This document shows positions 1-64,000 of a stretch of DNA of 64,000 bases, piece by piece. Position numbers and translations under genes: made by a program. Source of the stretch: Patiria pectinifera. Lineage: Eukaryota > Echinodermata > Asteroidea > Valvatida > Asterinidae. Under the pieces are notes generated by a model, which was given only the letters and a program-made list of their open reading frames with translations, did no database searches and had not been told where the DNA came from. Location of the stretch: NCBI GenBank assembly GCA_029964075.1, contig CM057135.1, positions 25,652,866-25,716,865 of the forward strand, given 5' to 3'. The stretch's first letter is position 1. Each line of letters begins with the position of its first letter.

Positions 1-191
1 AACCCAAATGTCGGGACTATTGTTTAATTGAAGTTCTACATGTAGCACTTTCCAAATCTAGGACATAAAAGCCCAATTCATAAGCTTTCTTTTAGTACAA
101 GAATTGTTCAAATCAATCATGAGCTTTTCAAGTTACGGAATTTTAAACACAACCACCGTTTTAAAGTTCTGTCCACGGATCACAAAAAAAG
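1..191 (+). repeat. Dispersed repeat with ATGTCGGGAC motif, copy 1 (cut by the window edge)
   Basis: The same sequence recurs at 28400-28593 (plus) and 37960-38174 (minus), and partly reversed at 590-720. Complete ends start CAGGGTGAGTAAAAA or CAGGGTGAGTCAAAAA, so it is probably a non-autonomous DNA transposon. The superfamily was not determined. Confidence 0.6.
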
Positions 192-206
192 GTGTGAGTT
201 CTTATA

Positions 207-571
207 GGCCAAAAAAAAAGTTTCCGGTTTCTGGTATGCGCGCGCGTCGCCGTAGCCATGCGCGTCGGCAAAATGAAAAAGTTTTTTTTTCAATGAAAGA
301 TGATGTCTCAAACCGCCAAACTCACTGGTTTGACTGGAATCCTGCTGCTGCACAATTTTAACGTGTTTTTAGATGGGGTTATGATCGAGAATAAGCTTTA
401 TGTGGCCTCTCTGGGCTCCCATATATTTGCACTAAGTTTAGTCGGGCACCATTTGCAGTCATCAGCCGACATTTGAAGCAAAAAAATCAGGTAAAAAAAA
501 AAAAAGCCGCGTCGCCGCACCACTTTTTGGGCAAGCTCCATACCAGAAACCAGAGACTTTTTTTTTTGGCC
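207..571. mobile_element. Harbinger-like MITE copy 1
   Basis: Inverted ends start GGCCAAAAAAAAAGT with CGGTTTCTGGTATG and the reverse CCAGAAACCAGAGAC. Flanking triplets are ATA and TTA, one mismatch from the 3-base TWA duplication typical of PIF/Harbinger. It is inserted in the dispersed repeat that flanks it on both sides. Confidence 0.55.
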
Positions 572-734
572 TTAGCTAAACGAAAACAAATTCACACACA
601 TCCCTTTGTGACTTGTTTTCGTTTTGCTGAAAGAACACTGAACTTTTTTGTGATCCGTCGAAAGAACCTTAACACGGTGGTTGTGTTTAAAATTCTTATT
701 TTAAACATTTTTTCCCAAACATCCTTGTACTTTA

Positions 735-965
735 TCATATTCTCAATTGTTTCGAGGATGGGCGGGGGGGGGGGACATTTGCCCACCCTATCCACATTGG
801 CACTCCTGCGGACGCCCATGTTGTTAAATGTGCATTAAAATAACAGGAATATGACTTCGCACCTCGCTCCCCCCCTTCTTTTTGTGTGTGTGTGGCTTTT
901 TCGGGGGGGGGGGGGTGTGGGGCAGGCCAAGCACCCCCCTTGCCCCATTCTGGCGACGCCCATGG
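735..965. repeat. G-rich MITE remnants
   Basis: Two G-run segments end in GGCGACGCCCATG-like or GGACGCCCATG-like sequence, related to the complete element at 57516-57794. A close relative of 755-860 is at 52740-52850. Confidence 0.45.
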
Positions 966-1046
966 CATCGGGTGTATGTAGTGACGGACGCTTAATGGCA
1001 TACACACAAGTCACTGCTTGCATTCAACTTGCAAACCATAACATAC

Positions 1047-4000
1047 CTCCACAGCTTCACGCAGAGTCTCTCCGCGGAGCGAAAACTTATCGTCGGTCGG
1101 CAAAATACGTCTCTTGACGAAGGCAATGTTCGCTGCCTTCTCCACCGACGAATGAGCCTGCAGTGTAAAGAGGCACAATTTTCACATTCTGTTTACGTGG
1201 GCGTGTCGAAGCGGTAGTAGGGTTGCCTTTATATTATCTGATAAGCCTACTAAATAGCGTTGTAGTTTTTTAACGTATTTTGATAACGAATCTACTCCGA
1301 TTTTTACGTTCAGTTCAAACTTAAATAACATATTTACCTTTTTTATTAGATTTCTCAAAGCCTATTACCAACATCATTATACATAATACCATTATTGTAC
1401 CTTCAACCTAATTGGGGGATGCTTTGAAGCTTACGTTTCAGGTGGAGAGAGGCAATTGTAGTAAAGTATACTACCCAAGAACATAAACACAATGATCCCG
1501 GTTAGGGTTCACCCATGAATCGGACACCATAACACTGGACCTCACCGATGTACGCTAACTTCCCTATACTTCAACTTGCCAAAGTCTCTCATAAAAGTCC
1601 CATGATCGTAAGCACAAGTGTGTAGTCGAGGTACTACTGATGGATCGAAAGTACATCACAGGTTCGGTCATAAATGATAAATCACGTGTCAATCCACTGC
1701 TACAAGTAACAACATGATGAACAATAAAGAAGGAATGCCTCTGTCACAATCCTATATTAAAAGATCCTACACTGTCTGTCTGTTTGTCTTGTGTCTGTCT
1801 GATGTCTGTGTGTCACGTTTGTTTCTTGTAAAAGGCCCAGTGTGCGGGAGCCAGTGTATCCTTAAATGTTATATGTTCTGCTTTCGCTGTCCTCTGAAGT
1901 CACCGTTTGCACGTGAAAACAATGATTTATTTGGGGGTTTTTGTGTGGCAAACTCGTTCCTTTGAGACTCTGAGTAATTAAATATTACAAAATCTTATCT
2001 CTATGAAAACACTCCAAAACGAAGGCTTATCGCTATTACGCAAAACATAACGTTGATGATGACAAAATGTGGCCAAATTGGTTCACGAAAGTTTACCACG
2101 CCCACTTGGGGTCAACATGCATATTGAGGTCAACCAACTTTACGACCCCACCAAGCTAGCGGGGTGCCGCGCGAAGCGCGGCATCCCGCTATAGTAATTA
2201 TTTGATGGTTGACATGGGACTGGATGACTTGAGATCGAATTGTGAGTGTCTTGCGATGATCACAAGTCGGCCCTAGGTGTACCTCGACTTCAACACCGAT
2301 AGGGGCCCACGCATGCTTCCACTTAAGTAGTCACCCAGCGGTAAAAAGGCCCTAAACCACCTCTGGATTTCAACAGGAAATCGAGAGGAGGAGCTGTTTG
2401 GTAAGCTCGTATTGAACATGTACGTACCTCTTCCGAGAAATAAGCCACCAGCTTGGACAGCAGGATGCAGTCATCTTCTCCTGGGTGGGTCTCCTTCAAG
2501 GCAGTGATGGTTTTGGTTCTGGCCGCAAACATACACACAAGGGTGCACTCGCTGGAGGAGCCCTAGCATAAACGTAGAACGCCGTTGTGATGTTGTTAAA
2601 TATTTTTGGGAACATAATAGGCCTAGTTCGGAAACTACGTAATGCCGAAGCCGACTTCAGGGTCCGAGAACTCCAGCTGTGCTACGATCCGAGCAAGATT
2701 AGAATCGAACGAAACAAACATCGAATTTGGACTACCTAACACCTCTGCACAATTGGTGGGGTCCGCTCATAAGTCCGACGCCTCATAGGTCCGACACCTA
2801 AAGTCCGAAATTTCAGACTTATGAGGCGTCGGACTTATGACGCGTTGGACTTATTAGGCATAAATTCCGCCTCATAGCTCCGACGCCTCATAAGTCCGAA
2901 ACAGCATTTGTCCAATATGAGGCGTCGGACCTATGAGGCGGAATTTATGCCTCATAAGTCCAACGCGTCATAAGTCCGACGCCTCATAAGTCCGAAATTT
3001 CGGACTTATGAGGCGTCGGACTTATGAGGCGTCGGACTTATGATACGGCCCCCAATTGGTGCCGTTGGGTACTTTTGCTATGATGAGGTTTGCATATCTT
3101 TACCATTTTGAGCTCAAAATATGGTACCGTTGCAAAAACCTCACTGTGAGTGAAAACACATAGGCCTAGACTTTAACATTTGACAAATTAATATACTTTC
3201 CACAAACTCAGCAAAACCTTAGTCCATTACCGATTTTGTCTCTCCATCTGCATACATGATTACCCATCTGGAATTGTATTAGAGTTCTGATGTTTCAGAA
3301 TTCAATCCTCGACATTGGTAACTTCACGTTAATTCACGGCGCCAGCAATAATGCCAACCTCCGTTCCCGCCCTCTCCTGAGCCAAATCGTCTTACCAGAT
3401 GTTGCGCCGCATTCGGATACTTAAAGATATAAGAATATGTTTGGTATATGCGTTCCACATGGAGATGTCCGGAGGCGGTTCAATATAGTTTCTTGACCAT
3501 TTTCGATATTTCCTTTGCCTTGCCGGTGATCTCTATAGTGGTATTCATTTAAGAAAGGCGCATGAAATTTTGATGTTAGTGCACCCAAGCAGAGTTGTAA
3601 CGAGTCACTGATTTTTGTGACTCGAGTCGAGTCGAGTCATTTTAAAGAAGTGACTCGAGTCGAGTCGAGTCATTAGGTCAACAAGGTCGAGTCGAGTCGA
3701 GTCGAGTCACAGAGTGTGGTCGAGTCGAGTCGAGTCGAGTCAAGTATTTAGCTCGAGTCAATTCGAGTCACAAATATTTGAACACTATATAATAAATTAC
3801 AATAAAAAGCAACACACACAAGAGAGAAATACAAGGCACCAGTCTATTACGAAAATCCAAAGACATAAAGTATGCTGTATGGTACCCAACCAACAGTTTC
3901 CATTGCATCACAGATAAGAAGATGTGAAACTTCGGTCTTATAACTGGTTTGGCTTCGGGTCTAGATTTTGTTGTTCGCTGATCGCTGACAACGTTAAAAC

Positions 4001-7000
4001 CTAATTGCATTATACAAAACTGTTTCTGATTATTTAAAAGTGGGCCCGTCCGTATCCATTTGTTTTGTGAAATCGGGACATAAATTTAGCCAGCGTTCCA
4101 CCAAGAACTTCAAAATCGCCCGAAACCAATGATGAAACCACGGATTGAGAAATGCGTTTTAAGTCTGGTTCCGGGTTTAGCATTACATGCTATAGAACCA
4201 CAAGGTGGGAGTCCGCGACACGGTGTATGTTTGTTGTATCATTATGGAGGAAGGAAAACAGACGGCCGCTGTATATGAACGTACATTATTCGCGAACATT
4301 AACGTGACGTGAACAAAAACTGGCAACGCGAACGGCGCGGCGTAAGTCATTGCAAATATTTTTCGCAAATAAGTTTTGCTTTTATTTTTTGGGACTCGAG
4401 TCTTATTAGCCTTCCTCGAGTCGAGTCGAGTCATTCTGATGAGGGACTCGAGTCGAGTCGAGTCATTTGCTCGCAGTGACTCGAGTCGAGTCGAGTCATT
4501 TACCCGTCGGGACTCGAGTCGAGTCGAGTCGCCAAAAAAAGTGACTCGAGTCGGACTCGAGTCGAGTCATTGACTCGAGTCATTACAACTCTGCACCCAA
4601 GTAGGCCTACATAGCTCGATCGGACCTCGGAAGCTGCGGGCCAACGACCGTATTCGTGTTCATGGATGAGTCACGTGATTGTACCATTTCTGGAAGTAGT
4701 GTTTTGAGTAAAAAAACCCCCAGATTTTTGACCCAAGTGACCCCATGATGACCTTTGACTCCAGTTTGGTCATGTGGCATGTTGAGGCTGGGCTACTGAT
4801 ATTTTGACAAAGTTTGGTTGAAATCGGTCAAAATATCTTCACCGACACCACAAAGTAACACTCATGTACATACCAGTAAAAACTAGCAATCGGAGAAAAC
4901 GGCATCTAAAATTGAACGCCTTCTAGAACAACACTTTGCGTCAAAACTGCAGAGTATTTTCAGTTGGGTTTCTCGTTGTGGACACTTGATGTATTGATCA
5001 GTGATGTAGTTCCTTGATGCTGGGCCTTGGCCTTAAGGCTGCCTTAAGGCTGGATTTTAGGGCCTTGGCCTTGGCCTCGAGGCTTGAGGGCAAAAGCCTT
5101 GGCCTTGGCCTTGGCCTTGAGGGTTCAGGGCCTTGCAATTTTGAGTCAAGGCTCTTCAAGGCCCATAGATTTTTGCATTTTCCAGATAAATCTGTTCGAA
5201 ATTTTGCTGTTACCATTTTAATCGTATTACCATGGAGGAGGGAAGCACCCTATAGATTTGTGTGTTGGGCACACTTCCACTTGTATAGCATCACATTTTG
5301 TTACCATTGTAGTAGATTTGATGCAACAATATTCCGTACACTTGTGGGGCTAATGAGATGATCACTTTAATTGCATATAACTATGGAATAGATCTGATTG
5401 GTTGTATATGTCTCCCTGATAAGTACTAAAGATTTGCATGTATCTGTTTTAGATAATGCTGATATTTCTGACCATGTTGGGCCAGCAAATAAAAATTTCC
5501 CAAATCAGTTTCTTGGATCCCCTCTTTGTTACACTTGGGAAAATTGTGTGTCAATATAGAAGTAAATCATTATTTTGTTTAGTTAAACCATATTGAAGAC
5601 CTGAACTTATACTTTAATAGATACAGTGCAGTCATAAAACGGTGTAGGCCTATGCGAGCATGTTGATTGCAATTAAAGAAATGTTGTTCTTCGTAACGAG
5701 CAATTCGTGATGATAAGGGTGGATCCAGGGGGGCCAAAAGGGGCCATGCCCCCCCAAAAACAAAACAACGAAACCATTTTTTTTTTAATGTGACGTCGTA
5801 ATAAAGGCAGGCAATGAACCATACACCACCATCTTTTCCTCAAAAAATATCGGTTAAAATGGTCAGAAATTGACTCAAATCGCACCACAGAGCATCTCAA
5901 ATCCAAAATTTCTTCGGGGCCCTTAAGCGAGCCCCGAAGCCCAAGCCGTAATTTTTTGACCTACTTTTTTGGGGGGGACCAAAATTTCTTTGCCCCCCCC
6001 CCACATTGTGTTCTGGATCCGCCCTTGCGTGATGATGTGTCACTCATGTGACTATAATTAGTTCTATATCAGTGGTCATTTCATAAAACAGGGCCTTGGC
6101 CTTGGCCTTGGCCTTGAGGGTTAAGCCTTGGCCTTGGCCTCGAGGCTTGAGGGTCAAAGCCTTGGCCTTGGCCTTGGCCTTGAGGGTCAAAGCCTTGGCC
6201 TTGAGGGTCAAAGCCTTTGCTCCAACACTGGTATTGATGTCATTAAATTTGCTGTTTTTGACCAGTTTGTGTATTAAAACAACAAGAAATAAGAGAAAAA
6301 TGATGAGTGCTAGTTCGTGAAACCAAAAAAAGCTGCGAAACTGTAAATTTTCGTTTTCACGAGGTAGCACGCTTCAATGTATTACAACACTAGAAGAGTG
6401 TTACTTCGTGGAAACGGAGGTCAGCGTGCGCGCGCTCAAACAAGAAGAGTGTTACTTCGTGAAAACGTTTTTGCTCGCATTTGAGAAGAGTGCGCGCCAT
6501 GCATTACAATGGTAAATGGAACTTGAGTGTTACTTCGTAAAAACGAAAATTGTCACTTTCGCGCAAAAGTTGCCATGGTAATTAGCGTAATTATTAAATT
6601 AAAGCTTTGAAACTTTGTGCAATGGTAGGCCTTGATGAATAATGTTTAAACATGTAAAAAACTGAAAACCGAAAAAAATATGGTTTAACACGTGGAGTGT
6701 TACTTCGTGGTGTCGGTGAAAATATGTAGGAGCAATAGACAATGTAACTAACTAACTAACTAACTAACTAACGGAGAGACATGACGATTTGTTGAGCTGC
6801 TACCCACAGCTAAAACCAGTTATGAATGCGCCGGAAATATCGAAACACCAAAGGTGCATTGGCAAAGAAAAGTGCACTTAATATCATGAGTGGTGTTTAT
6901 ATTACGATTTCAGTAAGGATCCAGGCGCTTTAAACATACCCATGCTCACCGGGCCCATAATACATTCCTTAGACCATTTCTACCAAATGCCGTAATTTTG

Positions 7001-10000
7001 GTATGCAAGCTCGTTGCTGGCATGTTGTCTCCAGATCGCTTATTCAAACACAACCATCGCTACCCCCACAGGTACTGTGGAGAGACGCCTTAATAAAGGT
7101 AAAGTGTCTTGCCCATGGACACACCTGCCGCAACCCTACAGGCTGCTTCAAATCCCCAATCTGTTGAATTACCAATTAGGTTCACCTAAAGTTTAATCAA
7201 CACATGCACACCTCAGATGGTTGGACTTATATATGACTCCGCATTCACATGCTTACCTGGATGACCCCTCCCCCTGTACCCCCCTCGGTGTACGGCAGCA
7301 GTTCCTTGGGAAGACCCATCATGCGTCCCACCCAGTCAATCATAACCGTCTCCAACTCCGTCATTACGGGACTTGCGATCTACAAAGGGGGATTTAAATC
7401 ACATCAAAATAATAAGAGGTCCTCCAGATAACATTTCCATTCTGCCAAATTTAAGAGGCCGACAGTGGGTAGAGCCGTTGAAAATTGACTTTTAACCCTC
7501 ACCACCCCAACTCCATCAGAATCCCCCCCACCATTTTGGTGGATTTTGGGGAGCTTGGTCCAGATCGAAGGCCTGGCATGACTAACTATTGATGGAGTAT
7601 GGTGGACTTAATGGCCTGAAGCAGTCTGGTATTAATTTAATGAACTTTTTTTCTCATTGCTTTCATTTCTACTCGCAAGTTCCAAAAATAAAGAGTTTAC
7701 CTCGCTTTCAATTGAATAATGGCCGACTGGTGAATAAAGTCCAGGCCCAGATTAAGTGGTTCGTAGGCCCTAGGCACCAGTCATGTGGTTGCGAAGGCAA
7801 AGCGTCAGTCGTTGTCGAGGAAGCTAATCCGATTACGTCCTAAGAGGCTGTAACACAGCATTGAAATTCGCGAGCCCCCAAAACATGGCCTCTTGAACGT
7901 TGCGTTTCTCAGAAAATATGCTCGGTATGATTGAGATGTTACATTCTAATTGAAGAAGAAATTCTAAACTTCATGTCAGTGAAAAAAAATCGCCGTCATC
8001 GATGCCGAAACGTCAATACTGGTTACTGTCAAAGCTGACCTTCAGGTCTGGAAGAAATCGTTCGAAAACTTCCCCAAATGTGTGTTGTTATCCCAATTTA
8101 TAGGAATTCATCCCAATTGTTATTTCACGAGTAGTTGAACACTTCAATTATCTAAGTATATTCCGAATATCAGCTTAATTTGTTGTTGCAGACGCTAATG
8201 TTACAGCTTGAATCATCTCCATGGAAAATTTCGAAGAGGATCTAAACAATTATTTGCCCGACCCAACCCATGTGCATTGGCTTACCGATTTCGGCTACGG
8301 CTTACCGATTTCGGCCAAGCAACACAATAACGTATGGTAGATTAGCATATTTATTAGCGTCACTCGCCCTGACATGGCGTGGGTCTCGGTAACGACCAAT
8401 GGAAGCCGGCAAAAAGGGTGATATTTGTAAATTAACAACTCGTGAAGGAGGCTTTTATCCTATTGTTTACTGCACACCGTAATGGATATGAACCTCGTTA
8501 AATTATAGAGGAAATAAATTCTGAAAGTTGCATGAAGATACGGTCTTCCAAACGGGAAAAATTTATTTTCGAAGATTTCGCCCGCCAACGTGAACATGTC
8601 TGTGCACAAGTAGTTTCATTCAATATATAGTGTTACGTAACCTTTAGAAATCGCCCTTCGCAACCATATGGCTGAGCACCATTGTTCCGTAGGCCCCACT
8701 TCGCCCTAGGCACCGGCACCAATTTCGTGTTGATGCTATCAATGTACAATAGTCAGGTGGCATATGGTCGGAATCGTGACCGACTGGTCCAAAGCACCAA
8801 ACTTGGCAGATAGATTCTTATAGCCCTAGAGAAGATATTTAGAAGGGGTGACACCTGAAATTCTTTTGGGAAGGGTGCCTTATTTGCATAAATCGTTAAT
8901 CCCTGTCGTGTAATATATTTATTCCCATATCTGGGTATATTTTTATTTTTTTATTTTTTTGAAAAGTGTATTTTGGTGATTCTACTTGCATATTCTTACT
9001 TCAATAACATTTTGTAAAACATATAAGTGACTGAATAATTAGGAGGACATAGTAAAGAACCAAAATTGCTACTATTTTACCCTAAAGTTACGCGCATTTA
9101 CCTTTTCCTCAGATATCATCAACTTGTCTCGCCAAACGTGGGTATTGATGAGCTTCAAATTCACAAAGTTACTTACTGGCATAGTTACCCTAACAAAAAT
9201 AAGTGGAAAATCAAGTGAAAATTGATAACATCTTGATGTTTAGCCCAAAAGACCAAAAAAAGGAGAGAAAATGTGGTGTCCGTAAATTGGGCTAGTACGG
9301 GAAGGGTATTAAACGTGGGGACTTGAACAAGTTCAACGAAATCCCCCTCATAAGAGATTATTGTTGTTTACAATAATTTTGTCTACGCAACGTTTTCTCA
9401 ACAATAATTTTGGGAATTTCCTTGAACTTGCTCCAGTGTTCCATGTTAGGCAACCCTTCACCTACTTGTTAGCCTAATTTATGGACACCTCGTTTTTCCC
9501 CAGTTTTTGTTTTCTGGGCTTAATATCACAATGTAATCATTGTTCACATGATTTTGCATAATGTTTTTATAGGGTAACTGTACCAGTAAGCTACTTGGTG
9601 AATTTGAAGTTCATCAATGCTGATGGTTGGCAAGACTAATAATGATGATATCTGGAGACAAGGTAAATGCGCGCAATTTTAGGGCATAATAGTAGCTATT
9701 TTTGGATCGTTACAATGTCCTCATAATTATTCAGTCACTTATATGCTTTGGAAAATGTTATTTAAGTAAAGATATGTAAGTAGAATCCTCAAAATACACT
9801 TTTCAAAAAAATAAAAATATATAAATATACCCAAATATGGGAATAAATTTATTACACGACAGGGATTAACGATTTATGCAAATTAGGCACCCTTCCCAAA
9901 AGAATTTCAGGTGTCACCCCTTCTAAATATCTTCTCTAGGTCTATAAGAATCTATCTGCCAAGTTTGGTGCTTTGGACCAGTCGGTCACGATCTTGACGA

Positions 10001-13000
10001 AAATTAGATCTAAGCCACCTGACTACAAAGCACGGTACAAATCAAGCCAGGCCAAACTGGTACAAGTCCTAGCTCTAAAAGCCTGTTGGCACCAAGGGCG
10101 TCAATCACTTCTCAAAAGTGGGGGTGGTACAGTGTATCTTGAACAGAACTAATGCGAGCGCAAAGCCTAAACGGCGTTGGGTTCGGGGCCCGCTTGATTA
10201 AGTGCCCCGAAAATTTGTTGGATTCTAGAGGCTCTGTGGTGCGATCTGAGGCAATTCTGATCAATTTATAACCATTTTTTTTTGGGGGGGAGATCATCAT
10301 TTAAACATCGTTTTCGAGTTTGGAGTCATTGAATAAGCTTTTCTGAGCTATAGAATCAAAATGTAGGATACATTTTTTTTATTCGGGAACGAAAAAAGTT
10401 GGGAGGGTGGGGGAAAGAAATGTTCCCCCTTCAGAACGACAGACTTCAAACGTAAATTGTATACATAGGGCCTGCATGTATGATTTTTATGTAAATGGGT
10501 GTGGGTAATAATCTATTACTTCGTTTTGTACGAATAAAAAGGAGTAAATGCTTCAGATTTCAAATATGCACTTGTCATTTACAAGGCTGGGTTGGGGCAA
10601 CCTTGAAATTACAAAGCAAAATAATTCTGCGCAAAAATTACTGCATTTTTTAAAGTTCATAAAGTACAAATGATACCATGATCGTATGAAAAAAAATTGG
10701 TATATGCTTTTAGGCCAAAAAAAAAAATAAGTCGGTCTCTGGTCAGCGCGCGCGTCGATTTTAAGCATGCGCGTCGATCTTTTTTTTTTCCAAAATGTTC
10801 TGCGGTAGCTCCAACAGCGCCCTCTATTTCCGCGCCTCCTCAATTTTTTTTACCAAAGAGCACCAAGGAATGGGAAATTGCACCAAGGCAAATGATCGAA
10901 AGCACCAAGGCAAATTATTGAGGCCACCAATGTACATGAGGACACCAAAAAAAGCAAAATAGTACCCACCTTGTCTGTACAATCCAAGCTGAAGAAAAAA
11001 AAAAAGGAAAAAAAAAAAAAAAGCCGCGTGGCCGCGTCAATGCCGGAACTTTGGTCTGACCAGAGACCGAATATTTTTTTTGGCCTTACTGCCACTTTTG
11101 AAGCATTTACTCGCATCTGTATGAATGAAAATTAAGCCAAACACTTTAACTAAAAACCATTTGCTAAAATCTGAAAATAATTACTTTTTACCTTTAAGCT
11201 TTTGCTACACTATAAGCGTGTCTTCGTTTCTTATGAATAAAAAGGAGTAAATGCTTCAGATTTCAAATATTTACTTGTCATATTTCAAGGTTGGGTTGGA
11301 GCTACCTTGAAAATATAAAAGCACATAATTCTGCGCATAAATTACTGCATTTAGTTATGTTAATCTCGAAAAAAAACTACAAATAATACCATACGGTAGT
11401 TCGTATGAATAAAAACTGGTAGTTGCATTACCCCCGTCTCATCATCATTATTCTCTGTGGTCCGTCATGGGGGACCTTACGATTTGTTGCAGACTGCCAC
11501 AGCTGTATGAATAAAAATTAATCAAAGGCTCTTACTAAAAACCATTTGCTCTTGAGTAAATGGCCTGCAAAATGTAAAGTTTTACACGTTTACAAGTTTG
11601 CAGAAAATAAAACTATCGTAACCAAAACGGAAAGCGGCACCGGGGGGGAGGGGGGTCACGTGCTGGAGGACAGATGCAAAAAGCGCGCCAAACGTGACGG
11701 ACGCAATGCTGTTTACGCGCACAATGCGCTGTGCATCGGCACCCATGGTCTACATGTGGATTGGGTTTTCAGTCCCTACCTGATTCCGTGGGTTTGCTAC
11801 ACTATTAGCGTTTACTTCGTTTCTTATGAATAAAAAGGAGTAAATGCTTCAGATTTGAAATATTTACTTGTCATATTTCAAGGTTGGGTTGGAGCTACCT
11901 TGAAAATATAAAAGCACATAATTCTGCGCATAAATTACTGCATTTAGTTATGTTAATCTCGAAAAAAGTACAAATAATACCATACAGTAGTTCGTATGAA
12001 TAAAAACTGGCATTTGCATTACCCCCGTCTCATCATCATTATTCTCTGTGGTCCGTCATGGGGGACCGTACGATTTGTTGCAGACTGCCACAGCTGTATG
12101 AATAAAAATTAATCAAAGGCTCTTACTAAAAACCATTTGCTCTTGAGTAAATGGCCGGCAAAATGTAAAGTTTTACACGTTTACAAGTTTGCAGAAAATA
12201 AAACTATCGTAACCAAAACGGAAAGCGGCACCGGGGGGGAGGGGGGGTCACGTGCTGGAGGACAGATGCAAAAAGCGCGCCAAACGTGACGGACGCAATG
12301 CTGTTTACGCGCACAATGCGCTGTGCATCGGCACCCATGGTCTACATGTGGATTGGGTTTTCAGTCCCTACCTGATTCCGTGGGTTTGCTACACTATAAG
12401 CGTTTACTTCGTTTCTTATGAATAAAAAGGAATAAATGCTTCAGATTTCAAATATTTACTTGTCATATTTCAAGGTTGGGTTGGAGCTACCTTGAAAATA
12501 TAAAAGCACATAATTCTGCGCATAAATTACTGCATTTAGTTATGTTAATCTCGAAAAAAGTACAAATAATACCATACGGTAGTTCGTATGAATAAAAACT
12601 GGCATTTGCATTACCCCCGTCTCATCATCATTATTCTCTGTGGTCCGTCATGGGGGACCGTACGATTTGTTGCAGACTGCCACAGCTGTATGAATAAAAA
12701 TTAATCAAAGGCTCTTACTAAAAACCATTTGCTCTTGAGTAAATGGCCTGCAAAATGTAAAGTTTTACACGTTTATAAGTTTGCAGAAAATAAAACTATC
12801 GTAACCAAAACGGAAAGCGGCACCGGGGGGGGGGGGGGGGTCACGTGCTGGAGGACAGATGCAAAACGCGCCAAACGTGACGGACGCAATGCTGTTTACG
12901 CGCACAATGCGCTGTGCATCAGCACCCATGGTCTACATGTGGATTGGGTTTTCAGTCCCTACCTGATTCCGTGGGTTTGCTACACTATTAGCGTTTACTT

Positions 13001-16000
13001 CGTTTCTTATGAATAAAAAGGAGTAAATGCTTCAGATTTCAAATATTTACTTGTCATATTTCAAAGTTGGGTTGGAGCTACCTTGAAAATATAAAAGCAC
13101 ATAATTCTGCGCATAAATTACTGCATTTAGTTATGTTAATCTCGAAAAAAGTACAAATAATACCATACGGTAGTTCGTATGAATAAAAACTGGCATTTGC
13201 ATTACCCCCGTCTCATCATCATTATTCTCTGTGGTCCGTCATGGGGGACCGTACGATTTGTTGCAGACTGCCACAGCTGTGTGAATACAAATAAATCAAA
13301 GGCTCTTACTAAACACCATTTTCTCTTGAGTAAATGGCCTGCAAAATGTAAAGCTTTACACGTTTATAAGTTTGCAGAAAATAAAACTATCGTAACCGAA
13401 ACGGAAAGGGGCATGGGGGGGGGGGGGTTCACGTGCTGGAGGACAGATGCAAAAAAAGCGCGCCAAACGTGACGAACGCAATGCTGTCTACGCGCACATT
13501 GCGCCGTGCATCGGCACCCATGGTCTACATGTGGATTGTGTTTTCAGTCCCTGCCTGATTCCTCGGGTTTGCTACACTACATGTATAGGCGTTTACTTTG
13601 TTTCTTATCAATAAAAAGGAGTAAATGCTTCAGATTTCAAATATTTACTTGTCATATTTCAAGGTTGGGTTGGGGCTACCTTGAAAATATAAAAGCACAT
13701 AATTCTGCGCAAACTGCATTATTAATGTTAATCGCGAAAACAGTACAAATAATACCGTAGGGTAGTTCGTATGAATAAAAACTGGCATTTGCGTTTCTCC
13801 CATCTGTATGAATGAAAATCTACAAAGGCTTTTACTGAAAATCATTTGCTATTCCCACGGACTATTCTTCTGGGGTTTTCCTCCCACCTCTGGTCTTCTT
13901 CATATTGCGAGCAATGTAGGAAGTGTGATTGTTTTGCGTTTAATCTCGAAGCGTAGCATCTAGTAAGTTTTGTTTTAAATTGTCCACAAGAAAAATAAAA
14001 ATTCCAACTTAACATGGACTTCCCCAGTCCTGCAATAGGTTTTCTACTATGTTTTAGCACTGCTTTCATTTAAAAATACAAGCAGTGCTTAAAAAGGACG
14101 AAATGATGCAACCTGACGCCACTGGCGCAGTTGTGTACAAAATTTTAACATGCTTAAATTAATAAAGACAATGAAAGATGGAAATATTTCTCAGTGCCAG
14201 ATTCATGTCTTATCATTTATGCAATGAATGACCTTCATTGAGATATATATAAAATAAAAAAGTGGCGTCAGGTTACAACATTCTTTCTGATTACTTGGAT
14301 ACTAATACAAACAACCTGCATCAGTTATACTATACCTTGTCACTTGTCGTATGGCTGGAAGTAGCTGTATCAGTATCACTTGCTGTGGAACTTGTCGATA
14401 GATTGACAGCAGCATTATCGTTGTCGTCGTCATCCACATCATCACCAACACCTTCACTTGGCATGTCTTCGTCATCATCATCATCAGGTAGTGGTATATC
14501 ATCATGGCCAAGATGAGAACCTGCTTCGTCTTCATCTTGTTCGTGTTGTTGGGCCGGTGTCAATGCAGTTGCCGTATCGAACAAGATTGCCGGCTCAATG
14601 GAGTGCCGGCAACCTAAAACGGCATCTAGCTCCTCGTAAAAGGGGCACTCCTTTCTTTTGCCCCCAGTTTGGTTTCTATTGTGATCTTTTACCTTCTTGT
14701 ACTCTTTTTTCAAGGCCTTCAGTTTCTCTCTGCATTGGGCAGGGGTCCGTTCATAACCGGCACCACGTAAGCAGTCTGACAATTTCGTAAACACTTTTCC
14801 GTTTCTCGTTGTTCCATCAAGTTGTTTTTGTATCTCGTTGTCTCCCCAAACTGCGACCAGTTTTGAAATCTCGTCCTCAGACCATCTTTCACTTTTAGGT
14901 TTACCATCACTTTTAGTTTTACCCATTGTACGAAATGTTAAAAATGTATCCTGAACGAAAGCGGAGTCGAAGGAAGCTTGGAAGTGAATGACACGACGCG
15001 TGGGCACGCGCTGGGCTGGTACATGTGGGCCACGCATCATGCGGATGAGAAAATAGAAGACTGGTACCTGACCACTTGGGACATTATAAATAGACGTATA
15101 CGAGTAGGAAGCCAAACACAGTCTTGTTCACCACACTTCTTTTATAAAATATTAAAACCATTCATTATGCTCATATTCTTTAAAATTAAATCATTTGTAT
15201 AATTTTTAAACATTATTATTTGTCTTTTGTACTTAACTGTAAACATATTTACGAAAACTTTGTAAGGTACTGCCTGACACAATACTAAGTTATCGCGCGA
15301 ATTATTTGGCGCGCTATCTGTGACCCTGTGACCTTTTGAGATTACGTCTCGACAGCTAGCCGGGGCGAAAAAAGGTGGGGTAAGTTCAAACCCGCCGACG
15401 TTCACACTAGTTGCTTTTCCCCGGGAAATACGCAAAACCCCGGGGATTTCTCCTTTAACCCTACTCCCGAGCAGGGGTAAAAAATTCCCGGGGAAAAGCT
15501 TTTCCCCGGGAATTCCCCGGGTTTTTTTTTGTAGTGTGAACAGACCGACCGAAATGCCCCGGCAATTTCCCGGGGAATTGCCGGGGAATTCGTCTAGTGT
15601 GAAAGCCCCTTAAAACTGTAATTTCTTCTCATTGTCTTCTCTCTACGGGTTTTTTTCGGGGTTTGCGAGCTACAGTGCCTGGGGCATGCACTTTTGAGGC
15701 ATCCTTGGTTTCATTACCAGAAAAAAATATACATTTATCGTTTACTTCGTTTCGTATGAATAAAAAGGAGTAAATGCTTTAGATTTCAAATATGCACTTG
15801 TCATTCACAAGGCTGGGTTGGGGCAACCTTGAAATTATAAAGCAAATAATTCTGCACAAAAACTACAACATTTATAATGTGTAAATCGCGAAAAATTTAT
15901 ATTAACAAAGTTCATTAATGATACCATGTTCGTAGGAATAAAACATGGCATTTGCTTTTACTTCCAATTTTGAAGCATTTACTCGCATCTGCATGAATGA

Positions 16001-19000
16001 AAATTAAGCAAACACTTTTACTAAAAACCATTTGCTAAATCTGAAAATAATTAGTTTTTTTCCTTTTAGCTTTTGCTACACTATAGGCGTTTACTTCGTT
16101 TCATATGAATAAAAAGGAGTAAATGCTTCAGATTTCAAATATTTACTTGTCATATTTCTGAAGTCCTTTATCTACAGAACTGCGATTGACTTTATACTCG
16201 ACACACACTTAGACCAGCATCTAAAGATGTGTGCCAAACATTGACGTCACGATGACGTCATCACGTGACCCAGAACGTCACAATATAGGTGCATATTTTG
16301 AAGGCCTATATCTCCATAACTACAGGTCCGATTAGGTTGAAACTTGGTAGGTACCTTGACCGGAATGTGTTATAAATGAAAATTGAATTAACGGCACGAC
16401 GACGTCATCACGTGACATGTGACGTCATATTAAAAATGCAAATTTCGAAAGCCTATATCATTCTACAGAACTACAGGTCTGAATGGGTTGAAACTTGCTA
16501 TGTACCTAAACTGGGATGTGTTATAGATGAACATTTAAGTGACGTCACGATGACGTGACATGTGACGGCATATTAAATGTGCATATTTTGAAGGCCTACG
16601 TCTCTATAACTACAGGTCTGATTGGGTTGAAACTTGGTACGTACCTATAGACCAGGATGTGTTACAGATGAAAATTGAAGTGACGTCACGATGACGTCAT
16701 CACGTGACATGTGACGTCATATTAAATGTGCATATTTTGAATGCCAATATCTACAGAACTGTATTGATTCTGATCACTTTACCGCACATGTTGTCCTATC
16801 ATCCTTACATGACATAAAAATACAATTTTTTCCCATGCCATCACGTGACATGGGACGTCGTAATTCAAAGCCCTACGAGAATGTAATCATACATTTATAT
16901 GCCACCATTTAATATATACTACACATCCTTCCTGGATGGAACTTATACTTGAAACTATGTCATATATATATCACAAAAAAAGTTAACGAAACAGCCCTGT
17001 GTTTGTCCACAAACACACTCTCGATAGAAGTGAATGTACACAAACCATCGGTACCGATGGTTCGTGTACAAACCAGAATGAGCCAATAAGACAACAGCGC
17101 CAATGGTTTGTGCACTGACAGATACAACCATAGAGCAAGGACCCAAGGAGTTCGTACTCCAAGACTTCAAAAGTAAAATGATGGTCGCCGCGCTCGAAAG
17201 CTACAATAGAAAGCACCTGGCGCCAGCTTGCTCAGTTGCTCACTACGCTAATCTCGACACAATAGAGATCCGCGTTCACTAATGCCAAAAAAGGAGTTTG
17301 CATGGCTTCGTAGACAGTACCATGCTAAATACGCATGCGCAGTTGTCATACATCGCTAAAAATGAATGATTTTGAAGTGTTTGTTCGGAGTTGGCTAATA
17401 CTGGCTAACAATGTGGTCAACATCACTGAAACAATCATTTCATGAAGAACAAAATGCTCTGTACCTTTAGTGTGAAAAGTTGTGAAATTTTCCCAAAAAA
17501 CACATTTCATCTATGATATATTGCCAATTAAAATGTCTGAAAATACATGAAAACTTATCTGAAAGAATCCAATTTATCTCCAAATTACAGGGACAGATAA
17601 CGCTTTTAAGCACCAACAACTGCACATTGCTAACTTGAGTTCATAACTCACATCTAACAACTGCGCAGTTGTAAAAACCTATCTTGTCGTAAAATATATT
17701 TTTCAAAAAAGAGCAGCGACGTGACATGACTTATTATGCAGCATATAGGGAGGTTGTTGGTTACCAACTAAAAAGGCGGCGATGATCATCGTGTTCAAAG
17801 GCCGCTGGCATTCACGCTTTGAATGGTCGAGGCTTGCGGTCACAGTGCTGTAGCTATAGACATTCCCGAGGGATTGGTATGTTAATGGTCAACATGTAAA
17901 TCGCCCAAGAGTTCTGACTCCTTGGGTCCTTGCTCTACATGATACAACCAATAAGAGAGCATACAATCACTGGTGGTCATCGGCCCAGTGGCCTTGCCTA
18001 ACTCAGCTATCAGCGAGATTTACGTAACGTTGCGTAACAACAGTGTGTGTGGGGAAACACGAGGTCGGGCCCTTGCCCTGCACAAGGTCATGCATGTGCA
18101 TGCTATCGTAATGTAACATACACTTTGTACAGTTGAAACCTTATACATGTATTTGCTTCTGTTTCCGGACATAAAGCTCTGCTGCTTGCACTATAATATA
18201 TAGAGACCCCTTTCTTCTGTCAAACATGCTGCAAATTCACGCTCGCATCCCGCTTTTGCCTTCTCGCACCCCTTTCTTCTCTTGGCACTAACATGCTGCA
18301 AATTCACGCTCGCATCCCTCTTTTGCAGTCTTTGGTTATAAAAAAAACATTTTTGTGATTTCTCCCCCGTTTCATCAAAATTTAAAAACTACGCTGGGTT
18401 AGGTTTATCCGTTGCCAAAATGAGGGGGACGTGGGGAACACTTATCTGCCCCGCCCCGGAAATCAGTATCAACAAATTTCTAGTTTTATTTTAAATTATA
18501 TATTCTGAAATATGTGGAATATGGTGGCGCAAAAGAACTGCTTTTGGTGGAGGGGGGGGGGCATGTACAGCTTACACGTTTAATTGTTAGCAATTGCTTT
18601 TTTCATTAAATGTATGTATTAATTCATGTTATAGGGGATTTCTACTCGACAAGCTCTGCTTTTTGGGAATGCCCTTCCTTCATCTCTAATTTTAAAACAA
18701 TGCGCTCAAATTCTATTAATATATTTTTAAAACCAGTATCAATTCCTTATTATATTACATAATAATGGTGTTCCCTAACTTGGCACATCGACTTTTACTT
18801 TGACTTTCCTCATGTAGTGTTGCCAAACTTATTTGTAGACACACTTCGAATTCAGTCCGTGAAATACTGGTACTTATACCTTATTACTGCTCGGTTTATA
18901 CCTCTGTAAACAATTTCGGTGTCATGAGATTATATTCCGAAATTAAAAAACGGTGGCATCCGAAAATTGGGCACACAAACGGCAGAATGTTCCCTAACGT

Positions 19001-22000
19001 GGCGCACTTGAATAAATCTCGGAAAATTCCAAATTAACATTTAAGAATTCTGCAAAGTTGATAAAATCTGCATCAACCATTATTATCTCTACTTACATAC
19101 CCAACTAGAAAATCAGAAAAATTATTTTCTTGGGGGGATATTTTCAAAGGGTTTACCCGTTCACTTCGCAATAAAATCGGAAAACCACGTTGAAATAATG
19201 TTTTGTTGTAACTTTGTAACAGGAATCGGATAAACTCGTGATTTAGGAACAGGAGTGTTTAGAACTCGATGAAATTATACTTTCTGTGAAAGGTCAGTAA
19301 AAACTTTTGCTCTAGCTGGCGCGACAGACGAACAAGCAAAGTACAGCACGTCAGTGGCCGTGCCATGCTATGGTTCATTTTACATCAAAATATCTATTTA
19401 TGCCTTGAGATGTGGTAAACTGAAAGAATGAATGAATATGGGATTTAATGGTAGCACCACCAGTCCATTTCAAATGCATAGAACAACAATTCATTGTTTG
19501 TTGGTTTATAAAACAGGTTTGAAAAATGATCAGTAATAATTACAGATCAATTAGAATAATCACAGACCATTTGGAATAACTGTAGAGCAAGGAATAATGA
19601 AAACATTAAATCTTTTAGCTTGTGAAAGCACGGTGTAAGTAATCGCGCCGACGGTTAATATTCTCTCCCAGAACTACTATGCGTACGTTGACATGCATGT
19701 ATTACAACTCCAGGTCTCTTTCTCAGTGGGCGCTACATTTCAGCATATTCCCGTTTAGATTATCGTTCTCCAAGTTGTACAACCATGTCCAACTAATACA
19801 TTATATAATGCATGGAGCAAACCTTGTCCGGAAATAGAAGCAAATATAAGGTTTCAACTGTACAAAGTGTACGTTACTTTAAGATAGCATGCACATGCAT
19901 GACCTTGTGCAGGGCCAGGGCCCTGACCTCGTGTTTCCCCACATACACTGTTGTTACGCAACGTTACGTAAATCTCACTGATAGCTGAGCTAGGCGAGGC
20001 CACTTGGGCCGATGGCCACCATGTGATTGTATGCTCTCTTATTAGTTGTATCTGTCAGTGCACAAACCATCGGCGCTGTTGTCTTATTGGCTCATTCTGG
20101 TTTGTACGCGAACCATCGGTACCGATGGTTTGTGTACATTCAATTAAATGTCACTTCTATCGAGAGTGTCCGAGTAATGATAAGTCTAGTTACAGTTGAC
20201 TCTCGTTAATACAAACTCTGCCGGACCTAGCCGAAGTAGAGGAACTAAAACACAGTGGAGACCAAGAGTTTATGTTTGTTATAACCAGAATTTGTATAAA
20301 CGGTGTTTGTAAAATTCCTGGATGGAAATTCCTTGTTGGCAATGTACAACATTTGCTTTTGCTGCAATTTTCAGAAATAAGTGGAGTCGGAGGATTAGTT
20401 TGTTAGGGTACAATGTATTGTTAAACTGACTTGTTTCACGTTTTGGCCTTATAGATACTGGAAAAACCAAGAAAACCAATCATGCAATTGTAGTCTGGTT
20501 CCCTGACCCCACTCAAGATGAAATGGAGCAATATATGGACTTTGGGGATTTGTAAAGTTAGACAATCAGTATAGCAGGCTTGTACTCCTTCACAAGTGTG
20601 TTATCCATTGTAAGGAAAATACGGAGTAGCTAGATATGAAAATTCAGGAGCAGTTTTTGAAAAAATTGAGTTGTTTCTAACGCTGGTCAGCAAACCAGCA
20701 TTGGAAAAATACACTTTTTGTTAACTTGAAATGTCAGCACACCAGGAGCCATGATTTTAGAGGACTCTTAAGACTGTCATTCCCTAACAATCCAGTAAGG
20801 TATTTCGTGATCATTTGATCAATTCGTGTTTTTAATGTTTTCAAATGTTCTATCTTCTCTTTAACGATAGCCGACTGTACTGTTCTTACCCAGGTAAAAC
20901 TGATGCTGCCAAGACCGGCTGTGAGTAACTCGCCCAGCATCGAGGGGTAGGAATTGCCACCGGGAAAGTAGGCATGGAAATGAGGATGCTGCCAGTGGGT
21001 CATCTGTCATCAAAGTAAGTAAATTAAACCATATGATCTCCATCATCAAACCAATGTTCAATAACAATAATAATAACAACTGGTATGTATTAATTAAGCG
21101 CCATTGCCAAATGATAGAAAGCGCTAATTATTACCCTTGTTCATGGGGCCGCGAGACCATTTATTTCTGCAGCAGCTCAAGGTCAGCGCTAACACCGAAC
21201 AGGTACCCATTTATTCTCCTAGGTTGAGAGGTGATTGTAGTAAAGTGTCCTGCCCAAGAACACAAGCACCATCATCAGGCCCATGGTTCGAACCCGAGTA
21301 CAATCGGCACATGGGTCGAACACTGAATTTATCGGACCAACTATTGGACTTTCTCTAGACCCCATCTTCGGCAGCCTTCTATATTAGCGCTGGACTCGCT
21401 CTGATCACAAGCCCACAATTTCGTCAATAGAGCTGTTGCATGAGAGCCATCTTGGAGGTGCAGTCCTTATGTTCCACATTGATGCACATGAGCAGGCCTC
21501 GTCCATTTTCAAAGAAAACGCCTCCAACATGGCCGTCTGGTCATGTAAATGCTATGGACTAAACTGTTGGCTTGTGGTTGGGATTTCAATTTCATTTTAG
21601 CAGGAAATATTGCTGAGTAACATTCAATGGGCGATTCCTTGAGGCTTGGGTATTCATTACCGTATTTTTGATGAATTAAAACAAACCCATGCTTTTTTTA
21701 GTTCATTTTCCGAAAATAGTTCATGTCTATTTATTTAATTTTTGTTTGTTTGTTTACATCTATAACGTTCTTCGTGCCCCCTTTAATCGGCCAATAGGTA
21801 GGCCGTTGGTCACAGGATCTGAAAGGCAATGATGGCTACTACATGGCTACTACACTACATTGTATCCTGTATATTTTGGTACTATATATACTTACGTATG
21901 TTTACTTTTTGTAAAGCGCTTTGAAACACTGCGTATTAAGCGCTATATAAATGTTAATTATTATTAATTATTATGGCTGGAAACTTCAAAACTGGGGGCT

Positions 22001-23059
22001 GATTACGGGTATCTGTTAAACCCATACATTTGGCACTTTGTTGACTCCAAGGGGATTAGATTTTAATACCACCCCAGCGGACGGTCAAGCGTCGCATTTT
22101 TTTTCATAAGTCAAGTTCGGAGAGCAGGGTCATAGGGAACGTGACCTCTAACTTAAAGTGGCTTGAGTGCTGTAATTTCTGAAGGTCCTGTGTGAGAACT
22201 TATACTACTTCTTTGCATGGTCATAATAGAAAGAGAACGTCGTTATTATTTTTTGAGGGGGGGGGGGGGGGGGGGAGCAATCAGGAAGAATTTCTGGGGT
22301 GGGAACGATCGGCCCATCTCCCAAGTTAAATAAATCGTCAGTACTTATGTACGCCGTCACAGTGGCTGAAAATATCCAGGCAGGCATTTCCCAATCCATT
22401 CATTTTCCATTATTTAGCAGAAACAAAAAAAAGGAGAATACAAAAAAAAACAAAAAAAAAAAACAACAGATGTCAAGGTGAACAAGAACAACAAGCTGTT
22501 GTTGTAAAATAAAAACGTTTTTTATTAGAACATTATTGTTACTTTCATAATAAACTGGAAAGTATTGTTTGATTTTGAGGGTTTTGTTCGGCGTGATTTG
22601 AAGAAGTAACTATAGGCCTATATGAGGGTCGGGCGGAAGACCTCCCCCCCCCAGAACTGCTCTTTTTGCAGCCCCACGCTCGGAATTCGGGGCGAAAATG
22701 AGCTTTTTATTATCAACCCATCGCTGAATGCCTCCCCTCCTCCTCAAGAAAATGCGGCCCCTTGAGTTTCTCCTCCTGCAAACTGAAAACCAGCTACGCA
22801 ACTACGGTATCATCGACTGCAGGTTTTGAAACATTTTGTTTGTGTGCAAACAACTCACCCCTGGTAGGATCTTGTCTTGTATGTCCGTCATGATGTCCTG
22901 CCATGCCTCGGGTTGCTGAGGCGCGTTCGCAGGTAACAGTTTGTGCAGGTAGCCTGGCTCCACGGAGGGTAGCACGGGACGGTCCTTGACGCCCTTCAGG
23001 TAGTCCACGATAAGGTCCGCCACCTCACCGGCAGACCGACGGAACTCATCGCCCTCCAT
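1047..23059 (-). CDS. Copy A: group II PLP amino-acid decarboxylase (HDC/AADC-like), exons 1-5, 3' end outside window
   Basis: Homology to histidine, aromatic-L-amino-acid and tyrosine decarboxylases is clear by eye. Exons, minus strand: 23059-22859, 21003-20890, 7379-7257, 2562-2428, 1157-1047. All junctions are phase 0 with GT/AG borders, giving 228 codons without a stop. The start is ATG at 23059 ([13 protein letters not shown]). Visible motifs are [15 protein letters not shown] in exon 1, [14 protein letters not shown] in exon 2, MTELETV in exon 3, [17 protein letters not shown] in exon 4 and [17 protein letters not shown] in exon 5, which holds the histidine that stacks on PLP in the family. 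The PLP lysine and the C-terminal exons should lie left of base 1. Intron 2 is about 13.5 kb and full of mobile elements. Exons are nearly identical in protein to copy B, so A and B are recent duplicates. The gene looks intact as far as visible, but a truncated 3' end cannot be excluded. Confidence 0.85.
1424..1578 (-). repeat. tRNA-derived SINE fragment
   Basis: It contains the phrase about GGCAATTGTAGTAAAGTA, then ACCCAAGAACATAAACACA and a degenerate box-B-like GGGTTCACCC, as in the fuller SINEs elsewhere in the window. Confidence 0.5.
2156..2194 (-). mobile_element. Possible Helitron 3' end (GC hairpin and CTAG)
   Basis: On the minus strand a hairpin of GGGATGCCGCGC / GCGCGGCACCCC is followed by CTAG. 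A second example is at 39391-39421. The base after CTAG is C here, not the T expected for Helitron insertion. Confidence 0.35.
2758..3052. mobile_element. hAT-like MITE made of a palindromic 16-18-base repeat, copy 1
   Basis: Ends are GGGGTCCGCTCATAAGTC and GACTTATGATACGGCCCC. The 8 bases CAATTGGT lie directly on both sides (2750-2757 and 3053-3060), a perfect target duplication of hAT length. The body is nothing but TCCGACGCCTCATAAG units in both orientations. A second copy with its own 8-base duplication is at 57982-58384. Confidence 0.8.
3590..4593. mobile_element. hAT-like MITE with GACTCGAGTC arrays near both ends
   Basis: Ends are CAGAGTTGTAACGAGTCA and GAGTCATTACAACTCTG. The perfect 8-base duplication CACCCAAG is at 3582-3589 and 4594-4601. 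CTCGAGT arrays occupy about 3630-3770 and 4395-4580. The 600-base middle has no transposase. Confidence 0.82.
4999..6230. mobile_element. hAT-like MITE with CCTTGG arrays near both ends
   Basis: Ends are CAGTGATGTAG and CTCCAACACTG. The perfect 8-base duplication GTATTGAT is at 4991-4998 and 6231-6238. CCTTGG/CCTTGAGG minisatellite lies at 5023-5165 and 6091-6215, in the same orientation at both ends. A second element is nested inside at about 5714-6027. Confidence 0.8.
5714..6027. mobile_element. Nested G-rich MITE with 8-9-base duplication
   Basis: Ends are AAGGGTGGATCCAG and CTGGATCCGCCCTT. CGTGATGAT occurs at 5706-5714 and 6028-6036. Inside are runs of G or C and nothing coding. Confidence 0.65.
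6396..6709 (+). repeat. Four copies of a GAGTGTTACTTCGTG motif
   Basis: Copies are at 6396-6410, 6447-6461, 6525-6538 (last base changed) and 6695-6709, separated by unlike sequence. Function is unknown. Their position is copy A intron 3. Confidence 0.5.
6745..6772 (+). repeat. (AACT)n microsatellite
   Basis: About seven perfect AACT units. Confidence 0.9.
8130..8720. repeat. Repeat shared with 63041-63695
   Basis: Both segments contain GATATATTCCGAAT-like sequence, then GACATGGCGTGGGTCTC / GACATCGCGTGGGTCTC, then AACTCGTGAAGGAGG and CGGTCTTCCAAACGGG in the same order. No ORF is conserved, so it is a repeat of unknown class. Confidence 0.6.
8750..10025. mobile_element. 1.28-kb palindromic foldback element
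   Basis: The left arm from TAGTCAGGTGGC is the reverse complement of the right arm ending GCCACCTGACTA. Similarity runs almost to the centre near 9390, including AGGGTGCCTTATTTGCATAA and GACACCTGAAATTC. The flanks allow only a short TA-type duplication. No ORF is seen. Confidence 0.75.
10520..11224 (+). repeat. Divergent satellite-edge unit, left side
   Basis: It is similar to 15742-16085 (AAAAAGGAGTAAATGCTTCA, GGTTGGGGCAACCTTGAAAT, CATTTACTCGCATCTG). It is broken by the MITE at 10713-11085. Confidence 0.65.
10713..11085. mobile_element. Harbinger-like MITE copy 2, TTA duplication
   Basis: Ends are GGCCAAAAAAAAAAATAAGT and ATATTTTTTTTGGCC, with CGGTCTCTGGTCAG inverted inside. TTA lies on both sides (10710-10712 and 11086-11088). 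The related sequence at 15950-15985 is the empty site (GCTTTTACTTCC), which confirms the borders. Confidence 0.75.
11225..13850 (+). repeat. 592-base satellite: four full units plus a partial
   Basis: The landmark CGTTTCTTATGAATA starts at 11225, 11818, 12410, 13001 and (changed) 13599, giving periods of 591-598 bases. Units are over 95 percent alike by eye. Each has several TATGAATAAAAA motifs and a G-run of variable length. Reading frames of about 95 codons recur in every unit, but G-run length changes shift them, so they are not treated as genes. Confidence 0.92.
14330..14926 (-). CDS. Myb/SANT-like (trihelix type) DNA-binding protein, 198 aa
   Basis: ATG at 14926 ([19 protein letters not shown]). 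Residues about 14-85 match the Myb_DNA-bind_4 pattern: [56 protein letters not shown]. The rest is acidic ([21 protein letters not shown]) with a Ser/Thr-rich end. Such proteins occur as accessory ORFs of PIF/Harbinger transposons and as host genes. The stop falls in AAG-GTATAG, which also looks like a splice donor, so another exon may follow. A TATA-like CTATTTATAATG lies about 160 bases upstream. The gene sits in a segment (about 13855-15740) that interrupts a satellite array inside copy A intron 2. No transposase is seen nearby. Confidence 0.7.
   Translation of the reverse strand: MGKTKSDGKPKSERWSEDEISKLVAVWGDNEIQKQLDGTTRNGKVFTKLSDCLRGAGYERTPAQCREKLKALKKEYKKVKDHNRNQTGGKRKECPFYEELDAVLGCRHSIEPAILFDTATALTPAQQHEQDEDEAGSHLGHDDIPLPDDDDDEDMPSEGVGDDVDDDDNDNAAVNLSTSSTASDTDTATSSHTTSDKV
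15361..15613. repeat. GC-rich palindromic block (CCCCGGGAA)
   Basis: Inverted TTCACACTAGT / TAGTGTGAA and TTTTCCCCGGGAA motifs are packed in 250 bases and the right end is AGTGTGAAAGCCCCTTAA. It resembles the tips of Harbinger or other MITEs. Confidence 0.5.
15742..16160 (+). repeat. Divergent satellite-edge unit, right side
   Basis: One shorter unit (about 345 bases) plus the start of the next. It lacks the middle part of the 592-base unit and provides the empty site for the MITE at 10713. Confidence 0.65.
16185..16870 (+). repeat. Tandem repeat of about 147 bases rich in TGACGTCA and CACGTG
   Basis: The cluster TGACGTCATCACGTGAC recurs at about 16252, 16401, 16548 (shortened) and 16692. 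Each unit also has ACTACAGGTC and GGTTGAAACTTGG. TGACGTCA is the palindromic CRE and CACGTG is an E-box. Whether they are bound is unknown. Confidence 0.8.
17015..20169. mobile_element. Long-inverted-repeat element, about 342-base arms
   Basis: The left arm (17015-17130 continued at 17951-18176) is the reverse complement of the right arm (about 19828-20169). Outer tips are ACACTCTCGATAGAAGTG-like, followed by the perfect palindrome CCATCGGTACCGATGG in both arms. The 1.65-kb interior (18177-19827) has no convincing ORF, only a short direct duplication (18226-18330, CATGCTGCAAATTCACGCTC). A second element is inserted in the left arm. Confidence 0.75.
17131..17940. mobile_element. Mutator-like MITE inserted in the inverted-repeat arm
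   Basis: Inverted ends are TAGAGCAAGGACCCAAGGAG and CTCCTTGGGTCCTTGCTCTA, the latter followed by CAT. The 10 bases GATACAACCA occur at 17121-17130 and 17941-17950. The other arm, at about 20034-20055, holds the uninterrupted site. A 10-base duplication fits Mutator-like elements. The 810 bases encode nothing recognisable. Confidence 0.78.
20320..20860. repeat. Diverged copy of the TTAA element at 49269
   Basis: It shares ATTTGCTTTTGCTG, GTAGTCTGGTTCCCTGAC, CATGATTTTA and the end CTCTTTAA with 49269-49784. It ends 26 bases from copy A exon 2. Confidence 0.6.
21120..21370 (-). repeat. tRNA-derived SINE
   Basis: It contains AGTAAAGTGTCCTGCCCAAG and a box-B-like GGTTCGAACC, with the tRNA-like head at the right end on the minus strand. 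Confidence 0.55.
21840..21975 (+). repeat. SINE 3' tail
   Basis: GTAAAGCGCTTTGAAACACT and GCGCTATATAAATGTTAATT followed by (TTA)n, the usual tail of invertebrate tRNA SINEs. Confidence 0.55.
22250..22290 (+). repeat. Poly-G tract
   Basis: A G-run of more than 20 bases in copy A intron 1. The rest of 21980-22850 shows only A-rich and G-rich low complexity. Confidence 0.8.
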
Positions 23060-23979
23060 ACTTGAAAGAAATTCTTTAGTTATAGTCTGGGTATACCTTG
23101 TTCTGTGTAGACTGAACCTGAAATGAGCCGGACGTATCGAGCGGCCTTTTTATGTGAGCAGCATCAACCTCAAATTGACCATAAAGGACTGAGCTGCAGA
23201 GACGGGTCACGGACGCCTAGGCCAAATCCATCCACTTCAACAATGGAGCGCCAAATGATCCAAAATTCAGCAACTTGCTCATTCCCTGTTCCTAGTAAAA
23301 TTAATGAAGTCCTGATCGAATCACAGGGTTAGGCTCTTAATGTTTTTGTTTTTCATTTAATCTTAGTTTTGATTGTTTAGTTTGTTACATGAGTGCACCT
23401 GGATGGGAATGGCAAACTTTATAAACTTTCAAAATATATATATATAATTTAAAAAAAAGCAAATGGACATTAACTCCTAAAAGAAAGATTTACTTGGAAA
23501 ACCATCCTTTGACAAAAAGAATCACTCTATAACAGTAATCCGTGTTTTGAAACCCACACTGAAATTGACTGACAAAAAAACCCATGAAAGGACCGACAGC
23601 GAAACTTAATCGATCTGTACATCTGTACGCGTATCATGCAATTAACTTTTCAGATACCTAATTTATTGGATAGACGTATATCATTTCGGTGTGGCGTTCC
23701 ACACCAGATGACAGTGGCATATTTCTGGCAACTTTTTAATTCCTGGTAGTAAATCAGTTCAAAGTTTCGGTTTACCACGCATGGCTGGATGGAGATTGAC
23801 CCGAGTATTAATGTACGTGTCGGCACGCATGACCTTTCATAAAAACCCAAGGAAGCCGTTTCCCGTGGCCAACGCGCAGAAAGTATGAATGATATGATTG
23901 TGACACGTAGCACACGTTTTGGTCCCCGTCCCAATTTTCCAAATGAATTTGCGCACTGACCAATAGTATTGTAAAGAGC
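23060..23979 (-). repeat. Duplicated upstream region of copies A and B
   Basis: The 900 bases upstream of the copy A ATG match 35945-36815 upstream of copy B with small indels. The match continues at 25225-25640 against 36820-37190 after an insertion. This shows the A/B duplication included the promoter and at least 1.3 kb of flank. Confidence 0.75.
23146..23154 (-). promoter_or_regulatory. TATA-like box of copy A
   Basis: CATAAAAAGG at the position equivalent to the copy B TATA box, about 87 bases upstream of the ATG at 23059. No equivalent was evident upstream of copies C or D. Confidence 0.5.
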
Positions 23980-25224
23980 GTTTTGAAGGCATCGCCCCCT
24001 GAGGAGAGAAGGCAGGACCGTCAAAAAGCCTTTTTCTAGACAGAAGGGGCACGGGTTTGGGAGGTGAAAATGCAGGAGAATCAACCGGCTTCTGCAATGG
24101 AGAGAGGGTACTTGTAAGCGGGCTGAAAATCGGGGCTACAGGTGAGATCGAACAGCGTGGTGGAGTAAACTCCATTTTGACTGTAAATGACGCGGTAGGA
24201 ACATGCAGTTGTTGCTATGAGCATGTGGCTAACTTCACGGGTGACCAGTCAGTGACACAAGTCTTGCTCAGTGAAGCGAACGCGGATTTCATCAATGTTG
24301 TACTCCCAGTTTCGCTATCACTTTCAGCTTCACGTGCATGCATTCCACATTGTACTGTGACCAAGAATATTCGCTACACGCTCCCGGTTCAAAATGAACC
24401 CCTGCTCTGGAGAAAATCAGATGGATACACATTCCCCCAAGCGTTTTTGTAAGTATATATATTTATATATATTGTTTTTTACTAGCATTTCAAAGTGGCA
24501 CATTTTGGTGTTGAACATTATCAAAGAGATTCAGTGTTTTTTTTCTCAATGCATACATTTACGTATGAATAGTGAAAAAAATGAGAAGTATTACGTTGGG
24601 CAGGTTATGCATATCAGTAGCAAAGACAATCTGTAATTATTTTCTATACGAAGAAAGATTTATTAACAAATTGCGTTTTTTTTTCATTCTTTTTTTCTAT
24701 GACAGACGATGATAGCGGCGATTCTGATGATGATGTTCCGCTAACCGGTCTGAGAAACAGACTCCGGGCAAACCTTGGCGACGAGATTCAACGTCTCGTA
24801 TCTTGTGCTCAGCCCATAGCCTCCGCTCTTGCTTCGCCTCCAACAACTAGTGCTACTCAGCCGCCTCCTCAGCCGTCAGCACAGGCGGATCTCCTACATT
24901 ATGAATTCCTTTGGGGAACTAACCCACCGGGCCGGTTTTTATGTGCAACCTCTATGAGAGAACGCGGCGAAAAATCATTAAAAACGGGCCTTTTTCACAT
25001 CTGTCGCCACCACTTCATTATTCTACAGGGAATACCTTAGATCTCACTACAGTGTGACCCTAACAATATACTCTTTCAGAAAATGAAAGAAAAACTGAAT
25101 AAAACACTGAGTTTCACTCGCGTATTGATGTTAAACATTGCATTTTTAGTCAAAAATCTCCCTGTTTTGTGTGTAAACCACGCGTTCAGCCAAGAACTGG
25201 TCCATTAACATCATCATAACGTAT
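23980..25224. other. 1.25-kb segment present upstream of copy A, absent from copy B
   Basis: Copy B has 13 unrelated bases at this point (near 36810). On the plus strand 24699-25040 gives an acidic, Pro/Gln-rich reading frame (DDDSGDSDDDVPLTGLRN), and the frame at 24060-24448 ends at a GTAAGT. The two are not in compatible phase, so no gene model is offered. On the minus strand 24000-24175 there is a Pro/Ser-rich frame. Mobile origin is possible but no terminal repeats were found. Confidence 0.5.
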
Positions 25225-25935
25225 TCAGTGCACTAAACCTCTGTACAAAAAAAAACGGCAGGTTGACCAAGGTTCTCTTCTTGTTTGTTTACACTGTTAA
25301 AATAAATCTGTACTTTTACATTAATTCCCCCCGGATTTTTCGTTCAACATTTATGAAGGTAAAATAGCATGATTGCTTTTTTTTTTACTACTTGTAATTT
25401 TTCGGGGGAAAAATTAAGTTGCTGTTATTCCAAAAATACGCTTCCCTCAAAAAAAGTGAGTGGGTGTTGTACAGGTAGATTTGACTCAAGTCGGTTCCTG
25501 GGCTTTACATGAACATCATAAGTAGGCGTATACCTCTCAGGTCTTAATATAAAGTGCGCCCTCACGTGCCAGCCTCCCTGCCAGAGCAGGAATATCGACT
25601 TGGCTAATCTGTGAACTTTTTGGTAATAAAGCATTAATATGATGAGTGTAGCCAAAAGGACATAGTCACTGCTGCTGCATATTCAAAGTCGATTATTACC
25701 ATTTTACGTTGGTAGATCTCCAACAGTGCCTTCCCCAAAGGTAGGCACTTGTCGAGAACAACTGAAATATTCAGGTTGCCTAGCGATGTCACGTCGGTGG
25801 TACCGAACTTGTTTTATTTATTAGAAGACCTTTCCCCCCTTTCTGGTTAAGGCCCGAATTTGCGCCGCCAACGTCGGGAATCAAGAGTCATGTATACATG
25901 CAAAATCTATGCAACGTCGCGAAGGGAACACAAGC

Positions 25936-26128
25936 AGAGCTACAATCTTGGCCAAATCTCGTTGGGCCCCCACCCAATCCCCCGGCCCCCACACAATGTT
26001 GTCTCTCCGATTGCACGGTGTGTGCTCCATCAGCTGGAGAGAACAACATTGACCGGGGGTGCGGGGGAGTGGGTGACCGTGGCAGGCTCAGGAAGTGTCC
26101 CAACCGTTTTGGCCAGGATTGTAGCTCT
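25936..26128. mobile_element. Foldback MITE, AGAGCTACAATC ends
   Basis: AGAGCTACAATCTTGGCCAA at the left is inverted as TTGGCCAGGATTGTAGCTCT at the right, with further pairing (GTTGTCTCTCC / GGAGAGAACAAC) at the centre. The ORFs here are by-products of the palindrome. Confidence 0.65.
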
Positions 26129-26543
26129 ACCACGAATACTTTGGCAAAGAAATTCAACAAAGAAATTAAATTGAACCTGCAAGTTTAAGTTCCAGTCATT
26201 TGTTTTAATTGATCGTAGTCCGTTCTCCCTTGTGTTATATTTGACTAGACTGTCAACATCAGAAAGTATTTGATTGAAAAATGTTTTTTAAATGATAGTT
26301 TTACCAGGCAATATTAATTTTTATAAATTGTCGAAAAAACCCGAAAGTATAAATGTAGATGTAGATCATCATGCATTGTATATATTATCATAACAGAAAG
26401 ACATACTAATTCACCGTTAAACGCGTTGGTAAATCGATAAAATAAGTTTTAATGACAGATGTAGCAGCAGCAAAACGAATATACCAAAAAATATAATTAA
26501 AGTAATATAACAGTTATGCTTTAAATATAATGATATACATATT

Positions 26544-26690
26544 CAGTGTTGTATAGTACTCGTATAGTCGTACCCGTCCTCGTACTCATGACAAAGTACT
26601 CGTACTCGTACTCACGACAAAGTACTCGTACTCGTACTCATAACAAAGTACTCGTATTCGTACTCGTCTTCATGACAAAGTAAAATGTTA
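26544..26690 (+). repeat. GTACTCG array behind copy B (left hAT-like end only)
   Basis: CAGTGTTGTATAGTACTCG opens an array of GTACTCGTACTC and CATGACAAAGTA units. The right end is missing. The flank resembles that of the array behind copy C at 42516. Confidence 0.65.
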
Positions 26691-26818
26691 TCCTTGTGTT
26701 GCTAATTACTTGATGAGCACTTCATATTGAGAATTTTGGTTTTGCGTGTGAAAACACAAATCACATGCCTTTTCAAAAACAGAGGTGGTTTGCCAGTCAG
26801 GCACGTTTCATGTTTAAT

Positions 26819-27400
26819 CTACGAAAAGAGTGTTTCGCTGGGTTGTTTGAGTAACGTGGTCGGTTCATCACACTGAAGGCTCAGCGACTGGAAGGAACTG
26901 TTTCGTCTCACTACCGCCGGGCGATCGTCGGAAAAGACCGGCACGTTCTCCGCGACGACTTCGTCCAGCGGGGAATCCTCCGGGACATCGCCGAGGGAGA
27001 ACCGGCACCGAGGCGGCGTCTCAATCTCCTCAGGTTCCTCGGGTTCCTCGGAGGAGCTGGTGCGGTACCCTATCTTGCGGAGGACCCCAGTCCACGACTG
27101 GTCCTCCTCTTTACCAAAGACCTCCTCGGCGCCCAACGACTCCCGCCTAGCCCGGGCGTAGTCCTTGTACTTGGTCAGAAGCCACTTGAACCGCTGGACC
27201 GCCTCTTGATGCTTGCGGAGCACCATCTCGGCGAAGCCCGTGACGATGTCCCAGGTTTTCTTGGTGATCTCCTCGGAGTAGTACCAGTTTGCGGGGGTGA
27301 AGCGGATGACGTATTTCCCTTTGAGGGAGGTGGGGACCATGTGGGCCTTGCCAGACTGGTTGATCCGTTGAAGGAGGAATTCTGTCAAATTGTTCTCCCC
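26819..27400 (-). CDS. Copy B exon 12: C-terminal domain plus acidic tail
   Basis: The exon opens after CAG with [11 protein letters not shown] and encodes the end of the fold ([20 protein letters not shown]), then a tail from about residue 467. The tail has a basic helix-like stretch ([19 protein letters not shown]), then acidic and Pro/Ser-rich sequence ([16 protein letters not shown]) and ends [12 protein letters not shown]. Human HDC also has a long tail that is removed by processing, whereas AADC does not. This tail is not alignable to human HDC by eye. RRNSSFQS resembles a basophilic kinase site, which is inference only. Confidence 0.85.
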   Translation of the reverse strand, partial: GENNLTEFLLQRINQSGKAHMVPTSLKGKYVIRFTPANWYYSEEITKKTWDIVTGFAEMVLRKHQEAVQRFKWLLTKYKDYARARRESLGAEEVFGKEEDQSWTGVLRKIGYRTSSSEEPEEPEEIETPPRCRFSLGDVPEDSPLDEVVAENVPVFSDDRPAVVRRNSSFQSLSLQCDEPTTLLKQPSETLFS

Positions 27401-30400
27401 CTGTGGAAAGTCAGTTCAAAAAAGTAATCATGTTGCAAAGATACACTGTACTCCGAACAAAAGCGACATCAAAACAACCAAGGTTTTGTTGTAATGCATT
27501 ATGCATGATAAACGGCCAAGACTCATCTAACAGAGCAAAATATTCAGGAGCCTGAAGACACCTCCACATCATACCAAGCAAGAATCAATAAAATCCTCAT
27601 TATTCAAAAATCTGGAAAGTCCAGGGATCACGTGACTTCTTCTAAAGGATCATCCTCGTACCTTGAGCCTGAAGCACACCAGGCCGAACTCCACAGTGCC
27701 GACAACCTCGAACCTATCATCCGCACGCACCCAGGACTCGAACATCTTGGCTAAGGCCACATGCTGTTGATAAAAAAAAATAATAAAAATGCATCGTGAT
27801 TTGACTAAGATCCCCAAAAACGAGAACGAAAGAAGAAAATATCATGTTTTCCCTTTTAAATCGTCATATTTTGAAATAAATTCCCTTGAAATTTCATCTT
27901 CCAAATAAAACTAAAGCCTTTGAAAATAATATTGTTGTTACATGTTGACTTGAGCAAAGTTTTCCAACAAAGGAACAATCAAGCCGAAAGTTCAAAAGAA
28001 AAAAAGGATAAAGGATAGTCTTGAGAACGTGCACACTTGAAGTGGACTTCAAGAATTATCTGTAAAAACGCATGACAGAACCAAGTGACAACAGTCTGTT
28101 GATATGCTTACTGATCGTATGTACTCCTGCAGTCCTTCCACGCCATACGTCCTGATAACGAACCACAGTTTCAGTGATCGGAATCGCCGGCTTAATGGGA
28201 TAGTCCAGTTCTGTCAATTCAAAATGACATCCAATCAGGTGTGTATAGGCCTATTCAAGCAAAAACTCAAAACAGTTTGATAAAATGTTGATTAACATCA
28301 ACACTCATAGTAATGGAAATCGGATATAGCTTCCTTTTCGTTCCCATTCTGCAATACCGGCTGGCCAGGTGACCAGCCAAGTTACAGGGACCTTCTGTAC
28401 AGGGTGAGTAAAAAAAAACCGAAACCGAAATGTCGGGACCATTGTATTAGTGAAGTTCTGCATGTACCACTTTCAAAATCTAGGATATGAAACCCCAATT
28501 AATAAGCTTGCTTTTAGTACAAGAATCATTCAAATCACTTATGTACTTTTCAAGTTACGGAGTTTTAAACGCAACCGCCGTTTTAAGGTTCTGTGATCGG
28601 AATCGCCGGCTTAATGGGATTGTCCAGTTCTGTCAATTCGAAATGACATACAATCAATTAAGTGTGCATATTCAAGCAAGACTTAAAAAAAAGTTTGATT
28701 AAACGTTTATTTAAATGAACATTCTTAAATAAGTACCTAAGACAGTTTACCCATTCATATTCGTACGGTCGAGAGCTCGTCTCGTGGTCGGCCTTAGACG
28801 GTTGATAATACACCGGCTGGCTGGTCCTAAACACTTTTCCAGTGTCACATGAAACTTTGACTCCTATGAAATCCGGTGACTTTAACCGTTTTATTGGCTG
28901 AATCCTCACAATCCTCACGTGGGCATGCGCAATACTACCGGTAAGTCAGTATTTCATAGTCCTAAATTCACACTACACCGGCACAGCTGCATAAAAGGAG
29001 TTGTTTACGACTACTCACGAGAAGAACATACCATAACATAGCTAGGGCCCTTTCGAAAAACATGAAGTAAAATTGTTGAAGAAAATCGTTGAAAATTTAT
29101 TATTTTTGATTTATTTTAACTTTTGGACCGAAAAGTTTTGATTTTTTGACCGAAATGATATTTATGAATGGGAATAAATATGTGCTTGGCCGGTATTAAA
29201 TACTATGCTTGGCCGTTATTAAACACTATGTCTAAGACCGGATTGGAGTCTGGACGCTGATAATGACCCTTGCTTTCGGCTCTGGTCATTATCAACGTCC
29301 AGACTCCAAACCGGTCTTAAACATAGTGTTTAAAACCGGCCAAGCACACATTTATTCCCTTACTCACATTTAATGGAAATCGGATATAGCTTCCTTCCCG
29401 TTCCCATTCTGCAATACCGGCTGGCCAGCTGACCAGCCAAGTTTCAAGGACCTTGTATAGACCATTTGCTTTCGTCAGCCATCTTTGAGGTGTTGAGGTG
29501 AACGCAAGTGAGGTCTGTCGAACAAAAGCGCAGACCCCAAAGATTGCTGCAGTGCGACAAACATACACGCGATCAGTTTTACTCTTACCCTGTAGTCCAG
29601 AAGGTGTTTCTCGTGTTCATCTTCCATGTAGTAGATGCGGTTGATGGAGAGTGCTTCCACTAACAAGTACTTGTTTCTCACCCTGAAAAACAGAAGGCCA
29701 TTTTAAATATCAAAGGCAAGTGTGTCTATAAAATCAAAGAGTTTGAAGGTCTGAATATTTGCCAAAAAAAGTTTGAGTGTGAAATGCCCTTTTTTTTTTT
29801 TAACAAACTGTTGATTGTACATTTTTGAAGGACTTAACTTACATGCAAAAGACTGTCTCATCGAAGGGTGACCATTAGAAAGGTAAGTAGCTAATATTCA
29901 GCAAAGCTAAAATTTGAAACAGATTTGTTGAAAAGGCCTGGTCTGAATTCGCTGAGAAAATCCATCGAGATTGGACAAAAATCAAAATCACAAATGATCG
30001 GCAGTTGTTTGCGGATGTTTGGCGACCGTTTGTGATTTTTTTCAAGGTATAGGCATAAGGCTAGGCAAGCATCGCCTTCATGACGCAATCTCATGCTACT
30101 GTAAGAAAAGAAAGCCATTTAAGGAAGGATATTTACCACATGACTGAGCAGTCCATACCCACGTGCATCCACTTAATGGGATTGTAGTTGAAAGACGTCA
30201 CGTACTGGAACAAAATAATGAAAGAAAGTTATTTTGGCATAACACTGGTTCTTCTATAGCGTTGTTTTCTCGTCTCTCCGTATTATTTAGTAACTAAATT
30301 ATAATGCTTACCATTAGTCCTATGATAAAAGGATATGAGAGTCAAGGATTCATAACCGGACGTATGTTAATAAAATAAACTACCCATATTATGACATTAT

Positions 30401-33400
30401 AGTCGGGCAGTTTTGTCTCTCATACCTGGAACCCTTTGAGTAGGTATCTGTACTCCGGGCAGATGAGTGCGTTACCACCGTAGGCGCCGTCCACGTGAAG
30501 CCATAGGTCCTTCTCTGCGCAGACTTGCCCGATCTCCTCAATGTTGTCCACGGCTGCACTGCCTGTTGTTCCGATAGTTGTACAGACCTGAAATTAAAAA
30601 ACACTTATTGGTGTAGAAATAATAACAAGGTCATGTGGTTCGTGCAAGAAAATTGTGTCTTTTGACTTTTGGCGACTGTGGACAATGACTTTTTTTAATT
30701 GACTAGATTGGTAACGATCAATATCTTAAAGCCAATATTTGTTGTTGTGGGGGGGGGTTATTGATTGATTGATTTTTCTAAGGGGCTTCATGTTCTAAGA
30801 ATATAAACACTTCAAAATTATTTACTTTATTTACTTTATTTCGGGAGTATTACGTTATTTCGGGTGTCGTACATTAAGGTGACTCTCGGGAAAATATTGC
30901 CGGACATTTCTGTTTTTACTTACAAAGAATGGAACCATTCCACTTGCGATATCCTTCTGCAAGATAAATGAAAGAAGCAACACTTCTGATTTACCCGCAG
31001 TTCAAATCTAACCCAGTCCGCATGAATTCAAATGTGTATTTCGCATACTAGCAAAATATTCTATGACAATGAACCTACCAAGTTTCATGCCGATTGGACA
31101 TTGTCAATGTTTGAGTATTTTTTTTTTTTTTTTTTTACATGTTTCGCCTTCCCTTTATGGGGCTATGTGCTTTTAATACCTTCTGCACATAACCTATAAA
31201 GGCCTGTAACAGAGTCATGGGCTTGTCACTCATCTCGTTACTCCTTTAACTGTGCCATGGTGCCTCACAAGATTGAGTGGGATGGTTTGCACGGGCGTGT
31301 GATAATGAACGCTAAATTGAACCGGTATTTAGAATCCGTTTGACTGCTCAGAAACGGGCATTGAAATTACCTCCACAGCTTCGCGGAGAGTCTTCCCGCG
31401 GAGCGAAAACTTATCGTCAGTCGGCAAAATACGTCTCTTCACGAAGGCAATGTTCGCTGCCTTCTCCACCGACGAATGAGCCTGAGAAAAGAAGGAGTCA
31501 ATTTAATTAATACAGCTTGCAACATCTGACATTACAGATAAAACTGTTCATGGTAGTCTACCAACTACTTTGATGCTATCTTCTTCCCTCCCTCTTTTAG
31601 GAGGGGTGAACCATGCTCTCCTCCCATATCGCAAACCCTCACTGTAAAAAGGGTGAGGTCGTACATGGCTAGAAAGAGGCTCGGCTAGCGCACTGTACCC
31701 TTCAAAGTTGGCTCCCTTCCAACATGACAGGGATACAAAAAGAAGGAACTTTTTGTAGCCCAATGCGTGTGTACCTCTTCTGAGAAATAAGCCACCAGCT
31801 TGGACAGCAGGATGCAGTCATCTTCTCCTGGGTGGGTCTCCTTCAAGGCAGTGATGGTTTTGGTCCTGGCTGCAAACATACACACAAGGGTGCACTCGCT
31901 AGATGAGGCCTACAAAACAAAGTAGAAAGCAGGATCGTATTATCTCCTTGCATTCGAAACCAAAGAAAGTATACAAACCCTATAGAGTTCCTCCCTAGCT
32001 CTATGAACACACACAGTTGCGGGACATCAGTGCCACGCAAAACTGCTCGACCAGTCTTCCCTAAACTTCTGGATCTGCTAATATATTTGCTACCTTGGCC
32101 GGTAGTTGGCAGATATTAGGTCCTCGACAAGTCATGAATTGTTGCGATCTTCACCTCCCCACTTGTAACAGTAAATCATGTTGCTAGACGGTGCATGCGC
32201 TGTTAAGAAGTTGTACCAAGTTGTATGGTTTATTTTCAAAGGGGTGTGTTTGATGTGAAGCAGAGGCCGTGAAATAATTTCTGGGATGGGCCAAGTAAAC
32301 ATTTCCCTTTCCATGCCAAAACCTTGTGTAACCATACTCTGCCTTTGAATTACTTGCGCAAGAACCCCCCCCCCCCAAAAAAAAAAACCCGCCAAAAAAA
32401 CCCACAAAAAACACGGGGTCCATTGCATAATGAGGTACACTACTTATGCACTGTCTTACTGAGGGAAAATTTGATCGACTTTTTCCCAGACGTTTCGGTT
32501 TAACGTCATACCAAGACTTGTCCATTTCCATGAGGTATATGGGACCATGTATGCCCATCTTTACCTGGATGACCCCTCCCCCTTTACCCCCCTCGGTGTA
32601 AGGTAGCAGTTCCTTGGGAAGACCCATCATGCGTCCCACCCAGTCAACCATGACCGTCTCCAACTCCGTCATGACGGGACAGGCGATCTGCCAAGAAGAA
32701 AAAAATGTAATTTTATCACATGATTGAGAAGCGCTCCATAAATGTTTCAATAGGCCATATTTTTGAGCGCACGAGGGCGCTGCTACGACGCCATTTTGAG
32801 GGCGCTGTAACGACGCCAATTTGAGGGCGCTGTGACGACACTTCTTTGAGGGCGCTCTAGCGACGCCATTTTGACAAATTTTCACAAATGCGAATCCAAA
32901 TAGGTTATTCACGTAAGTTTACATGATGGTATTATTCAAATGTTACCGTTTTAAAATCTTTAATTTTGAGATCGAAGTAAGGTTTCAAAATTGCTTCAAT
33001 AAATGAGATAATTGTCTACCTTTTGTTACCAGAGAATTACGTCATGACATCATCATTATTCACTAAAATGTCATTTTGCAATCGGCAAAATGTTGTGGCC
33101 TTGGCCGGTCGTGGTAGGAAATAGTATTATAAGGTGTGTCATTTAAAATGGAAGACGTTTCTGTGTGCTTACAGGATAACCATCCACAAACCTCACATTG
33201 ATAACAGAAACCATTTTGATCAGGCACACTACAGTCAACACCACTACAATACAACCACATCTACCATCATGCAACAACCATAACACCATCACACACTTAT
33301 CTCAACCACCTCATCTCAGCTGTGCGCTGTTCACGGGAAATACTCAGAACCAAAGTTCACTTACATTGTAGCCGTCTTTCAAATTTGAAAAGAAGTTGCA

Positions 33401-35944
33401 CAGAACGCCCTCACCGTTCGGTGGCCATGGAAAGTACAAAGTACTTATGCGTAATACATAGGAACACAGAGGGCGCTCTGTGCAAGCTCCTTTTTACTTC
33501 ACCCCTTGTACATATTGTAATTTAATTAAAATAACAATAATACCTCAAAGATGGCTACCGAGTGCAGATGGTCTGTAACATTAATGTTCTCACCCAGGTA
33601 AAGCTGATGGCGCCAAGACCTGCTGCGAGGAACTCGCCCAGCATCGATGGGTAGGAGTTACCACCGGGGAAGTAGGCGTGGAAATGAGGATGCTGCCAGT
33701 GGGTCATCTGTCAATGTAGGAGCAAGTAATAAGGTAAAGGAACTATCTTGTCTTGTTTCTATGGATTGAAGGATTTGCAATGAAATATGAGTGCCGTGGC
33801 CTCATGGTCCGGAGCTTTGAATTCGCAGTCAGGGGATAATTCTGCAGGTTTGGGGTTCGAGTCCAGCCTGGGTTTATGGTGCGTGTGCCCATGGGCAAGG
33901 CACTTTGTCACTCATTGCTTCTCCCCACCCAGGAGTAAATGGGTACCTGTGAGGGCAGAGATGGTTATTGTGGTTGAGTTTAGCTGCTTTGCGCCGAAAT
34001 GGCAGCATCGAGCTGTATGTACTCCCAGGGAGGGGCTGAGATTGTCTTTGGAATGTTTGATTGACCCAATGAGCAGGTTATATATTAAAGGGTGGATACG
34101 TGCGCTTTATAAATACGCATTATCATTATTATGAAAACCTCTGACGTGTTTTGTGATAAGGTTTGGATGTCAAGAAACGTTTCTGGAGACATGATAGACG
34201 GATCAGAAGGCAATGGGCTGCATTAAGTCTTTTGAAAGCAGGGATGTAAATCCCAATTTCTCTTTTTTGAAGTTGCAGATAACATTTCTAAGCCATACAC
34301 TTTTCTTCAATATCTCAAACCTTCCTGCAAAACGCCTAGTCTGAGTATCACCCGTTATCCACGGAGCCAGTCTCCATATAACGTCTGATATATCAAAACA
34401 TGCAGATTTATGCGATCTCGCGCCTCATCCAATCAGCGAATCTGCTCAAAAAGTAACACAGACTACAAAATGCCATCCTAAGTTGTAAAAGGTTTTCTTT
34501 AATTTGTTGTATTTAGATAAAAAAAAACACGAGGGAAGCGTCCGTTTTCTCCTGTGTTGTCGATTTGCCGTGCATGCAAAACTTCATTGCTGTTTTTTTT
34601 TATGGCAACCTTTTGTTTGCTGGCCCTGTTTTTCTTGCAACACTTGCTCTCAAAATGCCATTTTGGCAACCCTCCCACGAGTACATGACTCTTAGCTATT
34701 CGATTTTATAAATACAAACAGCAATTAGGTCGCGTTTCAACAGTGCACAGCTTAATTCAGGCCTTTTGAAAGTTGGCATTTCCCCCAGGGTTCTGTCTGA
34801 TCACAGTAGCTTATCCCTCCCCCGCCCCCACTTCACGGTTATTGGTTTCCAGTTTTATTGTGATATTCGGTGGTGATTGATATGTTTTGAAGTTTGGCTG
34901 CAAACGGTATTTCAATGAATAAAATCTTTCAAGGGCACTATACGGGTCAAATTGGCAAGAATGAAAACCAAGACCTGTACCATGGTAAGTATTATAACAC
35001 GAACCGAATAGTTTGACAGATGTACGTTGGGTTGAATAGTTCAAGCGGATTGGAGGTACTCGGATCATAAGTACTTTTGATTATTTGCGACCTTGTTGAC
35101 GCCATTTGGCCGATGCAAGAATATGAACAAGATGATGATGAAAAAAATAAAATAAAAACGAGAACACTCTATAAATAAACAAGAACAACAGACAACACAA
35201 AATCAAGAGCAAAAGAACGAGAACAAAAGTAAAACACGCACAAAAACCACACCAAGAACATCAATAATAATGAACAGGAACAACAAGATATTCAAAGAAC
35301 AATTATACAAAAAGAACAAACAAAAAACGTGAAAAATACATCAAAAGAACAACGATAAACAGTAATAAAAGAACAGGAACAAGTACAGTTACAGCAGCAA
35401 CAAGACCAACACAAACATCAACATTATTGATTAATTATTTGTCACACAAATTGACGCTTGAGAGCTGTTCAGGTTATAAGTATAAGTCAACCCATGCATG
35501 CATCAGAAGTTTTCTAATGCTGATGCAGAAACCGAAATAAGCCTTTTCAACGACATGATCTGGACTATTATTGTTTACAGTCGTGAAAACATAAGGTTTT
35601 GAAATAACTTTTCTTTGGGCTGTCAGCCTGTCACCAGTGTCAGCCGATATGGAAAAAATCTGGACCGTGGCTCTTTAATCCAGGTCTGTGCTGATTACTT
35701 TTGTTCTATATACACTAATTCTCATTATCTAATCACAACTCACCCCTGGTAGGATCTTGTCTTGTACGTCCGTCATGATGTCCTGCCAAGCCTCGGGTTG
35801 CTGGGGCGCATTCGCAGGTAACAGTTTGTGCAGGTAGCCTGGCTCCACGGAGGGTAGCACGGGACGGTCCTTGACGCCCTTCAGGTAGTCCACGATAAAG
35901 TCAGCCACCTCACCGGCAGACCGACGGAACTCATCGCCCTCCAT
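26819..35944 (-). CDS. Copy B: complete HDC/AADC-like PLP decarboxylase, 12 exons, 607 aa
   Basis: Exons, minus strand: 35944-35744, 33707-33594, 32687-32565, 31909-31775, 31481-31371, 30956-30924, 30587-30426, 30204-30137, 29682-29589, 28210-28112, 27763-27662, 27400-26819. The CDS is 1824 bases including the stop, with GT/AG at every junction. The family removes the alpha-carboxyl of histidine, DOPA, 5-HTP or tyrosine to give amines in the cytosol. By near-gapless counting against human AADC, the PLP-stacking His is residue 193 (AHSS), the PLP-nitrogen Asp is 272 (HVDGAYGG), the Schiff-base Lys is 304 (NPIKW) and the loop Tyr is 333 (NRIYY). Residue 354 is Ser (IPLSRRF), as in histidine decarboxylase. 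Oddities are DGAYGG for the usual DAAYAG, NPIKW for NPHKW/NPSKW, and an acidic, Pro/Ser-rich C-terminal tail of about 130 residues. Overall wording is HDC-like ([16 protein letters not shown]), but the substrate is not certain. Confidence 0.92.
28400..28593 (+). mobile_element. Dispersed repeat, copy 2, at the exon 10 duplication joint
   Basis: It starts CAGGGTGAGTAAAAA and matches bases 1-191. Its right end abuts the broken exon 10 copy. Confidence 0.7.
28594..28629 (-). pseudogene. Broken second copy of copy B exon 10
   Basis: These bases repeat the 5' third of exon 10 ([12 protein letters not shown]) with one silent change and the intact acceptor side. The copy stops where a dispersed repeat (28400-28593) abuts it. 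The intron sequence upstream is also repeated (compare 28211-28399 with 28630-28729 plus 29353-29460), so a tandem duplication of exon 10 and part of intron 9 was later truncated. Confidence 0.8.
28730..29359. mobile_element. Palindrome-tipped element, copy 1
   Basis: A 440-base body starting TACCTAAGACAGTTTA is joined to a palindrome at 29170-29359 (GGGAATAAATATGTGC ... GCACACATTTATTCCC). The tandem-duplicated intron copy at 28290-28320 lacks it. Other copies are at 41625, 56573 and 59594. Confidence 0.75.
30137..30204 (-). CDS. Copy B exon 8: PLP lysine exon
   Basis: It reads [22 protein letters not shown] plus TG of a split Trp codon. The lysine of NPxKW forms the internal aldimine. Ile replaces the His or Ser that usually precedes it in AADC and HDC. 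Confidence 0.9.
30426..30587 (-). CDS. Copy B exon 7: PLP aspartate exon
   Basis: It encodes [15 protein letters not shown], then [16 protein letters not shown] and [14 protein letters not shown]. Asp272 corresponds to the residue that hydrogen-bonds the PLP ring nitrogen. Family members normally read DAAYAG here, and both Ala-to-Gly changes are shared with copy C. Bases 30452-30534 are almost identical to copy C, unlike the rest of the exon. Confidence 0.9.
32772..32874 (+). repeat. GAGGGCGCTGT minisatellite
   Basis: About four units of roughly 29 bases with GACGCCATTTTGAGGGCGCT, in copy B intron 2. Confidence 0.75.
33791..34133 (+). repeat. Full-length tRNA-derived SINE
   Basis: The head has TGGCCTCATGGTCCGG (box A) and GGGTTCGAGTCC (box B). 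The body has CACCCAGGAGTAAATGGGTA, and the end has GCGCTTTATAAATACGCATT then (ATT)n. It lies in copy B intron 1. Confidence 0.75.
35110..35430 (+). repeat. A-rich (AAC/GAA) low-complexity stretch
   Basis: Imperfect AAGAAC, AACAAC and AAAAT repeats in copy B intron 1. Nothing else is recognisable between 34140 and 35740. Confidence 0.7.
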
Positions 35945-36025
35945 ACAGAAATTCTTTAGTTATAGTCTGGGTATACCTTGTTCTGTGTTGACTGAACCTG
36001 AAATGAGCCGGACGTATCGAGCGGC

Positions 36026-36034
36026 CTATTTATG
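36026..36034 (-). promoter_or_regulatory. TATA box of copy B
   Basis: CATAAATAG on the minus strand, 82 bases upstream of the ATG at 35944. The surrounding 100 bases are conserved in copy A, where the same position also keeps a TATA-like motif. Confidence 0.55.
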
Positions 36035-37524
36035 TGAGCAGCATCAACCTCAAATTGGCCATATCGGACTGAGCTGCAGAGACGGGACACGTAGGCCAAA
36101 TCCTTCCACTTCAACAATGGAGCGCCAAATGATCCAAATTCAGCAACTTGCTCATTCCCCGTTCATGGTAAACGAAGTCCTGAATCAGAGGGTTAGGCTC
36201 TTTATGTTTTTGTTTTTCATTTAATCTTAGTTTTGATCTTAGTTTGTTACATGAGTGCACCTGGATGGGAATGGAAACTTTATAAACTTTCAAAAAAAAT
36301 AAAAAATAAAATAAGCAAGTGGACATTAACTCCTAAAAGAAAGATTTACTTGGAAAAACATCCTTTGACAAAAAGAATCACTTTATAACAGTAATTCATG
36401 TTTTGAAACCACACTGAAATTGACTGACATAAAAAAACAATGAAAGGACTGACAGCGAAACTTAATCGATCTGAACATCTGTACGCGTATCATGCAATTA
36501 ACTTTTCAGATACCTAATTTATTGGATAGGCGTATATCATTTCGGTGTGGCGTTCCACACCAGATGACAGTGGCATATTTCTGCCAACTTTTTATATCCT
36601 GGTAGTGAATCAGTTCGAAGTTTCGGTTTACCACGCATGGCTGGATGGAGATTGACCCGAGTATTACTGTACGTGTCGGCACGCATGAGTTTCCTGTGGC
36701 CAACGTGCAGAAAGTGTAAACGATGTGTGACACGTAGCGCACGTTTTGGTCCCCGTCCCAATTTTCCAAATGAATTCGCGCACTGACCAACAGTATTGTA
36801 AAGAGCATAAAGAGCAACTCAGTGCGATAAACCTCTGTACAAAAAGGGCAGGTTGACCAAGGTTCTCTTCTTGTTTGTTTACACTGTTAAAATAAATCTG
36901 TACTTTTACATTGATTCCCCCCGGATTGTTCGTTTAACATTTATGAAGGTAAAATAGGATGATTGCTTTTTTTTACTCCTTGTAAATTTTCGGGGGAAAA
37001 ATAACTTTCCAAAATGCGCTTCCCTCAAAAAAGTGAGTGGTTTCTGTACAGGTAGACTTGACTCAAGTCGGTTCCTGGGGTTTACATGAACACTAGAGTA
37101 GGCGTATGCGTATACCTCTCAGGTCTAATTATAAAGTGCGCCCTCACGTGCTAGCCTTCCTGCCAGAGCAGGAATATCGACTTGGCTATTTAGTTGGGGG
37201 GTTTCTGGCGGGGGGGGGGGGCATGGCCAATTCGCCCCCCCCCTCCCCGATCCAACCCGGTAGGAACAATTAAAAAGAAGGTTCAACAAAACAGCCGAAT
37301 ACAAAGCGAACTTGCAAATCCAATTACAAAAACCTATGAAGAAAAACAAAAGAGAAACTCCGAGAAAACTAGAATGGTGATGATCATATTTTTTGCGCAC
37401 TTTGCAGACAGTCTTTACATAGTTTTTATACATGCAGTAATGTCAGGTTTGGTATGATTGGTTAAAAGTGAACACAATTCTTATATCGATTCTTATACCG
37501 TAATAAATCAATATTTGTTTGTTT

Positions 37525-37680
37525 ACCCTTCACCGACGTATAGACACGATACTCAGTGTACGTGTTACCTCCCGAGTGGAAGTTGGGGAAAATGCACTAG
37601 AAAGCAAGAAGATGTGACGGAGTGATTTTTTCCAACTTTCACTCTGTAGGTAACACACTGCTTATACGTCGGTGAAGGGC
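37525..37680. mobile_element. Small foldback MITE
   Basis: CCCTTCACCGACGTATA at the left pairs with TTATACGTCGGTGAAGGG at the right. A single arm recurs near 44975-45000. Confidence 0.65.
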
Positions 37681-37959
37681 AAGACCTAATGTCAATTTCA
37701 TCATTCCGACGCAAATTCATGTTATGAATAGTACGAAAGTATAGTCTGTTAATATGCATTCTGCATATATCCATGTCTCGCTATGGGTCTTCACTACAAC
37801 ATGTACACGAAGGCCATATCATACAAATGCAATGGCAGATACAATGTACCGATCCAGTAAGCCCCTCCCACTGCGCACGTGGCAAATTAAATAGGTGTGC
37901 GCTTTTTCAATGAAACAATTCACACGCATGTCATTTGTTTTCGTTTTGCTGAAAGAACA

Positions 37960-38174
37960 CTTACCTTTTTGTGATCCTTGGACTGAACTTTAAAACGGAG
38001 GTTTTGTTCAAAATTCTGTAACTTGAAAAGTGCATGAGTGATTTGAATGATTCTAGTTCTAAAAAAACCTTATGAATTGGACTTTCATATCCCAGATTTT
38101 GAAAGTGGTACATGCAGAACTTCACTAAAACAATGGTCCCGACATTTGGGTTTCGCTTTTTTTGACTCACCCTG
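37960..38174 (-). mobile_element. Dispersed repeat, copy 3
   Basis: Reverse complement of the family at 1-191 and 28400-28593, ending TTTTTTTGACTCACCCTG. Confidence 0.7.
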
Positions 38175-38243
38175 TGGAGCCATATAGGCAGAACCAAAGC
38201 TACATTTCAAACAGCCATAGGTAACGATAAAACACACCAGTAA

Positions 38244-38611
38244 GGCCCCCCCAAAAAATATTCGGTCTCTGGTCAGACCAAAGTTCCAGAATTGACGCGG
38301 CCACGCGGCTTTTTTTTTTTTTTTTTTCAAGCTTGGATTGTACAGACAAGGTTGTGGTACTATTTTGCTTTTTTGGTGTCCTCGTACATTGGTGTCCTCC
38401 ATAATTTGCCTTGGTGCTTTCGATCATTTGCCTTGGTGCAATTTCCCATTCCTTCAATCCTTGGTGCTCTTTGGTAAAAAAAATGAGAAGGTTCGGAAAT
38501 AGAGGGCGCTGTTGGAGCTACCGCGGAACATTTTGGAAAAAAAAAGATCGACGCGCATGCTTAAAATCGACGCGCGCGCTGACCAGAGACCGACTTATTT
38601 TTTTGTTGGCC
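38244..38611. mobile_element. Harbinger-like MITE copy 3, TAA duplication
   Basis: It runs from GGCC to GGCC with TAA at 38241-38243 and 38612-38614. It contains the same CGGTCTCTGGTCAG and GGTGCTTTCGATCATTTGCC blocks as copy 2, in inverted order. Confidence 0.75.
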
Positions 38612-38934
38612 TAACCTTGATTAATTTTTTTAAATTTTTTTTTAACATAAACCTGATTTTGATTGAAACAACAATATTTCCCCACCCAGGTGAAACTGAT
38701 GCAGCCCAAGCCGGCAGACAGAAACTCGCCCAGCATCGAGGGGTAAGAGCTACCAGTCGGGAAGTAGGCGTGGAAATGAGGATGCTGCCAGTGGGTCATC
38801 TGTCAAGGTAGGAGCAAAAAAAAGAAGTTCCTTTTGCCGATTTATTAGTTGAGGTGTATAGCATAGCCCGTGGAGTTTTACATCGTCCCACAACGATGTG
38901 GATAAATTTAGGTGGGTTAAATTAATTGATAGGA

Positions 38935-39213
38935 TTTAAAAATAGAGGAAATTATCGAGTAAAACCACGCAGAAAGAAATATCTTCTGCGAAGAAGTGTG
39001 GTTCTGAAAAGAACCGGTTGGTAGAGTGTAGAACTCAACGTTTCGGACAGTGTGCTCTGTCCGTCCTCATCCTCCTGAGGACGGACAGAGCACACTGTCC
39101 GAAACGTCGAGTTCTACACTCAACCAACCGGCTCTTTTCAGAACCACACTTCTTCCAAGAAGAGATTTCTTTCCACATGGTTTTACCCGAAAATGTCCTC
39201 TATTTTATCTCAT
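38935..39213. repeat. Near-perfect 280-base hairpin
   Basis: The centre is at about 39073. The inner 75 bases of each arm are almost perfect (GAAGTGTGGTTCTGAAAAGA, GTGTAGAACTCAACGTTTCG, ACAGTGTGCTCTGTCCGTCC) and weaker pairing extends to TAGAGGA / TCCTCTA. It lies 135 bases upstream (minus sense) of copy D exon 2. Confidence 0.85.
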
Positions 39214-39390
39214 CCGCCATGCAAAGCTTCAAGTCATATATATGATAGGATTTCAGTTGTTTAATTAGTGGATGGTAGGCTGTTAAAATGCCCATGCATT
39301 TTCTTCATGCATCTTTCTACTGCTAAGAAGTCAAACGGACCTTCAATCATATTTTCTTCTTCTTTTTTTTATTTGAAAATATTTATTAAA

Positions 39391-39421
39391 CTAGCCGGAT
39401 GCCGCTTTTTGCGCGGCACCC
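39391..39421 (-). mobile_element. Possible Helitron 3' end
   Basis: Minus strand: GGGTGCCGCGC, AAAAA, GCGGCATCC hairpin, then GGCTAG and T. Hairpin plus CTAG before T is the Helitron 3' signature. The 5' end was not located. Confidence 0.45.
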
Positions 39422-41624
39422 ACACTGCAAAAATGCTGGGTAAACAAAAGCTGGCCAACTTCATTTCGGCATTTGCTGGGCAATTTCACGGCAACAAATG
39501 GATACAATGTTCAGTTGGGTAAAATAGCATGTTGACCAACATTGGTCAAATCATAATTTCTATGATTTGGGAAAACGTTGTCCATTTATTGGGTATCTAT
39601 TTGATGGTTCGATAAACTTACTAAAATGTTGAGCAAAATACCTTTTTCCCCCCAAATGTTGGGAATGTTTTACACGAGACTGGGCACTTTTTGCTTACTT
39701 AGCATTGAATGAAGTGTTATAGGCAGGCCGGCCATATTTCAGCAATTTTAGCTCGTAAAATAAGTCACGGTGGCGGAAGATTTGTTGAGAGAATTGGAGC
39801 TGTCGGACCTTGTTTGTTTATTTCCATTTGTACAACAAAAATACAATGAGAAATTACAAGGAGTTGAGCAGAGAGAGGCAGCTTAGATATCGGGTAGTTG
39901 TACACCATTCTGTAATTCAGTGTTAATAATCGTCGAATTTGACGAATTTGTGTCCGGAGAAAAAAAACTGTATATATTTTCAGATTTTTTTGCTGATGAA
40001 ACCCCCCCCCCTCCCGCAAAAATTCCTGCATCGGCCCCTGTTTGCTGTTTTGATTGAGTTGTATTTAATATGTAATAATTGAAAAGCGAGTCATCAACGT
40101 ATTTTCTTTAACATGTTGTCTGGTCTCGAGTTATATTTAATACTGAAATAATTAAACACCAAGTCATTAACGTATATTGTTTTTTAACATTTTTTTTCTC
40201 GGCTAATGGCTTACCAACAATTGGTTCTTTACATTTACCCAATTAATGGATGATTAAAAGTACGCAACTGTTCCGTCTGTATTTTTCCCCATGGTTTAGG
40301 TAAACGTGTTTGCCCAACGGCCGCTGATCTGAACATTTTTCGCTCGAAAGATGTGGAAGTTGACTACTGAACCTACGTTGGGTAAACAACTGGAAAACAA
40401 TCGTTTTTTTATTCTATGCACTCAGATGTGCAACTCCAGCGAGCATTCTAAAACGACTCGATCAGAATGATATACACTTCTCGTTTTAAAGCATATTTAC
40501 AAGCGACACGGCTGTGACATGCAAAAAAGGTACATGTATATACATTATAACTATAACAGACTCTAAAAGAATTACACGTCTTTCATACATAAATGTAAAT
40601 GCGTAAATGCATAAAACTGACCGGAGGCAGCATGCCGACATTATGCTGCGGATCAGCACTGAGCAGTGCCCCGCGTATATTGTATTGCCATTGATTGCCT
40701 ATGTATTTTACTGTCTGTGTTGGCATGTATGTACGTTGACGAGTTGTTCAGACCATGGAGCTAAATAAACCGCAAACACACAGACTGCACACCCACACTC
40801 AAATTTGTATCCTTGTGGAGACATTTCTATGTTCTCGTGTACTAAGCTGTACATCTAACCACACCTTTTTTTCTGTATAGCATAGCGGAGATTTGGGGAG
40901 ACCAGTAAGTTTTTTGTTAATACCAACCCCTTGTAAGAGGTTTACAGCATTCTTTAATACCGACCAACTCACCCCCGGCAGGATCTTGTCTTGAATATCC
41001 GTCATGACGTCCTGCCATGCCTCGGGTTGCTGGGGCGCGTTCGCAGGTAACAGTTTGTGCAGGTAGCCTGGCTCCACGGAGGGTAGTACGGGACGGTCCT
41101 TGACGCTCTTCAGGTAGTCCACGATAAAGTCAGCCACCTCGCTGGCAGCACGTCGGAACTCATCCTCATTCATGTTGCAAGTTAGTAAGTTGTCTCGTTT
41201 TGGTGGAAAAATACAAGTATTTAATGTACATGTATGTGTCTATAAATGACGCATATGTTCGGTGAGGTGGTAGCACATTAGGTCGTAGGTCGTGGGGCGT
41301 ACGTGCAGCAGTTGCATACCACAAATATCAAGGCGCGCCCTCAGTAGACCATCACAGTTGCAACAGTTTGGGTCGAGAAGCCCTTTTGTCGTGCTTGAGA
41401 AATCTAAAACTTTAAAAACGAGTGAAAGGGCCACCCATGAATCTATCTCAATCCGTTTCAGATTTTGGAGGAGGTCCGGACCTACGATAAAACTTTTCTC
41501 AAGGTCATTGTACAAGTTTAGTAGGCGGTGTGTGATTTTTAGCTAGCCTAAGCAGCCACCCTAGATGTGGAAAAATGGCGGTGATTTAATAAAAATCAGA
41601 GTAGGCATACCTCATGTGCACATG

Positions 41625-42228
41625 TAAGACCTCAGACGTAATGACGTCTCGCTTAGTTCAATATAAAGACCGGCTGGCTGCTCTGACACTTTTCCAGTGT
41701 CACGTGAAATTTGGACTTGTATGAAATCCGTTGCCTTTAACCGTTTTATTGGTTGAACGTTCACAATCCTTACGTAGGCATGCGCAGTACTACCAGTGAG
41801 TCAGTATTTCATAGTCCTTAATTCACAATACACCGGCACAGCTGCGTTCTGCGGCACACTGTGATGTACGCACGACGCGCGCGTCAAATCTCCATAAGGA
41901 GTTGTATACGACGACTCTCTCGAGAGAAATACCATAAGTATAGCTAGAGGGGTGTCCCGAAAGACATGAAGTAAACTTGTTGAACAAAATTGTTGGAAAT
42001 TTTACAATGTTTACTTGAAGTTTGACTTTTGGATCAAAAAGTTTGTATTTTTATTAACGGAAAGGTATTCATGAATGAGAATAAAATTTGCTTGGCCGGT
42101 TTCAAACACTCTATTTAAAATCGGCTGGACTCTGGATGTTGATAATTGATGTTGGTAATTATCAGCATTCGGACTCCAACCGGTCTTAAACATAGTGTTT
42201 AATACCGGCCAAGCACACATTTATTCTC
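41625..42228. mobile_element. Palindrome-tipped element, copy 2
   Basis: It shares GACACTTTTCCAGTGTCACG, AACCGTTTTATTGG and the AATACCGGCCAAGCACACAT palindrome tip (42078-42228) with the copy at 28730. Confidence 0.7.
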
Positions 42229-42515
42229 TTTAATACTAATATTAATAATAATGGGGGAAAATCGAAAGTAAAAATACTGATATAAATCTTCTTGCGTTAT
42301 CTATCATTTACATAACAGAAATATAACTTAATTCACTGATAACCCAAAGTTAATCGCTGCAGTAAAGGTTAATTAAAGAAGTAGAAGTAGCACTATTTGT
42401 GTAGTTTCAAAAACAACCGCGGCAGCGGAGATAAAAAAAAAAATACAAAAATACAATGAGCTGAAAATATTTGGTCTCTTAAGTAATTTTATGATTTAAA
42501 TGTTATGATATACTT

Positions 42516-42657
42516 CAGTGTTGTAGTACTCGTACTCGTACTCGTGCTCATGGAAAAAAATGCCTTGCATTCGTACTCGTATAGTACTCATGACTCTCGT
42601 ACACATGACAAAGTATTCGTACACGTACTCATGGAAATGTACTTGAGAACAACACTG
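42516..42657 (+). mobile_element. hAT-like MITE with GTACTCG array, behind copy C
   Basis: CAGTGTTGTAGTACTCG at the left, GTACTTGAGAACAACACTG at the right, GTACTCGTACTC between. Flanking 8-mers match at only four positions, so the target duplication has decayed. Confidence 0.65.
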
Positions 42658-42934
42658 ATACATAAAGCCATTACAATTGTCGAAAAACATAAAAAGAGTG
42701 ATTGTAACAAATTGATCAGAAACACTGAATACACATCGTGTTCAAATTTGATTGTCACGATACCAGATATTCGTGTTAAACACGGCCAGAAAGATGCACC
42801 CGTATATAAAAACACAACTCGAAAATAGATGCAATGATCGGTTAGGACACTTTATACAATGTACACAATTTTATGCTGATCTGCCTGTCCCTGTTGGCTG
42901 AGGGAATGTAAAGAGATTCGCATTCTTATGGACG

Positions 42935-43216
42935 TTAAGAATTCTCCGGGACACCCTCCTTTCTTCCAAAGACTTCCTCGGAGTCTGCCGACTCTCGCCC
43001 CTGCAATCCCTGCCCGTCTCCCCGGCTTTCGCGAAGTACCACCTCGGCGAAGCCGGTGATAATGTCCCAGGTTTTCTTGGTGATCTCCTCGGAGTAGTAC
43101 CAGTTGGCGGGGGTGAAACGGATGACGTATTTCCCTTTGAGGGAGGCGGGAACCATGTGGGCCTTGCCAGACTCGTTGATCTGTTGCAGCAGGACTTCTG
43201 TCAAAGTGTTCTCGCC
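42935..43216 (-). CDS. Copy C exon 12: shortened C-terminus
   Basis: It starts [12 protein letters not shown] and keeps [18 protein letters not shown], as in copy B. After AEVVLRESR it diverges and rejoins B-like sequence at [10 protein letters not shown] before a stop ten bases further on. A deletion of the lysine-rich block and loss of the downstream tail are therefore visible. The folded domain appears complete, so this end need not inactivate the enzyme. Confidence 0.8.
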   Translation of the reverse strand, partial: GENTLTEVLLQQINESGKAHMVPASLKGKYVIRFTPANWYYSEEITKKTWDIITGFAEVVLRESRGDGQGLQGRESADSEEVFGRKEGVPENS

Positions 43217-46200
43217 CTGTGGATGGTCAATGCGGATTTGAGTGGAATCAAAGGAGACAGCGAACAATGTCAAGGTTATCCAGATGCACACACAGTCCCC
43301 TATCCAGTTAATGTCTAGCTTGCATACATGTCAGTGCGGACTTATCCTCGATATAAATATACATATTTATTGAAGTCCCAAAGAATTGACTCTTATATAA
43401 TTTAAAATCATGTTGGAATCATCCTCGTACCTTGAGCCTGAAGCACACGAGGCCGAACTCCACAGTGCCTACAACCTCGAACCTGTCATCTGCACGCACC
43501 CAAGACTCGAACACCTTTGCCAAGGCCACGTGCTGTCATCCAAAATAATCATATATACGAAATCCATGAAGTTGATGAGCTGTATACCCAACACCCAGAA
43601 TCACACAATCACAAAATGCGAACATGCGAAAAATAGAGCTCCTCATAGCCTTTTTATGTACTCGCCAACCACAAAGCAAAGGGTGAATCAAAATGGGGGT
43701 CCACAAACAAGACAGGAAAATGTGAGGTACCTGTTGATATTTTTGTTGAACTGCGATAAGTTGCAAGAAGAAGGAAGCAAGAACTTGGTAAGGAGATCCA
43801 CAGGCGGCAGTGCGAGGAAAGAAACTTGAAGAGTACTACCAGGCCTTCGAACGCATGGACGAGAGGAGGCAGCAAATCCAGTGGAGCATGTGAAAGTATG
43901 CTATGGAGAAGTGAGAAGTGAGAGTAATGGGTGTAAACGGGTGGAAAGATAATGTTGACGGTGGTGAAGACCTACCGATCGTATCGCTGATTGCAGACCT
44001 TCTACGCCGTGCATCCTGATGACGAACCAGAGTTTCAGTGATCGAAACCGCCGACCCAGGGGGATGGACCAGTTCTGCTCGAATTTGATGAAAACAAAAT
44101 CATACGGACCTTACATCAGCAGATAACATTATCATTCTTCAAGCTAAAAACAGCAACCAAAACAAGATAACGAGGCTTTGCATGCCGGAGAGTACACCTT
44201 CCGAGATGTTTGTAGATACACGATGTGAATGACTGTCTCTAAAAGAGAAACGGTTCTGAGAAGAACGAGTCGGGGTTGTTTAAAGGCCCACGCGACATTT
44301 TTCAAATGTCTTCTGATACCGAATAACAGTGCATGCATACTGATCGAAACGTTGATTTAGCATCTCTGGCTGCTCTCAGAACCATATGCGAGCTTTAAGA
44401 GACAGTTACTTTAAGGGTTGGTGCCGCAAACTTCTCCCAAGATATTCACGGCTTGTACGATTAGCTCAGTCTGATAGAAAAGTGCCCACTGAGATAAATC
44501 TATTTTGAAGCGATTCTGTGCTCTTACCTTGTAATCAAGCCTGTCTCTTTCCTCTTCATCATCCAGGTAGTAGATGCGGTTGGTGGAGAGAGCGCTTATT
44601 AACAACTTCTTGTCCCGCACCCTGAAGAACGAACAACCAAACTGATAGCATCTCTCAATTGTCAATTGGTAAGTGGTTTACTTTCAGTAGTTCTATAGGT
44701 GAGTAGTTGTAGGTGTTTTCAATTTATGGTTAAGTTCCTAATGTTGTACCTATTAAACAGTGGCCATTCCCCATGTGTTGCAGTTAGCCATCGATGTTGT
44801 TGTCGGCGACTTGATAGCTTGGTTGCGGGACCGCTGTTGTATCAGATTCGAGCAAGCTCGGTGGTCGAGTGGTAAGACGTCTGCGCTAGTAAGCAGGAGG
44901 TCGTTGGTTCAAGTCCCACCCGATTAGTTATTTTTCTCATAATCACTCAAGACAACGCAGACTATACAGTGTTTATAAACATACGTCGATGAAGGGCAAA
45001 ACCAAATATTGGATTTTATCACGTTTGATATCAAAGGAGAACGTTGCAGTGATTTCAATCTGTGTGCTATTTTTGCCTAAATCTGTTGAGACGATATTAG
45101 GGTATTTCCTGGAGAAACTTTGCTTGATTAAGTTTGCCAAAGTTTAAATTTGAATTAAATTACAGAATTTAAAATGATCAATATTGAACACAATCAATTC
45201 AACAAACCAAACGGAGCCATTCAGAAGAAACTGACTTTCAAACAGAAAAGATTCTTAAAAGGGAAGCATCATACCACATGACTGTACCGTCCGCACCCAT
45301 CCGCATCCACTTTGCAGGGTTGCTGTTGAATGATGATAAGTACTGCAGCAAAAACAACATTTTGGGGGTTCAAAATAATGGAAGGGACTTATACCGACCG
45401 GCCGGTCGGCCGTTGCAAGTGAGAAGGATTGTGACGGGTGGGATGGGGTGAGGGAGAACCCCCTCGCTTGACGCTTGGATGCTCTTTTTTCTAATCCCTT
45501 TTTCTTTGCTTCCTTTCTATGTTGCCTAATTTGTAGTAGTCTCTTTCACTGTTCTCTGGTTAAATTAAAAGGAAACGACACTTTTTGAAGGGGGCGGGGG
45601 GACTTGGGATGGAGGATAGGGGATCTGCCAGTGGTTACCGTTTGCCGGTTTTTTTGTAATAGGGATACATTGAAAGAATTCCCCTGTCCTGTGACATTGT
45701 ATACGAAAGGGGAAGGAAAAAGCCGGCAATTCTATCTAAACCTGGAATCCGTTGAGTAGATATCTGAACTCCGGGCAGATGAGTGCGTTACCACCGTACG
45801 CGCCGTCCACGTGAAGCCATAGGTCCTTCTCTGCGCAGACTTGCCCGATCCCGTCAATGTCATCAACTGCTGTACTGCTGACAGTCCCAAGGGTTGCACA
45901 AGCCTGAAATTTATTTAGTAATCAAGATAACCTTTTGTGGGTTGCGCAAACAAACATACAAACACCCCAACACCCCAACACCCCAACAGACAAACATAAT
46001 TATATGGGAGTCACAGTATGAAGTGAAGTCCCCCTTTTTTATTTTTAAAGAACCTGTGTAACACTTCTAACGTAGATAGGGTAATTATGTGGTTTAGGTT
46101 TAAAAGAACAGTGCAAATTTTGTTTGTTCTTAACAATCTGTTCATGAGGTTTAAAAAAAAATTTGTTTACACTCACATCTGGAGACCAGAACCCACTCAT

Positions 46201-49200
46201 CTTTTGGAGATGCTTACAGTACATACTCGCTTTACTTTTACTTTTTCTTTTTTTTACGATAGACGTGGTACAGTTTTGGGAATAGCTGGATTAACGAAAC
46301 TCTTCTTCCTACATCTGGAATCTGGATGCGTAGTAAAAGTTAGATTCGTTTCTGACACAAACTATTGAATTGCATAATACTTACAAAGAATGGAACCATT
46401 CCTCTGGCTGTATCCTTCTGCAAGATTAATGAAAGAAGTGAAAATCTTGAATGATGGAATGATGTGAAGTAAAAATACTATCTCCGTTAATATAGCTGTT
46501 GAGTATCAAAAAAAGAGAGAAAACAATCAGTATAGTTTCGGTGACTGACGCCCCTTCCTGTACCTTATACCGCACTAAACGTCACACACAAGGATTGAAA
46601 TGTAATATTGTGAAGCTTCATATGCCGCACAATCACTGTTATTTCAGTAGCACGGCAGGGACGTACATGTCTGGCATAATCACCGAAGAACGTTTAGGTT
46701 GCAACCAAGTAAATTAATTCTCATAGACACCAGTCCTTTTAGAAATACTCAGAGCTCTTACAGGTGTTCAGGTTGAACAGAAAAATGATTATCAACATGT
46801 CGTCTTTCATTTTCCTTTCGAGTTTTGGTGGATTGAGCAATGAATGTTTGGAGAAATTAAACAAGACCACCCTTAAAACGAATGATAGTTCCCAAACTGG
46901 AAAAGTAGCCATTTTGAAAGAGGATCCCTCCTCTACAATAATTATGGCTAAATAGCGCCACTTTCGGACCTAATTGCATCCAAAATGCTTAGAATTTGAA
47001 GCCCAAGTCCAGGCCAGGGGTGCAGTGCCATTATGTCTTCAATCCCCCAATTCCATGGCTCTCAGAAATCTCAATATGTAGAATAATTTGAAGGTATAAC
47101 AATTATTTATGAGCTCGGCGGACGGATTCCATGCCATATTTACTCGGTGTCATCTTTTTTTTTAAAGTATCGTTTTGTTAATTTACGTGACATTATACCT
47201 CCACAGCTTCACGCAGCGTCTCGCCACGCAGAGAAAACTTGTCGTCGGTCGACAAAACACGTGTCTTCACGAGGCAAATCCTGGCCGCCTTCTCCACTGC
47301 AGAATGAGCCTGAAAAAGAAAAGAGGGCGCTAGATAAAAGGTGAGGTGAAACCTCGTGATCAGTCGTGAACAATATCTGCATGTTTTGACCAGGGGAGCT
47401 TATTATATACGCTGCGGAGAGAAAGTTGATATACTTATTTAGCCCCACAATGGCTTGGGTACATGCACTACGAGTCTCAAGTGCCTGAAATCAACCCACC
47501 CAGGAGGGTGAATGGGTACCGGCATGCATTAGCTGGGGAGTAGCCTGCGATGGACTGGCATCCCATCCGGGGGGACCGGGGATAGACAGTTTCTCAGTCG
47601 GTTCATGCCAAGGAAACCGGAGATGGGAACGCCGGTCTGATGGGCCAAATTGGCTCTCGACAGACTTTACTTACATAATTCAAGAGTCAACTAACAATAA
47701 AAAGAATACACGGAAATGTGCTTGGTGTGATACCTCCTCCGAGTAGTAAGCCACAAGTTTGGATACCAAGATGCAATCGTCCACGTCTGGATGCGACTTC
47801 TTCAGAGTTGCGATGGTTTTTGTTCTGGCTGCAAGCATGCACACAAGGATGCACTCGCTGGATGAGGACTACAGCAATACAAGAGAGAGAATACATCGAA
47901 GAACACAGGGTATGTATGTTCCTGTAAAGTTCAACTGGACATTATATCGGTAACTCTTTTTGAATTGATGGATTTGACTAATTTTCTCTTTTTACTTTTT
48001 CCCCGAGTCCCTCCCCTACCTTTTTGATATACGTGTACAAATATAATGTCTGTACTTAAATTTGTTAATAATAAGATTTTAAGGGGTTTTTTTCTATTGT
48101 GATAAACTTTCTAAATTAGGCAATGTGTTTCATTTTTCAAAGGTTGATAAAGAGTTGGCATCCGGATCCCGGGTGTTTTGGTAGGCCTATGTATCAGGAA
48201 TTTGTCCCAAGTCCAACCAAATGGCCATTTCGCCCCCAAGACCATTCACAAGTTCATATATAGATATAGCATCACTGTCCCTCCTAGGCTATCCACCCTC
48301 TTACCGAAATTCAGGGGCGGATCTTGGTTTGGATCAAGGGGGGGGGTAAGCCGCAAGGGAGGAGGTTAAATTGACTCGTGTTTGCTGTGTTTCTCTACAC
48401 GTTTTTCCTATTTTGTTTTTGCGGCTGAAGAGGGGGTTCAGATCCCCTTATCCCATACAACTTTCACTGCATAAAAACAAATTACACGTCACGTTTCCGA
48501 AATCTTGGGGCCAACTTCTCCCGTCTTTACCTGGATGACCCCTCCCCCTTTACCCCCCTCGGTGTACGGCAGCAGTTCCTTGGGAAGACCCATCATGCGT
48601 CCCAACCAGTCCACCATGACCGTCTCCAACTCCGTTACAGCGGGACTTGCGATCTGATAATAATAATAATAGTAATAATACTGAATCTTATATGGAGCAC
48701 GTATCTACCAACAATTAGGTGCTCAAGGCACTGGAAATTATGTCTATTATATTTAAGACAGGTAAATGAAGTTAATGACAAATGTGAGACCCACTATGTA
48801 GCACCTTATAAGGGTTGACAAGGTGCTGCGGCGCATATTGCAGCCACTGCCAGAAACACCGGGGCAAACCCCTTCTCTTAGCGATAAGTGTTTTACTGGG
48901 TTCTTTAACGTGTATCACACAACACACGGGACCTACGGTTTTACGTCCCATCCGAAGGACGAAGCAATAATGGTAAAGTGTCTTGCTCAAGAGCACAAAC
49001 ACCATTTCCCCCCGGTTAGAATTTGAACCCATGTACCACGGCACACGAGTCGAACACCGTAACCATTGGACCACAGCACCCCATGATGAGGAGAAGAAAT
49101 ACATATCAAATCAAACACTCGAAGACGCCCAATTAAAACGTCACTTGAAACTCTGGCAGTTTATTTGTATAATTATTTTGAATCATTGTTGCAGTTGAGT

Positions 49201-52200
49201 CCATCCCAATTCCTATCTCCGTCATTTCACGAGTCCTTTTACAAGTCCAGTCACACGACCTTTCTTAAAGGGAATATACATCATTTGCTTTTGCTGTAAT
49301 TTTCAGAAATGGATGGAATTGGGGGATTGGAAATATATAGCAAATATAGTTACACTGACTTTTTGGAGGTTTTGGGTTCAAAAATGTTATAAAAACCAAG
49401 AAAAACAATCATTTGCCTGCAGTCTGGTTCCCTGACTCCAATTGAGAAGAAACAGAGCAGTTTACATACATTGGGGAATTGTAAGGTCAGGGAACCAGTC
49501 TAGCTGGCTTGTACCCGTTCATAGGTGTGTAATCGATAGCAAACAAGTGCGATGGTCAATTGGGGCCAGTATTTAAAAAAAAACCCAGGTTTTTTCCAAC
49601 GCTGATCGGCCGATCAGCGTTGGAAATTGATACAAAAATACCACTTTTCTTGAAAATGACAGTATACCAGGTGCCATGATTTTACACGATGCTTTACACT
49701 GTGATTCACTAACAGTCCAGCAAGGTATTACAAAATGATTTGGTAGTTTTATTTTTTAATGTTTGCAAATGTTGTATTTTCCCTTTAAGTCTAGTTACAA
49801 ATAACGGGATGAACAATGATAAACGAATGATTTTCATATTTTCATTTGAATAACTAGTGACTTGACTTGAGACTGAAGGACTTGCGATGGACCTGTGATG
49901 GACTTGCAGGGACTTGTGATGGACTGACCGACTTTGACTTATTGGTATAAGGAGTAGAGTACAATTTCCATAGGCAGAACCAAAAAGTACAACTCAAGTA
50001 GCCATAAAAAAGAAACGATATATGTATGTCTTTCATTTAATTGTTATGTTAACGAACGTTTTTGGTAGATTAAATGTTTGTTTTCTCCTTTTCAATCGTA
50101 CCTGTTTTCAAATCTGTTTTACATAAACCGCGCCTAGTTTCTGGTATTTTAACAATATTGCGAACGTGTTTACTTTTGATTCTTATTTTGCGTTGCTCAT
50201 TTTGCAATCTGTTATTATTTGAATATACCGAAGTCTTTTATAGTGCACGTAACAACAATTAGGTACTCAAGGCGCTGGAAATTATGTCCATTATTAGAGC
50301 ACCCTTATAATGGTTTACAAGGTGCTGCGGCGCATTAAGCAGCCACTGCCAGAAACACCGGGGCAAACCCCTTCTCTTAGCGATAAGTGTTACTGGGTTC
50401 TTTAACGTGCATTACACAACACACGGGACCTACGGCTTCACGTCCCATCCGAAGGACGGCAATCACCATGTTCCCACAGTTAGTCCAGGCAAAATACTTC
50501 ATTTTTTGAGTGAACCTCAAACAAATTGCAACAGAATTTTTTTCACCACAGTGCATTTCTATAAGGTCCCTTAAATGACATACTAAAAGTCCAAAAAAAT
50601 CCAAGTGGTGGAAATATGCCTAATTTGCATAAATCCAAAGTGGCCGAAAATTTTAGGACTTTCACATTGATTTGGTCATATTTCTTATACTCGATAGCTT
50701 TTTCAGGTACTTAAAACGACAATTGTAGTCCGTTTACATTGATTTCATAATTATTCTAGTCCTACGTAACTTTCAAGATCCCCATGTTTCCCAAATTTGC
50801 CATATGCCCTATAATAATTTGCATAAATGCAATATTTTAATTTGCTTAAATTAAAGTTAAAATTGTGGCTGTCATGTGTGGACATATCACAATTGAATTT
50901 TCCTGATAATCCAAGTTCAGTTATTTATACATAAATATCACACCACAGTGCATTTCTATAAGGCCCCTAAAAAAGGTCCCAAAATCCAAGTGGTGGAAAT
51001 ATGCCTAATTTGCATAAATTTAAAATGGCCACTTAAACCATGATTTTCATATTGATTTTGCCATAACTCTCGTCCTACATTGCTTTTTGGGGTACTTTAA
51101 ACAACAATTTGTCCTTTTACATTGATTTCATCATTATGCTAGTCCTGGGTACCTTTCTAGGTCCCTATGTTTCCCAAATTTGCCAAATGCCGTATAATAA
51201 TCTTCCCATACAAACGGACAAACCGCCAGCACCACCATCACTACTTGAGGTCATCAGATGTGGGTGTAAGAAGCGTTTTCGAGGGTGGGCATGGGGGCAT
51301 TTACCCACCACTTTTTTGATGATTAAAAGTAGTAATTAAATAGTAAAGTCTGTCAGGAGCAAGTGTGGCCCATTGGGCCATGGGCAGCGCCGGCATTTAT
51401 CTCCGGTTTCAGAGAATATTTCTATTCCCCCTGGATGGGATGCTAGTCCATCGCAGGTTACTCCACAGCTAATGCCGGCACCCATTTATACTCCTGGTTG
51501 GAGAGAGGCAAGTGTGGATGAAGTCTGCCCTAGGACACAACATAATGGCCAGCACCTGAATTCGAACTCCTGACCCTCTGATCATGAGTCACAAACCCTA
51601 ACCACACTACGGCACAAAAAGGAGTTTGATCACCGCTTGCTCAATTGGGAGTTGGTTGCTGCCTCGGCAAATAATATGGAAGACATAATCTAACTTTTGA
51701 TGCGCATTTCTGGTGCTGCACATGGCTACCCGAAAATAAAAACCGTCAAACTTCAATTTGGAAATTGACGGAGCCTCTAATGTCCTTGGAGTCAATGTAA
51801 CACATGCCTGTCATCTAAAAATACACGTTTTATGGCTGTTTTGTCTTTGCACAGACGTAATAAAATTATATTCTGAATTATCGGAAAAACGGTTCGTGGC
51901 TAGACTGTACGAATCATAATTTTCTGCATAAGCAATAAAATATGCTTATTTTCTATATAAAAAAAAATTATTTTGTGGCTTTTTGGTTTTTGCAGGGCAT
52001 AATAAAAGTTTGCTCTGTTATTTTTTGGTCCCATTTTAATAGTTTATAACATTAGACAGCTGCTGAACGGCAGATGGAATTGCAACCGCCCCCTCTAAAT
52101 CTGATACTGTAGAAGGAGGCTTGTTGGAAATGAGAGGCTGCAATTATTGTCCATTTGTCTTTTGTTCTTCCTCGTTTCTACTCATGAATATTAATTTGTG

Positions 52201-55200
52201 AAGACAATTTTTGTTAAAGCCAGCCATCAAGTCAAAGTAATAGAAGCAGAAAAAAAGCTGCCTAATATGGGAGACGTGATCCACTTTTTTTGTGTTCACA
52301 TTATGACTTCTCAAAAACATAAGCAGTGTAGGTAGACTTCAATTTGGAATTTGACAGAGCCTCTGAGTCCCTGGAGTTTATGTAACATATGCTTATCATC
52401 TAAAAATACATGTTTTTTATTATGGCTTTCTTGTTTTTGCAGGGCGTAATAAAAAGTTTGCTCTGAGCCAACGAAAGAATGGTTCGTGGCTACATTGTAC
52501 GTTCTGTTGAAACTAAACTGGTGAGGTACCATTGCAATCAGTTATGGCGAAAAAAAAGAGAAGTGTATGAAATAAAATAGTTCTTGTTATTTCGCCCTGG
52601 GGTTGTGGTGCGTGTGCCCTTGGGCAAAGCACTTAATTTGCCACTCATTTGGCCCACCCAGGATTTGTTTTTGTAGCGGGGGCAAATTAATTGTCCCCCA
52701 AAAATCCTTGTATTCTCTCTAGCATATTCTCAATTGATCATTTTGTTTTTGGGTGGGCGGGGGACATTTGCCCACCCCACTCCCAGTGACACCCCTGCAG
52801 ACGCCCATTTTGTTAAATGTGTATTAAATTAATAGCAAATATGACTTAAACTAGGCAGGAGGCACATGCCGTGCAATGTTTAGAATTCTGAAAGAAAAGA
52901 ATTGAGAAAAAAAACCTCTTCCATGCAGGCACAGATGAAGTCGCACAGAAAAATGAAGGATTAGGCTATGGGGTATATTGCAAAAGTGACATTTTAGTGT
53001 TTGAATCCACATGTACATGTACATAGTATATATATAAACACATGCACTGGGTTCAAAACTACATGTAGTGATGAAAGTTTGCCAATTTATTCTCGCAATA
53101 AACAAATGAACCCTGTAATCCATCATGTTTTTGTACGAGTTCATCGGCGCCCTAAGACAGTCCCTGCATGAAAGAGATTTCTTCCTGCTCCTTTTCTTTA
53201 AGAAATTTAAACATCTCGTGGCAAATAAATGTAGGGCCTGTGGCCTTGTACCCCTTTTGAAACTCCTGCAATAATCTCATTCAAAGTGAGCAACTACATG
53301 GGCTGGCTTTCAATTTCCATTGTTGTTGCATTCGATTTCAATTTGCATTGTTGTTGCATTGTTGTTGCATTCTAAAGTCTTTATTACGAATGACAAAGGT
53401 TACCGTACAGAGGAGCCAGTTGATTGACAAAATTTTATTGATCATGCCCCTTCGTTTCAGCGAGGAATGTGATTGGACAAGACGACCGTTATGACGAGCT
53501 GTCATGACGAACCGTCATGACTAACCGTCCAAAAACGAAAGAACGCTAGAAAGACTTGTGCGAATAGAAACTGCACGTGCCGAAAGTATGGTCTCTCTTG
53601 TTCAACTGTTTGCAGTGAAAACCGTGGCACTAGTTGTGCCAACTCGCCACCACCAGACATTGATCCTTAGGCTGCTGAAGATTATAGTCTGCCACATAAG
53701 TGTTCATTCTAAGATACAATGATGTAATAAATAATAATTGCAACTTTAACTATGATTGTGTTTTTATTTAATTGACTTGCTACTTGTTCCTTTTTAGTTG
53801 ATAAGAATTAGTATTTAACTTTGTCATTCTTTTTTTGGATGAAGATTACTCAATATGTATCTTGCGCCTCTTAAATCAGACTCAATAAAAGTGCAAAACC
53901 TGATGAATAGTTAGCCCCGCAACCCATTGTCCATGGCCTAAGTCCCAACATGGGTCCTAATTGTGCTGTAACTTCAACTTTACTTTACTTTATTTGAATT
54001 TATGCAAATTAATATAAGGCATTTATGCAAATTATTATACGGCATTTGGCAAAGTTGGGAAATATAGGGATCTCGAAAGGTACCCAGGACTAGAATAATG
54101 ATGAAATCAACGTAAAACAAATTGTTGTTTAAAGTACCCCGAAAAGTAATGTAGGACGGGAGTTATGGCCAAATCAGTATGAAAATCATATAATTGGTGG
54201 CCATTTTGAATTTATGCAAATTAGGCATATTTCCACCACTTGGTTTTTTTTTTTTACTTTTTTTTTTCGGGACCATATAAAGATGCTCTGTGGTGTGATA
54301 CATAACTGAACTAGAAGTTATTAGGGAAAATTCAATTGTGGCATGTCTACACATGACAGCCATAATTTTAATTTTAATTTATATGCAAATTAATATACGG
54401 CATTTATGCAAATTATTATACGGCATTTGGCAAAGTTGGAAAACATAGGGATCTAGTAGGGTACCCAGGACTAGAAAAATGATGAAATCAATGTAAACAA
54501 GAAGCTAATAGTATGAGAAATATGACCAAATCACTGTGAAAGTCCTAAAATATGCGGCAATTTTGGATTTATGCAAATTAGGCATATTTCCACCACTTGG
54601 ATTTTTTTGGACTTTTAGTATGTCATTTTAGGGACCTTAAAGAAATGCACTGTGGTGAAAAAAATTCTGTTGCAATTTGTTTGAGGTCAAACCTTATATT
54701 GCCTGGACTAAGTCAGGATTCGATCCCATGTACCACGGCACACGAGTCGAACACCATAACCATAAGACCACAGCACCCCACAATTATGTCTTGAACAACA
54801 GTGTTTTGGTGTTTCAACACGGTCCCAAAAGAGAATAGTTGATGGGGTTACTCTGGTAAAATGAAACGTTGAGTAAGTAATTATAAAAATTATAAAAAAG
54901 TTAACGAGTAACTTTGAAACAAATATTCCAAAACCACTTTGAAACAAATATTCCAAAACCGTCCAACTAACAAACAAATCACGTTTTCTCACCCAACTGA
55001 AACTGATGCAGCCCAAGCCGGCAGAGAGAAACTCGCCCAGCATCGAGGGGTAAGAGCTACCAGTCGGGAAGTAGGCGTGGAAATGAGGATGCTGCCAGTG
55101 GGTCATCTGTCAAGGTAGGAGCAAGACAAAATTAAGAAATGTGCTTTCTCTGATTGGATTAGGTCAATTGTCTACTAAGAAATTGTGCATTATCCCTCAA

Positions 55201-58200
55201 CTTCGAGGGATGTTGGGTTGGTAACAAAAAAAGTATATCAATTTTGTAAAGTTGAACAAACAAACTGACTGGAGTGGGTTTTGAACCTGCTACTTCCAGA
55301 TTACCGTTCCGGTGCTCCACCAACTGAGCTATCCAGCCCTGCGTTGGCGGTTCCCCAATTGGTCAATGTCTTTGTTCAAGGGGCGCTAGTCAGAAGCCAT
55401 AAGCCCGTATATGCCATTTAGCCATGGATCACGCCCAAAGTCACAATGCAGACCTGGGAAAATAGCAAACGGGGATCACTCAGAGAGGATACGGCTTTTT
55501 ATTACACATTTATAACGAACCACAAAGGGAAACTTACTAGGTTATGACAAGAAACACAATAAATGGGGCCACTTATCTACCGTCACGTTAGCAGTTTTTC
55601 CAATGGTTGTGATTTTCTGTTAAATACCTGAAACCACCAAAGAAGAATTTCAACACATGAATGGACATGCAGCCTTTCCATAAAGACAAATTTGAGTTGA
55701 TTATTTATATTGCTTTTTGACATTATCCTCGAATTTCCATCAAAAAGTGGACGGAAAACTTAGGTAACTTTTTTACGTCCATTTTTGATGGAAATTTGAG
55801 GGTGATTTTAAAAATTAAGAAAGAAAGAAAAAAATGATTCAACACATATAACATGTATTTTATAGCCTACATGTCCATTCACATTTCAAAAACTTTTTGG
55901 GTGGTTTCAGGTACTGTAAAATAAAAATTACAACCATTGGAAAAACTGCTAACTTGACGGATGCAAAGTGGCCCCCTTTATTGTGTTTCTTGTCGTATAT
56001 AATAATTAATTGTAAATAATTTTTAAATGTTCAATATATTTAAACGTTGAACAAAGAAACCGACTGGAGCCTTTGTTGTTCATTTGTAAAAAAAAACCAA
56101 CATATAATACAATGTATTTCATTCAACTGTGATAATTTCATGGTGTTGGCTAATATGATCTTTTGTCACCAGCTTATTTAAGTGTAAAAATTAATACTCG
56201 CAGAAGAGATTGATTCAGAAGAATTTCAATCATGTGAATGAAGATGGTAATTAATTATTACGGGAAATGGTACCGTTGGGAGACATTTCCATAGACTTGT
56301 GCATAAAAAAATCCCAACTTCTATTGACCCTAACACTAACCTAACCTTATCATATACCCTCCCACCAAACTTTGTAAATTTGGGTTTACCATCACGATGC
56401 ATTGATTTAGTCTATTTACATATACTACTGTACAATTTTGCCTAGAATAGGAGTAGAAACATTAGGGAGACATTGGAATGTCTCCTAATCCACCTCGTCT
56501 CCCTAAGGTAAGCGATCGGTAAGCTTGTATTCTCCTATTCTACTTATTCTCAACTTGCCTTGCTATTAATAAGGGAATAAATGTGTGCTCCGGAGGTTTT
56601 TATCACTCTGTTTAAGACCGCTTCGAGTTTGGGTACTGATAATTACCCGAGCCGGAGGCGAGGGTAATTATCAGCACCCAGACTCTAAGCAGTCTTAAAC
56701 AGAGTGATAAAAACCGACCGAGCACATATTTATTCCCATTCATAAATACCTTTTCGGTAAAAAAATATGAAATTATTCGTTCAAAAAATCCCGATTTTGT
56801 TCAACAAGTTCACTTCATGCATTTTGAAACATCCCTCCAGCAAAATAATGGAGTGTTCAGCTGGCGAGTAAGATGTAAACAACCCTTTTATGGAGATTGA
56901 CGCGCGCGTAGCATGTTCTGCGCGATGTCGCGCAGAACGCACCTGGGGCGTTGCGTTTTGAATTTAGATCGTTAAAATTCTGACTCGCTGGTACTTGTTG
57001 CGCATGCCTACGTGAGGATTGTGAACGTTCAACCAATGAAACGGTAAGAGGCACTGGATTTTTAGGAGTCCACATTTTATTGTGACACTGGAAAAGTGTT
57101 TAAGACCAGCTAGCCATGTCTTTATCATCCGTTTAAGACCGGCCACGTGACGGGCTCTCGACCAATAGGAATAGCTAAACTGTCTGAGGTATTTATTAAT
57201 CTTAATTTAAATAATTAGATTCAATTAAAGCATTATTTTTTTCTGGTGGTAATTAGCTTCACATTTGTAATCGCTTGTATGAATATAACTGTATTTTACT
57301 TACATTATCCAACTTTGGATTGGTTTATTGGAGAGTGGCAGAGTGCTAAATAAATGTCAACTGAATTGAATTGAATTGATCCCATTCAAAATATGCGGTA
57401 ATATAAATATATTTTGGCCTTGTGCAATTGACTGGTTTCTAAGTAGACATACACTTGTAGGTCAAGTCCCCGTCGCTACGAGCTGCAGACCTGGACTGGC
57501 TTTGTTAATGTACACCATGGGCGTCGCGAGGGGGGGGGGCAAGGGGGGGCACTTGCCCCCCCCCCCTGAAAAAGCAAAAAAAAAAACAAAAAAAAGGAAG
57601 AAAAAAGAAAAGAAAAAAAAGAAAAGAAAAAGAGGCGCGAAGACAAAGTGGTGTAAATTTAATGAGTTGGGGGGGGGGGCAAAATGTCCCTGCGCTCTAA
57701 AACTGATAAATCGAGAATGTGTTGAGAAATACAAGCATTTTTGAGCAAAAATTTTTTTTGCCCCCCTCTAGAAAAAATCCTGGCGACGCCCATGATGTAC
57801 ACATGATGAGGTGGCGAAAATGCTCCTCCAGCTGTTGAATTTCAGTGTTTGCTTTTATTCGCCATTATGTTGGCCGAACGACGACTAGTGTTCTTCAGGC
57901 GAAGTTTCTATTTGGCAGTGTCCCAAAAGACAAAATATTAGATTCGAAATATAAACTTAGATATCCATGGTTTGTGTGCAGGGGGTCCGCTCATAAGTCC
58001 GACGCCTCATAGGTCCGACGCCTCAAAGGTCCGACAGAATCGCATCCCCTAACCAAATAAAGGCCCATAAGTCCGACGCCTCATAGGTCCGACGCCTCAT
58101 AAGTCCGACGCCTCATAGATCCGACGCCTCATAGCTCCGACGCTTCGTAAGTCCGACAAATTAAACGCCTCGTTTTTCCGTTGTCGGACTTATGAGGCGT

Positions 58201-60471
58201 CGGACTTATGAGGCGTCGGACCTATGAGGCGGAATAAATAAATTGTATGCCTCATAAGTCCGACGCCTCATATGAGGCGTCGGACCTATGAGGCGGAATA
58301 AATAAATTGTATGCCTCATAAGTCCGACGCCTCATAAGTCGGAAATTTCGGACCTATGAGGCGTCGGACTTATGATACGGCCCCGTGTGCAGTATAAATA
58401 GTATATTTGTTCATTTTTTTGTTCAATATTTCTTAAATATTTCTGCAATATTTCTGCAATATTTCTTCAATCACGTGACATTTTTCGGGGCTATACGGGC
58501 ATGCAACGTTTCCTCGGATCAGCTGATTTCCTCGTTTTTTATTTCACATTAAACCATTTCAAATTGGAAAACACTGTAGGGGGCCTATAAAGTCTTGTTG
58601 AGCTAAGAAATTTCCATCCCTTAAAATTATATTCTGTCAGAATTTTACCTTGCATTTCAAAAGGTATAACTATTGATGGTAACGTGTCTCCCTATTAGGG
58701 TATATTTTACAGGAATTTGTGTTACCCGAACTATTCTCGTGGTTTGTGGTACAAGTGGTCCAAGAATATAAGTGTGGGAACTTTATATATCTTGTTGGCT
58801 GGTAAAAGTAAACAGCTGTTAATATATACAGTTCATAACATTTATATTGGTCGCAGTTGTAATTATGATTAATAATGATTGAATTGGAATGGACGCCAAG
58901 CTCGATTTTGAAATACCACGCATAATTATTTGATGTTATATATGTACTGGTGGTAGAAAAGGCAACCGGCCGTTAAAATATCATTAGTGTTTTAATTCGA
59001 AAGCATGTTGATCGTTACCACCGGTTTTGTAAATTTGTTTTGTGAGTTGGATATTGTTGATGAAATTATAGAACTGAGAGTTCGTTCGATGAGCAGAGCC
59101 GAGTGTACATGCAGTAGACCTACACTGCGAAAACTGCGTTTAGCAATTAAACTCTTTTCTAAACACCTTCTTGCTATCAGTTTGTAAACATGTTTTAATA
59201 ACTAAACATGTTTTAAGTAAGGGTGGAGTGTGTTTAGCAATAATTGAACATTGATGATTAAAGGAATTGAACACATAATGTTAAGCGTCTATAAACATGT
59301 TTACAAAGTTAAAGCAAGATTGTGTTAAATTCCTAAGCACAGTTTTTAGAGTGTTTAATTTAGGCTAATTTTCTTTGATTTACAATGTGTATGATTTGAA
59401 TCAACTTGCGTATTATTTTTGGTCGTAAATTTCCAATAATAATATTTTTCATCATGTTGTAACTGTCTGCATGTATTGGCTTTCTGCCTGGGGAAAAAGC
59501 CAAAACAGTTTTAACGAGGAAATAAACCACCACGTTTGAGATATACAGTGTACCCCAGAATTCAACACCTTTGTATGCGGCAACTGATATTAAGGGAATA
59601 AATGTGTGCTCCGGAGGCTTTTATCACTCTGTTTAAGACTGCTTAGAGTCTGGGTGCTGATAATTACCGGAGCCGGAGGCGAGGGTAATTATCAGCACCC
59701 AGACTCTAAGCAGTCTTAAACAGAGTGATAAATACCGACCGAGCACATATTTATTCCCATTCATAAATACCTTTTCGATAAAAAAATAATCAAATAATTC
59801 GTTCAAAAAATCCCGATTTTGTGCAACAAGTTCACTCTATGCTTTTTGAAACATCCCTCTAGCAAAATAATGGAGTGTTCAGCTGGCGAGTAAGATGTAA
59901 ACAACCCTTTTATGGAGATTAACGCGCGTGTAGCATGTTCTTTATCAATTATCATCCGTTTAAGACCGGCCACGTGACGGGCTCTCGACCAATAGGAATA
60001 GCTAAACTGTCTGAGGTATTTATGAATGGTGGATAAATAATGGTTTGCGGCTATTCTTGGGTTTCAATGTCTGAAAGCCAAGTTTGACGTTCTCTCTGTG
60101 AGGAAATGTCGGGTGGCAAAGTAGGTACATTGTCATGGGGTAACAATTTTTGTCCTCGAAATAACGCAAACCCAGATGTGCCACTGTGGGAGACAAACAA
60201 CGAGGCCCTTGCGAAAAAAACACCTTTGATAGTGTCCGATCACTTCAGTCGCTTTAATTGCCCAACTCACCCCCGGCAGGATCTTGTCTTGTACGTCCGT
60301 CATGATGTCCTGCCACGCCTCGGGTTGCTGAGGCGCGTTCGCATGTAACAGTTTGTGCAGGTAGCCTGGCTCCACGGAGGGTAGCACGGGACGGTCCTTG
60401 ACGCCCTTCAGGTAGTCCACGATAAAGTCAACCACCTCACCGGCAGCACGTCGGAACTCATCCGCATTCAT
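42935..60471 (-). CDS. Copy C: complete HDC/AADC-like PLP decarboxylase, 12 exons, 507 aa, divergent active site
   Basis: Exons, minus strand: 60471-60271, 55106-54993, 48653-48531, 47868-47734, 47309-47199, 46417-46385, 45903-45742, 45342-45275, 44621-44528, 44074-43976, 43532-43431, 43216-42935. The first eleven exons have exactly the copy B lengths and phases. Start is ATG at 60471 ([13 protein letters not shown]). It keeps His193 (AHSAVEK), Asp272 (HVDGAYGG), Lys304 (NPAKW) and Tyr333 (NRIYY). Residue 354 is Gly (IPLGRRF), as in AADC, where copy B has Ser. Thr247 of copy B (GTT) is Val here (GTV), and the segment after the lysine reads [12 protein letters not shown]. The last exon ends after 93 codons, so the long B tail is missing. 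Introns 1 and 2 are 5.2 and 6.3 kb and full of mobile elements. No stop or frameshift is seen in exons 1-11, so it is probably functional, but its chemistry may be altered. Confidence 0.9.
44855..44926 (+). tRNA. Degenerate tRNA-Thr(AGT)-like sequence
   Basis: A 72-base cloverleaf with loop CTAGTAA, D-stem GTC/GAC and GGTTCAAGTCC. The acceptor has two mismatches, the T-stem has one and the anticodon arm has an extra G. It is probably a pseudo-tRNA or SINE head in copy C intron 8. Confidence 0.4.
45275..45342 (-). CDS. Copy C exon 8: PLP lysine exon, strongly diverged
   Basis: It reads [22 protein letters not shown] plus TG. The lysine is kept, Ala precedes it, and the conserved DCS/DCT is DGT. 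By my count 20 of 68 bases differ from copy B, far more than in part of exon 7. Confidence 0.88.
45959..45990 (+). repeat. (ACACCCCA)n short tandem repeat
   Basis: Three to four AACACCCC units. Confidence 0.75.
47499..47640 (+). repeat. SINE fragment
   Basis: CACCCAGGAGGGTGAATGGG, ACTGGCATCCCATCCGGGG and related body motifs, without a tRNA head. Confidence 0.5.
48656..49082 (-). repeat. Full-length tRNA-derived SINE
   Basis: On the minus strand the head has TGGTCCAATGGTTACGG (box A) and GGGTTCAAATTC (box B). The body holds GACGTAAAACCGTAGGTCCC and AAGGGGTTTGCCCCGGTG, and the end is (TTA)n. It is the intact reference for the split copy at 50255-54780. Confidence 0.75.
49269..49784. mobile_element. 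DNA element with TTAA duplication
   Basis: Inverted ends AGGGAATATAC and GTATTTTCCCT lie between TTAA at 49265-49268 and 49785-49788. TTAA duplication and AGGG ends suggest a Kolobok- or piggyBac-type MITE. An internal palindrome CCAACGCTGATCGGC / GCCGATCAGCGTTGG is present. Confidence 0.6.
50255..50479 (-). repeat. SINE body, 3' part of a split SINE
   Basis: It matches 48710-48960 (ACACACGGGACCTACGG and neighbouring phrases). The head of the same SINE is found at 54712-54780, on the other side of a 4.2-kb element. Confidence 0.7.
51375..51615 (-). repeat. tRNA-derived SINE inside the 4.2-kb element
   Basis: The minus-strand head GTGCCGTAGTGTGGTTAG and GGAGTTCGAATTCAGG, and body AATGCCGGC and GGGATGCTAGTCCATCGC. 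Confidence 0.65.
52740..52850 (+). repeat. Repeat shared with 755-860
   Basis: GGGGGACATTTGCCCACC, then GCAGACGCCCATTTTGTTAA, closely matching the left-hand copy. Confidence 0.55.
54712..54780 (-). repeat. SINE head, 5' part of the split SINE
   Basis: TTCGATCCCATGTACCACGG and ACACGAGTCGAACACC match the head of the intact SINE at 48656-49082. Confidence 0.7.
55267..55338 (-). tRNA. Degenerate tRNA-Thr(GGT)-like sequence
   Basis: A 72-base cloverleaf: acceptor GGCTGGA/TCCAGTC fully paired, D-stem GCTC/GAGC, anticodon stem CCGGA/TCTGG, loop ACGGTAA. Base 33 is C, not T, and the T-stem has two mismatches, so it is more likely a pseudo-tRNA or SINE head than a working tRNA. Confidence 0.4.
55546..55994. 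mobile_element. Foldback MITE, GACAAGAAACACAATAAA ends
   Basis: Arms about 210 bases long, almost to the centre (ATTTCCATCAAAAAGTGGAC / TCCATTTTTGATGGAAAT). It lies in copy C intron 1. Confidence 0.75.
56573..57195. mobile_element. Palindrome-tipped element, copy 3
   Basis: The palindrome 56573-56737 (GGGAATAAATGTGTGC tip, GAGCCGGAGGCGAGG centre) is followed by the body ending AAACTGTCTGAGGTATT. It is inverted relative to copies 1 and 2. Confidence 0.75.
57516..57794. mobile_element. G-rich MITE, CATGGGCGTCGC ends, 8-base duplication
   Basis: Perfect inverted ends CATGGGCGTCGC / GCGACGCCCATG. ATGTACAC is at 57508-57515 and 57795-57802. Long G, C and A runs inside produce a lysine-rich ORF that is not a gene. 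Confidence 0.8.
57982..58384. mobile_element. hAT-like MITE made of a palindromic 16-18-base repeat, copy 2
   Basis: Ends are GGGGTCCGCTCATAAGTC and TTATGATACGGCCCC as in 2758-3052. The 8-base duplication GTGTGCAG is perfect (57974-57981 and 58385-58392). It is longer than copy 1 because of extra TCCGACGCCTCATA units. Confidence 0.82.
59594..60023. mobile_element. Palindrome-tipped element, copy 4, internally deleted
   Basis: The palindrome 59594-59759 and body match copy 3, but about 190 bases of body are missing near 59940. It ends 250 bases upstream (plus sense) of copy C exon 1. Confidence 0.75.
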
Positions 60472-63400
60472 ACTGCGAATATACAAGTGCGCTCTTTATT
60501 GGTGAACTAATAAAAGTAATCAATATATGTCAATGCCTGATGTTGTAAAACATTTGAAAAAAAATATGTATGCCAATGACACGGCCGTATTCTTTGCATG
60601 ACAAAACTCTACTCAAATTGGTAAAGCCCTGGAGGCTGACATGTTGAGGGTCACTCTGTCGTTGAAAGAGAACACACTTACTCGCAAAGGGATATACGTA
60701 CGGCCTGTAATGCGCCCATTTGGGCTACAAATGTACGTACGGCCTGTAATGCGCCCAATTGGGCTACAAATGTGTTTAAAACAAAACTATATCAGTATGA
60801 AAGCGCATTTAAAATAGGATGTAAACGTCCACATAACCATCCTTTAAAAACTGGGCGTTTTTGTGTCGAGCTGTTGAGTGCTAGTTGTGAATCCTGCCGC
60901 ACAGAATTCGTATTCTGCGGACGTGTAAGAAACAACATTTGTGTATTGGTGCTGCGTGTATTATGTGACACACACGACGTGTACAGATCATTAAAAAGAG
61001 ACGGCTGGAACTACGTATGCGTATGCCGCAAACTATGCGCCGAGTCCGATGTAAACAACCGAGGTTTTTTGTGTCGTTCTTCGGGAACGTTAATACATTA
61101 GGTTGGCTTTCAACCAGATGTTGGAAATGGAAAAAACAAAAACTGTGGACTGGTACCATATTTCAATAGGGGGCGCTGTTCAAATTCGACGATTGTTAAC
61201 ACTAGATTACAGAATGGTGTACAAAATTACAAATATCCCTATCTGAGCTGCCTCTGTCCGTATTTCGAACAGGCGGAGTATTTTTTTTGGGGGGGGGGGG
61301 GGGTTCGCATTATTTTAAAGGAATTTCTATGGGGAAAAAATTGACAGAGCTGTTTTTTTTTACCCCCAACCTCCCCCCTGAATCCGCGCCTGGATTGTAT
61401 GTTGAGGCCTATCACAGTGCGTGTACAGGAGGGTAAATCACCTCAACAGAGGGGTCCCCTACTCGGCTTCGATCTTCTGCCTCTAGAGCTTCTCGTCCCA
61501 AATAACTAGCTGCAGGCGCGAAAGAATATTTTTACAACCCAACTCCTGACCGGAAAACTAGCACACAATCTGATCTTCCTTGATCTGACTCTGCAGTCCA
61601 GTCCGGCGGATAACTGAACTTGGGACGTTTATAAGGTATTCGATTATCCACTGAATTCGTTTGGAAAGATCAGCACGTCGCACGCCGGGTAATACTGAGA
61701 TCGCTTTTGGCCTGCACCGGCCATAAGTGTGAACCGTCAATGGCAGTGAACGCCTTGAGATAGGGCCCGTGATAATACTCACGCTGCACCATGTGTCATG
61801 TCACTCATATGCATAATTTATGCCCAGCACTATCAGTGCGATGTATTACTAGTGTAGTGTGAAAAATGGACCCTATGAAATAAAGTGACTCATTGGTTGT
61901 AGGCCTAGTGCGCGTGCCTTAGTGAAAATGATCTGGACAGTGTCAAAGTCACGTGCATGTGAGGGTAGACCATTATTAGGTAAAACAGACCAGATTTCGT
62001 AGCAGTACAAATTTCATATGACACCAGCAATAGTATTGAAGGTAGTGCACAATGTACATGTACATGTACACAGTGATCTCAAGGATGCTGCAGTGCGGAA
62101 CAAGTATGGTCACCATCGTCAGGTTAGCAACACGGTAAGTGTAGTATTAGCAACCGTCGTTCCTTTCAAAGATTTTGTCAAGTGTAGTGTTATGACAATT
62201 CATATTTATAACTTGGACAACTCGGCGAACACTAACCGAACAAGTTGGTGTGATCATGGAGGTGTTTCCTACCTCCTTGGTGTGATGTACGACATTTCTG
62301 ATGAATGCCTTGCCAAGTATGCTATCCAAATTCAGATTTCACGAGCGTGTATACGGAAGATTGTTTTTGCAAACACGGGCGATTATTCTGGGTACATGTA
62401 TTTTGGTAAGAATTAGCCATTGTCCGAAGGCTCGTTTGTCCGTACTTGTGGGGTACTCGAACAAAGGGAACGGTAGCCCACAAGTGAAATCTTTAGAAAA
62501 AAAGGGTATTACCCCGAGTGAAATCTTTAGAGATAAAAGGACAACAATGCTCCTACCCCAGAACTCCCATCCGCTGGTGTTCGGATTAATGAACCTTTCT
62601 TCATTTTCGGAGTAATGAACCCCCGGTTATGCGACCTTCGGATCAGTAACTTCGGAGTCGGACTATCAAACCTTTGGACTATTGGGTGAACCCCAAAGTA
62701 CCATATACGAGGCTATACCAGTCTATCCATCATGCCACTTTGTTGGAATACATGACTGATGTACAGGTAGGCCTGTACACATAATTACGTAAACCTTAGA
62801 ATTTGTGGTTAGTTTTGTACAGTCTGTACTCCTCCATTGTCTCTGATGGTAATCCAGACTGGGACTTTGAGTGCTGAAAAAACATGAAAAACAAATTCAG
62901 GCCAACTTTACTAAACAGACAAAATTCTCCAATATTTTCATGAGGCAAAGACAACGTTTGAAGTCTCAAATCAATTTTTAAAGGAGACTTTTAGGTCTTC
63001 AATATTTTGCACCTGAGAGTGAAACCAAGTGATTCAATTTTACGCTTATATCATCTAGATATATTCCGAATCTCAGCTTAATCTGTCTGCAGTTGCAAAC
63101 ACTTGTGTTACACTTTGTACTATCACCAACGTAAATTTCGACTCGGATTTCTCAGCGCCGAGCAAAACAACACATGGTCTATACCACGGCCGAATTTGGC
63201 CGCAACAGTGACTGGCGTGTCATTAGCGTGACTCGGCATGACATCGCGTGGGTCTCCGTGTCAACCAATGAAAGCCCGCCAAAAAGGTTGAAATTTTATT
63301 AATTAATAACTCGTGAAGGAGGGGGTCGTACAATTTTTTTTTACTGTACACCATAATATGGATATGAACCTTATTAATATTCGTGAGGCTTGAAAAGATC

Positions 63401-64000
63401 GACAGATATTGCAAACACCATTTGTTACAGCTTTGACAAATGGACGTACCCTATCCTATTTTTCCAATTTTAATGAAAAAAATACTGAAAATATCCAAAC
63501 GAATTTTTGGCACATCATTATAAGGGAAACAAACCCCGAAAGTGGCATGAAGATCCGGTCTTCCAAACGGGAGAAATTGATGTTCAAAGATTTTGCCCGC
63601 GAACATCAACATGTCTGTGTATAGCTTGTTCCATTCAAAATAAAGTATATGTATTCAGTGACACTGATACAAATCGGCCTTCGCAACCGTAAAGCCGTAT
63701 TGGTCGAAGGTGCCACGGCAGAAAATGGCTGCCGCCGAATTTGTCTATTAAGAGGTGGGAGGATAACCCCGTAAATGATATTCTCGGGAAATCCGCGGTA
63801 TCAGACAAAGACTGAAAACGCTATAGCCACAAGCTGTGTGGTGGAAGGCGAGGAAAATTATACACCCCTCCCCTCCCTACTTAAACGTACTAAAAACAAA
63901 AACCTAGAACAAGATTTTAAAAGCACTAACCTGTTGCAGTCCAAGCTCTGTGGAGTTATGATGCTATTTCAGACATCCTTGTACAAGTTTACTTTGTAAG
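60472..64000. other. Upstream region of copy C, no gene recognised
   Basis: It holds a 2 x 39-base tandem repeat (60696-60773, GTACGGCCTGTAATGCGCCC), a poly-G tract near 61290 and the repeat shared with copy A intron 2 (63041-63695). The longest frames show no family resemblance or intron signals. Confidence 0.6.
63041..63695. repeat. Repeat shared with 8130-8720
   Basis: Same order of shared phrases as the other copy (AACTCGTGAAGGAGG, CGGTCTTCCAAACGGG), same orientation, with indels. Confidence 0.6.

Follow-up and report, generated by a model that had tools for sequence, protein, structure and literature searches.

Neighbouring decarboxylase genes that differ at a residue tied to substrate choice raise the question of whether one has turned towards histidine and the other towards DOPA. 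The window, by which we mean the whole stretch of 64,000 nucleotides analysed here, is a tandem array of animal group II PLP decarboxylases, namely copies A, B and C and a fragment, D, all on the minus strand. Copy B (26819..35944) is intact, with 12 exons (35944-35744, 33707-33594, 32687-32565, 31909-31775, 31481-31371, 30956-30924, 30587-30426, 30204-30137, 29682-29589, 28210-28112, 27763-27662 and, with the stop, 27400-26819) encoding 607 amino acids. Copy C (42935..60471) is likewise intact, with 12 exons (60471-60271, 55106-54993, 48653-48531, 47868-47734, 47309-47199, 46417-46385, 45903-45742, 45342-45275, 44621-44528, 44074-43976, 43532-43431 and, with the stop, 43216-42935) and 507 amino acids. 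Exon 5 of C was located by blastn with exon 5 of B together with frame reading, and the 33-base exon 6 by reading frames; both gene models have GT-AG borders throughout and consistent phases. Against Pfam PF00282 (gathering cut-off 27 bits) the two score 455.8 bits (B) and 440.6 bits (C), and both carry the group II residues Lys303, Asp271 and His192 as well as the loop tyrosine, Tyr332. Neither copy has a disrupted frame or a lost splice site, and their pairwise dN/dS is 0.19; a pseudogene was therefore rejected. Copy A (1047..23059) shows exons 1-5 only, at 96% protein identity to B over those exons, and its remainder, residue 354 included, lies beyond the window start. An NCBIfam search returned bacterial models only, all below their own cut-offs. 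The window also holds a histone stem-loop match; no core histone match was found in it.

The difference at issue lies in exon 10, which reads IPLSRRF in B (28112..28210, minus strand; Ser354, codon AGC at 28192-28190) and IPLGRRF in C (43976..44074, minus strand; Gly354, codon GGT at 44056-44054), exactly as the earlier note had placed it by coordinates and exon number, judged by translation and the 12-exon models. An alignment could have put these residues away from position 354, a possibility the earlier note had itself raised; in the one we ran, the residue is 354, because the B exon aligns without gaps (phmmer) to residues 348-379 of 3rbf. The site being homologous, chance is no issue for this difference, which is one of 80 over 468 aligned catalytic-domain positions. 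The alignments also bear out the contrast drawn for the human enzymes, with Ser in HDC (4e1o) and Gly in AADC (3rbf). Among other structures, Ser354 occurs in the Tyr/DOPA decarboxylases 6liu and 6eem, and Gly354 in Drosophila AADC (3k40), in the tryptophan decarboxylase 6khn and in 6eew, which we take to be a tryptophan decarboxylase as well. Molecule names are those of the PDB; the species attached to most of them, and the plant species of the plant rows, are our assumption. Residue 354 was seen in the alignment for 12 of the 16 distinct PDB sequences, the remaining four being 6jrl, 6eei, 6eeq and 7xin. Ser354 is thus present in B and replaced by Gly in C, and it is not specific to HDC.

That residue 354 contributes to specificity, as had been claimed, agrees with the title of Komori et al. 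2012 as cited in an excerpt of PMC10570526, where the residue is also called diagnostic for AADC versus HDC. In plants, an excerpt of PMC11507401 interprets the equivalent position as phenolic versus indolic: the matching Ser of an olive enzyme goes with phenolic preference, the enzyme having Tyr and DOPA activity and no Trp or Phe activity. These published roles speak against a rather unlikely alternative in which the difference is near neutral, one paralogue difference among many, with an equal substrate range in B and C; so do the accompanying changes at 302, 309, 246 and 82. What lends that alternative some weight is the overall divergence of the catalytic domain noted above, the alternation of Ser and Gly within animal rows and within plant rows alike, and the 17 listed pocket positions, 5 of which differ between B and C without significant enrichment (Fisher p 0.19).

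From B to C the changes include G82T, T246V, I302A, M309A, C311G, R347K and S354G. Those at 302, 309 and 311 fall in exon 8, which carries the PLP lysine and reads NYNPIKW in B (30137..30204, minus strand; Ile302, Met309) and NSNPAKW in C (45275..45342, minus strand; Ala302, Ala309, Gly311); a shift of this exon towards smaller residues in C is weak and unconvincing (pocket-volume trend, P 0.089). At position 302, AADC has His, HDC has Ser and the fly TDCs have Asn, and neither Ile302 nor Ala302 occurs in the nine reference rows or in the best 80 of at least 588 bacterial relatives. In an excerpt of PMC2809104, His302 of pig DDC lies 3.8 Å from the 3-hydroxyl of carbidopa, and residue 302 is Asn in both Drosophila TDCs. 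The AADC/DDC combination of Gly354 with His302 is found in neither copy (Gly354/Ala302 in C, Ser354/Ile302 in B), nor is the TDC state Asn302, a criterion drawn from the Drosophila TDCs only. Copy C lacks the AADC states His302, Thr246 and Phe309 (it has Ala302, Val246 and Ala309), and B lacks the HDC states at positions 80, 82, 101 and 302.

Gly354 with His302, and likewise Thr246 with His302, occur in 80/80 of those best bacterial relatives, and Thr246 is present in all alignment rows other than C that reach the position; a search of viral contigs gave 248 pattern matches and no relatives. Loss of such widely kept residues, along with a C-terminal tail that is shorter in C than in B, would fit a copy C that is decaying or catalytically weak, with T246V, I302A, M309A, C311G and R347K reflecting relaxed constraint. 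We consider this unlikely, since the frame, all splice sites and the catalytic residues of C are retained and the B-C dN/dS is low.

Where the two copies belong among the animal enzymes was addressed with trees from which the partial copy A was left out. The copies share 81% identity with each other, 54% with Drosophila Tdc2 (a provisional sequence), 49-50% with human AADC and 46% with human HDC; with phmmer, B scores 543.6 bits against human AADC and 510.0 bits against HDC. They group as sisters with support of 100/100, and in the best trees the pair falls outside the HDC and AADC rows. The pair joins Tdc2, a single row of provisional sequence, at 91/90, or 91/92 with 12 bacterial rows added (hand-picked for spread from the best 80), and lies inside a TDC+HDC group at 80/95, or 93/91 with the bacterial rows, provisional fly rows included. 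The rows for Drosophila Tdc2, fly Hdc and amd are provisional sequences, and three residues of this Tdc2 (Ala82, His192 and Asn302) can be checked against print in an excerpt of PMC2809104. When the provisional fly rows are removed, B+C lies outside HDC+AADC (89/92, or 92/91 with the bacterial rows). AU tests rejected B alone with HDC (p-AU 4e-52) and C alone with human AADC (p 5e-6), did not reject the pair with AADC (p 0.139, 0.106 and 0.145) and did not firmly reject the pair with HDC (p 0.039, 0.067 and 0.177). On the pocket residues, the trees and the single-copy AU tests, we rejected the view that HDC and AADC stand side by side in the window.

The split proposed earlier, towards imidazole substrates in B and aromatic ones in C, is accordingly unsupported, because Ser354 is not HDC-specific and is shared with plant Tyr/DOPA decarboxylases, because the best trees join B and C as sisters apart from HDC and AADC, and because their other pocket residues fit neither class. 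Taken as a rival reading, with B moving in an HDC-like direction to histidine, C in an AADC-like direction to DOPA/5-HTP and 354 as the switch, it draws on Ser in human HDC, Gly in human and Drosophila AADC and the specificity role cited for human HDC in the excerpt of PMC10570526; set against the commonness of Ser354 in Tyr/DOPA decarboxylases, the missing HDC and AADC states and trees that place neither copy alone as HDC or AADC, it seems to us most improbable. The earlier note was right about residue 354 and its Ser/Gly states; it covered two of three animal classes and omitted tyrosine decarboxylase. If B and C belong to that third, TDC-like branch, their Ser/Gly difference would not be that of one histamine maker and one dopamine maker.

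On present sequence evidence, the array A, B, D, C probably represents a tyrosine-decarboxylase-like branch in which B keeps Ser354 and the pocket of C has been rebuilt. Similarity to Drosophila Tdc1/Tdc2 is consistent with this: Tdc2 (provisional sequence) is the nearest row in the trees and shares Ser354 (with B), His192, Tyr332, the loss of His302 and the motifs THWQHP.FHAYFP, SEC.LV, S.EAHS.VEKAA and GK.HMVPAS. Points that weigh against the TDC-like reading are the provisional fly sequences, the AU results for the pair, the higher phmmer score of human AADC than of HDC against B, the weak exon 8 trend and the absence of a significant excess of differences at the pocket positions. Differences from the Drosophila TDCs are Ile or Ala in place of Asn302 (PMC2809104, excerpt), VDGAYGG where the provisional Tdc2 has VDAAYAG and, in copy C, Gly354, Val246 and Ala309. 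Human HDC resembles B in Ser354 and both copies in having lost His302, but has Tyr80, Ala82, Leu101 and Ser302 where the array has Phe, Gly/Thr, Ile and Ile/Ala. AADC/DDC (3rbf, 3k40; 46-50% identity) shares Tyr79-Phe80 and, with C, Gly354 and Thr82, but differs at 302, at 246 and 309 in C, and at 309 in B (Met). Plant Tyr/DOPA and Trp decarboxylases show the same Ser/Gly choice at the homologous residue, but retain His302 and are 38-44% identical (three plant rows compared).

Both enzymes would decarboxylate aromatic amino acids by the usual external-aldimine route. His192 and Tyr332, the latter in the catalytic loop of exon 9 (29589..29682 in B, where it reads NRIYY, and 44528..44621 in C, both minus strand), would favour an amine over an aldehyde product. 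An aromatic aldehyde synthase of the insect Asn192 or plant Phe332 type was ruled out, both residues being retained; the criteria, Asn in place of His192 or Phe in place of the loop Tyr, are those given in excerpts of PMC6494836 and PMC11507401. Since B retains the Ser354 state of tyrosine decarboxylases, tyrosine is its likeliest predicted substrate. In C, I302A, M309A and S354G, against G82T, may alter ring preference, which has probably moved, if anywhere, to larger (indolic or hydroxyindolic) rings; lacking His302, which is near the catechol in pig DDC, C would not be expected to be a strict DOPA enzyme.

More speculatively, and with considerable doubt, the array could be a natural substrate-diversification series of a TDC-like enzyme, in which the C pocket was rebuilt at several sites at once from a Ser354 ancestor to accommodate another aromatic amino acid, probably a larger one. 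Residue 302, a candidate site for DOPA/tyrosine choice in the literature, would then have shifted to residues absent from the references examined. Were this so, and the host a deuterostome other than Saccoglossus, it would contradict the absence of tyrosine decarboxylase from such deuterostomes stated in an excerpt of PMC5282848. Calling AADC or HDC from residue 354 alone, as in the excerpt of PMC10570526, is unsafe once tyrosine decarboxylase is considered, because here the Ser/Gly alternative separates two paralogues that are 81% identical and whose remaining pocket residues fit neither HDC nor AADC. The B/C pair, in which 302, 309, 246 and 82 change along with 354, offers a compact natural experiment on ring-preference residues. 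Residue 82 also figures in fragment D (38686..41173, minus strand), which lies between B and C and consists of exons 1-2 of a C-like copy; its exons 3-12 were looked for before copy B and not found. The fragment has phase-0 ends and Thr82 in exon 2, and its two exons might serve B as an alternative 5' end, exchanging its residue 82.

Copies B and C, two genes of a tandem array of group II PLP decarboxylases, are intact, constrained paralogues that retain the catalytic set. Our models, started from tblastn with human AADC as the query, place copy B at 35944-26819 and copy C at 60471-42935, both on the minus strand and both with 12 exons, among them an exon 6 of 33 bases, encoding 607 and 507 aa, respectively. 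All modelled introns are GT-AG with consistent phases, intron 8 being the only one outside phase 0. Pfam domain PF00282 was matched at 455.8 bits in B and 440.6 bits in C, and Lys303, Asp271, Ala273, His192 and the loop Tyr332 (human AADC numbering) are present in both. The two copies are 81% identical, with dN 0.104 and dS 0.544 over exons 1-11 (ratio 0.19), and both would be expected to run an ordinary decarboxylation cycle.

The earlier note had reported Ser in B and Gly in C at position 354, and had suggested that the pair may have split toward imidazole and aromatic substrates. The residues themselves stand: the coordinates of exon 10 are exact (minus-strand translations of 28210-28112 in B and 44074-43976 in C), and phmmer against PDB sequences, which aligned the B exon without gaps on 3rbf 348-379, puts the variable residue at position 354, where the AADC chain 3rbf has Gly and the HDC chain 4e1o has Ser. 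The histidine reading does not follow, because Ser354 also occurs in the tyrosine/DOPA decarboxylases 6liu and 6eem (presumably from opium poppy) and has been read elsewhere as a sign of phenolic preference; by itself it is no pointer to histidine. Among PDB sequences, Gly354 is found in human, pig and Drosophila AADC, in 6eew, which we take to be Catharanthus tryptophan decarboxylase, and in tryptophan decarboxylase 6khn, while human HDC carries Ser354. Gly354 is also present in all of the best 80 of at least 588 confirmed bacterial relatives. In an excerpt on olive enzymes, the matching serine (S369), beside an invariant Arg, is read as favouring phenolic over indolic substrates, and the enzymes described there accepted tyrosine and DOPA, not tryptophan or phenylalanine (PMC11507401). 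A passage of a silkworm study states that Gly353, here taken to be position 354, increases DOPA specificity (PMC6494836). An extract on sponge symbiont genes terms residue 354 diagnostic, and seems to assign Ser354 to aadc and Gly354 to hdc, the opposite of the human enzymes (PMC10570526).

The rest of the substrate pocket offers further points of comparison. At position 302, B carries Ile and C carries Ala; human and Drosophila AADC, like the three aligned plant sequences, have His there, human HDC has Ser, and a provisional Drosophila Tdc2 row has Asn. Among the best 80 of at least 588 confirmed bacterial relatives, His302 is universal (80/80). According to an excerpt of PMC2809104, a distance of 3.8 A separates the carbidopa 3-hydroxyl from His302 in pig DDC, both Drosophila tyrosine decarboxylases have Asn at 302, the site may discriminate DOPA from tyrosine, and changing Thr82 of Drosophila DDC to Ala or Ser gained no tyrosine activity. 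Residue 82 is Gly in B, Thr in C and AADC, and Ala in HDC. Val246 (encoded in exon 7), Ala309 and Gly311 are confined to C; Thr246 occupies its site in 80 of the best 80 of at least 588 bacterial relatives and in the other aligned rows reaching that position. Additionally, exon 9 of C encodes Lys347 where AADC has Arg347, a residue shared by 51 of the same best 80. At the class-separating positions 80, 82, 101, 302 and 354, B matches HDC at 354 only, whereas C and AADC are alike at Gly354 and Thr82 but unlike at 302, 246 and 309. The enzyme class is already known; what this pair adds is an unusual residue 302, together with an unusual 246 in C, and the genes may be annotated elsewhere. No such array was described in the literature titles searched. 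The spliced structure of the genes, together with their nearest relatives, suggests an animal source. Tyrosine is the putative preferred substrate of B, and the changed pocket of C could shift its ring preference or reduce its activity.

B-C differences are not in significant excess at the listed pocket positions (5/17, p 0.19). Exon 8 is enriched in them (9/23 vs 71/445 elsewhere; nominal Fisher p 0.008, several exons having been looked at), and exons 8 and 9, the latter encoding the loop, are each 61% identical; a trend to smaller exon 8 residues in C is weak (P 0.089). Synonymous divergence is also uneven, with dS of about 0.2 in exons 1 (0.19) and 3 and above 1.2 in exons 4 (1.31), 8 and 10, and such strong differences between exons suggest patchy gene conversion.

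In all four trees B and C are sisters with 100/100 support. Placing B alone with HDC was rejected (p-AU 4e-52), as was C alone with human AADC (p-AU 5e-6). Without the provisional fly rows, the pair falls outside HDC+AADC (89/92, and 92/91 in the other tree). With provisional Drosophila Tdc2, Hdc and amd rows it joins Tdc2 (91/90; 91/92 with bacteria added), inside a TDC+HDC group (80/95; 93/91 with bacteria); the provisional Tdc2 row matches PMC2809104 at the three checkable residues (Ala82, His192 and Asn302). Constraining B+C with AADC was not rejected (p 0.139, 0.106 and 0.145), and with HDC marginally or not (p 0.039, 0.067 and 0.177). Residue 354 needs at least three changes on both trees with bacterial rows: should HDC and TDC both have inherited Ser from a common ancestor, the Gly of C would be a reversal, and if B+C lie outside HDC+AADC, the Ser of B would be derived.

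Two further members of the array lie on the minus strand. Copy A (23059-1047; exons 1-5, then past the window edge) groups with B (dS 0.18, exons 1-5). Fragment D (41173-38686), C-like with exons 1-2 only, intact splice sites and Thr82, groups with C (dS 0.125, exons 1-2). No credible match to its exons 3-12 was found in 36001-38686, up to the start of B; D is possibly a truncated copy, or possibly alternative first exons of B, for which the phases would fit. In intron 9 of B, the beginning of exon 10 and its acceptor recur as an incomplete second copy (28586-28727 vs 28167-28309, 81% identical), which reads IPLSRRFRS.

Intron 2 of copy A contains an open frame (14330-15070, minus strand) that looks like a transposon-type gene and encodes a Myb/SANT-like domain (PF13837 at 74.4 bits), and a tandem array at 11201-13805 with a unit of about 592 bases, its shifted copies 86-96% identical in a self-comparison of the window. 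A histone 3' stem-loop match in the intron of D (38975-39020, minus strand) scores 34.9 bits vs the Rfam cut-off of 34; tblastn with four core histone queries gave no match in the window. A tRNA-Thr (GGT) lies in intron 1 of C, just upstream of exon 2 (55266-55338, minus strand), and a second tRNA match in intron 8 (44855-44927, plus strand) was called by Rfam and not by ARAGORN. Finally, a 16-base repeat of the CTCATAAGTCCGACGC type forms arrays in direct and inverted orientation near both window ends, at 2766-3043 and 57990-58363.
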